This document shows, piece after piece, positions 1 to 64,000 of a stretch of 64,000 nt of DNA (the stretch's first letter is position 1; each line of letters begins with the position of its first letter). The notes under the pieces were generated by a model. That model was given only the letters and a program-made list of their open reading frames with translations, was not told the DNA's origin and ran no database searches. The position numbers and the translations under genes were made by a program. The DNA is taken from positions 992,867-1,056,866 of the forward strand of contig NZ_BMJA01000002.1 in assembly GCF_014642835.1 (NCBI RefSeq), written 5' to 3'. The stretch is from Dyella nitratireducens. GTDB taxonomy: Bacteria > Pseudomonadota > Gammaproteobacteria > Xanthomonadales > Rhodanobacteraceae.

Positions 1-1
1 C

Positions 2-286
2 TGGGATCGCGTCTTCGGCACGTATATGGAAGTGCATAAGGATGTGCCGATTGAATACGGCATCACCCGGCCCGTAAAACCTTACAGCGTGCTGGATGCT
101 TATCTGGGCGAACTCTGGTTGCTGGGGCGAGACGTATGGCATGCACCGGGGATAGGCAACAAGTTGCTGTACCTGGTGATGCCGCCGGGCTGGAGCCATG
201 ACGGCAATCACCACACTGCCAAAGTTGCCAAGGAGGCGTTGCGGATGGAGCAGGGAGCCGCAACCCATGTAGAGGCCAGCATCTAG
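2..286 (+). CDS. Sterol desaturase / fatty acid hydroxylase family protein, C-terminal part
   Basis: The reading frame is open from the window edge and ends at the TAG at 284-286, so only the last 94 residues are present. The segment begins WDRVFGTYMEVHKD, which matches the WDRLFGTY block near the end of membrane-bound di-iron sterol desaturases, followed by the usual short hydrophilic tail. The histidine clusters that bind iron would lie upstream of the window. The family hydroxylates or desaturates lipids in the cytoplasmic membrane; the substrate cannot be told from this part. Confidence 0.7.
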   Translation, partial: WDRVFGTYMEVHKDVPIEYGITRPVKPYSVLDAYLGELWLLGRDVWHAPGIGNKLLYLVMPPGWSHDGNHHTAKVAKEALRMEQGAATHVEASI

Positions 287-299
287 TCATGGCCGTACG

Positions 300-1268
300 C
301 TAAGCAACGTACGCGTCCAATGCCTCCAGTGGCACATGCAGGCTCTTGTTCTCTGCAAAAGTCTCCAGCAAATAATCCACCGTCGCCCGAATGCGCGGCG
401 CCATCAAGGCACGATGCGGATATTGCATGACCATCTCGTAGGTGCCGGGCGAGTGATAGCGATGGAGTACGACTTTCAGCGCACCGGAAAGCAGATGTTT
501 CCAGGCCAGGTGAACACCGATCTGCACAATGCCCACGCTATCGCGTGCTGCCTCGACGACCGCTTCCGGTGCGGACAAGGTCAGCACCGCCGTATCTGAA
601 GGATCGAAGGTCATGGTACTGCCGTTGTCGGCCCTGAAACTCCATGGCGCAATCTGTCCACTCAGAAATCGGCGCGCGATAAGCCGATGGGCTCGCAGCT
701 CCTGGAGAGTCTGCGGTATGCCATGACGCGCCAGATAATCAGGCGATGCCACCAATACCGAATGCATGCGAAAGATCGGACGCGATACCAGCGACGAATC
801 GGGAATGTTGCCGCCTCGGATCACAAAATCGTAGCCGTCACGCACGAGATCGACGACGCGATCGTCGAAGTCGACCTCGACGGACAGGGCAGGGTAACGC
901 GATAGCAGCCCGGGCAGCACCGGTAATAAGTGCTCTCGGCCGAATGCCGAGCTTGTCGAAATACGAACACGTCCGCCGGGTACGGCACGCTGCGCGGCGA
1001 TGGTGTCGATCGCTGTGTCGAGTGCTTCCAGCGCTACGCGAGCCTGTCGAAGAAACGCAACGCCTTCCTCGGTAAGCTTGAGCGTTCGAGTCGTGCGGTT
1101 CATCAGCCGCACGCCCAATGATTTCTCGAGACTGGCGACGTTCTTGCTGACTGCCGCCGAGGTAATGCCGAGCAAGCGGCCCGCCGCTGCAAAGCTGCCG
1201 GCATCGGCTGCCTGGACAAAAGAAAGGATCGTGCGAACGCGTTGCGAAGATTCCAAGCCGTCCTCCAC
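300..1268 (-). CDS. LysR family transcriptional regulator
   Basis: This 322-residue protein has the LysR layout: an N-terminal winged helix-turn-helix (about residues 12-70, with AAGRLLGITSAAVSKNVASL and the MNRTTRTLKLTEEG wing), a linker helix, and a periplasmic-binding-protein-like effector domain from about residue 95. It resembles the AaeR/DmlR-type subgroup by eye. It is divergent from the flavodoxin gene at 1420 and the intergenic space holds matched palindromes, so it most likely controls that operon and itself. The ligand is unknown; a quinone or similar electrophile would fit the target gene. Confidence 0.9.
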   Translation of the reverse strand: MEDGLESSQRVRTILSFVQAADAGSFAAAGRLLGITSAAVSKNVASLEKSLGVRLMNRTTRTLKLTEEGVAFLRQARVALEALDTAIDTIAAQRAVPGGRVRISTSSAFGREHLLPVLPGLLSRYPALSVEVDFDDRVVDLVRDGYDFVIRGGNIPDSSLVSRPIFRMHSVLVASPDYLARHGIPQTLQELRAHRLIARRFLSGQIAPWSFRADNGSTMTFDPSDTAVLTLSAPEAVVEAARDSVGIVQIGVHLAWKHLLSGALKVVLHRYHSPGTYEMVMQYPHRALMAPRIRATVDYLLETFAENKSLHVPLEALDAYVA

Positions 1269-1316
1269 CGGTTAGCCAGCGCCGGAGCTTAGTGCCTGGG
1301 TGGGCGGGAGCATTAT

Positions 1317-1362
1317 CAACTTTCGGTTGAGAACGGTTCAACCCAATCACAACTTCTGGTTG
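1317..1362. promoter_or_regulatory. Probable LysR operator region
   Basis: Two near-identical inverted repeats, CAACTTTCGGTTG (1317-1329) and CAACTTCTGGTTG (1350-1362), lie 33 bp apart, about three helical turns. A third small palindrome, GGTTCAACC (1335-1343), sits between them. The region separates the divergent LysR gene and the flavodoxin gene. Each CAAC-N5-GTTG unit fits the dyad sites LysR proteins use. Regulator binding is inferred. Confidence 0.55.
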
Positions 1363-1419
1363 CGATTCGCGCCGGACAAAATGCCGTGCATCGACCATCA
1401 AGCTACAAAGCGACATCCG

Positions 1420-1974
1420 ATGCGGGTAACCATCATTTATGACAGTGGCTACGGCCACACGCAAAAACAGGCCCTGGCCGTTGCTGAAGGTGTTCATCGT
1501 GTGCCGGAAGCCGAGGCGACACTGCTCGCCGTGGGCGATGGTGACATCGCTTGGGAAGCGCTAGCCGACAGCGACGCCATCATCTTCGGGTCTCCCACGT
1601 ACAACGGCACGATCAGCGCGCGCCTCAAGAAATTCATGGAGGATTCGACGCGCCCCGCATGGATGCCCATGGCGTGGCGCAACAAGATCGCTGCCGGCTT
1701 CACCAACTCCGGTGCTCAGCATGGCGACAAGCTGAATTCGTTGGTCACCATGGCCCTGTTTGCAGCCCAGCACGGGATGATCTGGGTAGGGCTGGACCTT
1801 TTCCCTGGAAACACGGCAGATCAACCCAACCGCATTGGCGGCTGGCTGGGTGCGATGGCCCAGTCCGACGATGTATCACCCGAGCTCTCGCCCATTGCCA
1901 GTGACCTCAAGACTGCTGCGCACTTGGGCCAGCGCGTCGCCGAATTAACGCGCCAATTCAAAGCGAACGCCTGA
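1420..1974 (+). CDS. Flavodoxin-fold NAD(P)H:quinone oxidoreductase-like protein
   Basis: This 184-residue soluble flavodoxin-fold protein starts MRVTIIYDSGYGHTQKQA, where the YDSGYGHT loop corresponds to the FMN phosphate-binding loop. FGSPTYNGTISARLKKFMEDS and AGFTNSGAQHGDK match the WrbA/flavodoxin FMN-binding segments. The family reduces quinones by two electrons in the cytoplasm with FMN as cofactor. The frame is open back to 1300, but that extension has no flavodoxin character, so the ATG at 1420 is preferred. It is followed 33 bp downstream by a small YCII-like gene, probably in one operon, and faces a divergent LysR regulator. Confidence 0.85.
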   Translation: MRVTIIYDSGYGHTQKQALAVAEGVHRVPEAEATLLAVGDGDIAWEALADSDAIIFGSPTYNGTISARLKKFMEDSTRPAWMPMAWRNKIAAGFTNSGAQHGDKLNSLVTMALFAAQHGMIWVGLDLFPGNTADQPNRIGGWLGAMAQSDDVSPELSPIASDLKTAAHLGQRVAELTRQFKANA

Positions 1975-2007
1975 TTCGTCGCGCCCGTTTTCAAAAGGAG
2001 CTTTACC

Positions 2008-2310
2008 GTGAAACTGCTTTGCCTTGACGTTCCCATGCCCGGCGCCAGTCCAGAAACGTATCGACCTCATTTGCTGGACGAGACGCGTCATGGATGGCAG
2101 CTCTATAAGCGTGGTGTCGTGCGCGATATTTATTTCCGCCAGGATCGTCCCGGTGTCGCGATCATTGCCGAATGCGATTCGGTGGATGCCGCCAGGCAAG
2201 CCTTGCAAGAGTTTCCCCTGGCCAAGGCTGGGCTGATTGATTGGGACATCATTCCGCTTGGGCCTTTTGTTGGTTGGGAGACGCTCTTTGCTGCCCACGA
2301 TACGGCTTGA
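2008..2310 (+). CDS. YCII / muconolactone isomerase-like small protein
   Basis: This 100-residue protein has the alternating beta-alpha pattern of the dimeric ferredoxin-like barrel: DIYFRQDRPGVAIIAECDSVDAARQALQEFPLAKAGLIDWDIIPLGPF. Such proteins are cytoplasmic isomerases or unknowns that act on small aromatic or quinone-like compounds. The start is GTG at 2008, chosen because AAAAGGAG lies at 1993-2000 with 7 bp spacing. It sits just behind the flavodoxin gene and probably helps to process the same class of compound. The exact reaction cannot be told. Confidence 0.7.
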   Translation: MKLLCLDVPMPGASPETYRPHLLDETRHGWQLYKRGVVRDIYFRQDRPGVAIIAECDSVDAARQALQEFPLAKAGLIDWDIIPLGPFVGWETLFAAHDTA

Positions 2311-2397
2311 GTAAGAGGCCGATTGAGCGATATACCCAACGTTTTTCCACCATTCCGTTAAATAAATGAAGTTCGCGCGGATGTTGTTTCAGAGCGC

Positions 2398-2650
2398 ATC
2401 GTCATTCCGGCGAAGGCCGGAATCCATGTGGGGTCTGGCCATGGATCGGCGATTACCTTGTGTCTACATGCTTGCCAGCCGCCGAAGAGGCACATTGTAT
2501 GTTGGTGTTATTAGCAACCTGGAAGAGAAGAGCCCTCATTGGATCGACTTGTACCCCGCATTGATATAGATGGATTCCGGCCTTCGCCGGAATGACGGTG
2601 AGGTACTACGAAACTTCCTCGGACAGGAGTGAGCCTTCGCCGGAATGACG
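2398..2650. repeat. REP-type repeat cluster with inserted gene relic
   Basis: A left REP arm (GTCATTCCGGCGAAGGCCGG, from about 2400) and an inverted right arm (GGCCTTCGCCGGAATGAC, about 2578-2595) flank a GIY-YIG gene relic. After the right arm comes a tail TACTACGAAACTTCC..GGACAGGAGTG (about 2604-2631) and then a third, shorter REP head (2634-2649). The same arm-tail-head order recurs at 22096-22222. Confidence 0.8.
2441..2569 (+). pseudogene. Internally deleted GIY-YIG nuclease relic
   Basis: The frame reads PCVYMLASRRRGTLYVGVIS, which matches the start of small GIY-YIG proteins (VYxLxSxxxGTLYVGVT). After NLEEK it goes straight to SPHWIDLYPALI and a stop, which resembles the extreme C-terminus of the same proteins (NPxWRDLY). 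About 50 central residues, including the catalytic arginine and glutamate region, seem to be missing. It lies between two REP arms. Calling it an internal deletion is my inference from recalled family sequences. Confidence 0.6.
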
Positions 2651-2715
2651 AGCAAAAGAACCATGCATTGCTGCTACAGCTATCTTTTGATGAGTGCGCG
2701 CGAGGCGATGCAACG

Positions 2716-2934
2716 ATGGCCGGTGATCTAACACGTACCGCTGTCCATGCTTATCTTCATATTTTTGAAATGGCCGGCAAAATCGAGTCGGATCACGCCA
2801 AGCTTTTGGATTGGTTTTGCGAAGACAACATCGTTGAACTCGGCAACCAGACAGCAAAGTGTCTTGTTGACGCTGGGCAAAGTCAGCTATTGGAAAGCTT
2901 TTTGATATCCATCTTGGCCGGCACCCGCGGATGA
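2716..2934 (+). CDS. Small hypothetical protein
   Basis: The frame encodes 72 residues from the ATG at 2716. The sequence is mostly helical in appearance (AVHAYLHIFEMAGKIESDHA, then LLDWFCEDNIVELGNQTAK) with no signal peptide or known motif. A longer start at 2629 would run into the REP element, so the internal ATG is preferred. Coding status is moderately supported by the even amino-acid composition. No function is assigned. Confidence 0.45.
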   Translation: MAGDLTRTAVHAYLHIFEMAGKIESDHAKLLDWFCEDNIVELGNQTAKCLVDAGQSQLLESFLISILAGTRG

Positions 2935-3035
2935 TGGGTCAGGCATGTCATCAACGATCAGGCGCACTGACGTGCTGACATGGAGACATCCACCCCGGCT
3001 GGCTATCCTCGCCGCATCTTGCATGGGGATGGCGT

Positions 3036-3884
3036 ATGAAGCGTTGGGTGGCGGGTGGATTGTTGGCTCTTTCTGCATGGACTGCCTCGGCCGGTCCCAG
3101 TGGTGCTCATAAGGCTGTCGAAGCCAGCATGCTGGTGACAGGCTGGATCGAGGTGGCACCCGATGGTTCCGTTCATGGCTACACCATCGATCAGCCTGAA
3201 AAGCTCCCGCAGACCGTCATCAATCTCATCAAGAAAGACGTGCCTGCATGGAAATTCCGCTTCGATGAACCCGCGGCTGCGATCCAGCGCACGCCAATGC
3301 ATATGCGTATCAAGGCGACGCCGGTTGATGATAAGCATGATGTTATCGCCATCAGTGATGCCTCGTTCGGCGATTTGAGCGGCAACGACACCGATTCCAT
3401 CAGTTCCAAGGCACGTCAGCCGATCAAATATCCGCGTGAGGCTGTCGAGGCGGGTGTGGCGGGTACGGTCTATATGATCATACGCGTGAACCGCCAAGGT
3501 AAGGTGGAAGACATCGCAGCCGAGCAGGTGGACCTGCATGTGCGCATTCGCGAAGCGCAGATGCGTTACTTCCGCGACATGCTGGCTAAGGCGGCGATTG
3601 AGTCAGCGAAGAATTGGACGTTCAACCTGCCTACGACCGGCAAGCATGCAGCGGACCCCTATTGGAACGTCGCTGTACCGGTAAGCTTTAACTTTGGACC
3701 GCCGCACATGTCAGATGATGCTGATTACGGCAAGTGGGACATTTACGTTCCCGGCCCGCGTCAGCCCGTGCCATGGATGACGGCGGATGCACAAAATGCC
3801 ATTTCACCAAACACCATTCCGGCCGGCAGCATCTCCCAAGCCGAATCATCGCTGCACCTTACGACACCACTAGGTGGTGCGTAA
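3036..3884 (+). CDS. Secreted protein with TonB C-terminal-like domain
   Basis: This 282-residue protein has a signal peptide (MKRWVAGGLLALSAWTASA). A TonB/TolA C-terminal-type domain spans about residues 125-225, with PIKYPREAVEAGVAGTVYMI followed by RVNRQGKVEDI. Its N-terminus is a cleavable signal rather than the usual TonB transmembrane anchor and proline-rich linker, so it may be a periplasmic TonB-like protein rather than an energy transducer. It is a single gene closed by a strong terminator at 3952. Confidence 0.7.
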   Translation: MKRWVAGGLLALSAWTASAGPSGAHKAVEASMLVTGWIEVAPDGSVHGYTIDQPEKLPQTVINLIKKDVPAWKFRFDEPAAAIQRTPMHMRIKATPVDDKHDVIAISDASFGDLSGNDTDSISSKARQPIKYPREAVEAGVAGTVYMIIRVNRQGKVEDIAAEQVDLHVRIREAQMRYFRDMLAKAAIESAKNWTFNLPTTGKHAADPYWNVAVPVSFNFGPPHMSDDADYGKWDIYVPGPRQPVPWMTADAQNAISPNTIPAGSISQAESSLHLTTPLGGA

Positions 3885-3951
3885 TCCGCTTGAGCTGAGC
3901 CGCAGCCATGTGTTGTGGCAATCGGCTTTGCCGGCTGCGAGAGTTTCAACA

Positions 3952-3983
3952 AAAGCGCAATGCCAAGTGCATTGCGCTTTTTT
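3952..3983 (+). terminator. Rho-independent terminator
   Basis: A perfect 12-bp stem, AAAGCGCAATGC (3952-3963) paired with GCATTGCGCTTT (3969-3980), has a 5-nt loop and runs into TTTTTT (3978-3983). It closes the TonB-like gene. The remaining DNA to 4227 shows no gene and presumably carries the GDPD promoter. Confidence 0.85.
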
Positions 3984-4227
3984 CTTGGGCGTCAGCTCAC
4001 TGCTTGGGCGGTGACGACTGTCGCAACGGGACATATTGCTGTCGGAATGGGACTAACTCTTTCATTCGCCGCAATTTGGACGTCCATTTAATAATTCAGT
4101 CATAGTGAATAAATAGCATGCGGCCTCGATGAAGCACCTGCGGCGAGTCGACGGAACGTTGTCGATGCGGGTGCTCGTCTGCGATGGGCAAGCTCATCGC
4201 GCCCACCACTCCCTCAAGAGGCTAGTC

Positions 4228-5316
4228 ATGAACCATTTCTCCCCAAGTGGAGCTAAAGGCAAGCTGCTCTGCCTGACACTCCTGATATCTGCCGGACTTG
4301 TTCCTCAGCTTTCGCATGCGGGCTGTCTCCCCGTCGGTAACAAGATGGCGGCACTGTTGAAAACCGAGCCCACCCGGCAAGTTTCGGTGCTGGCCCATCG
4401 CGGTTTGTGGGGCAGCTTTTCAGGCGACGCATCCCTTCCGGAAAACTCGCGCGCCTCGCTGCAGAAAGCAGACGACGAATGCATGGACGCCGTCGAGCTG
4501 GACGTGAAGCTGACGAAGGAAGGCGTTCCGGTACTGATGCACGATTTCAACCTCGGGCGCACCACCAACGTCTACACGGCATTTCGCGGCGGCAGCAAAT
4601 ACGACCCGATGACCGATCGAGGCACCAACCCGGCCGTGAGCACGGTCAGCTGGCAGACCATACAGTTTCTGCATCTGCTGACGCCGGATCGCAGGTCGGT
4701 AACAGGTTACTTCGTGCCTGATATCACCGGTGTGTTTACCTACTGGAATCAGCACGGCTTGCGTACGCCGATGATCTTCGACACGAAGAACCAGGAAGCG
4801 GTGCGTGCCATCGACCGCCTGGCGCAAGAAAACTTTTCCAGCCCTAGCCAGGTGGTGGGCGTGAAGGTCAACGCGACGCTGTATCCCTCCTACAACGCGT
4901 TCAAGGCGGATGCACCGACTATTCGCGGCATTCCGGTATTCACCACCAACATGCTGTCGAAAATCAACGTGACGGCCGTGCGGCGTAACTGGCAAGCCAA
5001 CGTCACCGCGCTTGAGATCAACGTGAAGCAGCGAAATGGCCTGCTGCAGGGGGATATGGACCTTGCCAAGCGCGCAGGCGAGGCGGTTGGCGTCTTCAAT
5101 GCGATTCCGGATGGTCCGGGCAAGGATGAGTTCTACAAGAACACCGGGCAGTGCTGCTACAAGCTGTCTGACTTGTACTTCCAGTATTCGGGTGGCAAGG
5201 ACACCGCCGATGAGCGCGGCAGCTGGAACTTCCTGGTGTCGGAGGGCTTCACCTTCATCACCACCGACAATCCGAAGGGGTTGATCAGTTTCCTTCACTC
5301 GAAGGGACTGCATTGA
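4228..5316 (+). CDS. Secreted glycerophosphodiester phosphodiesterase (GDPD family)
   Basis: This 362-residue protein has a signal peptide (LLCLTLLISAGLVPQLSHA). It carries the GDPD catalytic set: HRG at about 57-59, PEN at 71-73, ELDVKLTKEG with E90 and D92, and MHDF with H105. The family hydrolyses glycerophosphodiesters to glycerol-3-phosphate and an alcohol, using a divalent metal in a TIM barrel; here outside the cytoplasm. The ATG at 4228 is preferred over the open frame from 4129 because AAGAGG precedes it and the signal peptide begins there. It is the first of three GDPD domains in the window. Confidence 0.9.
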   Translation: MNHFSPSGAKGKLLCLTLLISAGLVPQLSHAGCLPVGNKMAALLKTEPTRQVSVLAHRGLWGSFSGDASLPENSRASLQKADDECMDAVELDVKLTKEGVPVLMHDFNLGRTTNVYTAFRGGSKYDPMTDRGTNPAVSTVSWQTIQFLHLLTPDRRSVTGYFVPDITGVFTYWNQHGLRTPMIFDTKNQEAVRAIDRLAQENFSSPSQVVGVKVNATLYPSYNAFKADAPTIRGIPVFTTNMLSKINVTAVRRNWQANVTALEINVKQRNGLLQGDMDLAKRAGEAVGVFNAIPDGPGKDEFYKNTGQCCYKLSDLYFQYSGGKDTADERGSWNFLVSEGFTFITTDNPKGLISFLHSKGLH

Positions 5317-5328
5317 TCCAAGCATCGG

Positions 5329-5356
5329 GCGAGGGGGCGGTCAGACGCCCCCTCGC
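5329..5356. terminator. Strong intergenic hairpin, terminator-like without T-run
   Basis: GCGAGGGGGCG (5329-5339) pairs perfectly with CGCCCCCTCGC (5346-5356) around a 6-nt loop, 13 bp after the GDPD stop. There is no T-run, so it is either a stabilising 3' hairpin or a weak terminator before the isomerase gene. Confidence 0.5.
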
Positions 5357-5395
5357 ACGTGTCACACCGTAGCCGCGCCTGAAGACACCACACCT

Positions 5396-6259
5396 ATGAC
5401 ACCTTTTCGTCGATTTCTCTTTACCGCCGTGCTTGCCGGCATCGCCGTCACTCCCGTTGCATCAGCGCTTGCGGCCGAGCCATTGCCTGTGGCACTGCGT
5501 ATTGGGGACACAGCACTATCCCCGCAACAATATCGCGACGTAGCCGCGGCAATGCAGGAGACCTCAGGCTCCGCCTCGTTCGCAGAAGACGGTGATCAGC
5601 TAAAGCAGTTTGCCGACATGGAGGTTCTCGCCGCCCATGCCCGCAAGGACGGCCTCGATCAGGATCACGCGGTAGCCGCGAAGATTCGCGTCGCGATCGA
5701 TCATGTGCTTGCGCAAGCCGAGCGCGATCACTTGTATGCCGCCGCAACGGTCACGGACGAGGATGTGAAACAACGGTTGGATTTGCATGCCAATGCGTAC
5801 GACGAATATGCGCTGAGCCACATCTTCATCGCGATAGGGCCGACCAAGGACGGCCATCAACGCTCCGAACACGAAGCCTTCCTCAAGGCCACTCAGATCA
5901 AAAAGAAGCTTGATGCGGGTGCCGATTTTGCACGCTTGGCGCAGGGTGAATCGGATGATGCGGCCACCGCCAAGGACGGTGGCGAACTATCACCCATGCT
6001 CGGCATGTATGTTGCGAACGAATTTCTTCCGGTGATAAGCCAAATGCATGAAGGACAGGTGTCGAATCCTGTCAGGGGCACGCAGGGTTACCACGTGATC
6101 CTGGTTCAACAGAAAACGGTCGCCACCTTCGACAACAGGCACAAGATGGTCGAATCCGTTTTGCGAGACGAAGCAGTCGATTCAACCATTGCGCAGTGGA
6201 TGCAGAACACGCCGGTTGAGTTCAACAAGTCGACGCTTGATGGCAACACCGTCAAATAA
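5396..6259 (+). CDS. Periplasmic parvulin-type peptidyl-prolyl isomerase
   Basis: This 287-residue protein has a signal peptide ending around SALAAEP. It continues with a SurA/PpiC-like helical N-domain (about 30-135) and a rotamase (parvulin) domain at about 140-255, shown by YALSHIFIAIG, GADFARLAQGESDD, KDGGELSPM and VSNPVRGTQGYHVILVQ. It would act as a folding factor for exported proteins, which fits a genome rich in outer-membrane receptors. The next gene overlaps its end, so they are probably co-transcribed. Confidence 0.88.
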   Translation: MTPFRRFLFTAVLAGIAVTPVASALAAEPLPVALRIGDTALSPQQYRDVAAAMQETSGSASFAEDGDQLKQFADMEVLAAHARKDGLDQDHAVAAKIRVAIDHVLAQAERDHLYAAATVTDEDVKQRLDLHANAYDEYALSHIFIAIGPTKDGHQRSEHEAFLKATQIKKKLDAGADFARLAQGESDDAATAKDGGELSPMLGMYVANEFLPVISQMHEGQVSNPVRGTQGYHVILVQQKTVATFDNRHKMVESVLRDEAVDSTIAQWMQNTPVEFNKSTLDGNTVK

Positions 6260-7067
6260 CCCGCTGCGTATGGCATTCCGCCGTCGTGTATGGATCGTGG
6301 CCGCTACGTTGAGTGCGGCCATTGTCTTGGGCGGTGTTGTGCGTCCCGCACATATTGCCGTTGTGCCGGCGACAACAACCAGCGTAACGAGGTCCGCGTC
6401 GGGTCATCCGATCAGCATGGCTCCCGTCATGCATGACAACCCAGCGCAACGCCTGTTCGATGATGCCAGTAGGGACGAGGTATGCAGCCGCATGTCAGCC
6501 CTGGCAGCTAATGCATGGCAGCCCGGCGATGCGCCTGTAACACCCCTGGAGTCAGGTGACGCCGAGCGAGAGCGGCTGGTTGGGTTTTGTGCGAAGACCT
6601 TGGTTTCATCAGAAGATGACATTCTCTCGCGCATGCGTGCCGCTGCTACCGCGGGCAGTGCAGACGCACGACGTGATGTGCTGGAGCAAAAGCTTCGACA
6701 GGACAGCGAAGATGTTGACGCATTGGCGGCAGACGTGTTGCCTGATGATATGACTGCCGTAAGCGCTTATTACGCCGCCGACGTGGCCGCACTCCGCAGC
6801 ATGGCCTTACAGCCGGATGCGGAAGCCGCCAGGTTGATGGCCCAGTTGGAGGAGGAGGGCAAGCTCGTCGAGCGAGATCCGATAGAAGCCGCTTCCTGGC
6901 AAATATTTGCCCGCCTATCGGCGCAACGCAGCTTGCCCAGGGATGAGGATCTGCTCAGAGACCCTGCGCTGGATGACTTTGGCGATGAAGATAGTGCCGC
7001 TGCCATATCGCTTGCGAAAAAGCTCTATTCAAGCATGCCGCCAGCAAACACCCGGATTCATCCATAA
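6240..7067 (+). CDS. Hypothetical membrane-anchored or secreted protein
   Basis: This is about 275 residues from the ATG at 6240, which overlaps the isomerase gene by 20 bp; an ATG at 6270 is an equal candidate. A hydrophobic segment (VWIVAATLSAAIVLGGVV) near the N-terminus suggests a signal anchor. The rest is acidic and alanine-rich with helical stretches and no motif that I recognise. The overlap suggests translational coupling to the periplasmic isomerase, so a role in the cell envelope is possible but unproven. Confidence 0.6.
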   Translation: MATPSNNPLRMAFRRRVWIVAATLSAAIVLGGVVRPAHIAVVPATTTSVTRSASGHPISMAPVMHDNPAQRLFDDASRDEVCSRMSALAANAWQPGDAPVTPLESGDAERERLVGFCAKTLVSSEDDILSRMRAAATAGSADARRDVLEQKLRQDSEDVDALAADVLPDDMTAVSAYYAADVAALRSMALQPDAEAARLMAQLEEEGKLVERDPIEAASWQIFARLSAQRSLPRDEDLLRDPALDDFGDEDSAAAISLAKKLYSSMPPANTRIHP

Positions 7068-7124
7068 CTTCCAGCATTTGTTTCGCCAGATGTTCCCTGC
7101 TACCTATGCGCGAACATACACGGC

Positions 7125-7256
7125 ATGGGAGCGGATATGCGCCAACTGCATTGGAATTGGGTGATGTGCGTAGCGCGAGCCCGTTTCGTTGATGTCTGGG
7201 CGAAGCGCAACGGCCAGTGGCAGGTGATCTTCACGCAGATTCACGAAGCCCCGTAA
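7125..7256 (+). pseudogene. Relic of a SnoaL/DUF4440-like protein, C-terminal piece
   Basis: The frame ends ARFVDVWAKRNGQWQVIFTQ followed by IHEAP and a stop, which is the last strand pair of NTF2-like DUF4440 proteins (typically TDVWVKRDGRWQVVxxQ). The upstream part of the domain is not recognisable in this frame. I read it as a decayed copy; a novel very short protein is a weaker alternative. Confidence 0.45.
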
Positions 7257-7383
7257 CGCCTCGTGTGTTGAAGGTCTATGACAGGGTTATTTCAGAGCGA
7301 GTCATCCTTGCATCTCGCCAACAGGTTGGATAGCTTGATGCGGCTCGCCCAGCCAAGGGCTAATGCGAAACAGGGGAAGGAGA

Positions 7384-7641
7384 ATGGTGACAGGGAAAGA
7401 CAAGCAGGTATTCCTGCCTGCGTATTTTTCTGCGGTGCAAATCATGGGCGTTCTCATTTTTGGGATAGGTGCAGCCACCTTGTTTTCAAAAATCAGGCCA
7501 GTGATTCTTGGTGCCGCGCCATGGCTTGGCATGTCGTGGGCTGCCTGGAGCTTTTTCGTTCTTGGCATCCTTGTGGTGATCGCGAATGGCGCGCGGCTGA
7601 TTATTTATGCGCAGCGCATCAAACAGCGCGCTGCATCTTGA
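7384..7641 (+). CDS. Small membrane protein, two predicted transmembrane segments
   Basis: This is 85 residues from 7384, with hydrophobic stretches around YFSAVQIMGVLIFGIGAATLF and AAWSFFVLGILVVIANGARL. GGAAGGAG lies directly upstream (7375-7382), so the GTG at 7387 could be the true start; an ATG at 7363 is also possible. No family is recognised. It precedes the SPFH gene by about 80 bp on the same strand and may belong to the same transcription unit. Confidence 0.55.
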   Translation: MVTGKDKQVFLPAYFSAVQIMGVLIFGIGAATLFSKIRPVILGAAPWLGMSWAAWSFFVLGILVVIANGARLIIYAQRIKQRAAS

Positions 7642-7722
7642 TAAATGTAATGACAACAGAGTTCATCGCTTCCATTGGGTGAGCTTATAGGGCGTTTCTC
7701 AAAACCGACGAGGATGACGTTT

Positions 7723-8544
7723 ATGGCATTAACAAGACAGGTAGTCTCAACGCTCAGGGATGACGGCACGGATGTCATGGGGCCGGAAACACTGGCGTGG
7801 CATTATCCGGACCAGAGTCTGGTATCGGGAAGCCTTCTTACCGTTGAAGCAAATCATTTTGCGGTGCTGAAGTCGCGCGGTGCGGTGCTGAACGTATACG
7901 AGACCGGCCAATATCCCATCCAGACCCCTGATAAGCCGTTGATTGGCGGCTTCGTGACCGGGTTCTTCGGCGGCAATTCGCCGTGGCAATACGAAATTCT
8001 TTACGTCAATCGCGCCAAACTGCTCATTCGCAGCACGGGTATCGCGAGCTCTTCGGAAATGGCGGAGATGTCGTATCAAGTGGAGTACTACATTCACGTC
8101 GATACGAAAGAAAACGCGCTCAAGCTGACCACGCATATGCCTTTCTCCGGCCATACGATCAGCGCCGATGAAGTGGCTCGGTATGCCGGCCCCGTGGTTG
8201 AGCAGGCGATCAACCAGATTATTCAAGTCACGCCGATGGAGAAGATCAACGAGCACATCCACGAGATCGTGGAGCTGGTCAAGGAGCATCTCGCATCGTT
8301 TCTTGGCGTGTACGGCATTACGTTGAATGACGCCAAAGTCCTCATCTTGCCGAAGGACGATCGCATGCGCGAGCTTATTTCGCTGCGCGCATTCGGCTTG
8401 TCCGAACTCGATGCCGTGCGCTACTACGTTGCGCTGAAAATGGCTGAAAAAGGCTTGGTTTCCGCCCCCAACGTGGCTGTTGGACAACCATTCTTCATCG
8501 GCGGCGCCTCAGTGGGCACTTATCCGATTCCTGGTGTCGACTAA
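7723..8544 (+). CDS. SPFH-domain protein (virion-core/YdjI-like)
   Basis: This 273-residue protein has no signal peptide or membrane segment. An SPFH/band-7-like core spans about residues 30-215 (GSLLTVEANHFAVLKSRGAV, YETGQYPIQTPDKPLI, EILYVNRAKLLIRS) and is followed by a helical region. It resembles the soluble SPFH proteins related to Bacillus YdjI rather than flotillins. The ATG at 7723 is chosen because ACGAGG lies 9 bp upstream. The next gene encodes a coiled-coil protein behind a hairpin, suggesting a two-component cytoplasmic or membrane-edge assembly. Confidence 0.8.
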   Translation: MALTRQVVSTLRDDGTDVMGPETLAWHYPDQSLVSGSLLTVEANHFAVLKSRGAVLNVYETGQYPIQTPDKPLIGGFVTGFFGGNSPWQYEILYVNRAKLLIRSTGIASSSEMAEMSYQVEYYIHVDTKENALKLTTHMPFSGHTISADEVARYAGPVVEQAINQIIQVTPMEKINEHIHEIVELVKEHLASFLGVYGITLNDAKVLILPKDDRMRELISLRAFGLSELDAVRYYVALKMAEKGLVSAPNVAVGQPFFIGGASVGTYPIPGVD

Positions 8545-8558
8545 CCTTGCGGGTATAC

Positions 8559-8582
8559 GGCCGCGCCCGCTGTGGCGCGGCC
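8559..8582 (+). promoter_or_regulatory. Intercistronic hairpin
   Basis: GGCCGCGCC (8559-8567) pairs perfectly with GGCGCGGCC (8574-8582) around CGCTGT. It begins 14 bp after the SPFH stop and ends just before the ribosome binding site of the next gene, so it could protect the upstream message or lower expression of the downstream gene. Confidence 0.5.
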
Positions 8583-8606
8583 TCTCCATTTTTCTGGAGA
8601 TATATG

Positions 8607-9179
8607 ATGGAATTAAAGAAATCCGATAACCCCATCGACAATGCGAGTATTGCAAAGCAGGTTCTGTCCAACCTGTTTTACGGGTGGGGATACAACTTTT
8701 ATCGTCACGAAAATCAGCTCCGTGCCGATGACTTGCTGATTCGTAGCCGCATCAGCGATTGGCTCGGCGAATCGCGCGCGCATGTGGCGGCATTGGAATC
8801 GACGTATCGGCGAAAATATCTTCCTGCACCAACGCGCGAACATCCATTCCCGGATGCCAATGCAGTCAGCCAGGCGCAGGCGCTCCAACGGATTCAGCGT
8901 GACCTGGAGAGCATGGAAACGGTGATTCGCACGGCTCCCGTCCCAGAGATGGACCGCATCCATCAGCGCCACCGCAACGAAGGCGAAACGCTTGAAGCCC
9001 TGGTGTCCGTGGATAGTGCGCTCGTGCTGCACGTAAAGAACTTGCGCGATGCCATCGTGGCGATCGACGATGGCGCCGTAGCCATTGACGCAGTTCCTGC
9101 ACTACTCAAGGCTGGCCAGATTGAAGCTACCTGGCAGCAACGCGGGCAGGTCCTATCTGCGCTCGTGGAGTCTGGTTGA
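8607..9179 (+). CDS. Hypothetical helical protein, SPFH neighbour
   Basis: This is 190 residues from the ATG at 8607, chosen over 8604 because TGGAGA ends 6 bp upstream. It is largely charged helix (WLGESRAHVAALESTYRRKY, then QALQRIQRDLESMETVIR), with no membrane segment or enzyme motif. I do not recognise a family. Its tight position behind the SPFH gene, with the same strand and a shared leader hairpin, suggests that the two proteins work together. Confidence 0.7.
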   Translation: MELKKSDNPIDNASIAKQVLSNLFYGWGYNFYRHENQLRADDLLIRSRISDWLGESRAHVAALESTYRRKYLPAPTREHPFPDANAVSQAQALQRIQRDLESMETVIRTAPVPEMDRIHQRHRNEGETLEALVSVDSALVLHVKNLRDAIVAIDDGAVAIDAVPALLKAGQIEATWQQRGQVLSALVESG

Positions 9180-9517
9180 GACGAATATTGAATGTGGCAC
9201 GCCGGCCATGCCCTTGAGCTTGCCGGCCAGCCATGCCTCAGCAACGACCCAATAATCGATGCGCTTGCTGCCGCTTTCTTACGGAGCACTGTTGCAGGCT
9301 CAGCACGTGCCGTACATCAAGTAGGCATTTGCCAGCACGTCGAATCACTCAGCACTGACAGATAGCGCGACGCATTTCATGCGAAGGTGCGGTAGTCGGG
9401 CGTGCCCATCCGAAGTGATGATCGCGACACGCCCGACAGGATGTGAAGTAGCGCGGACCGCCTGGGCTGGAACCCCAAACGGTCCGCTGGCCACCACCAA
9501 CTAGAACGGAGTCAATG
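9180..9517. other. Intergenic stretch without a convincing gene
   Basis: A minus-strand open stretch (about 9150-9275) reads IDYWVVAEAWLAGKLKG and looks gene-like for about 40 codons, but it has no start codon and no recognised family. A hairpin, GCGGACCG (9453-9460) with CGGTCCGC (9480-9487), lies 30 bp before a possible small reading frame at 9518. Nothing else is apparent. Confidence 0.4.
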
Positions 9518-9649
9518 ATGGTTATTTCGAATCTTACGGCACCCGCACCCTTTCGTGCTCCCACCCTGGTGCTTTTCTCCTACTTCACCGCCGCGCGGGC
9601 CGCGCGACGTCGAGCCAAAGTGGGCACTCGCCGAAACGGAAGCAGCTGA
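9518..9649 (+). CDS. Possible 43-residue small protein
   Basis: A short frame starting at the second ATG (9518) has ACGGAG 6 bp upstream (9506-9511). It encodes an N-terminal mixed stretch and a very basic C-terminus (AARAARRRAKVGTRRNGSS). The basic tail and the hairpins on both sides suggest either a leader peptide for the following XAC0095-like gene or a small nucleic-acid-binding protein. Coding is uncertain. Confidence 0.3.
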   Translation: MVISNLTAPAPFRAPTLVLFSYFTAARAARRRAKVGTRRNGSS

Positions 9650-9686
9650 TTCCGACAAAACGAGCAGGATTTTTCCCTGAAGCCCT

Positions 9687-9713
9687 TCACGCCGCGCGCA
9701 ACACGCGGCGTGA
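9687..9713 (+). promoter_or_regulatory. Perfect 10-bp hairpin in the XAC0095-like gene leader
   Basis: TCACGCCGCG (9687-9696) pairs exactly with CGCGGCGTGA (9704-9713) around a 7-nt loop. It ends 10 bp before the Shine-Dalgarno TGGAGA (9724-9729), a position where it could control translation or act as an upstream terminator. Confidence 0.45.
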
Positions 9714-9735
9714 CCTAAGCGTGTGGAGAACACAA

Positions 9736-10008
9736 ATGGCAGACATGCAAGGCGAGCCCCGCGGCCCGCAACTCTATCTATTGTCCCAAGACGGCTACGA
9801 AATCCTGAAACACCTGCAGGACATGCTGACCCTGATGGCGCATATCTCTTACAACGAAGACAACGCTGAGAACGGCGACACCACGATCACTATCGGTCGC
9901 GCTGAGCTTTATTTCATCTTTGAGGCGATCAACATGAAGCTTGACGAGGTGCTTGAGCCGTTAGGCGATGAGAATTGGCTCGGAGCGCAAAACCAGGCGT
10001 GGCAGTAA
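9736..10008 (+). CDS. XAC0095-like small protein
   Basis: This 90-residue acidic protein, LYLLSQDGYEILKHLQDMLT with a following ITIGRAELYFIFEAINMKLD, recalls the XAC0095 family of small helical proteins that are common in Xanthomonas relatives and have no known function. The ATG at 9736 is chosen for TGGAGA 6 bp upstream. It ends in front of a GGCGGTG/CACCGCC inverted repeat (about 10024-10052). Family assignment is from memory and moderately sure. Confidence 0.6.
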   Translation: MADMQGEPRGPQLYLLSQDGYEILKHLQDMLTLMAHISYNEDNAENGDTTITIGRAELYFIFEAINMKLDEVLEPLGDENWLGAQNQAWQ

Positions 10009-10093
10009 CTCGACCGAACGTCGGCGGTGCCTGCTGGCTATGGGTCACCGCCGCCTCGTCTGTTGAGAAAGGCAACTACTCAAGGCGATTTGA

Positions 10094-10258
10094 TCAACCT
10101 TTTGCGCGCTTGGCTTCCTGCAAGGTTTTTAGAACGCTCCGAGCGATGAGATAGTCTTCATGCTCTCCACCTTCGGGGTCCTCGTCGGCCTTTTTCATCA
10201 AATAGGCCATGTGCTGTTGAACGGCTACGATCGTGTGTGACAGCTGAAGGCTGGTCAA
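10094..10258 (-). CDS. Possible small protein of 54 residues (TTG start) or gene relic
   Basis: The minus-strand frame reads LTSLQLSHTIVAVQQHMAYL, then MKKADEDPEGGEHEDYLIAR, and a lysine-rich end. The amphipathic composition looks coded. No ATG lies upstream before the TetR operator region; a TTG at 10258 is the best start and has no clear ribosome binding site, and an internal ATG would give only 38 residues. It could be a truncated relic of a small protein gene convergent with the XAC0095-like gene. Confidence 0.35.
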   Translation of the reverse strand: MTSLQLSHTIVAVQQHMAYLMKKADEDPEGGEHEDYLIARSVLKTLQEAKRAKG

Positions 10259-10333
10259 TTCAAGAGTGTGGTGTCTTGTAATTTCAGGTGCAGAAGTTTC
10301 ACGTCTTGCAGCACTGGCGGCCTTCGAGTAATA

Positions 10334-10349
10334 ATGAGTGATGACTCAT
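10334..10349. promoter_or_regulatory. TetR operator candidate, proximal copy
   Basis: ATGAGT-GATG-ACTCAT is a perfect 6-bp inverted repeat located 15 bp before the TetR start codon. The same ATGAGTGAT half-site recurs in a longer palindrome at 10951-10970 in front of the SDR gene, so the regulator very likely controls both. Confidence 0.65.
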
Positions 10350-10363
10350 CCATTATTTGTGCC

Positions 10364-10933
10364 ATGGCTCGCCCGCTAAGCGACGTTAAACGAAACGCCA
10401 TCTTGAACGCGGCCGCCAAGTTGGTGGCGACGCATGGCACTGGCGCGTCGACGCCTCAGATTGCCCGGGCAGCCAAGGTTGCTGAGGGCACGGTCTTCAT
10501 CTATTTCGAGACCAAGGATGCGCTTCTGAATGAACTGTTCGTTGTTCTGGAGACAGGGCTGTTCAGGGCCATTGAGGAAGCGTTTCCTTTCAAAGGTGAT
10601 GCAAACGATCAGCTTCAGCACGTCTGGAGTGCCCTGATCGAGTGGGGAGCATCTCGCGCTATCGATCGTCAGGCACTGCGCCAACTCAAGGTTTCGGAGC
10701 GTGTTACGAGCGACAGCCGTGACCGATGCGCAGCTCAGTACGGCAAGGTGTTGGCGTCCATTGAAGCAAGCTTGAAGGGACGCGTAGATCCCAAACGGAT
10801 GTCGTTCTACTTGGGCCACGTGCTTATGAGCTTGGTAGAGACAACGTTGGACGCTATCACGGCGAATCCCAAGCAGCGGAACACGCTCAAGCAGGCTGGC
10901 TTCGATCTGTTTTGGAAGGGCATTCAACGCTAA
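10364..10933 (+). CDS. TetR/AcrR family transcriptional regulator
   Basis: This 189-residue protein has the TetR helix-turn-helix at about residues 8-55 (KRNAILNAAAKLVATHGTGA, then TPQIARAAKVAEGTVFIYFETKDAL) and an all-helical ligand domain. The frame is open to 10268, but an in-frame ATG at 10334 would place coding sequence over the operator palindrome, so the ATG at 10364 is preferred. It most likely represses itself and the downstream SDR genes until a small lipophilic molecule binds. Confidence 0.88.
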   Translation: MARPLSDVKRNAILNAAAKLVATHGTGASTPQIARAAKVAEGTVFIYFETKDALLNELFVVLETGLFRAIEEAFPFKGDANDQLQHVWSALIEWGASRAIDRQALRQLKVSERVTSDSRDRCAAQYGKVLASIEASLKGRVDPKRMSFYLGHVLMSLVETTLDAITANPKQRNTLKQAGFDLFWKGIQR

Positions 10934-10950
10934 ATTTTTTGCTTTTTATA

Positions 10951-10970
10951 ATGAGTGATACATCACTCAT
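10951..10970. promoter_or_regulatory. TetR operator candidate, distal copy
   Basis: ATGAGTGAT-AC-ATCACTCAT is a perfect 20-bp palindrome, 18 bp after the TetR stop and 50 bp before the SDR start. It extends the half-site seen at 10334. A site between regulator and target implies a second promoter here. Confidence 0.7.
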
Positions 10971-11019
10971 CAATTGGTGGCCAGGATGGGTCACGACAAC
11001 TCATTACCGGAGACACACC

Positions 11020-11919
11020 ATGCAAGGCTTCACGGCTAACGATGTTCCTAATCAGAAAGGAAAGTGCTTTCTCGTCACGGGAGCCAACAGTGGGATTGGT
11101 TTCGAGGCGGCGCGCGTGCTTGCTCAACGTGGCGGCCGCGTGCTGATGGCCTGCCGCAGCAAAGAAAATGCCGAGGCAGCGATAGCTCGGATTCGGGCAG
11201 AAACGCCCGAGGCCGACTTGTTTTTTTTACCTCTGGATTTGAGTGATCTCGACAGCGTTCGTCAAGCGGCCGAGCTCGTACGGAGAGAAAGTCGAATTGA
11301 CGCTCTCGTGAACAATGCGGGTGTCATGACGCCACCTCTTATGCGAACCAAGCAAGGTTTCGAGCTCCAGTTCGGTGTCAATCACCTGGCGTGTTTCGCC
11401 TTGACCCATCTGCTGTTACCCAAGCTGGTGGAAACACCGGGTGCACGGGTCGTTGTGACCGGCAGCGTCATCCATAGCCGAGGACGTATCGACTGGTCGG
11501 ACATCAACGCGGATAACAGCTATGACAAAACGCAGCGATACGCAGACAGCAAACTGGCGAACCTGCTTTTTCTCTTCGAACTCGACCGCCGTCTTCGTGC
11601 TCACCATATTCCGGTGACAGCCGTTGGCTGCCACCCTGGCATGGCATCCACGGGTTTGGGTCGCTATATGGGTGTCTTGCAAGTGCTGAATCCCCTCGTC
11701 AGCGTCATTTTGAACTCCGCCCACCGAGGTGCATGGCCGACGTTGCAAGCCGCCACTGACGTCATCAAACCCGGCGCTTACTACGGTCCCATAGGGTTCA
11801 AGGGAGTACGCGGTCGATCGGGCGAGGCATCACGTGACCCACGAGCACTCGATGCCACCGATGCGCAGCGCCTGTGGAAGCTCTCTGAGCAAATGACCGG
11901 TGTGTCCTCAGCGATCTAG
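11020..11919 (+). CDS. Short-chain dehydrogenase, retinol-dehydrogenase-like
   Basis: This 299-residue classical or extended SDR has TGANSGIGFEAA (cofactor loop), NNAG, a Ser-Tyr-Lys site around TGSVIHSRG and YADSK, and the CHPGMAST segment after it. The arginine in MACRSKENAE suggests NADP(H). The ATG at 11020 follows CCGGAGA and excludes the operator palindrome from the gene. It follows TetR and is probably de-repressed when that regulator leaves; the substrate is unknown. Confidence 0.87.
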   Translation: MQGFTANDVPNQKGKCFLVTGANSGIGFEAARVLAQRGGRVLMACRSKENAEAAIARIRAETPEADLFFLPLDLSDLDSVRQAAELVRRESRIDALVNNAGVMTPPLMRTKQGFELQFGVNHLACFALTHLLLPKLVETPGARVVVTGSVIHSRGRIDWSDINADNSYDKTQRYADSKLANLLFLFELDRRLRAHHIPVTAVGCHPGMASTGLGRYMGVLQVLNPLVSVILNSAHRGAWPTLQAATDVIKPGAYYGPIGFKGVRGRSGEASRDPRALDATDAQRLWKLSEQMTGVSSAI

Positions 11920-12007
11920 TGGCCTGACGCCGTCATCCAAGACCAAGCTTCGTGCGATCAAGAACATTGGTCCATCTGTCCCCACGTTGCCACAGTAGGT
12001 AGTAATC

Positions 12008-12814
12008 ATGAAAAAGACGATCTTTATCACTGGCGCCTCGACCGGGCTAGGCCGAGCGACCGCGCTGCTCTTCGCAAGCCGTGGCTACCACGTCATCGCC
12101 ACCATGCGGAAGCCTACCGATGACACATGGGCAAACACGCCGAATATCACGCTGCTCCCGCTTGACGTGACCGATCGAGCACAGATCGAAGCGACGGCTT
12201 CGAAAGCGATCGAGCTTGGCGGTATCGACATACTTTTCAACAATGCCGGCTCTGGCATCGCAGGCCCACTTGAGGGAACGACGGACGAACAACTGACACG
12301 TCACGTTGAAACCAACCTTCTCGGGGCCATCCGTACCACACAGGCATTTTTGCCGCATTTCCGCGAAAAGCGAAGTGGTACGATCCTTACGACAACGTCG
12401 ATCGCAGGCTTGACCGCCCAGCCGTTCGATACGCTCTATCACGCGACAAAGTGGGCGCTTGAAGGATGGACCGAGAGTCTGTCCCTTGAACTTTCACCCT
12501 TCGGGATCGCCGTGAAGTCAATCGCCCCGGGCTCGATCAAAACGGACTTCATGAGCCACATGGTTGTGAGTACACACCTTGCCTACGATGCTATGGTGCA
12601 GAAAGCGTTCGCCCTTTTCTCGTCGCCGGAGTACCAGGCTGGATCGTCGACGGCCGAGCAAATCGCCGAGGTCGCCTATGAGGCAGCCACTGACGGAAAG
12701 GACCAGCTTCGCTATATAGCCGGTGCAGACGCCAAGGAAGCCTACGCGCATCGCGTCCAACTTGGCGCCGAAAAGGCGCGCATCGCGACGCGGGAACTTT
12801 TCTTTGGAAAGTAG
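12008..12814 (+). CDS. Short-chain dehydrogenase/reductase
   Basis: This 268-residue classical SDR has TGASTGLGRATA at residues 8-19, NNAGSGIAGP, TTTSIAGL for the catalytic serine, and YHATKWALEG for the Tyr-Lys pair, with SIAPGSIKTDF after it. It starts 88 bp after the previous SDR on the same strand, consistent with one TetR-controlled unit. The region after the Tyr-Lys pair resembles the YusZ/hydroxysteroid-type SDRs; the substrate is not predictable. Confidence 0.88.
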   Translation: MKKTIFITGASTGLGRATALLFASRGYHVIATMRKPTDDTWANTPNITLLPLDVTDRAQIEATASKAIELGGIDILFNNAGSGIAGPLEGTTDEQLTRHVETNLLGAIRTTQAFLPHFREKRSGTILTTTSIAGLTAQPFDTLYHATKWALEGWTESLSLELSPFGIAVKSIAPGSIKTDFMSHMVVSTHLAYDAMVQKAFALFSSPEYQAGSSTAEQIAEVAYEAATDGKDQLRYIAGADAKEAYAHRVQLGAEKARIATRELFFGK

Positions 12815-12937
12815 ACAGCCAGCCCGGCACATGCTCTAGTCAGCGCTTTGCAGCCGATCATGATGGGTCGGCTTCACCACCGCGCTGAACAACAGCAACA
12901 ACAAGATTCCGACAAGAGACCCTGCCGATACGCGCCT

Positions 12938-14071
12938 ATGAAAAATCCGCCGCCGAGCATTATCGAAACCAAGGATCACTACCTGATTCTGGATGGTCTC
13001 CGTGGCGTTGCATCGCTCATCGTCGTCCTTTTCCATATTTGTGAAGCCTACTCTCCCGATCACCCGCTCACGCAGCCAATCAATCATGGCTACCTGGCTG
13101 TAGATTTCTTTTTTCTGCTTTCGGGCTTCGTGATTGCCTATGCTTACGACGACCGTTGGAAAAAGTTATCTGTGTCGGATTTCTTCAAGCGGCGCTTGAT
13201 TCGTTTACAACCCATGGTCGTCATGGGCATGACGATTGGCGCTGCACTCTTTTATTTCCAAGCAGGGCCTGCGTTTCCGCTGATAGGCCATACGCCTATC
13301 TGGGAAGTGCTCCTCGTGATGGTGGTGGGCTACACGCTCCTGCCGTTGCCCATGTCGATGGACATCCGCGGCTGGGGCGAAATGCATCCCCTTGACGGGC
13401 CAGCGTGGTCGCTATTCTTCGAGTACATCGCCAATATCCTCTATGCCATCGGCTTGCGAAAGTTGTCGAATCGATGGCTGTTGTTCCTGGCCTCCTTTGC
13501 TGCGGCCTTCCTCGTGCAGTTGGCGGTGTTTGGCAAACAAGGCGACGTGATCGGTGGCTGGTCGATCAATGCAGAGCAACTGCACATTGGTTTTGCCCGT
13601 CTACTCTTTCCGTTCATTGCAGGCATCCTGCTGATGCGGCTCGGCCAGCGGATCCGCGTCAAAAGGGCATTTGCAATAAGCAGCTTGCTCCTCATTATTG
13701 CTCTTTCGCTGCCGCGATTCGGCGGTAGTGAACATCTCTGGGTTAACGGCCTTTATGAGTCGGCCTGCGTGATCATCATCTTTCCCATCATTGTCGCGAT
13801 CGGGGCGGGAGCAACGCTCATCGAAGGACCTTCCAAACGTGCGGCCAAATTTCTTGGTGGCCTATCGTACCCCCTATACATCACGCACTATCCGCTCATC
13901 TACATCTATACAAATTGGATCATGAGCAGCAAGCCTTCCTTTGCTCAGAGCGTAGGTGCCGGAGCCATGGTTTTGGTTGGCAGCCTCACCATTGCCTATA
14001 TCTGTCTAAAGCTTTATGACGAACCGGTACGCAGCTGGCTCAGCCGCAGGTTTCTCACGTTCACAGCCTGA
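12938..14071 (+). CDS. Acyltransferase 3 family membrane protein (OafA-like)
   Basis: This is 377 residues with about ten hydrophobic segments. The family signature LDGLRGVASLIVVLFH lies near residue 15-30; the histidine is the presumed catalytic residue. GYLAVDFFFLLSGFVIAYAY and FFKRRLIRLQP follow as usual. These enzymes O-acylate sugars or lipids at the cytoplasmic membrane, for example in polysaccharide or antibiotic decoration. The ATG at 12938 is preferred over 12848 because the extra N-terminus is low-complexity glutamine. Confidence 0.85.
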   Translation: MKNPPPSIIETKDHYLILDGLRGVASLIVVLFHICEAYSPDHPLTQPINHGYLAVDFFFLLSGFVIAYAYDDRWKKLSVSDFFKRRLIRLQPMVVMGMTIGAALFYFQAGPAFPLIGHTPIWEVLLVMVVGYTLLPLPMSMDIRGWGEMHPLDGPAWSLFFEYIANILYAIGLRKLSNRWLLFLASFAAAFLVQLAVFGKQGDVIGGWSINAEQLHIGFARLLFPFIAGILLMRLGQRIRVKRAFAISSLLLIIALSLPRFGGSEHLWVNGLYESACVIIIFPIIVAIGAGATLIEGPSKRAAKFLGGLSYPLYITHYPLIYIYTNWIMSSKPSFAQSVGAGAMVLVGSLTIAYICLKLYDEPVRSWLSRRFLTFTA

Positions 14072-14083
14072 AGGGGGCGCGTG

Positions 14084-14459
14084 ATGGACTTCATTCAAGG
14101 TCTGCATGCTTGTTGGTGCTGATGAACCTTGGCTATGGCTATGCCTTGATTTCAAGGCCTACTGCAGCCGCAAAGCTGGAAATCGAATATCGACAAAACC
14201 CAACGCAGGTGCTTGACCGAACTCTTAACAAAGCGACGAACGATCAGGAATACTATGCATTTGCTCGGCCTGCGTGGACGATATTGATGGCCGCTTCAGT
14301 TTTGCTATCTCTCTTCTCCAGAGGGGCTGCTTTCAAGGTCTTTCATTGGGTCTTACAGCGATGTTCTTTGGAGCATTGCTTATAGATACCTTTTCCCACG
14401 CCCGTCTGCTTACTTATGTCGACATGTTGAGTCAATTGCACGATCACTTCCGCGGATGA
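14084..14459 (+). pseudogene. Frameshifted small membrane protein
   Basis: Three frames add up to one plausible protein: MDFIQGLH from 14084, then LVLMNLGYGYALISRP through TILMAASVLLSLFSRG (frame from 14110), then GLTAMFFGALLIDTFSHARL to the stop at 14457 (another frame, joined near 14340-14350). Together they give about 125 residues with a soluble loop between hydrophobic segments. I read two single-base changes. No family is recognised. Sequencing errors are the alternative. Confidence 0.5.
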
Positions 14460-14616
14460 ACAAGTCGGCCACGGCGCCGTTTCTGCTCGCGGCTGAGAAC
14501 CTAGCCAGGTTGCTAGCGTAGTCAACACACTCTCCACATCCGGCTATACTCGAATCGTTAACTGGAAGCCCGCAACTGTATATTCAGTAGTTAGAGCTCG
14601 GCGAGGAGCTTCACGA

Positions 14617-14922
14617 ATGGCGGAATACTTCAAACAAGACTGTCCACTGTGTAGCTCATCGGCCGAGTACTACTGGGTCGACGCACATAACCGCAAGTAT
14701 TATCACTGTCCAATCTGCACTTACTTCATCGTCTCCAAGCGCGCCGAGGCCTTGCTTGTAGAGGCTGGCGCTCACGTTCGCGAGGCCTATGCAGCGCGGC
14801 CTCGGCAGGCGCCAGAAGATCACTTGTTTGTCATTCTCGTTCCTTCGCAGTCTCCTTCGAGTGATGCTCCGCGTCCAAGTCTTTCTGGTTCGTTTGTGCC
14901 CAAATCGGAGATGAGACTGTAG
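14617..14922 (+). CDS. Small zinc-ribbon protein of unknown function
   Basis: This 101-residue protein has two CxxC knuckles (CPLC at about 9-12 and CPIC at about 32-35) spaced as in a zinc ribbon, followed by HVREAY and a proline/serine-rich tail. The DNA here is visibly poorer in GC than its surroundings, as is the next gene, suggesting recent gain. No ribosome-binding-site oddity is seen. The function is unknown; nucleic-acid or protein binding is the usual role of such ribbons. Confidence 0.6.
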   Translation: MAEYFKQDCPLCSSSAEYYWVDAHNRKYYHCPICTYFIVSKRAEALLVEAGAHVREAYAARPRQAPEDHLFVILVPSQSPSSDAPRPSLSGSFVPKSEMRL

Positions 14923-14998
14923 GTCGTGTCCGTTGCTCTAACTATTCGTTTAAGGCTGACGGCTACGCCGGCTCTTAACTCAAGCATTGGGGCCCTCA

Positions 14999-15604
14999 AT
15001 GGCAATCGAGGCTAGCGACCGGACGCTCGGTCTTATAAACATCTGGCAGGTACTTAGAAAACTACTTTGGGAAGTGGAGCTACTCAAGGCGATACCCACG
15101 AAACTTGTGGTTGGAATAAAGCCCATCGACGTTCTCCACGTGCAAGATGCGGGCTTGTACGCTGCAATTAACGCTGCCTCAACGAGTCTTGCTCTAGTTG
15201 ACTGGTTGTACCACACGATTCGCGAGGATCATCAGCTAATGTCGAATGCCAGAGCTACGCTGAGAAACATCCAGCTCAGCAGTGAGAAAGCGTTCCTTTT
15301 ATCTATGCGCGAGTTGTACAAGCCCATCAACGCTTGCCATCAAATCTGCAACTCAAATAAGCATTTTCACCTTCATAAACCGGACAGAAATTTTAAGGTG
15401 ATGGTGGCGGAAATCATCATGGAGCATCCGGATGGATCGACAAACATAAGCACGGTCCCTCACATCATGCAAAACGGTGAGGGGACTGATGGGAGCATGT
15501 TGATCAGCGATATGTTGGTTAACTTGGGTGTGTGGTGGGAAGACGTGCTTGTTAAGATTGGAGTGCCAGGGCGCGATCAGTTCCTCACTCGGAGCGAGCT
15601 CTAA
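14999..15604 (+). CDS. Hypothetical protein, accessory
   Basis: This 201-residue protein is mainly helical in the first half (IWQVLRKLLWEVELLKAIPT, then STSLALVDWLYHTIREDHQL) with a histidine-rich patch (NSNKHFHLHKP) in the middle. There is no membrane segment, signal or known motif. The start is the ATG at 14999; a TTG at 14987 is possible. It shares low GC with the zinc-ribbon gene 76 bp upstream. I do not recognise it; the pair has the look of an accessory insertion. Confidence 0.55.
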   Translation: MAIEASDRTLGLINIWQVLRKLLWEVELLKAIPTKLVVGIKPIDVLHVQDAGLYAAINAASTSLALVDWLYHTIREDHQLMSNARATLRNIQLSSEKAFLLSMRELYKPINACHQICNSNKHFHLHKPDRNFKVMVAEIIMEHPDGSTNISTVPHIMQNGEGTDGSMLISDMLVNLGVWWEDVLVKIGVPGRDQFLTRSEL

Positions 15605-15823
15605 CCATTCGTCCAAACGGAAGCGCGAAAAATAGCGTGCTGCTTAACTCCGGCGCTATACCAGCCCATGACTCTTCCGCAATTTCCGCCGCAAGTTATC
15701 GAATGCATCCGACGCGTATTCGCGCAAGCGTGCGCAAAAACGCAACGCCCGAATGCATTCCCCATAGGGAGAGGCACCGATGCTCACCTGACCGGTCTTC
15801 GAAGTTCTGGGGCAACGAGGGAC

Positions 15824-16759
15824 CTAGGCATCCATTACGATCAGGCCTTTACCGTTAATGCGACTCCCGCTCTCCAGATGTCGGATCAGTTCGATCCCTT
15901 CATGCAATCGAACCGCGCGGCCAACCGAGAGTTTCAGTATTCCCTTGCTGGCAAGGTCGACCACTTCTCGCATCGTTGCCTCGTCTTGTTTACCCATGAC
16001 GAACTTGCGAGAGCTCGAGAGAAGAATGCGAACCATTTTTGCGGGCGAAGGGTTTATGTCGAGGATCACGCCCCCTCGCTTTAGAAGTCTGCGCTCATCT
16101 CGGGGAGGCAAGCTTCCGTGGGTGTCAAATACGGCATCAAAGTTACCCTGCAGATCATCTGGAATGGTTTGCGTGTAGTCGAGGACGGCATCCACTCCGA
16201 TAGCTTTGGCGCCAATCATAGACTCTGCGTTCACACGCCCCACTACGAAGGCGCCTACGGCTTTTGCGATCTGTGTTGCCGCTTGTCCGACCGCCCCGTA
16301 AGCGCCGTTGATGAAGATCATTTGTCCTGATTTCAGCCTGGCTTTTTGCATGAGCGCAATCCAAGCTGTTGAAGCCGCGACCGGCAGCGTCGCAGCTTCT
16401 TCATGTGACAAATCGGTGGGCTTTACGACGGCAAGCGCCTCTTTGGTGATCAGCGTCTCCGCAAAGGAGCCGGACGTTTTTACGGGGGTCGAGCCGAGGA
16501 CGTCATCGCCGATCTTGAAACGCTTCACGCCCTTGCCAACACCTTCAACGACGCCGGAGAAATCTTGTCCCATGCCGCGAGGAAAGGTCCGGCCAGTCAT
16601 GAGCTTCATGGCGCCCTGCCGAATTTTCCAGTCGACAGGATTGATTGATGCAGCTTTGACTCGAACCAGAATTTCGTCATCGGCCAGTTCCGGCAATCGA
16701 TACTCTTCCAAACGCATCTCGGCCGGACCGCCATAACGATGGAACTGTATTCTCTTCAT
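15824..16759 (-). CDS. NADP-dependent quinone oxidoreductase-like medium-chain reductase
   Basis: This 311-residue zinc-free MDR protein starts MKRIQFHRYGGPAEMRLEEY. It carries the GroES-like substrate domain (VKAASINPVDWKIRQGAMK) and a Rossmann domain with GAYGAVGQAATQIAKAVGA. Such enzymes reduce quinones or enones with NADPH. It lies 7 bp behind the QorB-like gene, so both are one operon controlled from the 17.64 kb operator. The frame is open to 16837, but homology begins at 16759. Confidence 0.87.
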   Translation of the reverse strand: MKRIQFHRYGGPAEMRLEEYRLPELADDEILVRVKAASINPVDWKIRQGAMKLMTGRTFPRGMGQDFSGVVEGVGKGVKRFKIGDDVLGSTPVKTSGSFAETLITKEALAVVKPTDLSHEEAATLPVAASTAWIALMQKARLKSGQMIFINGAYGAVGQAATQIAKAVGAFVVGRVNAESMIGAKAIGVDAVLDYTQTIPDDLQGNFDAVFDTHGSLPPRDERRLLKRGGVILDINPSPAKMVRILLSSSRKFVMGKQDEATMREVVDLASKGILKLSVGRAVRLHEGIELIRHLESGSRINGKGLIVMDA

Positions 16760-16766
16760 AGGGTTC

Positions 16767-17618
16767 TCACGACAATGCGGTAGCGAGGACATCGCGCAGC
16801 GACTTAGGTGGGCGACCCGAAAGTCGCTCAACATCACTTGTCAGAATGTCGAAGTCGCCCCGGACGAAGTTCGTCTTTATTTCGACGAGCGCTTCAATGA
16901 TGGGCTCGGGCAGGCCGGCCTGTGACAGACCACTACGAAGCTGTTCTTCGCTAATCACCGCATAGCCGAGGGTCTTGCTCAGGATGTCCGATGCTATGGC
17001 CGCTCGCTCGGCGCCACTGAGGACGGCAGGGCCTGTCCCGTTGTAGATTGCACCCTCATGCCCTTCACTCAGTAGTGAGCCGGCTGCGGCTGCAGCCAGA
17101 TCATCGCGCGAGACATAGGCCACGCGTTCGTCCCCAAGGCCCGTCAGCATGCCCATGCCGAGCGACATCTGGATTTCTTGCGCCATGGCTTCTGCGTAGT
17201 AATTCATCCTCAGGATGGTCCAGACAGGCGCGGTCCTGATCAGGTGCTGTTCGGCGCTCCAGTAAGCCTCACGCAAATGGGGTTGCGCCGTTTGGCGCGT
17301 GCCGGCGGCGGACACCAGGAAGAGGTGCTTCACGCCTGCTGCGAGGGCAGCGTCGATGGCGTCCTTCAACTGTCGGCCACGTACACCGGGGCGCAACTCA
17401 GCGCTGGGAATAAGCAATAGACGATCGAGCCCCCGATAGGCACTTATGAGGGTCTCAGGTGCGTCGAAATCGCCATGCCGGCCCTCGGCAGAACTATTCG
17501 GCACGCGCTCCGGTGTGCGCGATATCCCCACTATATGGTGACCACCGCTTCGCTGAAGCAGTTCGGCCACGACTGCCTGGCCGAGTTGGCCGCTTGCGCC
17601 GCTGATGCCAATCTTCAT
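16767..17618 (-). CDS. NmrA-like NAD(P)H:quinone reductase (QorB/YtfG type)
   Basis: This 283-residue protein is close to the E. coli QorB length. It starts MKIGISGASGQLGQAVVAEL, the NAD(P)-binding loop, and has DRLLLIPSAELRPGVRGRQL, HLFLVSAAGT and RMNYYAEAM, as in atypical NmrA/QorB SDRs. It reduces quinones with NADPH in the cytoplasm. The start at 17618 has GAAGG upstream; the open frame to 17789 would cover the operator. It is first in an operon and divergent from an HxlR regulator, the same arrangement as ytfG and ytfH. Confidence 0.87.
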   Translation of the reverse strand: MKIGISGASGQLGQAVVAELLQRSGGHHIVGISRTPERVPNSSAEGRHGDFDAPETLISAYRGLDRLLLIPSAELRPGVRGRQLKDAIDAALAAGVKHLFLVSAAGTRQTAQPHLREAYWSAEQHLIRTAPVWTILRMNYYAEAMAQEIQMSLGMGMLTGLGDERVAYVSRDDLAAAAAGSLLSEGHEGAIYNGTGPAVLSGAERAAIASDILSKTLGYAVISEEQLRSGLSQAGLPEPIIEALVEIKTNFVRGDFDILTSDVERLSGRPPKSLRDVLATALS

Positions 17619-17640
17619 CTCTGATAACCTTCCCATCGTT

Positions 17641-17657
17641 ACGAACAAAAAGTTCGT
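17641..17657. promoter_or_regulatory. HxlR operator candidate
   Basis: ACGAAC-AAAAA-GTTCGT is a perfect 6-bp inverted repeat in the divergent promoter between the QorB-like gene and the HxlR gene. A second ACGAAC half-site lies at 17711, 38 bp before the HxlR start. HxlR dimers bind such short dyads. Confidence 0.6.
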
Positions 17658-17748
17658 GCAACTTTGGTGGATGTTGAGAAGGTCCACAAGAACGCACGGC
17701 AAGAGGCCTAACGAACACCAGAGTGCGTAATGCAACGCGGAGAAGGTG

Positions 17749-18159
17749 ATGACAAAACTTCGAGCGGCCACCAAATCGGCTGTAGACAATGAGAATCATG
17801 ACCCCGCGGATTGCCGAGCGGTTGGGCAGGTGCTGGATCGCATCGGCGATAAATGGACAGTGATGGTGATTGACACCTTGTCTAAGGGCCCCATGCGTTT
17901 CAACGCCGTCATGCACATTATTGGAGGCGTGTCGCACCGAATGCTGACGGTGACGCTCCGCGGATTGGAGCGTGACGGGCTGGTTACGCGAACTGCTTAT
18001 CCGACGATTCCGCCAAAGGTCGAGTACGAGTTGACCGAACTGGGGCGTTCACTCATCCGACCGCTCAAGGCTCTGTCGACGTGGGCTTTGAGCAATCGTC
18101 CGGCGATCGAAGCTGCTCGGGTACGCTTTGACAAGGAAGAAGGTAAGAAGCGCACGTAG
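17749..18159 (+). CDS. HxlR family transcriptional regulator
   Basis: This 136-residue winged-helix protein has VGQVLDRIGDKWTVMVIDTL, RFNAVMHIIGGVSHRMLTVT and LERDGLVTRTAYPTIPPKVE, the three HxlR/DUF24 blocks. The cysteine before the first helix (DPADCRAVGQ) corresponds to the redox or electrophile-sensing cysteine of the QorR/YodB group. It would repress the divergent quinone reductase operon until quinones modify that cysteine. The ATG at 17749 follows GGAGA at 5 bp. Confidence 0.88.
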   Translation: MTKLRAATKSAVDNENHDPADCRAVGQVLDRIGDKWTVMVIDTLSKGPMRFNAVMHIIGGVSHRMLTVTLRGLERDGLVTRTAYPTIPPKVEYELTELGRSLIRPLKALSTWALSNRPAIEAARVRFDKEEGKKRT

Positions 18160-18235
18160 ATAGCGCTTGGAGATTCTCACATCGGCCTTGCTGGCACCGA
18201 GCCGGCGGTCTTTGACTGTCATCTTTCCAAAAGGG

Positions 18236-18360
18236 CTACGTGATCAGGTTTATCCGCGTCTGGTACCCGGCATCGACGAGCAATCCGTGACCCGAAACGA
18301 ACGACGCGTCATCGGAGCCCAGGAACGCCACGACCGACGTCAAGGTAATCTGTAAGATCA
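18236..18360 (-). pseudogene. Relic of an SDR gene, C-terminal end
   Basis: The minus-strand frame reads TLTSVVAFLGSDDASFVSGH and then GLLVDAGYQTR before the TAG at 18236-18238. This is the C-terminal signature of classical SDRs (VAFLxSDxASFVTGxxxxVDGG). No N-terminal Rossmann part is present. The rest of the 18160-18577 gap shows no gene. Confidence 0.6.
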
Positions 18361-18577
18361 CCGTTGACTTGGGTCGCTTTTAGAACATTTTGCGAGGTAG
18401 GCGCCGACTCGTGTCGATTTGTCCAGCAGTCGTTCGTTGCATCGATGAAAGCGTGCGCAGCCAAGGCGTACGACACACGGAGCCCCGAAAGGGGCGCAGG
18501 TTATGGAACGTGGATGGCGATCATCCGCGCTGACAGCCCTGATGGAGATACTTCAACTTGATACGGAATGACTTGCC

Positions 18578-19285
18578 ATGAACAACACGATCCGAACCGT
18601 TTTTCAGCCAATTGCGGCCAGCGCGGTTGCCATCTTGCTTGGTGTGTATTGCGCGGCATCTCGCGCCGCCGACACGTCCGCGCCGCCTGCCATGCCCCCC
18701 GTAACGGCACCACCCGCCGGCGTGTACCACATCGACAAAGCCCATGCGAGCCTTCAGCTTCGTGTAAGCCATATGGGGTTTTCGACTTACACCACGCGCT
18801 TTAGCAGTTTCGATGCGACATTGACGTTTGATCCAGACAACATACCGGCCTCCAAGCTGGAGGCCACCATCGAATCCGCATCGCTGCAAATGGACGCGGC
18901 ACCAAAGATGTGCCTCGATATCGTGAAAGGGCCCAAGCTCCTCGATACAGCGAAATTTCCCAAGATCGTTTTCCGCTCGGACAGCATTCGCATGACCGGT
19001 GCCAAGACGTTTGAAATCTCGGGTACCTTGGATCTGCACGGTGTCACTCGCCCATTGGTTCTAACCGCCTCTTACAACGGTGGGTATGGCGGCATACCTA
19101 ACATGGACCCGCACGCGCGCATCGGATTTTCCGCGCATGGAACCTTCAAGCGCTCGGATTTCGATATGGGATTTGGTGTGCCTGCGCCGGGCTCAACCAT
19201 GGGGGTGGGTGATTTGATCGACGTGACCATTGAGGCCGAGTTCAGTGGGCCGGCTTTGGCGAACACAGCCGGCAAGTCACATTGA
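18578..19285 (+). CDS. YceI family periplasmic protein
   Basis: This 235-residue protein has a signal peptide (VAILLGVYCAASRAA) and a proline-rich spacer. The YceI lipocalin-like barrel starts at GVYHIDKAHASLQLRVSHMG and continues with TRFSSFDATLTFDPDN, FPKIVFRSDSI, TLDLHGVTRPLVL and RSDFDMGF. YceI proteins bind polyisoprenoid-type lipids, such as quinone precursors, in the periplasm. Its position among quinone reductases is consistent with this. Two further envelope genes follow on the same strand. Confidence 0.9.
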   Translation: MNNTIRTVFQPIAASAVAILLGVYCAASRAADTSAPPAMPPVTAPPAGVYHIDKAHASLQLRVSHMGFSTYTTRFSSFDATLTFDPDNIPASKLEATIESASLQMDAAPKMCLDIVKGPKLLDTAKFPKIVFRSDSIRMTGAKTFEISGTLDLHGVTRPLVLTASYNGGYGGIPNMDPHARIGFSAHGTFKRSDFDMGFGVPAPGSTMGVGDLIDVTIEAEFSGPALANTAGKSH

Positions 19286-19433
19286 CGTCAATCACGACAT
19301 GCGTGCCAGCCTGCGGTCAACTGCAGGCTGGCTTGTCGACTAACCTTGCTCCGGCGTCGTTGTTGAGTATCCGCGTTCGACCCCGCGCGGGCCTTCGTGC
19401 TTTGTAGACGTACAAGAGATAGGAGAAGTGCCG

Positions 19434-19736
19434 TTGAAGCCAAGTACCAGTGCCAATCTGGCCTTGTTGCTGATTATTGCGGGCTGGATCCTGGCAGGCC
19501 ATGGATATTCGGTATCGATAGAGGATTTTGGCTCTGGCACTCCGGCGGCGTGGCGAGATGCATACTATGCAAGGGCCACGCTTATGATGGTTATAGGAGT
19601 AGCTTCTATAGGAGCTTCGCTTTGGTTTGCTGGCTTTGCCTTCAAGGATGCAAGACGTAGAGCATTGGCCGCCACTATTTTGGCTTTGCTGCCTTTTGCT
19701 GTGCTTGTCGCATGTTTTGCTTGGGGCAACTTTTGA
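19434..19736 (+). CDS. Small integral membrane protein
   Basis: This is 100 residues with three hydrophobic spans (LALLLIIAGWILAGHGY, TLMMVIGVASIGASLWFAGF, ILALLPFAVLVACFAW). AGGAGA at 19421-19426 is one base from the GTG at 19428 but 7 bp from the TTG at 19434, so TTG is taken as the start. No family is recognised. It lies between the YceI gene and a membrane-anchored hydrolase. Confidence 0.6.
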   Translation: MKPSTSANLALLLIIAGWILAGHGYSVSIEDFGSGTPAAWRDAYYARATLMMVIGVASIGASLWFAGFAFKDARRRALAATILALLPFAVLVACFAWGNF

Positions 19737-19886
19737 GACACGGCATAAAAGCAAATACTCGTTATCGATTGAGCGGCTTCGACTTTCTAAGATGATGGAA
19801 ACCGTAGCCGCTGAGACCGCAGATGACGCCATACGAAGAGCGCAGAAGAAAGGCCAAGGCGAGCGCACCCTTTAAGGGCATGGACG

Positions 19887-20762
19887 ATGCGTAAGAGACA
19901 AATCTCAAACTGGCTTTTCTTCTTGGCGCTGATGGCATCTCTTGCGCTTGTTGGCCTGTGGGTTGCCGGTTCGTATCTCATCAGTCCCATGCAAAGTTTT
20001 GTTGGAGCGCCACCGTCTGATCTTCCCGCTCAGGCGATCGTCTTTCCTGATGCAAGCGGGGAGCCGATCCACGGTTGGTTTGTTGCCGGCACTAAAGGGC
20101 AGGGTGCTGTTCTATTGCTGCACGGCGTTCGCGCTGATCGGCGGGCGATGATCAACCGTGCCCGGTTCCTGCATGCAGCCGGCTACGCAGTGTTGTTGAT
20201 CGACTTCCAGGCAGCAGGTGAGAGCCCCGGTAAGGCCATTACTTTCGGTTATCGCGAAGCGGAAGACGTAAAGGCATCGCTGCGGTATATCCATCAACGG
20301 CTTCCGGGCGAGCACGTGGGCGTCATTGGCACATCCATGGGCGGAGCCGCCACGATTCTTGCCGAGCCCGACGTCGATGCCGATGCGGTGGTATTGGAAC
20401 AGGTCTATCCAACAATCCAGCAGGCAACGGAGGACAGGCTGGCTATCCACCTAGGGCCTATAGGGCCATGGCTGGCCCCGGTTCTGCTGATGACTTTGCA
20501 CGCTCATCTGGACATTTATCCGGACCAATTGCGCCCGATCGAGCACATCGGCCATCTGTCGATGCCCAAGCTATTGATCGTGGGCGATCGTGATCGGGAC
20601 ACAACGATGGCCGAGTCCTACGCGATGTTCCATGCGGCGACAGGATCCAAGCAGCTATGGGTGGTGCACGGAGCCAGACATGTTGACCTATATGGATATG
20701 TCGGGGCTGACTATCAGGTGCGCGTGCTCGACTTTTTCAACACTTGTCTACGTGGGAAATAA
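19887..20762 (+). CDS. Membrane-anchored alpha/beta hydrolase
   Basis: This 291-residue protein has an N-terminal membrane anchor (WLFFLALMASLALVGLWVAG). Its alpha/beta fold has the LLLHGVRADRR oxyanion region, the nucleophile elbow GTSMGG, an acid in VGDRDRDTTM and the catalytic histidine in GARHVDLYG. It resembles the YqkD/BAAT-type serine hydrolases that face the periplasm. The substrate is probably an ester or thioester; it cannot be narrowed down further. The stop at 20762 faces the convergent SDR gene. Confidence 0.85.
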   Translation: MRKRQISNWLFFLALMASLALVGLWVAGSYLISPMQSFVGAPPSDLPAQAIVFPDASGEPIHGWFVAGTKGQGAVLLLHGVRADRRAMINRARFLHAAGYAVLLIDFQAAGESPGKAITFGYREAEDVKASLRYIHQRLPGEHVGVIGTSMGGAATILAEPDVDADAVVLEQVYPTIQQATEDRLAIHLGPIGPWLAPVLLMTLHAHLDIYPDQLRPIEHIGHLSMPKLLIVGDRDRDTTMAESYAMFHAATGSKQLWVVHGARHVDLYGYVGADYQVRVLDFFNTCLRGK

Positions 20763-20805
20763 GGCGCGGGTGACCCCGCGCAAGCAGATGGAGCTGAAAC
20801 CACGA

Positions 20806-21525
20806 TCACGCTGCGGCCGGAAGAATCGACTCGACGCGATCTCGTTTCGTCACCAGGGTCCAGATCTCCTGGGCGATGTCGTCGGGATCGATCACGGGGA
20901 AGCGTGGGTCCAACGTCACGCCCTTGGCGGTCAATGCGCGAAGCCCCGCGGAGCGATCGATGGCGGCACCGATATTCAATGTCCCGGCATAGACACCTTT
21001 GGGCATCACTTCAGCATTGAGGGTGAAGACATAGTTGCGCGCGGCAGCCATCAACGGCCCAACGCCGCTCATGCCAGGCATGGGGACCACGGCGGTGAGC
21101 CCCCCGACGACGACGACCGCGCCGTCACCACGCGTCAGCATGCCGGGCAAAACGGCATGCGAGACCTCGACGGGTGAGAAGGTGAAGAGGTTGGCCATGG
21201 ATTGCAGCATCGATGCGTCGAGTTCCAAGGCGGGCACGAAGCCGATATCAGAGGGGACTGGCGCGTAGACGGCGACGTCGATCGAGCCGAACCGTTTCTC
21301 AATCGCCTCGACCAGCGCAGGGATGCGGTCGGTATGAGCGAGGTCGGCGGCAAAGGCTGCCGCCTCGATGCCTGCGCCGGCCAATTCGGCGACACGCTCT
21401 TGCAGCGGTCCCGCTCGGCGAGCGACAAGCGCCACGCGATAGCCTTCGCGCCCGAAACGATGGGCCAGGGATGCACCAAGTCCGGTGCCGGCGCCGAAGA
21501 TGGCAATGGTTTTCTGATCAGTCAT
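20806..21525 (-). CDS. Short-chain dehydrogenase-like oxidoreductase
   Basis: This 239-residue Rossmann protein starts TIAIFGAGTGLGASLAHRFG, an SDR cofactor loop in GAGTGLG form, followed by ALVARRAGPLQERV, pointing to NADP(H). The NNAG motif is replaced by VYAPVPSD, and no clear YxxxK follows the VVVGGLTAV strand, so the classical catalytic triad is incomplete. It is divergent from an HxlR gene. The start is at 21525, with AGGAAT upstream. Confidence 0.75.
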   Translation of the reverse strand: MTDQKTIAIFGAGTGLGASLAHRFGREGYRVALVARRAGPLQERVAELAGAGIEAAAFAADLAHTDRIPALVEAIEKRFGSIDVAVYAPVPSDIGFVPALELDASMLQSMANLFTFSPVEVSHAVLPGMLTRGDGAVVVVGGLTAVVPMPGMSGVGPLMAAARNYVFTLNAEVMPKGVYAGTLNIGAAIDRSAGLRALTAKGVTLDPRFPVIDPDDIAQEIWTLVTKRDRVESILPAAA

Positions 21526-21581
21526 GACAATTCCTGTGGGGTGGTATGTTTTGCTGACCAGATAGTGTTGGTAGACCACCG

Positions 21582-22034
21582 ATGCCACAAGAACGCATAT
21601 TTTCGTTGCCTAGTCACATGATTGTGACCCATGCCCCCAGTCAGCCAGGCACGCATCCAGGCTGCCAGAAGGTCAACCAGATCCTCGGCCACCTGGGCGA
21701 CAAGTGGACGATGCTGGCAATCCTGATGCTGGTCGAACGATCGCGGCGGTTTAATGAATTGAAGCGGCTGATCGGTGGCATTTCTCAACAAATGCTCACG
21801 CGTACGCTGAAAGCGTTGGAGCGCGACGGCATGGTGACCCGCACCGTGCATCCAACGGTGCCGCCGCAGGTCGAGTATGCGTTGACGGATTTAGGGCGAT
21901 CGCTTTCCGAGCCGCTGATGCATATGGCGGCGTGGACGCTAGAGCACGTGGGTGAGATTGAGGCGCATCGTGTGCGGCATGAAGAGCAGGCAGGACGGCG
22001 AGCGCAAACAGGGAGTGAGTTGGCCAATCTGTAG
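21582..22034 (+). CDS. HxlR family transcriptional regulator
   Basis: This 150-residue protein is the second HxlR of the window, with CQKVNQILGHLGDKWTMLAI, RFNELKRLIGGISQQMLTRT and LERDGMVTRTVHPTVPPQVE. It keeps the N-terminal cysteine (PGCQKV) next to the first DNA-binding helix. It faces the SDR gene across 56 bp that contain TGGTAGACCA, a short imperfect dyad. An ATG at 21618 is an alternative start. Confidence 0.88.
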   Translation: MPQERIFSLPSHMIVTHAPSQPGTHPGCQKVNQILGHLGDKWTMLAILMLVERSRRFNELKRLIGGISQQMLTRTLKALERDGMVTRTVHPTVPPQVEYALTDLGRSLSEPLMHMAAWTLEHVGEIEAHRVRHEEQAGRRAQTGSELANL

Positions 22035-22095
22035 GCACTTTTTGCAAAGGAATGCAGCGAGGAACTTGTTCTCACCATAGTCTTCAATCTTGTCT

Positions 22096-22222
22096 TATCG
22101 TCATTCCGGCGAAGGCCGGAATCCATCGCCAGTACGAAGCATGGATTCCGGCCTTCGCCGGAATGACGGTGAGGTGCTACGAAACTTCCAAGGACAGCAG
22201 TGCACCTTCGCCGGAATGACGG
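22096..22222. repeat. REP-type composite repeat
   Basis: A REP arm (GTCATTCCGGCGAAGGCCGG) and its inverse (GGCCTTCGCCGGAATGAC) surround a short loop. They are followed by the tail CTACGAAACTTCC..GGACAGCAGTGC (about 22177-22203) and a third REP head (CCTTCGCCGGAATGACGG). The order matches the 2398-2650 cluster, minus the gene relic. Confidence 0.85.
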
Positions 22223-22280
22223 ATGCCTCCGAAATAGCAGCATCGCAGACATTAAGTTCGAAGCATTGGCCCTAAGCCGA

Positions 22281-24830
22281 TCAGCTAACGCGCTGAGCTT
22301 TCGATGCAGGTCTCTTTGTTGTGATCGCCATTGAGGCAGAGCGCAACGGTTGTCCAACGGCTCCTTCCTCAACCGCCTCAATAAGCACCTGACCCGCTTC
22401 ATCCGTCGATTGAATGATGACCTGGGCCAATCCGTTGAACAGCGACCGCTTCGGCTCCTTGTCACTCTCCAAACAGTTGGGATTGCCGTTGCCGACGCCG
22501 ATAAGTTGGCCTTTTCCGGAAATGCGGAATGCAAGCTTGTTGTCCGCCGTGGGCACTAGCCGGCCGTGGTCATCAAGCGCTTCGACGGTAATGATGGTGA
22601 CGTCTTGCCCATCTGCGGCGATCTCAGAACGATCGGCAATCAAGCGGATTTTTTGCGCTGGGCCTGTGGTTTCGCGCTTCTCAACCAGCACGGTTTGGCC
22701 GTTACGACTGCCACGCGCCTCGATCACGCCGGGTGCGTACGCAACCTTCCACTCGATATGCCCCAGACGAGGCACCTTCTTGCTGCCGAGACTCTTGCCG
22801 TTGAGCAGCAGTTCGACTTCATCGAGGTTGGTATAGACCCAGACGGAAATGTCCTGGCCTTCTTTCCCTTGCCAGTTCCAATGCGGAAACACATGCAGGC
22901 TGGGTTCTTTTCGCCACCAGGCTTTGTAGTAGTAATAATAATCCTTGGGAAAGCCGCACATATCGACGATCCCGAATTGCGAACTGATCGAAGGCCAGCC
23001 ATAAGGCGTGGGTTCACCGCGGTAATCGAAGCCGGTCCAGGCGAAGCCGCCGGCCAACCATTCGCGGGTGTCGTAAAAGGTCCACCATTGCTCCGGTGTT
23101 TGTCCCCAGTCCACGACGCCGTCATAGCTGTTGACCGTGTTCTTTGTCTTGTCGGAACTGTATTCACCGCGCGTGGAAATGGCGCTGGAAGTTTCCGATC
23201 CGAAAACAGGGCGCTTCGGATGCTTCTTGTGGAAGTCGTCGGGAAAATCGGTGTGGTAATTGAAGCCGATGATGTCGAGCGCATCGGAGACGCCTTGCTC
23301 GTTATCGCCGTTGACGGCTGCGGAAACGACACGGGTAGGATCGAGTTCGTGGCAGCGCTCGACCATGGTGGTGGCGATGCGTTCACCTTGTGCTGCCATA
23401 TCACCTTTTTGAAGCTTCCATTCTTCGTTGCCGATCGACCAGATAATGATCGACGGCGAGTTGCGATACCGTTTCACCATGGTTTCGAGTTGTTCCAAGC
23501 CGCTCGGGCTGGCGCTCATGTGGCGTGTTTCGCACATCATCAGCATGCCCATGCGATCGCATGCTTCGACCCATTCGGGCGTCGGCATGTTGTGCGAGGT
23601 GCGCACGGCGTTGCAGCCCATGCTTTGCAGCACGGATAGGCGGAAGGCTTGCAGCCGGTCGGGCAGGGCGGCACCCACCCCAGCGTGATCCTGGTGATTG
23701 CAGGTGCCTTGGATCTTGAGCGGCTTGTCGTTCAAGAAGAAGCCGTGGTCAGGATCGAACCGTGCCGTGCGGATACCGAATGGAATGTGTTCGGCATCGC
23801 GCACGCTGCCGTCGACGAAGACTTTGACGAGCGCTGTGTAGAGATGGGGCTCATCAGGCGACCAGAGGGCGGGATGGTCAATGGTCGCCGCGGCTCGATA
23901 GTCCGTCGATGTACTCGGCGCAATTGCCTGTGCGGCGGATGTCGCCTGCGCAACCGTGCGGCCGCTGGCATCGACAATGGTCCATGCGAGCGAGGCGTTT
24001 ACCGGATGCCCGTTCTCATTCTGGATGATGGTTGCGAGGTCAAGCGAAGCGGTGTCGCCCTTGAGGGTCGGGCGCACCACGCTTTCCCATCTGCCCAGGT
24101 GCACCGGATCCATTTTGGTCAACCAGACGTGGCGATAGATACCGGCGCCTTCGTAAAACCAGCCATCGCCGAAACTGGCGTCGACACGCAAGGCGACAAC
24201 ATTCTTGCCGCCGTAGTTGAGGAAATCGGTAACGTCGAAACGGAACGAGGTATAGCCGTCGTCGTGGCGGCCGATGAAACAACCGTTGACGAACAGCATG
24301 ACGTCGCGCATTGCGCCGTCAAACTCGATCCAGATGCGCCGACCACGATCGCTGTCGGGAATGTCGAACGTGCGCCGGTACCAGCCGACGCTGGTGGCGG
24401 GATAGCGTCGCCCAAGCGGCTTATAGCCATGCGACGTCATCCGGCTGTCTTCATCACCCTTGTCGTCGTGCACGAAGGGGAGTTCCACTGCCCAGTCATG
24501 CGGCAGATTCAGTTTGCGCCAGTCGGCCGCATCGAAGTCGGTGGTGGCGATCTTGAACGTGCCTGTCTTCGAAAAATCACCCTGGCCGAAGCCGAAGCCG
24601 AAATCCTTGGCCGGGTCATCGCCGTGGCCGAACGCGAACTGCCAACCGAAGTCGAACAGCCATTGTTCGCGTGGTGCCATGGCTGCTCCGTTTTGCGGCA
24701 GTGCCCACGGTGGCTGTCCCGCCATGGCGTTGGCATTGCCGTGACCGGCCCACACGAAGCGCGGCAATAGGCCTGCGCCGAACAATCCAAGACTTGAGAT
24801 GACGAAAGTGCGGCGGGTGATGTCAACCAT
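22281..24830 (-). CDS. Glycoside hydrolase family 2 protein, Tat-exported
   Basis: This 849-residue protein has a twin-arginine signal (DITRRTFVISSLGLFGAGLL). The GH2 sugar-binding domain spans about 60-240 (VGWYRRTFDIP, FDGAMRDVMLFVNG, GEGAGIYRHVWL-type block), then an immunoglobulin-like domain, then the TIM barrel from about 360. The acid/base is E469 in IWSIGNEEW and the nucleophile E546 in PVFGSETSS. C-terminal DUF4982-like and Big-like domains follow. The likely activity is beta-galactosidase or a related exo-glycosidase. Tat export suggests folding with a metal ion before secretion. The upstream TTG at 24848 is less likely. Confidence 0.92.
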   Translation of the reverse strand: MVDITRRTFVISSLGLFGAGLLPRFVWAGHGNANAMAGQPPWALPQNGAAMAPREQWLFDFGWQFAFGHGDDPAKDFGFGFGQGDFSKTGTFKIATTDFDAADWRKLNLPHDWAVELPFVHDDKGDEDSRMTSHGYKPLGRRYPATSVGWYRRTFDIPDSDRGRRIWIEFDGAMRDVMLFVNGCFIGRHDDGYTSFRFDVTDFLNYGGKNVVALRVDASFGDGWFYEGAGIYRHVWLTKMDPVHLGRWESVVRPTLKGDTASLDLATIIQNENGHPVNASLAWTIVDASGRTVAQATSAAQAIAPSTSTDYRAAATIDHPALWSPDEPHLYTALVKVFVDGSVRDAEHIPFGIRTARFDPDHGFFLNDKPLKIQGTCNHQDHAGVGAALPDRLQAFRLSVLQSMGCNAVRTSHNMPTPEWVEACDRMGMLMMCETRHMSASPSGLEQLETMVKRYRNSPSIIIWSIGNEEWKLQKGDMAAQGERIATTMVERCHELDPTRVVSAAVNGDNEQGVSDALDIIGFNYHTDFPDDFHKKHPKRPVFGSETSSAISTRGEYSSDKTKNTVNSYDGVVDWGQTPEQWWTFYDTREWLAGGFAWTGFDYRGEPTPYGWPSISSQFGIVDMCGFPKDYYYYYKAWWRKEPSLHVFPHWNWQGKEGQDISVWVYTNLDEVELLLNGKSLGSKKVPRLGHIEWKVAYAPGVIEARGSRNGQTVLVEKRETTGPAQKIRLIADRSEIAADGQDVTIITVEALDDHGRLVPTADNKLAFRISGKGQLIGVGNGNPNCLESDKEPKRSLFNGLAQVIIQSTDEAGQVLIEAVEEGAVGQPLRSASMAITTKRPASKAQRVS

Positions 24831-25047
24831 GAGAATCACAATCTCCAAAGGTAAGACCTGCCGGCGTCATGGCGAGAAGGGCTGCCGATGACGAAGTGGC
24901 TGAGCCAGAGCGAGTGTTACGTGATGGTTTTGTAGATGGCGGAGGGCGTGCGGCGGCGCATTCCGACGGTGCACCATATCAAAGAAAGCGCTGTCTGCAT
25001 CAAGTGCTGTGAGGTCGTGGCGGATGGTTCGCCAAGATGGATAAAAC

Positions 25048-25127
25048 GTCGCCCCGACGGAAGCCGGGGCCTGGCGACTTTGGTTTTTTAGCGCCTAAAG
25101 ACACTGGGTCCCGGCTTTCGCCGGGAC
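25048..25127. repeat. REP-like double hairpin, second family
   Basis: Two hairpins of a different sequence from the main REP are present: GTCGCC (25048) with GGCGAC (25073-25078), and GTCCCGGC-TTTC-GCCGGGAC (25108-25127). They lie between the GH2 gene and the next minus-strand gene. The stretch 24849-25047 shows no gene. Confidence 0.7.
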
Positions 25128-25159
25128 GACGAAGTATCAAGCATTGCGGCGAACTGAAG

Positions 25160-25690
25160 TCACTGCTGCTTGATGCCTTCCCCCTGCGCCAGCGTCGTCC
25201 AGTGAACATCGTCGACGGATAGCTCGATGCGAACCGTCACCTTGGTCGGCGAGAGGTAGTGATAGGTCACACGATAGGTTTTGTTATCGGCTTTGCCGTA
25301 TTCGGCCCAGGTATTGCCTTCAATGGTCATGCGCGCAATGAAGGGATCGGCACCGCTGCCGTCGGAGTCGAACATTTCATAATGCCAATAGCTTTTGTCG
25401 CTATGGTTGTACGTGCTGACGGCGTGCGACTTTATGACCTTGTCGGGGTTGTTCATGGTAAAGCTGCACGCCATGAACGCCTTGTTGGCGGACCATCCGC
25501 ACTCTTCCAGCCATACCCATTTGCCGGCTTTCTGATTGCCGACGGCGAGATTTTCTCCGTGGTATAGCCATGTACCTGCGGTGATATCCAGCGCTTGAAG
25601 TTCAGCAGGCGGGGTTGGCGTATCGGCGCACCATGCCGACGACACCAAGGCTGACGTGATGAGGGTTGCAAGCATCGGTATGCGGTGCAT
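25160..25690 (-). CDS. Secreted DUF1579-like protein
   Basis: This 176-residue protein has a signal peptide (LATLITSALVSSAWC). A single domain (ITAGTWLYHGENLAVGNQKA, then STYNHSDKSYWHYEMFDSDG and YHYLSPTKVTVRIELSVDD) resembles the DUF1579 lipocalin-like fold. It is probably a periplasmic ligand-binding or stress protein. It is preceded by the divergent GlxA-type regulator, which may control it. Family assignment is tentative. Confidence 0.65.
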   Translation of the reverse strand: MHRIPMLATLITSALVSSAWCADTPTPPAELQALDITAGTWLYHGENLAVGNQKAGKWVWLEECGWSANKAFMACSFTMNNPDKVIKSHAVSTYNHSDKSYWHYEMFDSDGSGADPFIARMTIEGNTWAEYGKADNKTYRVTYHYLSPTKVTVRIELSVDDVHWTTLAQGEGIKQQ

Positions 25691-25838
25691 AAGCCATTCT
25701 CCCGAGGCAGGCAGAGGTGTTCGCTATGGACGCACGGCCATTGGACCGTGCTGAACGGAAATACCCGATCTGGATTGGATCTTGACGGTTCGAGTCCGGC
25801 GGGACAACGCTAATCAGGCCTCGTTTTCTGCCAAACCG

Positions 25839-26849
25839 ATGACTTCCACCAAGATCATTGCCTTCGTTCTGTTCGACGATGCGTTAGCCCTCAATATCGC
25901 CGGCCCCGCTGAAGTGTTTGGCAGCGCCAATCGGTTGTCGGGCGAAAGCGTCCCGCTCTACGAGTTTGTCTATCTATCCACGGCGGGCGGCCTGGTCAGG
26001 ACGGGCGCCGGCATGTCGATTCACACCGAATCCATTGCAACCGTCGATGTGCATCGGCTGGATACGATGATGGTGGTCGGCGGCGCCACGGTTGCCGAAG
26101 CGATGCGCGATACAGCGTTGATCGATTGGATAGCGCATGCCTCCACCGTGGTGCGGCGCACTTGCAGCGTGTGCACGGGCGCTTTTCTATTGGCTGCTGC
26201 ACGCCTGCTGGATGGGCGCCGCGCGGTCACCCATTGGGCGTCCGTCGATGATCTACTGGCGCAGTTTCCGGCGGTGGATGTGCAGCTCGATCCTATTTAT
26301 ATCAACGACGGCAACATTTGGACGTCCGCCGGCATCTCGGCAGGTATCGACCTGGCGCTGACCCTGGTGGCCGCCGATCACGATCGTCGCCTGAGCCTTG
26401 CCGTCGCCAGAGACCTCGTCGTTTTTCTGCATCGCCCTGGCGGGCAGGCGCAATTCAGCCGGACCCTGGCGGCACAGGCGGACACGAATACGCGCAATGT
26501 CAAATCTCAGCTTGAGGCCTTGCATGCCTGGATCGTCGAGCATCTGGATGAGGATCTCAGTGTCGAGCGTCTTGCCGCGCGGATGAAAATGACGCCGCGC
26601 ACCTTTGCACGCAAGTTTGTCGAGGAATATGGCCGCACGTCGACCAAGCTGGTCGAGGATCTTCGCCTTGAAACCACATGCCGGCATCTTGAGGAAAACC
26701 ATGTTTCCATCAAGCAGATCGCCTGCCTTTGCGGCTTTGGCGACGAGGAGCGCATGAGGAGGGTGTTCGTGCGGCGCCTGCATGTGCACCCTGCCGGCTA
26801 TCGGGAGCAATTCGCCGCGCGGTTAAGCCTGGCGCTGCTTCGCACGTGA
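25839..26849 (+). CDS. GlxA family AraC-type transcriptional regulator
   Basis: This 336-residue protein has a DJ-1/PfpI-like amidase domain (about 1-190; ALNIAGPAEVF, CSVCTGAFLLAAARLLDGRR with the nucleophile-elbow cysteine, THWASVDDL, TSAGISAGIDLAL). Two AraC helix-turn-helix units follow (LSVERLAARMKMTPRTFARK and HVSIKQIACLCGFGDEERM). Members sense nitrogenous or osmolyte-type ligands. The ATG at 25839 fits the start of the domain better than the 25782 extension. Confidence 0.9.
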   Translation: MTSTKIIAFVLFDDALALNIAGPAEVFGSANRLSGESVPLYEFVYLSTAGGLVRTGAGMSIHTESIATVDVHRLDTMMVVGGATVAEAMRDTALIDWIAHASTVVRRTCSVCTGAFLLAAARLLDGRRAVTHWASVDDLLAQFPAVDVQLDPIYINDGNIWTSAGISAGIDLALTLVAADHDRRLSLAVARDLVVFLHRPGGQAQFSRTLAAQADTNTRNVKSQLEALHAWIVEHLDEDLSVERLAARMKMTPRTFARKFVEEYGRTSTKLVEDLRLETTCRHLEENHVSIKQIACLCGFGDEERMRRVFVRRLHVHPAGYREQFAARLSLALLRT

Positions 26850-26941
26850 TGCAAATCGATCAGAGCCTGAGGTATCCCCACGTTTTCGAGCTGTTCAATG
26901 AAGGGTTTTTTCGCGGCCAATACTTAGCGTTTTTACCTCGG

Positions 26942-27010
26942 CGTCATTCCGGCGAAGGCCGGAATCCATGCTTCGCACTCGCCATGGATTCCAGCCTTCG
27001 CCGGAATGAC
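26942..27010. repeat. REP-type inverted repeat pair
   Basis: GTCATTCCGGCGAAGGCCGG (26943-26962) is followed, after about 30 nt, by the inverse CAGCCTTCGCCGGAATGAC (26992-27010), with one mismatch in the right arm. It lies between the convergent GlxA-type gene and the alpha/beta hydrolase gene. Confidence 0.8.
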
Positions 27011-27039
27011 ACCGAGGTCATTTAATAGATCTTGGCTGA

Positions 27040-27822
27040 TTATTGAGCTGATGCCGCCTTCTCGATCAGCTTCGCCACCGCTTCGGGATGGGACACCATC
27101 ACCACGTGCGAGGCGCCCTTGACGACCACGACACCCTTGGCATTGGCTCGCCTGGCCATAAACGCCATCGTTTGCGGCGGAATGTTCTTGTCTGCGTCGC
27201 CATAGATGAACCAGGATGGGATGGTCTTCCAGGACGCATCACCTGCCTTCTCATCGAGTGCGGCCTGGGCTAGCGGGCGTTGCGTTGCCGCCATCAGCGC
27301 GGCCTGCGCTGCCGGAACGTCGGCGGCGAACTGCGCAGGGAACTTGTTCTGAAGGATGTAGAGATCCTTGCTGCCATCGGCGAGTTCGGCGGGCGGAGCA
27401 AGCGCCTGGCCCAGTGTGCTGCCGGGGAACTTGCCTGCCAACTCTGCGACGGTCTCGCCGGTGTCTGGAGCGAACGCGCTGACGTAGACCAGTGCTTTGA
27501 CGTTCGAATGGCCGTTGGCTGCTTCGGTAATGACATTGCCGCCGTAGGAATGGCCGACCAGCACGACAGGGTCTTTCAGGTCGGCAACGAGGCTGCCGAT
27601 GTTTGCGCCGTCGCTCTTCGCGCCGCGTAATGGGTTGGCGGCGGCGATGACGAAATAGCCGTCTTTCTGCAGGATCTTGACGACTCCGTTCCAACTTGAA
27701 GCATCTGCGAATGCGCCATGTACCAGCACGATGGTGGGTTTGTGCATGGGCTCCTGTGCGGACGCATTGGCGCCAACGAACATGGCGGCTGCGAGCACCA
27801 ATCCTGCGAACATGCTTTTCAT
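27040..27822 (-). CDS. Secreted alpha/beta hydrolase
   Basis: This 260-residue protein has a signal peptide (FAGLVLAAAMFVGANASA) and an alpha/beta core: TIVLVHGAFADASSW (oxyanion hole), VGHSYGG nucleophile, GDADKNIP acid and KGASHVVMVSHP histidine. It resembles the hydroxynitrile-lyase/salicylate-esterase-like hydrolases. The start at 27822 has AGGAGA 7 bp upstream, ruling out the longer 27849 start. A periplasmic esterase role is inferred. Confidence 0.87.
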   Translation of the reverse strand: MKSMFAGLVLAAAMFVGANASAQEPMHKPTIVLVHGAFADASSWNGVVKILQKDGYFVIAAANPLRGAKSDGANIGSLVADLKDPVVLVGHSYGGNVITEAANGHSNVKALVYVSAFAPDTGETVAELAGKFPGSTLGQALAPPAELADGSKDLYILQNKFPAQFAADVPAAQAALMAATQRPLAQAALDEKAGDASWKTIPSWFIYGDADKNIPPQTMAFMARRANAKGVVVVKGASHVVMVSHPEAVAKLIEKAASAQ

Positions 27823-27892
27823 TTCGTATCTCCTTGGGTTTTGTGGCATAGATATCTACATGTCTTGCGATCAGGTCTATCTGCACCTCACC

Positions 27893-28011
27893 GTCATTCC
27901 GGCGAAAGCCGGAATCCAGTTCAAGCATGTTGTGCGAAGCACGCAACAGGAAAGGATGCTGTGTCCTTCGGACGCTTATTTAGACTGGATTCCGGCTTTC
28001 GCCGGAATGAC
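27893..28011. repeat. REP-type inverted repeat pair with long loop
   Basis: GTCATTCCGGCGAAAGCCGG and its exact inverse (CCGGCTTTCGCCGGAATGAC) bracket about 80 nt that hold a smaller GTTGTGCG..CGCAAC dyad. It uses AAAGCC instead of AAGGCC, so it is a sequence variant of the copies at 2400 and 22096. Confidence 0.8.
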
Positions 28012-28113
28012 GACTGGGCACTATTAAGTCATTCAAAAATCGGGTCGTGGCGGTTGGTGGACACACCTGGCACGCACATGTGAAGAGTGCGCCTGCCTCA
28101 GATCTGGAATGCC

Positions 28114-28518
28114 TCACTTCACCACTTCGACAAGCGGCTTCCCGATAGGAACAACGTACGTTCCAAGCTCTGCTGCATTGGTCTGCCCGACGTTCGTCGC
28201 GCTATGGACAACACCCGTCGGAACAAACAAGACATCGCCAGCCTTGAGCGTCACCGGCGGCTTGCCTTCGAGGCGATACTCCAGCGTGCCCTCGATGACG
28301 TAGATGATTTCCTCGCCAGGATGCTTGTGATTCGGAGCAGTCTTGCCAGGATCGATGTCGACACGCAGTTGAACTTCCTCGTAACCCGGAATGCTTAGGT
28401 TGTGGCGAGACAGTTCCTTGCGATGTGTTCCTTGCAGTTGCTGCGCACGGCCCGTATGAGGTGCCAGGACACTTGCGATGGTCAAGAGCGTTGCAGCCCC
28501 CATGATTGACGCTTTCAT
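28114..28518 (-). CDS. Secreted cupin-domain protein
   Basis: This 134-residue protein has a signal peptide (GAATLLTIASVLAPHTGRA). A single cupin barrel has motif 1 NHKHPGEEIIYVIEGTLEYR and motif 2 GDVLFVPTGVVHSATN, so the metal ligands (two histidines, glutamate, final histidine) are all present. It is a small periplasmic metal-binding protein, possibly a dioxygenase-like enzyme or sensor. It is on the same strand as the epoxide-hydrolase-like gene upstream at 152 bp. Confidence 0.85.
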   Translation of the reverse strand: MKASIMGAATLLTIASVLAPHTGRAQQLQGTHRKELSRHNLSIPGYEEVQLRVDIDPGKTAPNHKHPGEEIIYVIEGTLEYRLEGKPPVTLKAGDVLFVPTGVVHSATNVGQTNAAELGTYVVPIGKPLVEVVK

Positions 28519-28670
28519 GTGATGTTCCTTGCCTATTTACGTTTGCAACGATGTTGGCCTCGCAATGAGGGCGGCATCACCCGCCCGTTGAAGGCATCAT
28601 TGGTTGTCTAGGGAGCGGCGGCAATTACGTGCGAAGTAATAACGGCCGATCGACCTTCGTCCGACTCGTA

Positions 28671-29690
28671 TCAAAGGTGACCAGCATCGATCACGGCTTG
28701 CGTGAATGCCTGTGGCGCTTCTTCCGGCAGGTTGTGGCCAATGCCGCCGGTGATCAGGCGGAACTGGTACTTGCCGGTGAAATGCTTGGCATACGCCTCC
28801 GGCTGCGGATGCGGTGCGCCATTGGCATCGCCTTCCAGGGCGATCGTCGGCACGGTGATGGCCGGGAATTGCGCCAGGCGCTTCTCCAGCGGGGCGTATG
28901 TTGTTTCGCCGTTGGCCAGGTCCAGGCGCCAGCGGTAGTTATGGATGGTGATGGCGACCTGGTCGGGGTTGTCCAACGCTGCGGCACTGCGTTCGAAGGT
29001 GGCGTCGTCAAAGTTCCACTTCGGCGAGGCCAACTGCCAGATCAACTTGGCGAAGTCGTGGTGATACTTTTCGTAACCGACGCGGCCACGCTCGGTGGTG
29101 AAGTAATACTGATACCACCACTGCAGCTCGGCCTTGGGCGGCAAGGGCTCCTTGCCGGATTCCTGGCTGCCGATGAGGTAGCCGCTCACGGTCACCAACG
29201 ATGTCACGCGTTCCGGCCAAAGGGTGGCGACGATGTCTGCCGAGCGCGCACCCCAATCAAAACCACCAAGTTCCGCACGCTGGATATGCAACGCATCCAT
29301 GAAGTCGATGACGTCCTGTGCCAAGGCGGCGGGTTCGGCATTGCGCATGGTGCTGGCCGACAGAAACCGCGTCTCGCCGTATCCACGTGCATAGGGGACA
29401 AGCACGCGATAACCCTTTGCTGCCAGCGCCGGTGCGACCTTTTCATAGCTGTGGATGTCGTACGGCCACCCGTGCAGAAGAATCACCACCGGGCCATCGG
29501 CCGGCCCCATCTCGGCATAAGCGACATCCAGCACGCCGGCATGGACATGCTTCAGCGGCCCCCACGGATCCTGCGATGCAGCCGGTGACATGGATGATTG
29601 AGCTGGCGTGTTTTCGGCGTGTGTCGCCGAAGCAAGACCGGTGAGGCTCAGGGCGAGGGCGGCGGCGAGTGCCAAGTGCGTGCGCTTCAT
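28671..29690 (-). CDS. Periplasmic epoxide-hydrolase-like alpha/beta hydrolase
   Basis: This 339-residue protein has a signal peptide (MKRTHLALAAALALSLTGLA). The HGWP oxyanion motif, GGFDWGARSADIVATLWPER with Asp as nucleophile, and GIGHNLPEEAP with the catalytic histidine follow the epoxide hydrolase pattern rather than a serine esterase. It hydrolyses epoxides or related electrophiles outside the cytoplasm. AGGAGA precedes the ATG at 29690. It lies 37 bp behind ohr, so the two detoxifying enzymes are probably made together. Confidence 0.87.
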   Translation of the reverse strand: MKRTHLALAAALALSLTGLASATHAENTPAQSSMSPAASQDPWGPLKHVHAGVLDVAYAEMGPADGPVVILLHGWPYDIHSYEKVAPALAAKGYRVLVPYARGYGETRFLSASTMRNAEPAALAQDVIDFMDALHIQRAELGGFDWGARSADIVATLWPERVTSLVTVSGYLIGSQESGKEPLPPKAELQWWYQYYFTTERGRVGYEKYHHDFAKLIWQLASPKWNFDDATFERSAAALDNPDQVAITIHNYRWRLDLANGETTYAPLEKRLAQFPAITVPTIALEGDANGAPHPQPEAYAKHFTGKYQFRLITGGIGHNLPEEAPQAFTQAVIDAGHL

Positions 29691-29727
29691 GGTGATCTCC
29701 TGGAATGCGTGTGTGATGACTGGGGAT

Positions 29728-30135
29728 TTAGATCGCGGCGACGACAGCCTGGATGTTTCCGCGGGTCGCCTTGGAATACGGGCAGATCTGGTGGGCGCGA
29801 TCGACCAGGGATTGGGCGACGGCATGCTCCAGTCCCGGCAGGCTTACGTTGAGACGTGCCTGGAGGAAGAAGCCTTCCTCGACGTCGTTGCCCAGGTCGA
29901 CTTCCGCGGCGACCGAGGTGTCTGCCGGCAGCGTGATGCCGATCTCCTGCGCTGCACGTCCCATCGCGCCGATGAAGCAGGCGGACCAGCCTGCGGCAAA
30001 CAGTTGTTCCGGATTGGTGCCGGTGCCGCTGGAGCCGGGCAGCGACAGCTTGATGTCGAGGCGATGGTCGTCGCTGCGCGATTGGCCGTTGCGGCCGCCG
30101 GTGGTGGTGGTCTTGGCGGTGTAGAGGATGGACAT
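29728..30135 (-). CDS. ohr: Organic hydroperoxide resistance protein (Ohr/OsmC family)
   Basis: This 135-residue protein has the Ohr active site complete: E43 in NPEQLFAAGW, C53 in WSACFIGAMG and C118 in CPYSKATRGN; an Arg lies near residue 20. It reduces organic hydroperoxides with a thiol donor such as lipoylated proteins. The start at 30135 has AGGAAA upstream. It leads a two-gene operon with the epoxide-hydrolase-like gene. No ohrR is adjacent, but a palindrome lies at 30323. Confidence 0.92.
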   Translation of the reverse strand: MSILYTAKTTTTGGRNGQSRSDDHRLDIKLSLPGSSGTGTNPEQLFAAGWSACFIGAMGRAAQEIGITLPADTSVAAEVDLGNDVEEGFFLQARLNVSLPGLEHAVAQSLVDRAHQICPYSKATRGNIQAVVAAI

Positions 30136-30322
30136 GATCGGTTTTCCTAAGTGGTCGAGTGGCCGCCTCGTCGCGAGGCCCTGGCCGGTGTGCATAGGAA
30201 ACCGCGGCGGCGTATCCCGGTTGTGTCCGGGCAGGCGCCAAAAGGCATCGAAATGTGTAACGGAGGGGCCCTGATACGTTTTGATACAAAAGCGTCCGAC
30301 CGGGCAGACTTGCCTCGCGTCG

Positions 30323-30334
30323 GTTTGTACAAAC
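30323..30334. promoter_or_regulatory. Palindromic operator candidate upstream of ohr
   Basis: GTTTGTACAAAC is a perfect 12-bp palindrome in the 310-bp divergent region between ohr and the thioredoxin-like gene. The related motif GATACAAAA occurs on both sides (about 30284 and 30337). This suggests a regulator with several sites, such as a MarR-type OhrR encoded elsewhere. Confidence 0.5.
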
Positions 30335-30445
30335 AGATACAAAAAGCCATCAAGGCGGACACGTTCCAGATAAACCAGGGATGTCCCATACGCGTCATGG
30401 CAGCGCGTGGACGCTGCCGCTTATCCACGACAGGCAGACCACCCC

Positions 30446-30997
30446 ATGACATCCCTTCGCATTGCCGCCGTCCTGGCCGCCCTCGGTGCGGCCCTGATCA
30501 CTTTCTGGCCGAACGCCTGGACTGCAGCCAGCACCGAGCAGCCCGTTGGCGGCACACCGGCACCTGACTTCACCGGCGCCGATCGCTGGTTCAATTCAGC
30601 GCCACTGACCCTGGAAAAACTTCACGGCAAGGTAGTGCTGGTGGATTTCTGGACGCGTGAATGCATCAACTGCATCCACACGCTGCCGCACATCAAGACG
30701 CTTTACGACAAGTACGCCAGCCAGGGGCTCGTGATCGTCGGCGTGCACACGCCCGAGTACGATGAGGAGCACGATCCCGCCTTGTTGCAGAAGGCGATTG
30801 ATCAATACCAGATCACGTGGCCGGTAGCCTTGGACAATAGCTATCGCATCTGGAATGCCTACGGCAACCGTTACTGGCCGGCCATCTATCTCATCGACCG
30901 GCGTGGCCATGTGGTCTATTACCATGTCGGCGAGGGAAACTATGACGACACCGAGCAGCGCATTCGGCAGTTGCTGGGCACATCGCAGAACGCATAA
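30446..30997 (+). CDS. Thioredoxin-like protein with CINC active site, exported
   Basis: This is 183 residues with an N-terminal signal or anchor (LRIAAVLAALGAALITFWP). The redoxin fold has KVVLVDFWTRECINCIHTLP (C73/C76 as CxxC) and a WPAIYLIDRRGHVVYYHVGE cis-proline region. It is like the C-terminal domain of DipZ/TlpA-type periplasmic thiol-disulphide proteins. It starts an apparent operon with the response regulator and kinase that follow, linking thiol redox state with signalling. Confidence 0.85.
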   Translation: MTSLRIAAVLAALGAALITFWPNAWTAASTEQPVGGTPAPDFTGADRWFNSAPLTLEKLHGKVVLVDFWTRECINCIHTLPHIKTLYDKYASQGLVIVGVHTPEYDEEHDPALLQKAIDQYQITWPVALDNSYRIWNAYGNRYWPAIYLIDRRGHVVYYHVGEGNYDDTEQRIRQLLGTSQNA

Positions 30998-31026
30998 CGG
31001 CAACGCAACCCTGGGAGCGCATGCAC

Positions 31027-31767
31027 ATGGACCACATCGACAACATCCTCGTCGTCGACGACGACCGCGAGATCCGTACGGGTGTCGTGGACTATCTTAA
31101 AAAGAACGGTTTGCGCGCCAGCGCGGCCGTAGATGGCCGAGACATGTTCGCGCAACTGGACGCCTCGGCATTCGATCTTGTCGTGCTGGACATCATGATG
31201 CCGGGCGATGACGGCCTGGTGCTTTGCCGCACCTTGCGCGCCGGCAAGCATCAGGCGCTGCCGGTGCTGCTGTTGACTGCGCGTGACGATGAGACCGATC
31301 GCATCATCGGCCTGGAGATGGGCGCGGACGATTATCTGGTCAAGCCGTTTTCACCGCGTGAACTGCTGGCGCGCATCAAAGCGGTGATTCGCCGCACGCG
31401 CATGCTGCCGCCGAATCTGCGCATCACCGAAAGTGTCGAGATCTTGTCATTCGGGCGTTGGCGCCTGGATACCGCCGCACGCCATCTGCTGGACGAGGAA
31501 GGCACCATCGTGCCACTCAGTGGCGCGGAGTTTCGGTTGCTGCGGGTGTTCCTGGATCATCCGCAGCGCGTGCTTTCACGCGATCAACTGCTCAACCTGA
31601 CGCAGGGCAGGGACGCGGAGCTGTTCGATCGCTCCATCGATCTGTTGGTAAGCCGCTTGCGCACTCGTCTTGAAGACAACGCCAAAGAGCAGTCGTACAT
31701 CAAAACGGTGCGTAGTGAAGGTTATGTGTTCAGCATGCCGATCACCGTGCCTGGAAATAACCCGTGA
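31027..31767 (+). CDS. OmpR-family response regulator
   Basis: This is 246 residues. The receiver domain has NILVVDDDREIRTG, phospho-accepting D55 in LVVLDIMMPGDDG, and a conserved lysine in YLVKPFSPRELL. A winged-helix output domain (LSGAEFRLLRVFLDHPQRVL through RSIDLLVSRLRTRLE and SYIKTVRSEGYVF) follows. The ATG at 31027 sits 9 bp after GGAG, better than the 31021 ATG. The stop overlaps the kinase start (GTGA), so the two are translationally coupled. Confidence 0.92.
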   Translation: MDHIDNILVVDDDREIRTGVVDYLKKNGLRASAAVDGRDMFAQLDASAFDLVVLDIMMPGDDGLVLCRTLRAGKHQALPVLLLTARDDETDRIIGLEMGADDYLVKPFSPRELLARIKAVIRRTRMLPPNLRITESVEILSFGRWRLDTAARHLLDEEGTIVPLSGAEFRLLRVFLDHPQRVLSRDQLLNLTQGRDAELFDRSIDLLVSRLRTRLEDNAKEQSYIKTVRSEGYVFSMPITVPGNNP

Positions 31768-33086
31768 GCCGCATGGCCTTCATCGCGCCGGAACGCTGGT
31801 TGCCGCGCAGCATGGCGTCGCGTCTTTACCTGATTATCTTCATCGGCCTGATGCTGGCGCAGGGGCTTTCCTTCGCCGTGATGTTCTATGAGCGCTATGA
31901 AAGTGCTACGGCGACCATGTTCGACACGGTTGAGCATGAAGCGGGTACATCGGTGGCCATGCTGGATCGCCTGCCCGCTGCCGAGCGCGCTGGCGCGCTG
32001 GGCCTTCTGCAGCGTGACAACTATCGTTTTCTGTTAGGGCATGGCCAGCCGGGCACGCCATTGACCAATGAGCGCTCGTGGCAACTCGTGCACCGGATCG
32101 AGAAAGAGGTCGGCCCTGACTATCGCGTACAGGCGGATGCGATGTCGACGCATGCTGGGGCCTATCAGGTGCATTTCACCTTGCATGACGGTTCGCCGCT
32201 GACGATGGAGGTTACGCCACGCGGCATACCGCCGATCGCGCAGTGGCTGCCGATCGTGCTGGTTTTGCAGTTGTGCCTGCTGCTCATATGCACCTGGCTC
32301 GCCGTGCGCTTGGCCGCACGCCCCTTGGCGCAACTTGCACACGCCGCGGAATCCATGACGCCGACGGCGGATGGCCCGCGCCTGAGCGAAGCAGGTCCCA
32401 TCGAAGTGGCCCAGGCGGCGATCGCCTTCAACACGATGCAAGAACGCATCGCACGCCATCTCAAGGAACGCCTGCACATTCTTGCTTCGATCTCGCATGA
32501 CCTGCAGACACCTATCACGCGCATGCGCTTGCGCGCGGAATCTTTGGAAGAGGGCGAAGAACGTCAGAAGATTCTCAATGACCTGCACGAGATGGAGCAT
32601 CTGGTGCGCGAGGGCGTTGCTTACGCACGCAGCGCTCATGGCGGTGCGGAGACGCCTGTGCGCATGGATGTGAAGGCCTTTGTGGAAAGCCTTGTCTTCG
32701 ACTACCAGGACATGGGCAAGCCTGTCACGTTGGAGGAATCCATCGGTGGCGCGGCCATGGTTCGCCCGCAAGCATTGCGGCGCGTGCTGGGCAACTTGAT
32801 TGATAACGCCATTAAATATGGCGGCAGCGCTGAAGTCAGTGCCTGGCGCAACGAGGAAGGCGCGATGTGCCTGGCCGTGTGCGATCGCGGGCCGGGCATT
32901 CCCGAGGATCAGTTGGAGCAGGTGCTGCAGCCGTTTTATCGCCTGGAGGGTTCGCGTAGCCGCGACACGGGTGGTGCGGGTTTGGGCCTGGCCATTGCTG
33001 TGCAGTTAGCGCGTGCGATTGGTGGTGGCTTGCAGCTTTCCAATCGGGAAGACGGGGGTCTTGCGGCGGTGATTACGTTGCCATAG
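31764..33086 (+). CDS. Sensor histidine kinase
   Basis: This is 440 residues from the overlapping GTG. A first membrane helix (about 20-42) is followed by a periplasmic loop of about 120 residues, a second helix (about 160-183), HAMP, HisKA with H245 in SISHDLQTPITRMRLRAE, and HATPase with NLIDNAIKYGG (N box), DRGPGIPED and GGAGLGLAIA. It is an EnvZ-like partner of the preceding regulator. The signal is unknown; the thioredoxin-like gene ahead suggests an envelope redox input. Confidence 0.92.
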   Translation: MSRMAFIAPERWLPRSMASRLYLIIFIGLMLAQGLSFAVMFYERYESATATMFDTVEHEAGTSVAMLDRLPAAERAGALGLLQRDNYRFLLGHGQPGTPLTNERSWQLVHRIEKEVGPDYRVQADAMSTHAGAYQVHFTLHDGSPLTMEVTPRGIPPIAQWLPIVLVLQLCLLLICTWLAVRLAARPLAQLAHAAESMTPTADGPRLSEAGPIEVAQAAIAFNTMQERIARHLKERLHILASISHDLQTPITRMRLRAESLEEGEERQKILNDLHEMEHLVREGVAYARSAHGGAETPVRMDVKAFVESLVFDYQDMGKPVTLEESIGGAAMVRPQALRRVLGNLIDNAIKYGGSAEVSAWRNEEGAMCLAVCDRGPGIPEDQLEQVLQPFYRLEGSRSRDTGGAGLGLAIAVQLARAIGGGLQLSNREDGGLAAVITLP

Positions 33087-33128
33087 CGCGTTTGTTATCA
33101 GGCGAAGACCAGCGCCAGGGCGGAGCCA

Positions 33129-33162
33129 ATACGCCATTGACGTATATACGCCAATGGCGTAT
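33129..33162. promoter_or_regulatory. Large palindrome at the toxin-antitoxin promoter
   Basis: ATACGCCATTG (33129-33139) and CAATGGCGTAT (33152-33162) form a perfect 11-bp inverted repeat, with the smaller palindrome CGTATATACG between the arms. TTGACG at 33137 can serve as a -35 element, so antitoxin binding would block the promoter. The arms end at the first candidate ATG of the toxin, which favours the start at 33173. Confidence 0.65.
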
Positions 33163-33172
33163 GGTCAAATCC

Positions 33173-33487
33173 ATGATCTTCATCGAAACGAGTGTCTTCA
33201 CTCGCCAGATCCAAGAATTGGTAAGCGACGAGGAATACGCCGCTTTTCAGGTCGAGTTAGCCAACGATCCGGCGGCTGGCGATGTGATTCGAGGGACCGG
33301 CGGACTCAGGAAAATTCGCATGGCCGCGAAGGGGCATGGAAAGCGAGGTGGCGCACGGGTGATCTATTACTACTTCATCGGTGAGTCGCAGATCGCAATG
33401 CTTCTGGCATATGCCAAGAATGAGGCTGACGACCTGACTGCGGCACAGAAGAAGGTGCTGAAGCAAATCATCGACCAGTGGAGATGA
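33173..33487 (+). CDS. RelE/HigB-type toxin
   Basis: This 104-residue protein, MIFIETSVFTRQIQELVSDE with GTGGLRKIRMAAKGHGKRGG and ARVIYYYFIGESQIAMLLAY, is the RelE/ParE fold in the variant often paired with NadS-type Xre proteins. Such toxins cleave mRNA on the ribosome. The start ATG at 33161 would lie in the operator palindrome. The gene order is toxin first, as in higBA, and the stop lies within the antitoxin start region. Confidence 0.88.
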   Translation: MIFIETSVFTRQIQELVSDEEYAAFQVELANDPAAGDVIRGTGGLRKIRMAAKGHGKRGGARVIYYYFIGESQIAMLLAYAKNEADDLTAAQKKVLKQIIDQWR

Positions 33488-33489
33488 TG

Positions 33490-33780
33490 ATGGAAAAGAA
33501 GCTATTCAACGAACTCATGCAAAGCATTACCGAGATGGATGGCATCCGTCACGGCGTGCGGACGCCTTCCCGAAGGACGGATGTTGCTTCGGAACGGGTA
33601 AAGCGCATACGTGCGCTGACGAAACTTTCCCAGGCAAAATTTGCGAAGATGCTCGATGTCGAGTTGGCGACGCTGCAAAACTGGGAGCAGGGTCGCCGTA
33701 ATCCGACGGGGCCAGCAAGAGCCCTGCTTAAGGCGATCGAAAAGGATCCAAAGCACGTTCTCGCCGCGTTGATCGACTAA
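33490..33780 (+). CDS. Xre/HigA-type antitoxin
   Basis: This is 96 residues with an N-terminal toxin-binding part (KKLFNELMQSITEMDGIRHG) and an Xre helix-turn-helix at about 40-90 (IRALTKLSQAKFAKMLDVEL, ATLQNWEQGRRNP). It neutralises the RelE-like toxin and represses the operon through the palindrome at 33129. Three ATGs (33484, 33487, 33490) are possible; 33490 has GTGGAG 6 bp upstream. The first of them overlaps the toxin stop. Confidence 0.88.
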   Translation: MEKKLFNELMQSITEMDGIRHGVRTPSRRTDVASERVKRIRALTKLSQAKFAKMLDVELATLQNWEQGRRNPTGPARALLKAIEKDPKHVLAALID

Positions 33781-33813
33781 CGCTGCGGACAAACGCCCCA
33801 GCAAAAAGCACGC

Positions 33814-34365
33814 TCAAAGAAACTTGGCAAACGTATCGATCGGCCGAGCCTTCAACGCATCCAGGTCCCACGCGAGCAGACCCGCAATGGCCAAGGTGTC
33901 GGCGTTGATTTGTCGACGAGGGGCCGAGAACAGGCGCAACACTCTGCTCCGCCATCCAGACTGCGTTTTCAGTTCGAACGTGATCGCCGCTGCTGCCAGC
34001 CGTGTGAGGTCGTCGGTCGAGTCAAGGCTGATCGCTGCACGCGAGATCGCCGTCAATCGATCGCGTGACACCAGTTCGCTTACGCGCTTTTCGATGGAAG
34101 GAAACTTCGCGCTGCGAAAACCCTTGGGTTCGAGCACCGTGTGATAGAGCAGGGCACAGAGAACCCGTTCTACACGGCGTGCCAGACGCTCCTCAGGCAG
34201 CTCGTGTTCCACCGCGTTGATGTCAACGGCATGCGCGTGAATATCCGAGGATCGACATGCACCAGCATGCGTCCCTCGCGGGTGCCGGGCAGGCCGAAGC
34301 GGTATCACGTTGCTCGGAGTGGGGTGCTCCGATTCGATCAGGAAGTGGGTGGTCGTGGTGTTCAT
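33814..34365 (-). CDS. Hypothetical protein
   Basis: This is 183 residues from the ATG at 34365. The N-terminal third is polar (threonine-rich, then HPRGTHAGACRSSD). The C-terminal two thirds are helical with no membrane segment (LPEERLARRVERVLCALLYH, then SIEKRVSELVSRDRLTAISR). No family is recognised. A longer start at 34464 has a cysteine-rich prefix that looks spurious. It is the last gene on the strand before the toxin-antitoxin pair and has no clear partner. Confidence 0.6.
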   Translation of the reverse strand: MNTTTTHFLIESEHPTPSNVIPLRPARHPRGTHAGACRSSDIHAHAVDINAVEHELPEERLARRVERVLCALLYHTVLEPKGFRSAKFPSIEKRVSELVSRDRLTAISRAAISLDSTDDLTRLAAAAITFELKTQSGWRSRVLRLFSAPRRQINADTLAIAGLLAWDLDALKARPIDTFAKFL

Positions 34366-34479
34366 GGGCTTTCCCATGCATCGGGCGTGCCAGCTGGCGC
34401 CCTCGAAAAGCCACCGGCCATCCATCAGATCGCCAGAACATGAATCTCCGCACACTCCGGGCACGACTCCGGGCGCAGT

Positions 34480-37400
34480 TCAGTCGACTGTGACGGACGC
34501 GCGCATAAGGACAGCCGCGAGCGCCTGGGCCAGCTGTTCGCCGTGCAGTGGTTTGCGCAGGAAGCCGTCCATGCCGGCAGCGTAGGCGCGGGTTTCCTCA
34601 TCGCCGCCGGCACGGGCCGTGATGGCGACCATGGGCAGCGTGTCGCCGCCGCGACGCGATCGCACCAGCGCTGCCCATTGCAGACCATCCAGGCCAGGCA
34701 GATCCAGATCCACCAGGGCCGCATCGAAACGTGCGTGTTCCAGCGATTCCAGCGCACGCAACGCCGTGGCCGCATGTTCGACGGTATGCCCTTGTACCTC
34801 CAGCAGACCCTCGACGACCGCCGCCACGACAGGGTCGTCCTCCACCAGCAGCACGTGCCAGCGGGGCGCCTCCTTGCGGGAGATGGTCTGCGGATGCTCG
34901 GCTGGCGCGGCCGTTGCTTGCAGGGGCAACCGCACCTGGAATTGGCTACCTGTGCCCAGCGTCGACTCAAGCGTGATGGTGCCGCCCATGAGTGTCGCCA
35001 GCTCGCGGCTGATGGCCAGGCCCAGACCGCTGCCCGAGTCGCGCTGCGGGCTGTCCAACTGTTGATAGCGCTGGAACAGCTTGGCCTGGTCGGCAGGGGC
35101 GATACCCGGGCCGGTGTCACTGATGGTGAATTGCAGACCCTTGGCGTCACTGCTGAGCCCCAGCCGCACTTGCCCCCGCTCGGTGAACTTCACGGCGTTG
35201 CCGCTGAGGTTGAGCAGGATCTGCCGGATGCGCACGGCATCGCCCAGCACCTGCGCCGGGATGCCATCGGTGATATCGGCGTACAGCGCCAAGCCTTTGG
35301 CCAGCGCCTTGGCGCGTTGCAACTCCGCCACGTCTTGCAGCAGGGCGCGCGGATCGAAGGGTGCCTGGGTCAGCTGCAGGCGACCGGATTCAATGCGGGA
35401 CAAGTCGAGCGCATCGTTCACCAGCGTGAGCAGCACTTCGCCGGAGTTGCGGATGGTCTGTGCGTAGCGCCGCTGGGTATCGTCCAGCGGGCGACTGAGC
35501 AGCAGCTCGGCCATGCCAAGCACGCCCGTCATGGGGGTGCGGATTTCGTGGCCGAGCTGGGCGAGGAACTCGGTTTTGGCCTGGCTGGCGGCACGCGCCA
35601 GTTGATGCTCCTGGGTGATCAGCTCCAGGCGATGGCGCTGCAATTGCCGGCGGCGCATGGCATGCAGCAGCGCCGCGAACAGTGCGACGAGCAGCAGCGC
35701 ATAGGCAAGCCAGGCCCACCAGCGCAGCCACGGCGGGTCATCCACATGCAGGTGCAGTGGCGTGGCCAGTTCACCCCAGCTGCCATCAGGGCCGGCGGCT
35801 TGCACGTGCAACGTGAAATCGCCACCGGGCAATTGGGTAAACGTGCGATCGCCGCGCGAGCCGGTATCGACCCAATTGTTGTCGAGCCCCTCAAGGCGGA
35901 AGCGGTAGACATTGCGTTCCGGCACGATGAAGGACATGGCGCGCGCCACGACGGTGAAGTCGCGATCATTCCAGGCCAGTGAAACAGGACCGTTTCCGGG
36001 CAACCATTCACGCACACCGTTCTGGCCGCGAACGCTCAACGCGTTCAAACGCACCTCCGGCGGCCGCAGATGAGGCTGGATCGCTTCCGGCTGGAATCCG
36101 ACGATGCCGTCCTTGGATGGGGCGTATAGCCGTCCATTTGCCAAGCGCGCGATCGCATTGCTGCCGAAATAAGTGTCCACCAAGCCGTTTTGCACGCCAA
36201 AGCCGCGCAGGCTGCCGTCGACGGGGTCGTACAACCACAAGCCGGCGCGAGTGAACAGCCAGGCGCGGCCGACACCATCCACGCGCAGGCTCATGACGCT
36301 ATTGACCGTCCGCGCGTCGTTGAGTGGATAGCGCGCCACGCGCGTCGCGTGATCGCCCTGGCAGCGATACAAGGAAAGACTGTCGGCGTCGGCCAGCCAA
36401 AGCTCATCGCCGTGAAAGTCCAGCGCGCGTACGAAGCGCTGCTCCACGCCCTGCACGTAGCGCACGGATTGACCGGGTTCCCAGCGCGTCATGCCTTTGT
36501 CGGTGGCCATCCACAAGGCATGCGCGTGCCAACGCATATCGTTGATGGACGCCGCGGCCAGCTCGGCGTTGGCGAAGGCGGGAGATTCGCAACGCGTGCT
36601 GTCCGCGGGCGTGACGCATACACCTGCGGGCATCAGATCCATGTAAGCGTTGCCATTGTCGTCCAGCACCACGTTGTACGGCTGTGCGGGTACCGCGATG
36701 GATTCAAGGCGACCTTGGCCATAACGGAAGCTGCCGTTGGAGGCGTTGATCCACAATCGCCCGCGCGCGTCGGCGGCCATGTCGTGGATGTCGTGATGCG
36801 CGCCGGGCAGCCGTATCACCGACGGCTCCACGGTTTGCGCTGCCGGATCGAGCTGGTCGACGCCGCCGTCCTGGTTGCCGATCCACAGCGTCCCGTCTGC
36901 GTTGGCGGCTACCGCGGAAAAGGTGCCTGGGCTAAGGCTGGCCAGATCGTCGGGGCGATGAACGCGGCGCGTGAAATCGTTCCAGTCCGGCGACAAATAA
37001 GCCAGGCCGTTATCAGTGCCCAGCCACAGTCCACCTTCGCGATCGCGCAACAGGCGCAGCACGACGCGGCCGGGTAGTGCGTGGGGCAACAAGGGTTCGG
37101 CACCGAACCCGTAAACACGTCCGTCTCGATCGCGCAGTATCAGACCGTGGACGCCACCCAGCCACAGACGGCCGGTGCCGTCGGTTGCGATCGAGATGAT
37201 CGGCTGCGGCGCTACGCCTGCCAGCGGCACGCGCTGGGCGACACCGTCGTGGTCCAGGCGGAACAGGCCGCCCACGGTGCCGATCATGAGTGCGCGGCCA
37301 TCGCGAGCCAGCGCATAGACCTGCGGCGGGTCCAGCGTTTGGCCTTCTTCATTTTCGAAATGCACATGACTGAAACGGCCATCGCGCTCGCGAAGGTCCA

Positions 37401-38019
37401 GGCCGGCACTCGTGCCGACCCATAGACGGCCATCGGGATCGGCCAGCAGCGCATGTATTTCGTCGCTGGCCACGCTGCGCGCGTTGGCTGGATCGTGATG
37501 GACATGCACGAAACGGCCATCGCCGAGCATATGGTCCAGGCCGGTATCGCTCCCTACCCATAGCGTGCCGTCACCGTCTTGCGCCAAGGTGTTGATCTGA
37601 TCATCACCCAGGCTGCCGGGAACCTTGTCGTCATGACGCCAATGCAGGAAACCGTCGCGCACCGGGTCATACCGCGCCAAGCCGTCATCACCGCCGCTCC
37701 ACAGTCGTCCTTGCGAATCCAACAGCAAGACGCGCACACGATCGGCGGGGGCAGCGTAGGCATCGCCGTTGTGGTGAGGCCACGTCTTGAAGGCCACGCC
37801 GTCATAGCGCACCAATGCTGAGCCGGTGGCTATCCACACATAACCATCGCGATCTTGCAGCAGCGCACTGACGGTGGGATCAGGCAGCCCGTCGGCGGTG
37901 CCGAAGCGGCGGAATTGCGGCGTAGGCGCCGACGTAGCTGTCATCACGGACGAGCCTGCGTTGCTGCTGACAGATGGGGTGCCGCCGAGCAGCAGGGCGG
38001 CAAGCACAAAGGTCAGCAT
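34480..38019 (-). CDS. Hybrid sensor kinase with two-component regulator propeller
   Basis: This is about 1180 residues. A signal sequence ([18 protein letters not shown]) is followed by a long periplasmic beta-propeller of Reg_prop repeats ([43 protein letters not shown] and so on), a Y_Y_Y domain ([20 protein letters not shown]), a membrane helix ([20 protein letters not shown]), HisKA with the H box [15 protein letters not shown], an HATPase and a C-terminal receiver ([11 protein letters not shown]). There is no AraC output domain, unlike the Bacteroides polysaccharide sensors, so a partner regulator must exist elsewhere. The ligand may be a sugar fragment. Confidence 0.92.
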
Positions 38020-38177
38020 GGGCGTTCCGATGGCCGCGTGGCTTGGCGCGGCGTGGGTTTGGCCGTCACTTCGCTCGGTCCTTTCCAATGGATGGATGAT
38101 GATGCCGCGTGTGGCGGCGGTTGGATACGGATCCGGTCACGGTAAGCGCACGCCGCCAGCACGATCAGTACGACGCG

Positions 38178-39563
38178 TTACTGTTCGGAAAGTGCACGCG
38201 CCAGGACATTGAAAACACGATTGTCCGTGGATTGCGCGACGTTGAAACGCAGGAAGTCGCTCGCACTCAACGATTGGCTGAAAGCGTTGCCAGGCGCCAG
38301 CACGACATCCTCTTTCAAGCATGAGCGTGCCAGCGTGGCGGCATCCATGCCTTCGGGCAGCCGGCACCAGAGAAACATGCCTGCTTGCGGCATGAGCCAA
38401 GGCTTGATGCCGATCGCTTTGAGCCGGCTGACTGTTTTCTCCATTTGCTCTGCCAGGCGCAGGCGTATCGTCTCCATGTGCTTGCGGTAGCCGCTGTCGG
38501 TCAATGCCGTCAGCACGATATCGGCTGCCAGTCGCCCGCCGCCGAAGGCAGTGGCGATTTTCAAATCGGCGAGGCTTTCGATCCAGTCGATGCGTGCCGC
38601 GATATAGCCGCAGCGCAGCGACGCGGAGATCGTCTTGGAGAAACTACCGATATGGATGACCCGCGAGAGGCCATCGAAAGCTGCGAGCCTGGGTGCAGGA
38701 CTGATCTCGAAGTCGGTAAAGATGTCGTCCTCGATGATCACGAGATCGGAACTGTCGGCGAGCTTCAAGAGTCGATGCGCCACGACGGGCGAAAGCACCG
38801 CACCGGTTGGATTATGGATACCGGAATTGGTGATGTAGAGCCGGGGTGCATGTTCCCTCAACGCAGCTTCGAACATGTCTACATCCGGTCCATTCGCGGT
38901 ATACGGCACGCCCACGATCTGCACGCGATGCGCCTTCAGCAAGGCGTGGAAATTGAAATAGCAGGGATCGTCCACCAGCACGGTGTCGCCCGGCTCCAGC
39001 AGGAAACGGCAAATAAGGTCGATCGCCTGGGTTCCCGAATCGGCAAGCATGATCTGTTCGGGCGCGGCTTCAATGCCGGTGGTCGCCATCCGCCGGGAGA
39101 GGAATTGACGTAGCGCCACATGGCCGAGCGGGGTGGCGTAATCCGTCAGTTCCAACGTATCGGCCCTGGCGGCTGCGCGGAGGGCGCGGCGCATGCCTGC
39201 CTCATACATCCATGCAGCAGGTAGCCAACCGCAACCTGGTTTGAGCACGGAGGCGTCCGTCTCCAGCGATTGGCGTGAAACCCACAGCGGATCGACTTCC
39301 CTTTCAAGCTTGGGGCCGATCTCCGTCAGCGCGAGTGGAGCGACCGGTCCCGCCGCATAGAACCCGGATCCTGGGCGGGAAACGATGACCCCCTCGGCGG
39401 CCAGCCGCTCATAGGCCTCCACGACGGTCGACACCGAGAGCTGCATGGCCCGCGCCTGGGCGCGCACCGAGGGCAGGCGAGCTCCGGGTTGATAAGTGCG
39501 GGAGGCAATCCTCGATCGAATGTCCGCCATCACCGCGTTGATCCGCGTGTCGTTCCGCCTCAC
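38178..39563 (-). CDS. MocR-type GntR/aminotransferase regulator
   Basis: This is 461 residues. A GntR winged helix (ARLPSVRAQARAMQLSVSTV, EAYERLAAEGVIVSRPGSGF) is fused to a fold-type I PLP aminotransferase domain (MLADSGTQAIDLICRFLLEP, NPTGAVLSP, IHIGSFSKTISASLRCGYI with the PLP lysine). Such proteins sense PLP or amino compounds and act as transcription factors. It is divergent from an EamA transporter, its probable target. The YdcR-like subgroup is suggested by eye. Confidence 0.92.
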   Translation of the reverse strand: MRRNDTRINAVMADIRSRIASRTYQPGARLPSVRAQARAMQLSVSTVVEAYERLAAEGVIVSRPGSGFYAAGPVAPLALTEIGPKLEREVDPLWVSRQSLETDASVLKPGCGWLPAAWMYEAGMRRALRAAARADTLELTDYATPLGHVALRQFLSRRMATTGIEAAPEQIMLADSGTQAIDLICRFLLEPGDTVLVDDPCYFNFHALLKAHRVQIVGVPYTANGPDVDMFEAALREHAPRLYITNSGIHNPTGAVLSPVVAHRLLKLADSSDLVIIEDDIFTDFEISPAPRLAAFDGLSRVIHIGSFSKTISASLRCGYIAARIDWIESLADLKIATAFGGGRLAADIVLTALTDSGYRKHMETIRLRLAEQMEKTVSRLKAIGIKPWLMPQAGMFLWCRLPEGMDAATLARSCLKEDVVLAPGNAFSQSLSASDFLRFNVAQSTDNRVFNVLARALSEQ

Positions 39564-39582
39564 GTTCTTCCTTCAACCGTAG

Positions 39583-39596
39583 TGGATTTATGTCCA
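39583..39596. promoter_or_regulatory. Possible MocR binding site
   Basis: TGGA-TTTATG-TCCA is a short inverted repeat 19 bp upstream of the MocR start codon, in an AT-rich divergent promoter. The repeated ATTGTATTGGATTGT stretch (about 39613) may be a second site. Assignment rests on position only. Confidence 0.35.
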
Positions 39597-39685
39597 TAAC
39601 AGTTCTTATTAATTGTATTGGATTGTGCCTGGCTCGACTCGCCGCGTCGATGCTCCACTGAAGGCCGACGACCCACGGGGGCACG

Positions 39686-40546
39686 ATGAAAAAAACAAGC
39701 GGCTGGATCAATGGCTTTATCGGGGTATGCATGTTTGCGGGATCGCTGCCTGCAACACGTGCGGCGGTTGCTGATTTCAGCCCCGCATTTCTGACTTGCG
39801 CTCGGGCAACGATGGCAGCGTTGCTGGGTTTGGCCCTGCTGCTGCTGTTGCGACAGCGCCGGCCGAATATCGCCGATGTGCCATCGCTTGCACTCGTCGC
39901 CCTGGGCTGTGTCGTTGGCTACCCACTACTGTCCGCCTTGGCGTTGCAGCACATGACTTCCGCGCATTCGATTGTGTTCGTCGGGCTGCTGCCGCTTTGC
40001 ACGGCGATCTTTGCAGTGCTTCGCGGTGGCGAGCGTCCGCGGGCTGTGTTCTGGCTGTTCTCAATCATGGGGAGCGCTTTCGTCGTCGGCTATGCATCCC
40101 TGGGTGGCATCGAGGCGTCGCCTCAAGGCGACTTGCTGATGTTGGTCGCCATCATCGTGTGCGGCCTGGGGTATGCGGAGGGCGCACGCCTTTCCCGCAA
40201 GCTGGGCGGCTGGCAAGTGATCAGTTGGGCGTTGGTGCTGTCGCTACCCATCATGCTGCCGATAGCGCTGCTGACCAGGCCGGTTTCGTTCAACCATGTT
40301 GGTGTGCCGGCATGGATCGGCCTTGCCTATGTCTCGCTTTTCAGCATGTTGATCGGCTTCGTGTTCTGGTATCGCGGCTTGGCGCAGGGCGGCATCGCAG
40401 CGGTGGGGCAGCTCCAGTTGTTTCAGCCGTTCATGGGGCTTGGTCTGGCCGCGCTGCTTCTCCACGAAAAGGTGAGTTGGATGATGCTGGTGGTGACGCT
40501 AGGTACGGTGATCTGCGTCGCCGGGGCGAGGAAGAGTGCTCATTGA
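39686..40546 (+). CDS. EamA/DMT family transporter
   Basis: This is 286 residues with about ten hydrophobic segments in two EamA halves (VCMFAGSLPATRAAVADFSP, LLSALALQHMTSAHSIVFVG; second half LVAIIVCGLGYAEGARLSRK, FVFWYRGLAQGGIAAVGQLQ). It is an inner-membrane exporter of metabolites, often amino acids. The divergent MocR gene suggests an amino acid or amine substrate, as in other MocR/EamA pairs. Confidence 0.9.
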   Translation: MKKTSGWINGFIGVCMFAGSLPATRAAVADFSPAFLTCARATMAALLGLALLLLLRQRRPNIADVPSLALVALGCVVGYPLLSALALQHMTSAHSIVFVGLLPLCTAIFAVLRGGERPRAVFWLFSIMGSAFVVGYASLGGIEASPQGDLLMLVAIIVCGLGYAEGARLSRKLGGWQVISWALVLSLPIMLPIALLTRPVSFNHVGVPAWIGLAYVSLFSMLIGFVFWYRGLAQGGIAAVGQLQLFQPFMGLGLAALLLHEKVSWMMLVVTLGTVICVAGARKSAH

Positions 40547-40680
40547 GCGGGTGGCAATCTGTGTGCGGGATGTGGTTTCAGATAAAGCCAGCTGGGTGAT
40601 TGGCGCAATCTGGGGTGTGGATGGCGGCGTGATGGTTGGTTGTACCTGATGCGCGTCGCCTCTCACCATGATGAAAGTTA

Positions 40681-40733
40681 CCCATGTAGCCTTCATTCCC
40701 GTGAAAGCGCACTGCTGTCCGGGAAACTTTTAG
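40681..40733. repeat. Deletion derivative of the 41.25 kb repeat
   Basis: The first 30 bases match the start of the element at 41251 (CCCATGTAGCCTTCATTCCC, 28 of 30 over the whole stretch). The sequence then continues directly with ACTGCTGTCCGGGAAACTTT, the end of that element. The 50 bases that lie between them in the 41251 copy are absent here. The rest of the 40547-40770 gap shows no gene. Confidence 0.75.
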
Positions 40734-40770
40734 CTTGCCGGATCCATGAATTTCATGTTGCCGTCAGTCA

Positions 40771-41079
40771 TCAGGCTCGTCCCGGCGACAACGGTCGCCA
40801 TTTCGCACCTGTTGGCTGCGAATGCTCGGTGGCATAGGCCGCCCCTTTGGCGGTGAGGCGATACAACTTTCTAGGTGGACGGCCTTGATGCGGTGACGGC
40901 TCCCATTTGGATTCGACCATGCCTCGATCGCTCAACCGCATGAGGATGGGATAGAGAGTCCCTGAGGGGAGTCCCGTTTGCTCGGACAGGTCGTATCCGT
41001 GTTGCCATTGAGCGCGTTGCGAAAGTAATGCAGCAAGGAGCTGCATGGTTTGCGCTGAGGGTGCCCTGGATCGCGTCAT
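40771..41079 (-). CDS. PadR family transcriptional regulator
   Basis: This 102-residue protein is a short PadR with only the winged helix: QLLAALLSQRAQWQHGYDLS, EQTGLPSGTLYPILMRLSDR and GMVESKWEPSPHQGRPPRKL, then YRLTAKGAAYA. PadR proteins repress transport or detoxification genes. The partner gene usually found beside short PadR genes of this kind may be the damaged frame at 41392, on the other strand. Confidence 0.87.
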   Translation of the reverse strand: MTRSRAPSAQTMQLLAALLSQRAQWQHGYDLSEQTGLPSGTLYPILMRLSDRGMVESKWEPSPHQGRPPRKLYRLTAKGAAYATEHSQPTGAKWRPLSPGRA

Positions 41080-41250
41080 GCAATAAGTCTACATATATCG
41101 ACATGTTGACGCAAGCGGCAAAGAATCCGTTGTTTTCCGCAATGTTCAAAGTGATTTGCAAATGTGCTGTTTCTCGCTGAGCTGAATGTTTTGACGTATC
41201 GCTCCTGGAACCTCCCTGATCAGGAAATGAGGTGCCATGAGAGAGCCGCT

Positions 41251-41353
41251 CCCATGTAGCCGTCATTCCCGCGAAAGCGCGAATCCACCTTGCTCTGATG
41301 CATCCTGAAAATGGATTCCCGCTTTCGCGCACTGCTGTCCGGGGAAATTTTGC
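41251..41353. repeat. REP-like repeat, third sequence variant
   Basis: GTCATTCCCGCGAAAGCGCGAATCC (from 41262) and the inverse GGATTCCCGCTTTCGCGC (41313-41330) form the arms. The end ACTGCTGTCCGGGGAAATTT is, on the opposite strand, the same tail (TTTCC..GGACAGCAGTG) as at 2604 and 22177. The gap 41080-41391 holds nothing else apparent. Confidence 0.8.
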
Positions 41354-41391
41354 GAAAAAAGTAACGAGCACTTGAGGGACAACACGTTTGC

Positions 41392-41955
41392 ATGATTCAC
41401 ACTGCAAGCGACTTAAAAAAAGCTTGCTCAACGCGATATCCACGAGTGAACCGGAAACGGCCCCCTCCCCTGCGTGCAGGGGAGGGTTGGGGTGGGGTAA
41501 GGCGAGCGAAGCTCGCTTCCCGCTACGCGGGAATGAGCGTGAGACATCAACGGAATCTCTCGCGAGGTTGCTTCACCCCACCCCAACCCTCCCCTACTAC
41601 ACGTAGGGGAGGGGGCGACCTGGCCCGGGCGATTCGATTCGTCACTTGGATGATGCCGCCGCACCGCAAAGATTGGGCGGAGGCCATGCTCAACGAGATG
41701 GCCTATGTCAAATCGCGCCGGGCCGCATGGCATTGGCTGCTTGGGTGCACGCTGTTCGCGATAAGAGAAAGAGCATCTTACGAACTAGGTGGAGTGTTTA
41801 TGAACCGCAGAATCTTCAAGTTTCTATTCGGATTAAGTGCTGCGTCGGTCATTGCTGTGACCGGCGTATATGCCATTCAAAAGCCCTATCAGCGCGAGCG
41901 CATCCTGCTATTTGTTTTTCACGGATGTACGAAATACAGCTGCACGCGGCATTGA
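41392..41955 (+). pseudogene. PadR-associated membrane protein gene disrupted by a repeat
   Basis: The open frame of 187 residues is a mosaic. The first 23 residues (MIHTASDLKKACSTRYPRVN) are followed by about 50 residues translated from a GC-rich repeat (41461-41615). A normal-looking segment then begins, ARAIRFVTWMMPPHRKDWAE, AMLNEMAY and WHWLLGCTLFAIRERASYEL, with one hydrophobic helix (FLFGLSAASVIAVTGVYAI). The WAEAML...ALGC...RER pattern resembles short proteins encoded near PadR regulators. The repeat probably removed or separated the native start. An ATG at 41650 could still give a shorter product. Confidence 0.55.
41461..41615. repeat. 155-bp GC-rich palindromic repeat inside a reading frame
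   Basis: Left hairpin CCCTCCCCTG-CGTG-CAGGGGAGGG (41463-41486), right hairpin CCCTCCCCTAC..GTAGGGGAGGG (41587-41613), and perfect 21-bp outer arms (41478-41498 against 41575-41595) make a cruciform-like unit. The middle carries AGCGAAGCTCGCT and CCCGCTACGCGGG dyads. The sequence is unlike the other REP families in the window. Confidence 0.85.
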
Positions 41956-42081
41956 AGGTGGGTTGATCGTTTTAGCCGCTCACATCATCAGGCGCCGTGA
42001 CTATGCGTAACGATTACCCTTCTTGGTAATCCATGCGGCGCTTTCGTTTATGCGCATCAAAACTTCTGCAACGCGATCGCG

Positions 42082-42217
42082 TTACTGTCAGGAAGTACAC
42101 ATGGCGTCTTTCATGACAGCCTGATGCAGCAAGTCACTATGTCTTGTGCGATGGCAAAGACGTCTAGTCGTATAGACCATCTCTATCTCCTGATACGTAT
42201 CTATTTCCTGACACGTA
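42082..42217. promoter_or_regulatory. Repeated upstream sites of the TonB receptor gene
   Basis: Two tandem 18-mers, TCTATCTCCTGATACGTA (42182-42199) and TCTATTTCCTGACACGTA (42200-42217), differ at only two or three bases. The reverse complement of the second shares TGTCAGGAA with TTACTGTCAGGAAGTACA (42082-42099). The direct repeat lies about 280 bp upstream of the receptor start. Binding by a regulator is inferred; the 41956-42408 stretch has no gene. Confidence 0.45.
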
Positions 42218-42408
42218 CTTCCACTGTGCGATTCACCAAGCTGTCACGTTGGTTTCCCATCATGCGCCGCCGGAAGATTTGGCTCGATCTAATGCGGTGA
42301 ATGTTCGCGCTTGTGACGCGCATCCCCATTAGAAAGCCCGTGCACGACGGCGTCGATTCGTTCAGACCGAACGATCTGACGGCCAATACGCTAGTCATCA
42401 CAACGAAT

Positions 42409-42440
42409 CGCCGCCATGGCCAACGTGGCGGCGCTTTTTT
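42409..42440 (+). terminator. Terminator-like hairpin in the TonB receptor leader
   Basis: CGCCGCCA (42409-42416) pairs with TGGCGGCG (42426-42433) and is followed by C and TTTTTT (42435-42440). It lies 57 bp before the receptor start codon, and no gene precedes it on this strand within 450 bp. It either ends a small RNA or attenuates receptor transcription. Confidence 0.65.
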
Positions 42441-42496
42441 GGCGATCGGCTACGTGCTCCGAACAAAAATTTGCAGAGACATCACTGGGGAATTTG

Positions 42497-44944
42497 ATGA
42501 GTTTCGATACGAGAAGTGCGGCAAAGGCACGGGCAACTACATGGGCGACTAATGGTTACGCGCTGAAAATACTGGCCTCAAGCGTGCTGGCCGTGCTCAG
42601 TTCCATGGCTTATGCCGATACCAATGGTGTGCCATCTGCATCGGGTTCTGCGGTCGCAGCCGCCAACGGAACGCAAGACGGTTCCGCCAACAACGACCCC
42701 AAGCAATTGGATGTGGTGAGCGTCTCCGCCAAAAACAGCGCGCGCTCGGCGGTATCGCTGAGTGATTCGGAGATCCAGAAGATTCTCCCAGGCACCAGCC
42801 CGCTGCAAGCGATCCAGACTTTGCCGGGCGTGCTGTATCGCACGGCTGATCCTTGGGGCAACAACGAGCAGAACACGTCGCTGTTCGTGCATGGCTTCAA
42901 CGGGCAGCAGCTCGGCTACACGATGGATGGCGTGCCATTGGGTGACCAGCAGTACGGCAACTACAACGGCCTGACGCCGCAACGCGCCATCATCAGCGAG
43001 GATGTCGGCAACGTCACGCTGTTCTCCGGTGCCGGCGATCTGGCCACAGCATCCACGTCCAACCTGGGCGGAAGCATCGTTACTTTTTCGAGCGATCCGG
43101 CGGCAACGATGGGTGGCCGTTTTGCCCAGACCGTCGGCAGCTATGCGACGACGCGCACCTATGCGCGTTTCGATACCGGCCATTTCGACGGTGACAATGC
43201 GGCGTACGTGTCGATCATGCATCAAGACCAGCGCGCGTGGGATTTCGATGGCCATCAGGGTGGCACCCAGCTTGACGGCAAATTCGTGCACCACGACAAG
43301 CATGGCACCTTCACGTTCTTCGCCGATTATTCGGACAAGACGGAGCCGAATGAAGATGCCAACTATCACGGCACGGCTGCGGGGGAGGGGCGCATGCCTT
43401 ACACGCGCGCCTTCATGTATCCCAATTTCCAGCAGGCCTTGAGTTATCTCGGCGCCAACGGCGCACCGCCGGCAGCTGACGGCAATAACTACCGCAACTA
43501 CTACAGCGACGCGCAGCGCACCGATTACCTGACTTACGCGAAGTACGAGTGGTACATCACCGACTCAATAACCTGGTCCAACCAGGTGTATTACCACCGC
43601 GACGAGGGTGCCGGCGTCGTGGCCGGACCGATCCAGGTGGCAGGCCTGCCGGCTTTGTTTGCCGTGTATTTCCCCAACCAGAACCTCAAGCAAGTGTTCG
43701 GTGGCTCCGGCTATGCGATACGCACCACCGAATACGACATCAACCGCCGCGGTTGGCTTTCGTCATTGAATTGGGACACCGACACCAACGAGTTGAGCGC
43801 GGGCGTGTGGTGGGAGCATAACCGGCTGTCGCAGGATCGCCGTTGGTATCCGCTCGATGTGAATGATCCCGGCGCCGCGACGCCGTATGCGCGCCCGACT
43901 GACCCGCTGATCACCCAGTATGAAGACGACGCACGCAGCGATGTGATCCAGCCTTACGTCTCCGATTTGTGGCACGTCACACCCAACATCACGCTGCAGG
44001 CAGGCTTCAAATCCAGTTTCCAGTATGCGGACGGCTGGTATCCGGTGCAGCCCTTGCCGAAATCGACCGTGGGCGTCGTTCAATATCCCGACGGCACCAT
44101 CAACAGCCACAAGGACTTCCTGCCGCAGCTCGGTGCGACGTGGGACATCACGCAGCACGACGAATTGTTCTTCAACGCGCAGCAGAACATGCGCCAGTTC
44201 GCCACCGCCAATAACCTGTCGCCGTGGAGCTTGGGCAGCCAGCAGGCGTTCGATATCTTCAAGCAGACGGTGAAGCCGGAAACGGCCTGGGTGTACGAGC
44301 TGGGCCTTCGTTCGCAGCACGATTTTGATGCAGGTCCGTTCACTGGCCTGGATAGCCAGGTCAGCGCCTACCACGTGAACTTCTCCAACCGGTTGCTGCA
44401 GATCAGCCCGACGCCGGTCATTTCGTCGATCGTCGGCGGCGCTTCGATCATCGAGAACGTCGGCAGTGTCACCACCAACGGCGCCGATTTGGCGGCGACG
44501 CTGCATATGGGCGAGCATTTCAGCATCTACAACGCCGTGTCGTACAACGACTCGAAATACAACGACAATTACTTCAGCGGCGCCGTGCTGGTGCCCACGG
44601 CGGGCAAGAAGGTTCCGGGCAGCCCCGAGTGGATGGACAAATTCATCATCAGCGCAAGCTATGGTCGATTCAGCGGCCAATTGATCGGTGATGCGGTGGG
44701 CAAGGTCTACGCCACCTATACCAATGATCTGTCGATGCCCGGCTATTTCCTGATGAGCGGACAGCTCAGCTATGCGTTGCCGCTCGACGATGTTTTCCAC
44801 GACGCCAAGCTGAGCTTGAATGTCACCAACCTGGCGAATCGCAAAGGCGACTACCAGGTATCGGTGGGCGCCGCCTCGGGCACGTACAACACTTATCCGA
44901 TGGCGCCGCGGCAATACTTCTTCACGTTCTCGACCAAGTTCTGA
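42497..44944 (+). CDS. TonB-dependent outer-membrane receptor
   Basis: This is 815 residues with a signal sequence (YALKILASSVLAVLSSMAYA). A TonB box-like stretch (QLDVVSVSAK), a plug domain with LPGVLYRTADPWGNNEQNTS and DGVPLGDQQYGNYNGL, and a long beta-barrel follow, ending in aromatic YFFTFSTKF, the outer-membrane insertion signal. It imports a ligand that the TonB system must energise; GDPD follows directly, suggesting a phosphodiester. The ATG at 42497 is preferred over 42416, because the latter lies in the leader hairpin. Confidence 0.93.
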   Translation: MSFDTRSAAKARATTWATNGYALKILASSVLAVLSSMAYADTNGVPSASGSAVAAANGTQDGSANNDPKQLDVVSVSAKNSARSAVSLSDSEIQKILPGTSPLQAIQTLPGVLYRTADPWGNNEQNTSLFVHGFNGQQLGYTMDGVPLGDQQYGNYNGLTPQRAIISEDVGNVTLFSGAGDLATASTSNLGGSIVTFSSDPAATMGGRFAQTVGSYATTRTYARFDTGHFDGDNAAYVSIMHQDQRAWDFDGHQGGTQLDGKFVHHDKHGTFTFFADYSDKTEPNEDANYHGTAAGEGRMPYTRAFMYPNFQQALSYLGANGAPPAADGNNYRNYYSDAQRTDYLTYAKYEWYITDSITWSNQVYYHRDEGAGVVAGPIQVAGLPALFAVYFPNQNLKQVFGGSGYAIRTTEYDINRRGWLSSLNWDTDTNELSAGVWWEHNRLSQDRRWYPLDVNDPGAATPYARPTDPLITQYEDDARSDVIQPYVSDLWHVTPNITLQAGFKSSFQYADGWYPVQPLPKSTVGVVQYPDGTINSHKDFLPQLGATWDITQHDELFFNAQQNMRQFATANNLSPWSLGSQQAFDIFKQTVKPETAWVYELGLRSQHDFDAGPFTGLDSQVSAYHVNFSNRLLQISPTPVISSIVGGASIIENVGSVTTNGADLAATLHMGEHFSIYNAVSYNDSKYNDNYFSGAVLVPTAGKKVPGSPEWMDKFIISASYGRFSGQLIGDAVGKVYATYTNDLSMPGYFLMSGQLSYALPLDDVFHDAKLSLNVTNLANRKGDYQVSVGAASGTYNTYPMAPRQYFFTFSTKF

Positions 44945-44979
44945 CGCTGCTTTTGCACTATCGATGGCAAGGCGTGCAG

Positions 44980-45005
44980 GGTCGCCGGCATGAGTGCCGG
45001 CGACC
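44980..45005 (+). terminator. Intergenic hairpin between receptor and GDPD
   Basis: GGTCGCCGGCA (44980-44990) pairs perfectly with TGCCGGCGACC (44995-45005) around TGAG. There is no T-run, so reading through into the GDPD gene is likely; the hairpin may stabilise the receptor message. Confidence 0.5.
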
Positions 45006-45042
45006 GGTTGCCGCGCTATGCTTTCTGCTATGGAGTTATGAC

Positions 45043-46149
45043 ATGCGATATGTTCCCCTGATGGTTGCAGTGGTGTTGGCGCTAGGAACCATGACGACAC
45101 AAGCGACGGAAAAGCCCTTGGCGTCCAAGGTGCTGGTCATCGGCCATCGCGGTGCCTGCGCGCTGCGTCCGGAACACACCTTGGCGTCATACGGCAAGGC
45201 GATTGCCGATGGCGCCGACTACGTTGAACCGGACCTGGTCATGACCAAGGATGGCGTCATGGTGGCGCGCCACGAGAACGAGATCGGCGGCACCACCGAC
45301 GTGGCCAGCCATCCGGAGTTTGCCGATCGAAAAACAACCAAGACCATCGACGGCAAAGCCGTCACCGGCTGGTTTACCGAAGACTTCACCCTCGCCGAGC
45401 TGAAAACCTTGCGTGCACGCGAACGCTTGCCGCAGCTACGCAGCACCAAGTACGACGGTGAATTCCAGATCCCCACGCTGGACGAAATCATCGACTTCGT
45501 CGCTGCCGAATCTGCGGTGGTCGGCCGTCCGATCGGCATCATTCCGGAGATCAAGCACGGCACCTACTACCAGAAGCTCGGCCTGCCGATGGAGGACAAG
45601 CTGCTCGCTACATTGGCCGCGCATAGCTACACGCGCAGCGCGCCAGTCGAGATCCAGTCGTTCGAGATCGCCAATCTCAAGTATTTGCACGCCAAGCTTG
45701 GCGGCGCGCAGTCTCGTCGCGAGCATCCGAATATTCGCTTGTTGCAATTGATCGGAGAATCAAGGGAACAGCCCTATGACGTGGAGGCTTCCGGCGCCAC
45801 GCTGACCTATGGCGAGATGATGAAACCCGCTGGATTGCACGAGATCGCCAGTTATGCCGATGCGATCGGCCCGGCGACGCGTTCGATCATTCCGCTACTC
45901 GCCGACGGAAAGCTGGGAGAGCCTACGGCACTCGTGCACGATGCGCATGCGGTTGGGTTGGAACTGCACCCCTACACGTTCCGTCCGGAGAATCAGTTCC
46001 TCGCGAAGAATTTTTGGCAGGGAAGTGATCCGAAAACCTTCAACGAGGCCGGTTCAATCGCCGAGATTCGTGCTTATCTCAACGCTGGCATCGATGCCTT
46101 TTTTACCGACGATCCGGCGATCGGTCGGGAGGCGCTGGATAAGCGTTGA
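45043..46149 (+). CDS. Secreted glycerophosphodiester phosphodiesterase, GlpQ-like
   Basis: This is 368 residues with a signal peptide (VPLMVAVVLALGTMTTQA). The catalytic set is HRG at 35-37, PEH at 43-45, VEPDLVMTKDG with E62 and D64, and RHEN with H77. FFTDDP at the C-terminus is the usual GlpQ end. It releases glycerol-3-phosphate from glycerophosphodiesters in the periplasm. GGAG precedes the ATG at 45043. It follows the TonB receptor gene on the same strand at about 100 bp and is presumably co-expressed with it. Confidence 0.92.
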   Translation: MRYVPLMVAVVLALGTMTTQATEKPLASKVLVIGHRGACALRPEHTLASYGKAIADGADYVEPDLVMTKDGVMVARHENEIGGTTDVASHPEFADRKTTKTIDGKAVTGWFTEDFTLAELKTLRARERLPQLRSTKYDGEFQIPTLDEIIDFVAAESAVVGRPIGIIPEIKHGTYYQKLGLPMEDKLLATLAAHSYTRSAPVEIQSFEIANLKYLHAKLGGAQSRREHPNIRLLQLIGESREQPYDVEASGATLTYGEMMKPAGLHEIASYADAIGPATRSIIPLLADGKLGEPTALVHDAHAVGLELHPYTFRPENQFLAKNFWQGSDPKTFNEAGSIAEIRAYLNAGIDAFFTDDPAIGREALDKR

Positions 46150-46248
46150 CGTGCGCGGATAACCTGGCCCGGCGTGCGCATTCCATTGCGCAAGGCATGT
46201 GTGCACTTCTATTGCCAATGATCGCAGTCACCGCATCGCGCATCGCAT

Positions 46249-47325
46249 TTACTTCAACGACACCGCGCTTTCCCAACGGTGATTTGAAGCGACTTTGGTT
46301 TCACGCCACCAACGCTCACCTACATGCGGTGACGTGAGGTCCATGCGCTCACCCATGCGCGGTGTAGCAAGAGAAATATTGTTTTCCAGGGCCAGCGTGA
46401 CAATGCGTTCGAAGGGTTCCTCCCAACGATGCATCGCCAGATCAAAAGTGCCGTTGTGCACCGGCATGAGCCAGCGGCCGCGTAGATCCTGGTGCGCCTG
46501 CAGGGTCTCTTCCGGCTGCATATGCACATACGGCCATTGCGCGTCGTAGGCACCGGTTTCGACCATCGTGACGTCGAAGGGGCCAAGCCGCTCGCCAATG
46601 GCTTTGAAGCCGTCGAAGTAGCCGGTGTCTCCGCTGAAGAACACGCGCAAGTCGTCGTCAAAGATCGCCCACGATGCACACAGCGTGCTGTTGCCGTCGA
46701 AGGGCGTGCGACCTGAGAAATGCTGCGCCGGTGTGGCGGTCATCTGCAGGCCATCGATCTCGATGCTTTCCCACCAGTCGAGCTGATGCACTTTGGCTGC
46801 ATCGACGCCCCATTCGATCAGCCGGTCGCCGACGCCAAGCGGCGTTAGAAAGACATCGGTGGTGGCAGCCAGCTGTTCGATGGTCTGGCGGTCCAGATGG
46901 TCGTAGTGATCATGCGACAGGATGACGCCACGAAGCGGCGGCAAGTCCTTCAAGGCGATTGGTGGCTGATGAAAGCGCTTGGGACCCATCCATGTGAAGG
47001 GTGAAGCGCGCTCGGAAAAAACCGGATCGGTCAACCAAAAAGCACCGCGCAGTTTGATCAGCATGGTGGAGTGGCCGAGCCGGTAGAGACTGCGATCAGG
47101 AGCCGCCTCAAGCTGCGCGCGTGTAACGGGGCGCACCGGAATCGAACCGCGCGGAGACGTGCCGGCCGGTTTCTTGAAAAGCACGTTCCAGGTAATACGC
47201 AGCATTTTGCCGAGCCCTTCAGATGGCTGCGGCACCGGATTGCGGAAGCGCTGCGCCTGACGCTGGGGTGAGGATTGATACCTGTCCGTCTTGGGGCGAA
47301 ACAGTGCGGTGAGGCGCGAAGACAT
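46249..47325 (-). CDS. MBL-fold metallohydrolase (NAPE-PLD/UlaG-like)
   Basis: This 358-residue protein carries LGHSTMLIKLRGAFWLTDPV, the metal site SHDHYDHLD, TPAQHFSGRTPFD, FFSGDTGYFDGF and MPVHNGTFDLAMHRW, the set of the NAPE-phospholipase D-like branch of beta-lactamase-fold enzymes. Members cleave phosphodiester or lactone bonds. It lacks a signal peptide. It is divergent from a TetR gene across two matching operator palindromes, so it is the likely repressed target. Its stop lies 100 bp from that of the GDPD gene, which is convergent. Confidence 0.88.
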   Translation of the reverse strand: MSSRLTALFRPKTDRYQSSPQRQAQRFRNPVPQPSEGLGKMLRITWNVLFKKPAGTSPRGSIPVRPVTRAQLEAAPDRSLYRLGHSTMLIKLRGAFWLTDPVFSERASPFTWMGPKRFHQPPIALKDLPPLRGVILSHDHYDHLDRQTIEQLAATTDVFLTPLGVGDRLIEWGVDAAKVHQLDWWESIEIDGLQMTATPAQHFSGRTPFDGNSTLCASWAIFDDDLRVFFSGDTGYFDGFKAIGERLGPFDVTMVETGAYDAQWPYVHMQPEETLQAHQDLRGRWLMPVHNGTFDLAMHRWEEPFERIVTLALENNISLATPRMGERMDLTSPHVGERWWRETKVASNHRWESAVSLK

Positions 47326-47360
47326 GGCGAAATCCTCGGGATGGGTAGCTGGAGAGTGAT

Positions 47361-47411
47361 TACACTGCACAGTGTAGTTTACATTCTAGGAAAAGTAAAC
47401 TGGTCAGTGTA
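47361..47411. promoter_or_regulatory. Double TetR operator
   Basis: TACACTG-CA-CAGTGTA (47361-47376) is a perfect 16-bp palindrome. A second copy, TAAACTG-GT-CAGTGTA (47396-47411), differs by one arm base and the centre. Between them GTTTAC (47377) and GTAAAC (47395) form another dyad. The sites lie between the divergent MBL and TetR genes and end 11 bp before the TetR start. Confidence 0.75.
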
Positions 47412-47421
47412 AAGTGCGCAC

Positions 47422-48042
47422 ATGCCCAGGCTTCCCACCTCATCTCCACGCCTTACCGAGCGCAAGCGCAGTGCGATCATCGACGCTGCCATCGACGAAT
47501 TTCGCGTTTCCGGTTACGAAACCACCAGCATGGACCGCATTGCCGCCCGTGCCGAGGTATCCAAGCGCACCGTCTATAACCATTTTCCCAGCAAGGAAGT
47601 TTTGTTCGCGGAGATCCTGCGTCATTTGTGGGACGCGATCGCAGGCGGTGAAGCCTTCGCTCATCACGCCGATCGCCCGTTGCGCGATCAATTGCTGGAG
47701 TTGGTAGCGCAGAAATTTCGTCTGCTCAATGACGAGGCGTTCGTATCGCTGGCCCGCGTCGCGATCGCCGCCGGCATCCATTCGTCCGAACTCGCGCTCG
47801 ACATGGTTGCGCGCATGAACGAGAAGGAAGAAGGGCTGACCGTCTGGATACGCGCAGCTGCCAAGGCCGGCCGGTTGAAGATCAAAGACCCTGTCTTTGC
47901 GTCCCATCAATTGGAATCGCTGATCAAGGGCTTTGCGTTCTGGCCGCAGATCACGCTGGCCCAACCACCGTTGGACGCCGCTACGCAAAAGAAGGTGGCG
48001 GAGTCGGCCGTGGATATGTTTTTGGGTTATTACGCTTTGTAG
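47422..48042 (+). CDS. TetR family transcriptional regulator
   Basis: This is 206 residues. The helix-turn-helix is at about 15-60 (RSAIIDAAIDEFRVSGYETT, MDRIAARAEVSKRTVYNHFP) and is followed by an all-helical ligand domain ending in a TetR_C-like segment (LESLIKGFAFWPQ). It is convergent with no gene and divergent from the MBL-fold gene, which it probably represses together with itself through the two palindromes. The ligand may be lipophilic. Confidence 0.9.
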   Translation: MPRLPTSSPRLTERKRSAIIDAAIDEFRVSGYETTSMDRIAARAEVSKRTVYNHFPSKEVLFAEILRHLWDAIAGGEAFAHHADRPLRDQLLELVAQKFRLLNDEAFVSLARVAIAAGIHSSELALDMVARMNEKEEGLTVWIRAAAKAGRLKIKDPVFASHQLESLIKGFAFWPQITLAQPPLDAATQKKVAESAVDMFLGYYAL

Positions 48043-48140
48043 ACTACATCCGCTACGCCGTTCGAGTGCCGCAGAGGGAGCGGCGCCAGACAGCCGCAAA
48101 TCGTGAATGCGCATTCTTCGAGCACGGGGAAGGTCGAGTG

Positions 48141-49871
48141 ATGGCGGATGGTACGAAGCATGGCCACATCGCTCAGCGGCCGTCAGCCGTGCGAGCTTTT
48201 GCATGCATGGCATGGATGGTGTGGGTGGCGTGCGTATCCAGTTGTGCATCGACAGGCGGGGGACATGCTTCCCGCGTTTCTGCCGAGGCGCTGCTCGAGC
48301 AGGCGCAGGCGAGGGAAGTGGAAGCCATCCGCGCACAATCGTCACAAGCCCAGGCCTATGCGTGGCTGCATTGCGCAACGCTGGCGCACGATGCCATGGC
48401 CGCCGAAAAAGCGGCGACCGAGACAGCGGCAGGGTTGCTCGCCACGCAGTGCAGTCGCGCCTTCTTCGATCTCATGGCACAAGGTGCGCCTATCGAAGTC
48501 ATGGCAGGACGATTGTCTCTCGGCGGTGTCACCATCCGCGTCGAATTCCGCGGCATGCCCGATAGCCTTGCCAGGAGCGTCTATCTGGAACCGGCCGACC
48601 AGGTATCGATGGATCCTCTGGATGGCGCTCGCCATCATCATGCCGGCTTTGGCGTGCCGCTCGTGGCGTTTTCCCTGCCGTGTTCCGATCGGCCGATCTG
48701 CCGTCTTTATCCGCCGGAGGGTGTTTTTCGACCGGCGACCCTGTGGCTGGAAACGCCGCTCGCCGCCGTTGCTCATGACGACACACCCGTGCTGGTGGTG
48801 CAGAACCCCGTGACCCAACCGGAGCATGTGGCGGGTGCCAATCGCTATACCCTTGCCGAGGACATGTCCGCGCCCTTCGCCCAATTGCTGGAGCGAACGC
48901 GCCTGAAGCGGCTGGCTTGGTGGGGCATGATCGGTGGTGCAGAAATAGGAAAGCGATCGGGTTTGTTTCTGCTGGATGACTACGATCCGAACAAGACCCC
49001 CATCATCATGATCCACGGTCTGGCCGGGAGCCCGCTGATCTGGGCGCGATTGAGCAATGCCATCATGGGCGATCCCGAACTTCATCGGCGCTACCAGATC
49101 TGGCACATCGTCTATCAGAGCAATGCACCGTTATTGGTGGAACGCTATCGCGTGCAGCATTACATCGATGAAGCCTGGCACGTTCTCGATCCGGGCAGTC
49201 ACGCACCGGCACGGCAGGGTGTTGTGCTGATCGGACACAGCATGGGGGGTGTGATTGCGCGACTGCTGTGCGCACAAAGTACGCCAGACGTATGGAACGC
49301 AGCGTTTACCGCGCCCATGGAGAGTCTGCACGCCGATGCGAACGATCTGGCCACGCTCAAGGACGTTTTCCAGTTCAAGCCGTACCCGGGTGTCGACGAG
49401 ATCATCTTCATGGCAGCGCCACAGCGCGGAAGCCCTTCAGCAGATGGATTGCTGGGGCGCCTGGTGGGACTGTTGGCATGGCGGCATATCGAAGAGATGG
49501 CTGGACTCGTGCGCATCGTGACCGAAAATCCGAAAGCCATCCAACCAGCGGTCGAGTCGATTTTTCAAACAGGCCACCTCACTAGCTTAACGAGCTTGCG
49601 ACCCGATGAGCCCGTGTCGCTCGCGGATGAGAAATTGATGCCTGCAGCCGGTGTGCGCTACGACACGATCGCCGGTGTTCTCCCGGGCGTCAAACCACCC
49701 GGAGATGGCTACGTGCCCTTGAGCAGCGCACTGTTTCCAGGTTCCGCGACAACGTTGATCGTTCACTCCGATCACAAGGTGCCAAATAATCCGGAGGCGA
49801 TTGCGGGCGTGCTGAAGATTCTGCGCGAGCACGGCAATTCGCATGATGTCGTGAGTAGTGAGACGCCTTAG
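48141..49871 (+). CDS. Lipoprotein with alpha/beta hydrolase domain
   Basis: This is 576 residues. The signal ends in a lipobox, VSSC with C35, so it is probably membrane-lipidated. The N-terminal third is a helical region without known motif. The hydrolase core has PIIMIHGLAGSPLIWA, the nucleophile GHSMGG, and SDHKVPNN for the histidine, like PGAP1/lipase-type enzymes. It is likely to act on esters in the envelope. The ATG at 48141 follows GGAAGG. It lies alone between a TetR gene and the next receptor gene. Confidence 0.85.
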   Translation: MADGTKHGHIAQRPSAVRAFACMAWMVWVACVSSCASTGGGHASRVSAEALLEQAQAREVEAIRAQSSQAQAYAWLHCATLAHDAMAAEKAATETAAGLLATQCSRAFFDLMAQGAPIEVMAGRLSLGGVTIRVEFRGMPDSLARSVYLEPADQVSMDPLDGARHHHAGFGVPLVAFSLPCSDRPICRLYPPEGVFRPATLWLETPLAAVAHDDTPVLVVQNPVTQPEHVAGANRYTLAEDMSAPFAQLLERTRLKRLAWWGMIGGAEIGKRSGLFLLDDYDPNKTPIIMIHGLAGSPLIWARLSNAIMGDPELHRRYQIWHIVYQSNAPLLVERYRVQHYIDEAWHVLDPGSHAPARQGVVLIGHSMGGVIARLLCAQSTPDVWNAAFTAPMESLHADANDLATLKDVFQFKPYPGVDEIIFMAAPQRGSPSADGLLGRLVGLLAWRHIEEMAGLVRIVTENPKAIQPAVESIFQTGHLTSLTSLRPDEPVSLADEKLMPAAGVRYDTIAGVLPGVKPPGDGYVPLSSALFPGSATTLIVHSDHKVPNNPEAIAGVLKILREHGNSHDVVSSETP

Positions 49872-50005
49872 CGTCGATGCTGTTTCAATGCGGACTGTCA
49901 TTCCGCTTTGATATGGAATCGATGTGATCCTGGGTGTTGCGGCAACGGCGCACAGATTGGGGTTCGGCCAAGCCTCCCCCCAACCTGCATCTTCGGGCTT
50001 ACGTA

Positions 50006-52576
50006 TCAGAATTTGTACTTTGCCTGGAAATTAACTTCACGCCCTTCAATGGAACGCGCAAGGATCACACCACCCGTATTGGCAGCGCCAAGAATGCGGG
50101 CATTGCCTTCGGTCAAACCGATCTGGTTGGTGACATTCGTGCCTTGCAACGTGAACGCCCACTCCTTGCCAACGTTGGCGACAACGCCAAAGGCCAGATC
50201 GTAGTAATGCCCGAGCGGCTGGAGTTCCTGCTGGTCGCTGTAATGGCTGCCGATGTATTCGTAGGTCACCCACGCGGTCAACGAGCCCCAGCTGGTCGGG
50301 ATTTCATAAGATGGCGTCAGGCGCGCTTGGAAGGTTGGCTGGCGGGCCAGCTGGTAACCATTGAATTGGTTCGACTTGCTGCATACCACCTGGGTCGTTT
50401 CGCCTTGATAGGTGTAGCAACCGTTGCTGTGGGTGTATTGCGAATCCTGGTAGTTGCCGGACAGATTGATCGACAGGTGGTCGATCGGCTTGGCCGTGAC
50501 GTTGAAGTTCACGCCCTTGGATTGAGAACCATACACATAGGAAACCGTCTCCGTGGTATTGCCGACTGCCACGAGCAGGCTGGACGGAACGCCGCTGAAG
50601 AGCCGCCGAAAGGCCGAGATGTCGGCGTAGATCCAGTTCGCTTCATATTTGAAGCCGATCTCCATGTTGTGCATCTTTTCGACCGGCGTGTTCGGCAGCG
50701 TGGCCAGGTCGGTGAACGAGGGGAAGTGCACGCCATCGCTCAAGCGGGCGTAAGCGCTCATGTGTTCATCGAATGCGTAGTTGGCGCCGATCGTCCATGA
50801 TGGTGCGGTTTTTCCGTAGCGGATGGCCGTGCTGCCGGGAACCAGGTAGCGGGATTTGTTGTTGTACAGCGTATAAGGGTTGTCATCCAGATCACCCGTC
50901 GCGACATTGCCGAGCGATGCGCGCAGATGCTGATATTCATCACGAATGCCTGCATCGAAAAGCCAGTTGTCGAGTTTCCAGGTGTCGCTCAAGAAGAACG
51001 CGGTGTTGAAACCCGTCCCCGGGATACGCTGGGCGGTCGTCGGACCGGTGGTGAAACCCTGCGGGCTGGCCACTTGCCACGTCTGCGTGCCGTTGGTCAA
51101 CGAGACAGCGATGGGCGTTGGATTGTTCTTGGCTTGCAGAAGTATGTCGCTACCTTGGATGGCCAATTCATTCGAGTTGTAACCCACGGTGTAATTGCCA
51201 AGCGTCAGAGTGTTGCCTTCGAACAGCTCCTTGTTGACGTGAAACTCGTTGCTGACGGCATGGAATTTCTGCTGGACGTAACGCAGTTCCTGCGTGACGA
51301 CGTTCTGGCTCATCGACGCCTGGCCACCCGTGGTATAGGTCGCGTTGGCCGTCAAACCTGCGGGCAGATGGTTGGCGGATTCCGCGTTGGCGATAAACGT
51401 GGAAAGCGGCAGCGGGTTGGTACCGGTGCTGTAGAACGCAACCATGTTCTCGGTGCCGCCGTTGACGCCCAGCTTGTCCGAGATCGTCCAGCCGTTGCCG
51501 AAATCCCAATCGAAATTGGCGCCTGTCAGATAGGCATCCGGTCCACGACCATTGGCCATGTTCACGGCGATGCCACCCGGAGTGCAGCCTTTCGTAAAAC
51601 AGGGTGTCGTCTGCAAGAACTCGTATTGATCGGCTTTACTTCCCATGGTGCCGGTCAGCGGGCTGAAACCGGGATAGTTGGAGAACTGGCCGCGGCTGGG
51701 ATTGAGAATGGGCGTATCCGTTACGAACTGGTTCTTGTCGTTGATGTAGCGGGCAAAGAACATCAGTGAGCCGCTATCCCAGTCGCGCGTGAGCGTTGCC
51801 GTGATCTGGCCGCCGTCATCGGCGAGATATTCCGGATTGCGCACGCCCGAAGACTGCCGATAGAAACCGCCGACGCTTCCATACCAGTTGCTGTTCTTGC
51901 TGAGCGGAAAACCGACAAAGCCATCCAGCCGGACAAGGTCTTCCGAACCGATCGTCATCCCGACGTCGCCGGAGGTGACATCGGTACCTTGTTTGAGAAT
52001 GAAGTTGCCGAACAAGCCGGGCTGCGCCGAGCCATACAGCACGGCCGGGCCGCCTTGCACCAGCTCCGCGCGCTCGATCGTGTCATCCAGGCGCAGCAGC
52101 GAAGCCTGCTCCAGATACGCCAATCCCGACATCGGATAGAAAGGCACGCCTTGCAGGCCGAGGGTGACATAGGGCGACTGACCGCTGCCCGGAAAGCCTG
52201 CCACTTCGATATTTGCACCCGTTTGACCACCGGATGATTCGACGTGCACACCGGGCGACGCCTTGAGCAAGTCATTCGCGCTGGTGGTGTTGGCCTGGCT
52301 GATTTGATCCGCCGTCAACGTGGTGATCGAGTAGCTGGCATCAAGCTTCTTGACGCCCGTGATGGACGCATTGCCTGTGACCACAACCTGGTCGAGGCTC
52401 TTTGTGTTGGCGTCAGCGTTCGACGGGGCGCGTGATTTTGCTTTGACGTTGTCTGTCGTGGGCGATATGGTGGATGTCGAGATGTTGTCCTGGGCGAAAG
52501 CCGGGCCAACGGTGGCAAGAATCGACGCAGCTAGCAAAGTGCGTGGAAGCAGTGACGGGGCAGTACGCCGTGTCAT
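50006..52576 (-). CDS. TonB-dependent outer-membrane receptor
   Basis: This is 856 residues with a signal peptide (LLPRTLLAASILATVGPAFA). The plug has LDQVVVTGNASITGVKKLDA, TTSANDLLKASPGVHVESSG and ERAELVQGGPAVLYGSAQPG; a large barrel follows and ends EVNFQAKYKF. The receptor lies behind the GDPD-pectinesterase gene on the same strand, with a hairpin in the 70-bp gap. The neighbour's activity suggests it takes up a pectin- or phosphodiester-derived ligand. Confidence 0.93.
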   Translation of the reverse strand: MTRRTAPSLLPRTLLAASILATVGPAFAQDNISTSTISPTTDNVKAKSRAPSNADANTKSLDQVVVTGNASITGVKKLDASYSITTLTADQISQANTTSANDLLKASPGVHVESSGGQTGANIEVAGFPGSGQSPYVTLGLQGVPFYPMSGLAYLEQASLLRLDDTIERAELVQGGPAVLYGSAQPGLFGNFILKQGTDVTSGDVGMTIGSEDLVRLDGFVGFPLSKNSNWYGSVGGFYRQSSGVRNPEYLADDGGQITATLTRDWDSGSLMFFARYINDKNQFVTDTPILNPSRGQFSNYPGFSPLTGTMGSKADQYEFLQTTPCFTKGCTPGGIAVNMANGRGPDAYLTGANFDWDFGNGWTISDKLGVNGGTENMVAFYSTGTNPLPLSTFIANAESANHLPAGLTANATYTTGGQASMSQNVVTQELRYVQQKFHAVSNEFHVNKELFEGNTLTLGNYTVGYNSNELAIQGSDILLQAKNNPTPIAVSLTNGTQTWQVASPQGFTTGPTTAQRIPGTGFNTAFFLSDTWKLDNWLFDAGIRDEYQHLRASLGNVATGDLDDNPYTLYNNKSRYLVPGSTAIRYGKTAPSWTIGANYAFDEHMSAYARLSDGVHFPSFTDLATLPNTPVEKMHNMEIGFKYEANWIYADISAFRRLFSGVPSSLLVAVGNTTETVSYVYGSQSKGVNFNVTAKPIDHLSINLSGNYQDSQYTHSNGCYTYQGETTQVVCSKSNQFNGYQLARQPTFQARLTPSYEIPTSWGSLTAWVTYEYIGSHYSDQQELQPLGHYYDLAFGVVANVGKEWAFTLQGTNVTNQIGLTEGNARILGAANTGGVILARSIEGREVNFQAKYKF

Positions 52577-52610
52577 GGAAATTTCCCCAGAGTGAGTGTT
52601 TGGTGCGAAT

Positions 52611-52640
52611 AAGGCCCCTCCCCATGAGAGGAGGGGCCTT
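52611..52640. terminator. Intergenic hairpin before the TonB receptor
   Basis: AAGGCCCCTC (52611-52620) pairs perfectly with GAGGGGCCTT (52631-52640) around a 10-nt loop. It lies 7 bp after the fusion gene's stop (minus strand) and 35 bp before the receptor gene. The minus-strand side has few Ts, so partial read-through is plausible. Confidence 0.55.
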
Positions 52641-52646
52641 CTTTCA

Positions 52647-55600
52647 TTACGGTTTGGTCGTAAATGACGTGATGACGGTTGGGCTGTAGTAACCGTTGTA
52701 GGCCTTCAACGAGACCCAGTAGGTGGTATTGCGCTGCAGGTTGTTGAAGGTCCAGCTGTTGGTGGTGAAGCCGTTGCTGGTACCTGCCAGAGCTTTGCCT
52801 GCGTATGCATCCGCCTGACTGGCGTAGAGCGCGGTGTACACACCTGCGTGTGCAACGGTGCCGCCGAATACCGGTTGGATACCTTGGTCGGCAATGGTGA
52901 AGGTGACGGTTGCACTGGTGGAGGCAGTGCTCACCTGCACGTTGCTCGGTGCACTCGGATCGTGCGACACCGGCGTCACCGACGTGGACACGGACGGCGC
53001 GCTGGAACCTTGAGCATTGAACTCACGCACCGTCACGGTAGCCGGTACGCCATTGGCGAGGCCATCGATGTAGCCGCTCGATGCGCTGGGCGGCAAGGAG
53101 ACCGGGCCAAACGTTTTGCCATTCTGCGTGGCGGTGAGGGTATAGCCTTGTTCCACCGGATTGGCCGGCTGCCCCGCCCAGGTCACTTGCACGTTACCGT
53201 TGCCAGCCACGGTGGCAGTGATGACGGGTGATGCAGGTATGCCTGCAGTAGGTGTTGGTAGCGGCAGGGTCTGGTTCGAATTGTCGCCGGAATACACCAC
53301 CGTGGTCGGTTGCCAGTTGTCGCTACCTGCCAAATAGGTATTCGGTGCCAGTGCATCGGCTTCTGCCGAAGTGAGCGAAACATTGCTGCTGGGCGAGGTG
53401 CTTTCGCGCTGGCTCAGATCGAACAGTGCCCAGTTGCCGCTGGCATCCGGGTAATACGAGTCGTACTCGCGATACGTGGAGGTCGGCAGGTTGTTGGTAC
53501 CACCTTGCGAGAGCGGCAACGGGATGAATTCGATCCAGCCTTGCGGCACCACCTCGGGACCCATCTTGGTGTTGATGAAATACGTGGTGGCATACGCGCC
53601 CCACGGACGGCCCAGCCACACGTTGCTCATGTACGGGCTGTCGAACAGCAGCTGCGAATTGCTGATTACGAAGCCGCTGTCTTCGGTGGTGCTGGCGCGG
53701 TTTTGCGCCGTGATGGTGGCTTCCTGAGTGAGGTCGCCATGCACCTTGGTCTTGATGATGCAGTTATCGAACACGGCCTTGCCGTTGCCGAAGATGTAGT
53801 CCACGTAGCCTTCGACATAGCTGTTGTTGAAATAGGCGCGCTTGTCATTGCCCAGATAAAGCGAGTCCTGGCCGCCCAGCACGCGCACGGCGCGGAACAC
53901 GGCGCGGTCGCCCACCGAGAACAACGCCACGGCCTGGTTGTTGTTCTGGAAGTTGGGTGCTTCGTAATCGGCGTTGTTTTGGATAGTGAGGTTGGCGGCG
54001 TAGAAGTTGTCGCCGCTCACCTTCACCGTGTAGCTGCCGCCGGTGCCCAATTGCTTGCCGGTGGCATCGGTCTTGGCCGCGTAGTCGTCGTTGATGATCA
54101 GCACCTGCGAGGCATCTTTGCCCGTGCCGATCAGCTCTACATTGGCCTGCGTAATGTTGACCTTTTCGTGGTAGGTGCCCGGGCGAATCAGGATTTCCGC
54201 TCCCGTGGCAGGCACGGCAGCGAGTGCGGCGTTGATGGTCTTGTAGGTGCCGCTGCCGTCGGCAGCCACCACCAGTGCCGGTCCTCCCGAGTGAATCACT
54301 ACATTGCAAAGCGGGTTGGTCGCCGGACACGTGTTGGTGCCAGGGCGTTGACCGCTGAATTGCATCAGGTATTGGATGGTCTGTGTCGGCAGATCGGTGA
54401 TGATGAAGCCGAAGCGTGCTTCGTCATGCCAGAACTCGCGGAAGGGGCGATGATCGGTGCAGCCTTCGCCATCACGCGAGAACTGCGTGGTGCTGGCCGA
54501 TCCGCATTCGTTGGGGTTCATGGGCGGAGACAGCGGACCGCAGATGCCGCCTTCCCAATACGTGCCCATGGAGCCTGCGAGGTTGGCGTTGCTGGCGCTC
54601 GGTTCGGAGACCGTGCAAAGCTGTTCGGGAATGTAGGCGCCGATGTTTCTGCCGGATTGCCACAGCTCGGTATACATATCATCGTTATCGTTCAAGCTGG
54701 CCTTGAACGCTTTGAGACTGGCTTCTGGCGACAGTACGTTGTTATTGCCGTCGACCCAGTTGATCCAGGATGAGTAATCGTTCGTGGCATAGTTGGTGTT
54801 GCCGGCGCTTTCTTTGTTGGCAACACCGTTGGAGGTGTACACCGGCATGATGTAGAGCTGGGCGAGCTCGGATTCGGTCAGCGATCCGCCATAGGTCGTC
54901 TGATAGAAGTTGGCGGTGGCTTGATAGAAATCTTCAGGTCCATTGAACAATATCGTCTGGAACTTGAGCACGACATGTCCGGCGACCCATTTGCCGTAGT
55001 TGTCGTTGATGATCATTTTGTTGGCGAGCATGGCGGCCACGTCGCGAACATTGTTGGTTTCTCTCAAATCCAGAAAAACCAGGCCCTGGTAACCGTCGTT
55101 GAACAGCTCCTGCATGGTGTCATCGAGCGAGGCCGGATAGATATTGAAGCTGTTGCAGGAAGGGTAGTTGACCGTGTCGCCGTATCCATCATTGCCTGCG
55201 CAGATCGGCGTATTGCTGATGTCGCTCCAGGTGGGCGTTTTCACCGAAGCATCGTTGCTTTCCCGCTGCCAGCGATAGATGTCTGCATACTCGGGACGAT
55301 GGAGCATGCGCTTCAGCGTTTGGTCGTGCATCAGGTAAGGCACCAGATCGCTGGTTTCATAAACATCGAGCTCCACGCTCTCGATGCCCGCGTTCATGGT
55401 GTTGACCGTGGCTTCCTTGGTGTTTTCGGGATGCGATGAATCCACCACACCACGATGCGCGGCAATGATGATCGGTTCGCTGTCGTAGGCAGAGAGCTCA
55501 AGCGCGCCGCCCTTCATGCGGAACTGCAGCAGCTGGATCAAGGCGCCCGTGAGGTCTGGATCGGTCAGGTTGTAGTAACCCGGGGAACTGACGATCGTGC

Positions 55601-55736
55601 CGGTGCCCGTCGTGGGATTGACGGTAACGGTGGACTGCGCCTGTGCGTGGGTGGAAATCACCAGGCCGGCTGCGATGGTTGCCAGGGCCTGGCCAATCAA
55701 CTGCGTACTGCGCTTGCGTTTGAACGAGTGCTTCAC
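52647..55736 (-). CDS. Secreted fusion: GDPD, pectin methylesterase and FN3 domains
   Basis: This is 1029 residues from the GTG at 55736, with GAAGGA upstream, and a signal peptide (IGQALATIAAGLVISTHAQA). A GDPD domain at about 88-460 has AAHRG (H94), ENTKEA, ELDVYETSD, MHDQ and IITDLP. A pectinesterase domain at about 485-805 has VVAADGSGTYKTINAALAAV, GQDSLYLGN, YVEGYVDYIFGNG (catalytic aspartates) and WLGRPWGAYA. Two fibronectin-III-like domains follow to the end (PVITATVAGNGNVQVTWAGQ and PSNVQVSTASTSATVTFTIA). The frame to 55907 is not homologous. It would de-esterify pectin and cleave a phosphodiester outside the cell. This domain pairing is unusual. Confidence 0.92.
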   Translation of the reverse strand: MKHSFKRKRSTQLIGQALATIAAGLVISTHAQAQSTVTVNPTTGTGTIVSSPGYYNLTDPDLTGALIQLLQFRMKGGALELSAYDSEPIIIAAHRGVVDSSHPENTKEATVNTMNAGIESVELDVYETSDLVPYLMHDQTLKRMLHRPEYADIYRWQRESNDASVKTPTWSDISNTPICAGNDGYGDTVNYPSCNSFNIYPASLDDTMQELFNDGYQGLVFLDLRETNNVRDVAAMLANKMIINDNYGKWVAGHVVLKFQTILFNGPEDFYQATANFYQTTYGGSLTESELAQLYIMPVYTSNGVANKESAGNTNYATNDYSSWINWVDGNNNVLSPEASLKAFKASLNDNDDMYTELWQSGRNIGAYIPEQLCTVSEPSASNANLAGSMGTYWEGGICGPLSPPMNPNECGSASTTQFSRDGEGCTDHRPFREFWHDEARFGFIITDLPTQTIQYLMQFSGQRPGTNTCPATNPLCNVVIHSGGPALVVAADGSGTYKTINAALAAVPATGAEILIRPGTYHEKVNITQANVELIGTGKDASQVLIINDDYAAKTDATGKQLGTGGSYTVKVSGDNFYAANLTIQNNADYEAPNFQNNNQAVALFSVGDRAVFRAVRVLGGQDSLYLGNDKRAYFNNSYVEGYVDYIFGNGKAVFDNCIIKTKVHGDLTQEATITAQNRASTTEDSGFVISNSQLLFDSPYMSNVWLGRPWGAYATTYFINTKMGPEVVPQGWIEFIPLPLSQGGTNNLPTSTYREYDSYYPDASGNWALFDLSQRESTSPSSNVSLTSAEADALAPNTYLAGSDNWQPTTVVYSGDNSNQTLPLPTPTAGIPASPVITATVAGNGNVQVTWAGQPANPVEQGYTLTATQNGKTFGPVSLPPSASSGYIDGLANGVPATVTVREFNAQGSSAPSVSTSVTPVSHDPSAPSNVQVSTASTSATVTFTIADQGIQPVFGGTVAHAGVYTALYASQADAYAGKALAGTSNGFTTNSWTFNNLQRNTTYWVSLKAYNGYYSPTVITSFTTKP

Positions 55737-55947
55737 GGTAAAGATTCCTTCTATTCGCAGGTGGTTCGATGGGCTGGTGGGGAAGGCATGGGTAAAACGG
55801 GGCACGCAGACGCCCGCATCGGCGCAAGGCGTCGAAATTCGATTACGAGTGGATATCCCTGTCTTAGTGTTATCCGGTGACTCCGGCTGCCCCCTCTGAG
55901 TCACCATTCAATGCGCTTGTGCTTGGTACGGAATAAACGCAGTCGGT

Positions 55948-57114
55948 TTATTCGAACAATCGCTCCTTCAGTGGAACCAATGCAGCGCCGATCGCGGATG
56001 CGTCGCCGTTGGTTTCTGCCAAGACCAGCTTGGGCCGGTCAGGGCCCACGCCGTAACGATGAATATCCAGAAAGCGCACGCGGTCGATCAGCATGCGACC
56101 GAGTGCCAGCGGCAATTGCCCACCGAATACGATCGCTTCCGGATCGAACAGGCCGGCCAGCGCATTGACGGTACGGTTCAAGGCCGGTAGCGTGCTCTGT
56201 ATCCAGAGTTCCACGCCCGGCCAGGTGGGATCGAAACGCTGGCGCAAATCCTCCACCGAATCGACGTGCACGCCGTGCATGCGAAGCTCATCCATCAGTG
56301 ATCGAAGCGTGGGACGATGCCCGGCTTCCTCCGACGTGAACAACGTAAGCTCGCCGGCATTGCCATGTGTGCCGAATAGCGGCTTGCCATTGAGCACGAC
56401 GCCGGCGCCGAAGCCGTAGTTGAAAGCGAGGTAGGCAAAGTTCTGCGCCCACAATCCCGCACCCAGCAGGCTTTCGCCGATAGCGGCGGTGGTGGCGTTG
56501 TTCTCCAGCCATACCGGCAGATGGAATGCTTCTTCCAGGATGGGTACCAGATCGACCAGCGACCAGTCCTGTAAAGGCTCGGCTGCATTCACTTGGCTGC
56601 GGCCGGCAACGAAGAAGCCGGCAATCGCCACGCCAACGCCGATCAAGCGTTCGCGCGCCACGCCATTGCGTGCGAGGATGCGTTCGAGCGCATCGTTGAT
56701 GGCCGCGAGGGAAGCTTTTCGATGCGTGGGCGGCGTGCGGATGCACACCTCTTCAAGGAGGTTGCAGCCCAGGTCGGCCAGGCACAGCGTGATGGAATCG
56801 GTGTTGATGGAAATGCCCACGGTGTAGGCGGCTTCGCGCACCAGTTCGATGCGTGGACTGGGTTGGCCGCGTCCGTTGCGCACGACAGCACCGGCGCGCA
56901 ACAAGCCGCGCTCGATCAGCTGTTCCACCAGGCGATGCACGGACTGCTGGGCCAGATCGGTCTCGGCAACGATGGCCGCACGGGCAATCGAGCCGTGGCG
57001 ACGCACGATGTTGAGAATCAGGCGCTCGCTGGGCGCCAGCATCAGGCTGCCTGCGCGCCTTGGTTGGGCCTGTTTGGATACTGCTTTGCCGGTGGCTTTC
57101 TTCTTGGTGCTCAT
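55948..57114 (-). CDS. ROK family transcriptional repressor
   Basis: This is 388 residues. A winged helix (ILNIVRRHGSIARAAIVAET, DLAQQSVHRLVEQLIERGL) precedes a ROK sugar-kinase-like domain: VGISINTDSITLCLADL, VGVAIAGF, VWLENNATTAAIGESLLGAG and GFGAGVVLNGKPLFGTHGNA, then GE. The zinc cysteine motif of true ROK kinases is absent, as in sugar-sensing repressors. It lies between the fusion gene and the ABC importer and is the obvious regulator of either or both. A sugar or sugar phosphate is the likely inducer. Confidence 0.9.
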   Translation of the reverse strand: MSTKKKATGKAVSKQAQPRRAGSLMLAPSERLILNIVRRHGSIARAAIVAETDLAQQSVHRLVEQLIERGLLRAGAVVRNGRGQPSPRIELVREAAYTVGISINTDSITLCLADLGCNLLEEVCIRTPPTHRKASLAAINDALERILARNGVARERLIGVGVAIAGFFVAGRSQVNAAEPLQDWSLVDLVPILEEAFHLPVWLENNATTAAIGESLLGAGLWAQNFAYLAFNYGFGAGVVLNGKPLFGTHGNAGELTLFTSEEAGHRPTLRSLMDELRMHGVHVDSVEDLRQRFDPTWPGVELWIQSTLPALNRTVNALAGLFDPEAIVFGGQLPLALGRMLIDRVRFLDIHRYGVGPDRPKLVLAETNGDASAIGAALVPLKERLFE

Positions 57115-57174
57115 GAACCCAATGCGCTCCGTGGTAATGGGTCTTCCCAACAGTCAATCATGCCGTACACCCAC

Positions 57175-57247
57175 GTAGGTTGGGGTGCGAACCCCAACAT
57201 CCCGAAGCATGGGCGATGGCGATGTTGGGGTTTGCACCCCAACCTAC
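57175..57247. repeat. 27-bp inverted repeat, fourth repeat family
   Basis: GTAGGTTGGGGTGCGAACCC (from 57175) and its inverse (57221-57247) match at 26 of 27 positions around a 19-nt loop. Each arm also holds an internal TTGGGGT..ACCCCAA dyad. It lies between the ABC ATPase and the ROK gene, where it could serve as terminator for the importer operon. Confidence 0.8.
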
Positions 57248-57262
57248 GGGCGATGAGGGCGC

Positions 57263-58345
57263 TCATACCTGTCTACCCTTAAACGTGTGCTCAATCCGTT
57301 CCCCGTTGGCGGCGTGGAACCAGGAAATCGCTTGCGGTGGAAAACCCAGGCATACCGTTTCGTTCGGTATCAACGCACGCCGACCATGATCGATGGCCAG
57401 GACAGGTTGCTGCCCGATGCGGGTGTAGATCACGCGATGGCTGCCGAGATCTTCCACCGCTTCCACCTTGGCAGCGACGCCGTCGGTTGCACCAAGCTCG
57501 ACGGCTTCCGGACGAATGCCAATCTTCACTGCAGTGGGCTTGTCCGTGCGCACATTCGCACGCAAGGTTCCACCACCATCGATTGCCACATCTTCACCCG
57601 CATGCGTCGCCGTCAACACATTCATCGGCGGGGTGCCGATAAAACCAGCTACGAAAATGCTACGCGGTCGGTGATAAAGCGCCATCGGCGTATCAGCTTG
57701 CTCAACTTGGCCTTGGTTAAGCAGTACTACACGGTCGGCCAGTGTCATCGCCTCAACCTGATCGTGCGTGACGAAAATGGTGGTGGCGCCGATCTCGTTA
57801 TGCAGCCGGCGCAATTCCATGCGCATCTCATGGCGCAGCTTGGCATCGAGATTCGACAGCGGTTCGTCGAACAGCAGCACACGCTGGCGGCGCGCAATAG
57901 CGCGGCCGATGGCCACGCGTTGACGCTGGCCGCCCGACAGTTGCGCCGGTTTGCGCTCGAGCAAGTCGCGCAATCCCAGCAGTTCCGCAGCTTCGCCGAT
58001 GCGGCGTTCGCGTTCCGCGCGCTCCAGCCCCGCCAGCTTGAGCGCATAGCCGATGTTGTCGCGCACGCTCATGTGCGGGTACAGCGCGTAATTCTGGAAC
58101 ACCATGGCACAGCCACGGCTTTGCGGCGGTGTGCGTGTCACGTCGACGCCGCCAATGCTTACCGTGCCTTGATCGGCTTCTTCCAGCCCGGCGATCACCC
58201 GGAGCAGGGTGGATTTACCGCAACCGGATGGGCCTAGCACCACGGTGAACTGGCCGGCGGCAAAGTCGATGTCGAGCTGGTCCATGATCGTGCGCTGGCC
58301 GAAACGCTTGGACAAGCCGCGTACCTGTATCGCCGTGCCGCTCAT
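57263..58345 (-). CDS. ABC importer ATPase (UgpC/MsmK type)
   Basis: This is 360 residues. The nucleotide-binding domain has VVLGPSGCGKSTLLR (Walker A), LSGGQRQRVAIGRAIAR (signature), LLFDEPLSNLDAKLR (Walker B) and VTHDQVEAMTLADR (His switch). The C-terminal TOBE-like regulatory domain (IGIRPEAVELG) marks the carbohydrate/UgpC group. It starts inside the stop of the preceding permease gene (ATGA). It is the last gene of the importer operon. Confidence 0.93.
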   Translation of the reverse strand: MSGTAIQVRGLSKRFGQRTIMDQLDIDFAAGQFTVVLGPSGCGKSTLLRVIAGLEEADQGTVSIGGVDVTRTPPQSRGCAMVFQNYALYPHMSVRDNIGYALKLAGLERAERERRIGEAAELLGLRDLLERKPAQLSGGQRQRVAIGRAIARRQRVLLFDEPLSNLDAKLRHEMRMELRRLHNEIGATTIFVTHDQVEAMTLADRVVLLNQGQVEQADTPMALYHRPRSIFVAGFIGTPPMNVLTATHAGEDVAIDGGGTLRANVRTDKPTAVKIGIRPEAVELGATDGVAAKVEAVEDLGSHRVIYTRIGQQPVLAIDHGRRALIPNETVCLGFPPQAISWFHAANGERIEHTFKGRQV

Positions 58346-59238
58346 TTGCCCACTCCGGTGATGCCGCGCACGAACCAGCGTTGCGTCAGCCCTATCACCA
58401 CCAGCGGTGGCGCCAACGCGATCAATGCTGCCGCCATCACCAGATTCCATTCCGGCGGCTGGCCGGTTTCGGTCGGCAGGAAGGTCGAAATGCCGAGCGC
58501 CATGGTGCGCATCTCGGGCCGGCTGGTGGCGACGAGAGGCCACATGTAGTCCTTCCAGGTGGTGAGAAAAACGATGGTGCCGAGTGCGGCGAAATTTGCT
58601 TTCGACAGGGGCAGCAAGATGTCGATGAAGAAGCGCAGTGGACCGGCGCCGTCCATGCGCGCCGCTTCAGATAGTTCCGTCGGCACGGTGAGATAGAACT
58701 GGCGGAACAGGAAGGTGCCGGTGGCCGAGGCCATCAGCGGCAGCGATAGGCCGGCATAGCTATCCAGCAAGTTGAGCGATACGTGCAGTTGCAAGCCGGT
58801 CATGGCAAGCAGAAGGGTGTGCAGCGGCTCGAACAGATCGGAGGCGACGGCATATGTCGGCACGATGCGCACTTCCAGCGGCAGCAGCAGGGTGATGAAG
58901 GTGCCCCAGAAGACGATGTGGCGAATGCGCGAGCGGAAATACACCGCAGCAAACGCACTGGTGGAGGCCAGTGCCAGTTTGCCCGCCACCACAATCAGCG
59001 ATACCACGCAGCTGTTGAGCAGCATATGGCCGACGTCCGCACGATGCAGCACGGCGCTCAGGTTCTCCCCAAGATGTGAGCTCGGCAGCAACGCCAAGCC
59101 ATGCACCAGAATCTGTTGGCTCGTCGCCGAGGCCGAGCACAGCGCGAGATAGATCGGCCCAAGTGCGAATACCAAGCTCAATGCCAGCAAGGTCAGCGTC
59201 ATGGCTTTCAGCAGAGGGTGACGTTCGACCATGCTCAC
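58342..59238 (-). CDS. Carbohydrate/glycerophosphate ABC permease (UgpE type)
   Basis: This is 298 residues with six hydrophobic segments and the EAA loop SEAARMDGAGPLRFFIDILL, then PLSKA. It is a MalG/UgpE-type membrane subunit. The GTG at 59238 is chosen because it gives a 4-bp GTGA overlap with the upstream permease stop, as at all the other junctions of this operon; the ATG at 59232 is the alternative. The ATPase gene overlaps its stop. Confidence 0.92.
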   Translation of the reverse strand: MSMVERHPLLKAMTLTLLALSLVFALGPIYLALCSASATSQQILVHGLALLPSSHLGENLSAVLHRADVGHMLLNSCVVSLIVVAGKLALASTSAFAAVYFRSRIRHIVFWGTFITLLLPLEVRIVPTYAVASDLFEPLHTLLLAMTGLQLHVSLNLLDSYAGLSLPLMASATGTFLFRQFYLTVPTELSEAARMDGAGPLRFFIDILLPLSKANFAALGTIVFLTTWKDYMWPLVATSRPEMRTMALGISTFLPTETGQPPEWNLVMAAALIALAPPLVVIGLTQRWFVRGITGVGK

Positions 59239-60122
59239 GCCTCCCGCTTCGCCTGGCGTTCGAACACCACGAACTGCACCGCACTGGCGGCCAGCACCAG
59301 CAGCATCAGCAATATCGACAATGCCGAAGAACCCGATAGATCCAGGCCGATAAAGCCATCGCGATAGATCTTGTACGCCAGGATGTTGGTGGCGCCGCCG
59401 GGACCGCCCTGCGTCATGGTGTCGACGATGGCAAAGCTGTTGGTGATGGAATCGATCAAGTTCATCGTCGCCACGAAGAACAGTTGCGGCCGAATCATCG
59501 GAATCTGGATATCGATGAAGCGGCGCAGCGGGCCGGCGCCATCGATCGCGGCGGCAGCCATGTAGTCGGCGGGAATCGAGCGCAGCGCCGCCACCAGCAC
59601 GATGAAGTCGAACGGGATTTGCGTCCATGCGAAGGCGAACACCACCATCGTCATGGCCTGCGTGCCGTTCAAATGCGGTTGCCAGAAGCCTGGCCACACG
59701 CTGTTGAGGTAACCCATCAGGCCGATGCTGGGGCTGGATGCAACCCGCAGGATTACACCCAGCACGGAGCCGGCCACCGCATAGGGCCAGATCAGCAGAT
59801 AGCGGAAGAGCCTACCGCTGCGTTGGTGCAGTTCCACCATCCAGGCCAGCACCAGCGCGACGATCACGGACGCGCCTACGCCAAACAGCGAAAACACGGC
59901 CGTACTGAACAGCGACGCGTAGAAGTTGGCATCTTTCAGTTCGCGCAGATAGTTGTCGAAGCCGACGAAGCTGGAGCAATGGCCGAACGGGCACACCAGG
60001 TGAAACGACCACCAAAGCCCCTTGAGCGTGGGCCAATAGAAGAACAATGCAATCAACGCCAGCTGCGGCAAGCCCAGCGCAAACGGTGTCCAGCGGCCGT
60101 GGAAGCGCGCGCTCGTTTTCAT
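59235..60122 (-). CDS. Carbohydrate/glycerophosphate ABC permease (UgpA type)
   Basis: This is 295 residues with six hydrophobic spans and the EAA loop AAAAIDGAGPLRRFIDIQIP. The N-terminal LGLPQLALIALFFYWPTLKG is the MalF/UgpA-type opening. It overlaps the solute-binding-protein stop by four bases (ATGA). Together with the next permease it forms the membrane channel of the importer. Confidence 0.93.
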   Translation of the reverse strand: MKTSARFHGRWTPFALGLPQLALIALFFYWPTLKGLWWSFHLVCPFGHCSSFVGFDNYLRELKDANFYASLFSTAVFSLFGVGASVIVALVLAWMVELHQRSGRLFRYLLIWPYAVAGSVLGVILRVASSPSIGLMGYLNSVWPGFWQPHLNGTQAMTMVVFAFAWTQIPFDFIVLVAALRSIPADYMAAAAIDGAGPLRRFIDIQIPMIRPQLFFVATMNLIDSITNSFAIVDTMTQGGPGGATNILAYKIYRDGFIGLDLSGSSALSILLMLLVLAASAVQFVVFERQAKREA

Positions 60123-61447
60123 GGCGCGCCTGCTGTCGAAGCGCGATAAGTCGCCTGGAAACGTTCCAGCAAAAGATTGCCGCGCGCCTGCGCGTTTATA
60201 AGCGCGTCGTCCATGCTTTCGCGGCCGGCCAGGGCGCGTTGCACTTCCTCTTGCCAGATCAGGCGGAACAGCGACATGAAACCGAGCCGCACGCCGGCGT
60301 TGTATGGATTGCCGGGCAGGGCCATCGAAGCCAGTCCCACGCGAATCGCATCCGGTTCCGTGGAGGGTGAGCTGGCAAGTTTTTGTTCGGCGTTATGCGT
60401 CAGCGGTAGATAGCCGGTGCGCGCGGAGAAAAACAGCTGCTGTTGGGGTTCGCGCAAATAGGCGAGGAAGCGTGCCACTGCAGAATAAACGGCAGGCGTC
60501 TCGCCCTTGAATACCCACAGCGATGAACCGCCGATCGTATTACCGTAGCGCGTGGTGCCGGCGTACACCGGCAAGGGACCGACTTCGGCATCGACCATGC
60601 CGGCCTTGGCCACGATGGCATAAGCGCCGGTGGCATCGATCACCATGGCGCATTCGCCATCGGCAAAGGCCAGGGTTTGATCGTTGGCATGCGTCAGGAT
60701 GGCGGGCAGCAGCAGGCCTTGCGCATGCCAACGCAGCACGTCGCGCATGTAGCGCAGATGGATACCATCGGCAAAGTCATAACGCGCTGCAAGGCCATCG
60801 TGTCCGTTGTTTGCGCTGGCGATCGGTGCGCCTTGCACGGCGTTGATCTGCTCCAGCATTTTCCATGGCGTGTAGTCGGCCACGGCGGGGCAGCTTTCGC
60901 CGTGCGCCTTGAGTGCTTGCAGTGCCTGGCCGAACGCTTCCCACGTCTGCGGCAGTTCGTTGATGCCGGCCGCGGCAAGTTTCTTGCGATTGGCGTATAG
61001 CACCAGGGTGGACGTGCCGAAGGGTTGCGAGAGCAGGCGTCCGTCCGGCGTGGCGTAGAAGCGGCGGATGCTGTCCAGATAGTCAGCATCATCGGTGGGA
61101 TGGCCGGTGTCCTTCATCAGTGCATCCACGGGATAGATGGCGCCGCTGCGCATCATGTCCGCGGTGCCGATGTCGTAGATCTCCACCACGGCGGGTTGCT
61201 GGTCCGCGCGATAGGCAGCCACGGCCTTGCGCATGGTCTGCTCGTAGGTGCCCTGCGGCAAACAGCGCACGTGATCTTGCGGATAGGTTTTGTTGAAGCC
61301 TGCACACAACTCGTTGATGGTTTGCGCATAGAGGCCGCCATGCGCGTACCAAAATTCAAAGGCTGCCGCACGGCCGATCGCTGGTATGGCGGCCACGCAA
61401 GCCGACAACATCCAGGCAAACCACAGGCCGGCGGCGCGCAAGGTCAT
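60119..61447 (-). CDS. ABC solute-binding protein (UgpB-like)
   Basis: This is 442 residues with a signal peptide (WFAWMLSACVAAIPAIGRAA). The family-1 binding fold has FEFWYAHGGLYAQTINELCA, YPQDHVRCLPQGTYEQTMRK, DIGTADMMRSGAIYPVDALM and a GNTIGGSSLWVFKG sugar-binding loop. The GTYEQ and SSLWVF blocks recall UgpB, the glycerol-3-phosphate binder. The ligand is therefore likely glycerol-3-phosphate, a glycerophosphodiester or a related sugar. Start and stop overlap its neighbours by four bases. Confidence 0.92.
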   Translation of the reverse strand: MTLRAAGLWFAWMLSACVAAIPAIGRAAAFEFWYAHGGLYAQTINELCAGFNKTYPQDHVRCLPQGTYEQTMRKAVAAYRADQQPAVVEIYDIGTADMMRSGAIYPVDALMKDTGHPTDDADYLDSIRRFYATPDGRLLSQPFGTSTLVLYANRKKLAAAGINELPQTWEAFGQALQALKAHGESCPAVADYTPWKMLEQINAVQGAPIASANNGHDGLAARYDFADGIHLRYMRDVLRWHAQGLLLPAILTHANDQTLAFADGECAMVIDATGAYAIVAKAGMVDAEVGPLPVYAGTTRYGNTIGGSSLWVFKGETPAVYSAVARFLAYLREPQQQLFFSARTGYLPLTHNAEQKLASSPSTEPDAIRVGLASMALPGNPYNAGVRLGFMSLFRLIWQEEVQRALAGRESMDDALINAQARGNLLLERFQATYRASTAGAP

Positions 61448-62163
61448 GCCATGCGTTCCTGATGGCGGAGGAGGAGCAGATTGTCGAACGCCTGCATGTC
61501 GATAAACGTGCAGAACTCCGGTGCGCCGAGCGTGATGATGCCCACCGGCGACACCAGCTCGGTGTAAAGCTTGCTGTGGAAGGTCAGGATTCGCTTCACC
61601 GTTTCCAGACTCATTGCCTTGATGAGATAGGAATGCGTCATGTGGAACGTGTAGTTGTCGTGCCAGGGCGCACGAAACCCCAAATGTGCGGCGAGGCGAT
61701 CGCGCAGATCGCGTAGCTTGCGCGCTTCCTCGGCATTCGCGGGTACCAGGGACATGGCGCCGATCATCAATTGCTGGTCGGGCTCGGCGAGTTTCATGCG
61801 CAGCGGCAACTCGCAACCCAGATCGAACACCCGCAGTTTGTCGGCCATATGACGTGTGCATGCGGTCAGCGTCACGTTGAGCGGCAGTTCCGCCGGCCAG
61901 CGCTCGCGGGTGCGCTCCTGGTCGGTGACGCCCTCGAATACCGTCATGTGATAGCTCTCCGGCGGCAACGTCGCGAAAGCTTCGGCGTAGGGGCCGGTCT
62001 TGATCTGATCGCGCACCGCGGTAAGTGCAGTCGACAGCGGTGTGAACAGCGGTACGTGACAGATCAGCGTATTGCCGGGGAAACGCAGCACATTGCCGTG
62101 CGCGTCGAATTTTTGATCAAGGTGACTGAGTGGCTGGTGATATTTGCTGAGCATGGTTGGCAT
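61444..62163 (-). CDS. 2H phosphodiesterase-like protein (DUF1868 family)
   Basis: This is 239 residues from the ATG at 62163, without signal peptide. It carries two HxT motifs, HMT at 72-74 (SYHMTVFEGV) and HMT at 174-176 (TFHMTHSYLI), about 100 residues apart. This is the active-site pair of 2H phosphoesterases, which open 2',3'-cyclic or other phosphodiesters. DUF1868 is my recollection of its family. It is the first gene of the importer operon and overlaps ugpB-like by four bases, so it probably cleaves the imported compound. Confidence 0.8.
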   Translation of the reverse strand: MPTMLSKYHQPLSHLDQKFDAHGNVLRFPGNTLICHVPLFTPLSTALTAVRDQIKTGPYAEAFATLPPESYHMTVFEGVTDQERTRERWPAELPLNVTLTACTRHMADKLRVFDLGCELPLRMKLAEPDQQLMIGAMSLVPANAEEARKLRDLRDRLAAHLGFRAPWHDNYTFHMTHSYLIKAMSLETVKRILTFHSKLYTELVSPVGIITLGAPEFCTFIDMQAFDNLLLLRHQERMA

Positions 62164-62344
62164 TCGTAGCGGTGACGCCCTCATCCCCAAAAGGCGAGGG
62201 CGGATCACGCCAGATCGAGTGCTTTCCCAAGTTTTGACTCGGGCAAAGGGCCTCGTCGGCGTGAAGCTGGGCGGACAATATCACTCATTATGTGTCATAT
62301 CGTTTACAAGGCGAAAAAGTCCCGTCTTGCCTGACTTATGTGCC

Positions 62345-62362
62345 TGATATGACCTTGATATG
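62345..62362. promoter_or_regulatory. Operator candidate of the importer/glycosidase divergon
   Basis: TGATATG-ACCT-TGATATG is a direct repeat with 11-bp spacing, one helical turn. An inverse half-site, CATATCG, lies at 62296. The sites stand between the importer operon and the divergent glycosidase gene. The rest of 62164-62499 shows no gene. Confidence 0.5.
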
Positions 62363-62499
62363 TAGGAAATCGGTGCGCTAAGGCGCGCGTGAAGCGATGC
62401 TGCAATGGGCTCGATTCGAGCCGTAACGGTAGAAATAATTAACATAGAAGGTAATATTGCCGCCCGCGCATCTCCGCGCGCCGCTTGAGCAGATAACGC

Positions 62500-63495
62500 A
62501 TGGCTTTTCGCCTCGACGATCGTTGGGTATGGGATTTCTGGTTTGCGCAGGAGGGCGGGCGTACGCATCTGTTCTTTCTGCAGGCCCCCAAGTCGTTGGG
62601 CGATCCCAACAAGCGCCACTGGCACGTATCGATTGGGCACGCCGTATCCGAAGACCTGATGAACTGGGTGGAAGTGGAAGAGGCGCTGCGTCCGGTGGCA
62701 TCACCGGCGTGGGACGACTACACCACCTGGACCGGCACGGTCGTGCGGGCGCCGCAAGGACACTGGCTGATGTTCTACACCGGCACCAGCCGCGCAGAAG
62801 AAGGATTGGTCCAGCGCATTGGCCTGGCTTCCTCGCCGGATCTGTATCGTTGGGAACGCTCTTCCCGCAATCCCATACTGCAATTGCCGGACAACACGCT
62901 TTACGAAACGCTCGACAGAAGCGTGTGGTACGAACAGGCCTGCCGCGATCCGTGGGTATTCCCCGATCCCGATGGCCGTGGCTGGCACATGGTTTTCACG
63001 GCGCGCGAGCCGAACGGGCCGAGCGTCGGCCGCGGTGTCATCGGTCATGCCACGTCGGATGACATGCATCAATGGACGCTGCAACCGCCGCTGTTTCGTT
63101 CGCGCGTGTTTGCACATCTGGAAGTGCCACAGATTTTCGAATGGCAAGGACGCTGGTATTGCCTGTTCTGCACGGCCGCAAATTTGATTGATAGTGACTA
63201 CGCCAGCGCAGCCATGTCGCAGCCTATGACCGGCACGCACTACCTGATGGCGGATCATCCGCTGGGCGAATGGCATTTGATGCCGGGCGATTTTCTGGTG
63301 GGTGATCCGCTGGGGAAACTTTATGCAGGACGCGTAATCCCCGCGCGCGATGGCTCGCTGTGCTTCATGGCGTTTCTGAAGAATGAAGAGCAGGGCGGGT
63401 TCGTGGGTGAGCTTTCCGATCCCTTGCCGATGATCGTGCACGAGGACGGAACGCTGTACGTCGACGCGTCGTCTTATGGCCTATCGGCGGGCTAG
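62500..63495 (+). CDS. Five-bladed beta-propeller glycoside hydrolase (GH32/GH43/GH68-like)
   Basis: This 331-residue protein has the propeller-clan active-site order: WVWDFWFAQ with the nucleophile-type aspartate near residue 11, RDPWVFPDPDGRGWHMVFTA with the RDP aspartate, and LEVPQIFEW with the acid-type glutamate. It has no signal peptide, so it would act in the cytoplasm on an imported glycoside. It is divergent from the importer operon, with shared upstream sites. Its exact family and linkage are not clear. Confidence 0.82.
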   Translation: MAFRLDDRWVWDFWFAQEGGRTHLFFLQAPKSLGDPNKRHWHVSIGHAVSEDLMNWVEVEEALRPVASPAWDDYTTWTGTVVRAPQGHWLMFYTGTSRAEEGLVQRIGLASSPDLYRWERSSRNPILQLPDNTLYETLDRSVWYEQACRDPWVFPDPDGRGWHMVFTAREPNGPSVGRGVIGHATSDDMHQWTLQPPLFRSRVFAHLEVPQIFEWQGRWYCLFCTAANLIDSDYASAAMSQPMTGTHYLMADHPLGEWHLMPGDFLVGDPLGKLYAGRVIPARDGSLCFMAFLKNEEQGGFVGELSDPLPMIVHEDGTLYVDASSYGLSAG

Positions 63496-64000
63496 CCAGG
63501 TTTGGCCCTGCGGATGTAATCGCGCGCAGCATGCAAATCTTCTTCCACTTCGCTGCACAGCCACTCGCGAAAGCGCGCGATCTTCGGGCGATGTTCCTTC
63601 GCACTGGGAAAGACCATCCAGAACGAGCGGCCATCGGTGGCGACGAAATCGTGGGCGGGCACAAGTCTTCCTGAAGTGATTTCAGCACGGAACAGAATCG
63701 GCGATCCGATCGCGATGCCATGTCCTGCCACCGCGGCGGCAATATCAAGATATTCGGTAGGAAGGCTGGTGCCGAACTCGCCCGGAAGCGTGTCATCAGG
63801 ACAGCCTTGCGCGCGATACCACGCCGCCCACCAATCCGGACGGCCAAGCAGCGGAACATCGAGCTGCGCATGCGGATTGGCGATGTTTTTCGCCGCAGCC
63901 TTCAACCTGGGCGAGCAGAGCGGCATGAAGATGCTCGGAAAGAGCGGCACCGTGCGCAGCCCAGGCCAATGGCCGTGACCGTTGCGAATGGCTGCATCAA
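63492..64000 (-). CDS. LysR family regulator, GcvA-like, 5' end outside window
   Basis: The frame runs from the window edge to the TAG at 63492-63494. The visible part is the C-terminal effector domain, DAAIRNGHGHWPGLRTVPLF with IFMPLCSPRL, typical of GcvA-type LysR proteins, ending in an IARFREWLCSE helix. The DNA-binding domain is missing. Its stop codon shares CTAG with the stop of the convergent glycosidase gene. Its target is not visible. Confidence 0.88.
   Translation of the reverse strand, partial: DAAIRNGHGHWPGLRTVPLFPSIFMPLCSPRLKAAAKNIANPHAQLDVPLLGRPDWWAAWYRAQGCPDDTLPGEFGTSLPTEYLDIAAAVAGHGIAIGSPILFRAEITSGRLVPAHDFVATDGRSFWMVFPSAKEHRPKIARFREWLCSEVEEDLHAARDYIRRAKPG

What the first reader, a model, noticed from the sequence alone, without database searches (positions are those of the whole stretch)
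52647..55736. GDPD, pectin methylesterase and FN3 domains in one secreted protein
Sequence shows complete active-site motifs of two unrelated esterases in one signal-peptide-bearing chain: HRG/ELDVY/MHD of GDPD and GQDSLY/VDYIFG/LGRPWG of pectinesterase, then two FN3-like domains. From family knowledge, GDPD cleaves glycerophosphodiesters and pectinesterase removes methyl esters from homogalacturonan. Inference: the enzyme attacks a polymer that carries both methyl-esterified uronic acids and phosphodiesters, or it opens pectin to reach a phospholipid-derived substrate.
Basis: partly seen in the sequence, partly recalled or inferred. Interest (0 to 1): 0.72.

Follow-up and report, generated by a model that had tools for sequence, protein, structure and literature searches.

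The report
Phosphodiesterase–pectinesterase fusion in phosphodiester-uptake operon
A secreted bacterial protein joins a phosphodiester-cutting enzyme to a pectin-type esterase, and its gene sits in an operon that looks made for importing and digesting a phosphate-containing compound, which hints at a little-known way for soil bacteria to feed on plant-derived material.

Summary
One minus-strand gene (55736-52647, 1029 aa, Dyella) carries a GDPD domain, a CE8 pectinesterase domain and two FN3 domains, catalytic motifs intact. It is no assembly join: five species from two phyla have the same architecture. It is rare: 2 of 16 genomes of the genus, 3 of 299 of the order sample. On two Rhizobium plasmids the same pectinesterase type follows a separate GDPD gene by 34 bases.

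Three relatives keep 2H-Ugp-ROK and add an inositol-monophosphatase-family gene; in one of them a stand-alone GDPD replaces the fusion. In four of the five family genomes with this 2H type, a TonB receptor lies just before or one gene before it, as in the xanthosan (xan) locus.

Best reading: an exported enzyme releasing a phosphorylated compound for this importer, GDPD being the core and pectinesterase the accessory. Substrate and activities are untested; predicted structures were unusable. One carrier lacks GH28 and PL1 matches, which weakens a plain pectin role. New variant of known kinds.

The parts
52647..55736 (-). GDPD-pectinesterase-FN3-FN3 fusion protein, 1029 aa, GTG start, signal-peptide-like start
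54360..55475 (-). GDPD region, about residues 88-459 (Pfam match itself 94-182; barrel extent inferred)
   Evidence: Pfam; profile comparison; conserved residues
53442..54275 (-). CE8 pectinesterase domain, residues 488-765
   Evidence: Pfam; PDB matches; tree
52650..53246 (-). two FN3-like domains, about residues 831-1029
   Evidence: Pfam (two stretches; only the best, 928-1016, is placed by the output, the first is inferred)
61444..62154 (-). 2H-phosphodiesterase (PF08975, DUF1868), two HxT motifs; superfamily of XanP
60119..61447 (-). UgpB-like substrate-binding protein
59235..60122 (-). UgpA-like permease
58342..59232 (-). UgpE-like permease
57263..58345 (-). UgpC-like ATPase
55948..57114 (-). 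ROK-family transcriptional regulator
55737..55950 (-). stretch between ROK and fusion, part of it conserved in D. acidisoli and Rhodanobacter A1T4; candidate operator/promoter (inferred)
50006..52576 (-). TonB-dependent receptor downstream of the fusion, with a hairpin at 52611-52640 in between (flagged as terminator-like for the + strand only)
62500..63495 (+). divergent GH32/68-like glycosidase, also beside the operon in Rhodanobacter A1T4 and G053

Best explanation
The fusion is an exported enzyme that serves a ROK-regulated uptake-and-breakdown operon for a phosphate-containing compound. Its GDPD domain cuts phosphodiester bonds outside the cytoplasm. The small phosphorylated product (a glycerophosphodiester, sugar phosphodiester or sugar phosphate) passes a TonB receptor and is taken up through the UgpBAEC-like importer. 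In the cytoplasm the 2H-phosphodiesterase splits any remaining (perhaps cyclic) phosphodiester, and in relatives an inositol-monophosphatase-family enzyme removes the phosphate. The pectinesterase domain takes methyl esters off uronic-acid material around or within the substrate, and the FN3 domains act as spacers or binding modules. Shown by sequence: the domains, their catalytic residues, the gene order and its conservation. Inferred: export, co-regulation, direction of flow, and every activity.
For: Domains and residues. Gene order in the window 2H-UgpB-A-E-C-ROK-fusion-TonB receptor; the genes from 2H to UgpC overlap by 4 bases or lie 2 bases apart. The same order from 2H to the fusion, with an added inositol-monophosphatase-family gene before ROK, in D. 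acidisoli and Rhodanobacter A1T4. In G053 the same operon, also with that gene, ends in a stand-alone GDPD instead of the fusion, so the GDPD is the constant part. In Paenibacillus P25 a 2H gene and two permeases precede the fusion. On Rhizobium plasmids a GDPD gene ends 34 bases before pectinesterase-FN3-FN3, beside ROK and ABC genes and a 98-aa inositol-monophosphatase-family gene. Relatives of the window 2H protein occur at E up to 1e-8 in only 5 of 197 family genomes, the two fusion carriers of that sample among them. All five keep it with a TonB receptor, ROK or GDPD gene close by: receptor then 2H in D. acidisoli, G053 and G061, receptor-GDPD-2H and receptor-ROK-2H in G133, while the window has its receptor at the far end. 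The binding protein keeps 6 of 9 UgpB ligand residues.
Against: No activity was measured. All four transporter subunits fall below the NCBIfam Ugp cut-offs, and the binding protein has E88D, W188Y and S266A. In G359 the fusion sits with a sigma factor, FecR and a TonB receptor; that genome gave no 2H match and the 20 kb taken showed no Ugp-like gene. The window's receptor is not beside the fusion in D. acidisoli (closest homologue on another contig), and its closest match beside a fusion elsewhere is only 27% (G359). A hairpin lies between fusion and receptor in the window. The fusion starts 211 bases after ROK, so it may have its own promoter. No Pho-box above chance was found, so phosphate-starvation control is unsupported.
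Confidence: 0.55

Rival explanations
1. Plain glycerophosphodiester scavenging: the GDPD domain works like GlpQ/UgpQ on deacylated phospholipids, giving glycerol-3-phosphate for Ugp, while the pectinesterase merely loosens plant cell wall so that the enzyme reaches membranes.
For: All four importer subunits match Ugp models best; 6 of 9 ligand residues of UgpB are kept; the window also holds a TonB receptor plus GlpQ-type GDPD pair at 42416-46146.
Against: Three binding-pocket positions are changed; a 2H-phosphodiesterase and a phosphatase are not needed for glycerol-3-phosphate (inference); a GDPD that scores much higher against Pfam (140.3 bits against 40.2) lies nearby; the fused GDPD has only weak profile similarity to it (probability 13.6%).
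Confidence: 0.2
2. Teichoic-acid or envelope-polymer attack: the GDPD domain cuts phosphodiesters of wall teichoic acid and the esterase acts on a bacterial surface polysaccharide, as proposed for phage tail lysins, feeding the importer with glycerol phosphate.
For: A survey of enterococcal phage lysins assigns GDPD domains to teichoic acids and pectinesterase domains to a surface polysaccharide (PMC10194240, passages).
Against: In the passages seen, the seven pectinesterase proteins had no other predicted domain and the three GDPD architectures did not include pectinesterase; of 5 phage records with a match none covers 80% of the fusion; a Paenibacillus, of a Gram-positive phylum, carries it too.
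Confidence: 0.1
3. Generic pectin degradation: the pectinesterase is the working part and the GDPD domain is a decayed or accessory passenger.
For: GH28 over cut-off in 4 of the 5 fusion carriers and PL1 in 3 of 5; a pectate lyase-like gene lies 5-6 kb from the fusion in D. acidisoli.
Against: GDPD catalytic residues are the same in 5 of 5 fusions across two phyla; Rhodanobacter A1T4 gave neither GH28 nor PL1 matches and the window genome no PL1 match (other pectinase families were not searched); the conserved operon has phosphodiester-type genes and exists in G053 with a GDPD but no fused pectinesterase.
Confidence: 0.12

Closest known systems
Ugp system (UgpBAEC importer with GDPD UgpQ; UgpQ link recalled)
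   Same: UgpB/A/E/C-like importer linked to a GDPD domain; 6 of 9 ligand residues of the binding protein kept
   Different: GDPD carries a signal-peptide-like start and is fused to a pectinesterase; ROK regulator, 2H-phosphodiesterase, and a phosphatase-family gene in relatives; all subunits below the NCBIfam cut-offs
xanR-xanT-xanP xanthosan utilisation (Xanthomonas; PMC12807533, abstract, passages, sections 6, 8 and 11 seen)
   Same: ROK regulator, TonB receptor and 2H-phosphodiesterase in one neighbourhood, with a GDPD-fold enzyme; in D. acidisoli, G053 and G061 a receptor gene directly precedes the 2H gene
   Different: An ABC importer is part of the operon; in the window the receptor is at the other end from 2H; the 2H proteins found in 5 of 13 genomes asked, all of one sister-family genus, are 27-29% identical and the best matches to the window receptor lie elsewhere there; the fusion scores 25.2 bits against a 1000-bit AvrBs2 cut-off
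Agrocinopine catabolism (acc: ABC importer, phosphodiesterase AccF, phosphatase AccG; PMC4526662, passages seen)
   Same: ABC importer plus phosphodiesterase plus phosphatase for a sugar phosphodiester (relatives of the window operon)
   Different: Orthology of the parts was not tested; the GDPD here appears exported and is fused; ROK regulator and 2H enzyme added
CE8 pectin methylesterases (PemA, plant and rumen PMEs)
   Same: Pectinesterase family and catalytic Q/D/D/R/W
   Different: Own clade with a long stem (100/100, length 0.98); GDPD partner; 130.6 bits against a 700-bit PemA cut-off

Membership tests
GDPD (PF03009) | profile score above Pfam cut-off | tested here: met
   40.2 bits, cut-off 23.6
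GDPD (PF03009) | catalytic His pair and metal ligands | tested here: met
   H94, E122, D124, H137 the same in 5 of 5; third ligand read as D223, Asp instead of the usual Glu (recalled), supported by alignment with another GDPD
GDPD (PF03009) | whole TIM barrel | tested here: inconclusive
   Pfam covers 1-74 of 244; profile comparison reaches the strand with D223 and the next one; predicted models unusable, pLDDT 36.5 and 35.7
GDPD (PF03009) | hydrolysis of glycerophosphodiesters | not testable with these tools
   needs assay
CE8 pectinesterase (PF01095) | profile score above Pfam cut-off and catalytic residues | tested here: met
   176.1 bits, cut-off 27; six residues the same in 7 of 7
CE8 pectinesterase, PemA equivalog (NF041896) | curated cut-off 700 bits | tested here: not met
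   130.6 bits
Ugp glycerol-3-phosphate system | subunits above NCBIfam cut-offs | tested here: not met
   251.5/411, 254.2/335, 266.8/297, 431.2/432 bits (run on ORFs longer than the genes for three of the four)
Ugp glycerol-3-phosphate system | nine ligand residues of UgpB | tested here: inconclusive
   6 of 9 identical; E88D, W188Y, S266A
xanRTP system | ROK, TonB receptor and 2H-phosphodiesterase present together | tested here: met
xanRTP system | TonB receptor gene directly next to the 2H gene | tested here: not met
   not in the window (opposite ends of the cluster), though met in D. acidisoli, G053 and G061
xanRTP system | orthology to xanT and xanP | tested here: inconclusive
   27-29% 2H matches in five sister-family genomes; best matches to the window receptor on another contig in four and about 1.3-3.2 Mb away in the single-contig one; the genus was not named and XanP itself was not compared
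AvrBs2-type synthetase (NF041304) | curated cut-off 1000 bits | tested here: not met
   25.2 bits over residues 93-149 only
acc agrocinopine system | orthologues of AccF and AccG | not tested
   only the kinds of parts were compared

The most novel reading that the evidence does not exclude
The operon is a third nutrition system for a phosphodiester-linked sugar compound, besides agrocinopine and xanthosan, with the phosphodiester attached to or embedded in methyl-esterified uronic-acid material of plants (for example inositol-phosphoceramide head groups bearing glucuronic acid near pectin; recalled chemistry, no call). The GDPD domain would release a small, possibly cyclic, phosphodiester that the 2H enzyme opens inside the cell. 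If so, the fusion is a direct link between GDPD-type enzymes and pectin.
Probability: 0.22. Interest if true: 0.85.

Novelty: new variant of a known kind. Interest (0 to 1): 0.6.

Why it matters
If the reading is right, soil and plant-associated bacteria share genes for cutting, importing and digesting a phosphodiester that comes with uronic-acid polymers, and nature has fused two of the enzymes involved. The fusion and the Rhizobium gene pair give a concrete way to find that compound. They might also give plant biologists a lead on why GDPD-like proteins matter in plant walls (SHV3/SVL1, whose role in signalling a 2022 review calls unclear; PMC9412048, passages; a tie of those proteins to pectin is recalled, not looked up).

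Tried and rejected
Assembly join or frameshift: rejected, five genomes carry the joint. Pho-box control: 5 matches against 4.87 expected in the window, none of them upstream of the operon. Structure prediction of the GDPD domain and of the whole protein with four sequences each: finished, but pLDDT 36.5 and 35.7, so no fold search was run and the strand pattern is not used. The first scan of genome contigs with the single protein gave 16 candidate stretches and no relative. The second, with an alignment, used only two peptide patterns, both from the GDPD part, and gave 3 loci of 62 stretches, one of them D. acidisoli again; one search scored at most 2 candidates a genome and at most 4. The five species are therefore a lower bound. 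Phage origin: 5 phage records match, in the pectinesterase part only. GDPD domain alone in 398 phylum genomes: 67 match, the window's own among them, best other 3.3e-8 over 72 residues, so no close stand-alone relative was found there. Orthology with the xan genes: not supported, though the receptor-2H layout recurs in relatives. Literature: searches (1 paper; 28, 20 listed; 5; 32, 8 listed) were searched with terms for both enzymes or for the operon parts; no listed title is about such a fusion, only a few papers were opened, and most subscription papers are not in the library. The term DUF1868 gave no paper.
Full report
What is there. A single gene on the minus strand, 55736 to 52647, encodes 1029 residues without a stop. 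Pfam finds GDPD at 94-182, Pectinesterase at 488-765 and fn3 with two stretches, the best at 928-1016. The start looks like a signal peptide by eye; no predictor was run. In the five known fusions the GDPD residues H94, R95, E122, D124, H137 and D223 are the same (5 of 5), and the pectinesterase residues Q601, Q623, D624, D646, R710 and W712 are the same in the 7 of 7 clade members aligned. The pectinesterase residues correspond in kind to the catalytic Asp, Asp, Arg and the Gln and Trp named for PmeC5 (PMC12109409, passages); the residue-by-residue mapping rests on family knowledge. D223 as third metal ligand is an inference from motif position and from a profile alignment in which it meets the Asp of another GDPD (E 2.8e-7); that an Asp there departs from the usual Glu is recalled.

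It is not an artefact. The P25 copy changes frame in the later part of the pectinesterase and in the FN3 part in that assembly, but the GDPD-pectinesterase joint lies in one frame. Spread: 2 of 16 genomes of the genus, 2 of 197 of the family sample, 3 of 299 of the order sample, 1 of 25 of the P25 genus sample, namely P25 itself. No plasmid record (0 of 50 with any match) and no phage record (0 of 5) holds 80% of it. A rare gene found in two phyla at 57-74% identity suggests horizontal transfer; I did not test that formally.

The pectinesterase part is a clade of its own. In a tree of 32 rows the five fused pectinesterases, the Rhizobium one and a stand-alone one from G068 form one group (100/100, stem 0.98); the fusions alone are not shown to be a single branch. 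On two Rhizobium plasmids the pectinesterase-FN3-FN3 protein has another N-terminal part of about 360 residues with no Pfam match at E up to 0.001, and a separate GDPD gene ends 34 bases before it, with ROK, ABC-transporter, isomerase and short phosphatase-family genes alongside. So the same partnership exists by fusion and by adjacency.

The operon. From 62154 down to 55948 the window reads: 2H-phosphodiesterase (PF08975, E 2.2e-35), then proteins whose best NCBIfam models are UgpB, UgpA, UgpE and UgpC, then a ROK regulator; the fusion follows after 211 bases, and then a TonB receptor, with a hairpin in between that the scan flags as terminator-like for the other strand only. D. acidisoli and Rhodanobacter A1T4 keep the order from 2H to the fusion and add an inositol-monophosphatase-family gene before ROK. 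G053 has the same operon with that gene, but after ROK comes a stand-alone GDPD of up to 435 residues. P25 has a 2H gene and two permeases upstream of the fusion and a LacI-type regulator after it. G359 differs: sigma factor, FecR, fusion, TonB receptor, no 2H match in that genome and no Ugp-like gene in the 20 kb taken. A GH32/68-like gene lies beside the operon in the window, A1T4 and G053. A stretch of the gap before the fusion is well conserved among three of these genomes and may be an operator.

A wider pattern. Relatives of the window 2H protein at E up to 1e-8 were found in 5 of 197 family genomes. In D. acidisoli and G053 a TonB receptor gene (78% identical to each other, not the window's type) directly precedes 2H; in G061 a receptor 68-69% identical to the window's precedes 2H, with a ROK gene on the other side; in G133 one 2H gene follows a receptor and a GDPD-like stretch, and a second follows a receptor and a ROK gene (the G133 genes were seen by translated matches only). 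This is the set of parts described for the xan locus.

How it may work. XanP, the 2H enzyme of Xanthomonas, splits a cyclic sugar phosphodiester; its gene shares a transcript with a TonB receptor gene and lies near a ROK gene (PMC12807533). Agrobacterium imports agrocinopine by an ABC system and uses a phosphodiesterase and a phosphatase (PMC4526662, passages). The window operon has the same kinds of parts plus an apparently exported GDPD. The two HxT motifs of the window 2H protein lie 102 residues apart (105 in XanP by its residue numbers). The binding protein matches E. coli UgpB (E 2.8e-62) and keeps 6 of 9 ligand residues listed for a marine UgpB (PMC12718374, passages), with E88 to Asp, W188 to Tyr and S266 to Ala. 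That fits a phosphate-bearing ligand with a tail unlike glycerol-3-phosphate; it does not prove it. I therefore take the fusion to be the exported enzyme that makes this importer's ligand.

Limits and results against. No subunit reaches its NCBIfam Ugp cut-off. The xan parallel is one of kind, and descent is not shown: 2H relatives in 5 of 13 chosen genomes are 27-29% identical, and the best matches to the window receptor lie elsewhere in those genomes. A pectin target is uncertain: GH28 is over cut-off in 5 of 9 and PL1 in 4 of 9 genomes searched; of the five fusion carriers four have GH28 and three PL1, while A1T4 has neither. Other pectinase families were not searched. In A1T4 the next gene is an alginate-lyase-like protein with a LamG domain, so some uronic-acid polymer remains plausible. 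Both predicted structures were unusable.

Verdict. The paper searches listed no title about this fusion (partly capped lists). I rate it a new variant of known kinds, interest 0.6.

Noticed in passing
window 42416-46146 (+): A second TonB receptor directly followed by a GlpQ-type GDPD (PRK11143 best, below its cut-off), so two GDPD genes lie within about 11 kb.
   Followed up: partly
window 46252-49868: Metallo-beta-lactamase-fold hydrolase (Lactamase_B_2), a regulator with weak RutR/ScbR/BetI similarity and an alpha/beta hydrolase between the two GDPD genes; perhaps a lipid-head-group neighbourhood (guess).
   Followed up: no
window 22284-24848 and 34483-38088 (-): GH2 beta-galactosidase-like protein and a hybrid two-component regulator with Reg_prop and Y_Y_Y domains.
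   Followed up: no
L080 4723-9782 (G061): ROK gene, TonB receptor (68-69% to the window's) and 2H-phosphodiesterase in a row, the layout described for xanR-xanT-xanP.
   Followed up: partly
L078 7626-12084 and L081 3752-8399 (G133): Two further 2H genes, one after a TonB receptor and a GDPD-like stretch, one after a TonB receptor and a ROK gene.
   Followed up: partly
L054 10885-11949: About 360-residue N-terminal region of the Rhizobium pectinesterase with no Pfam match.
   Followed up: no
window 55737-55950 with L030 9787-10000 and L036 9784-10000: Conserved block before the fusion gene in three genomes, with gaps that are not multiples of three; candidate ROK operator.
   Followed up: partly
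L038 11952-12950: The Paenibacillus P25 copy changes reading frame in its later part in that assembly; whether this is real or a sequencing error is open.
   Followed up: no
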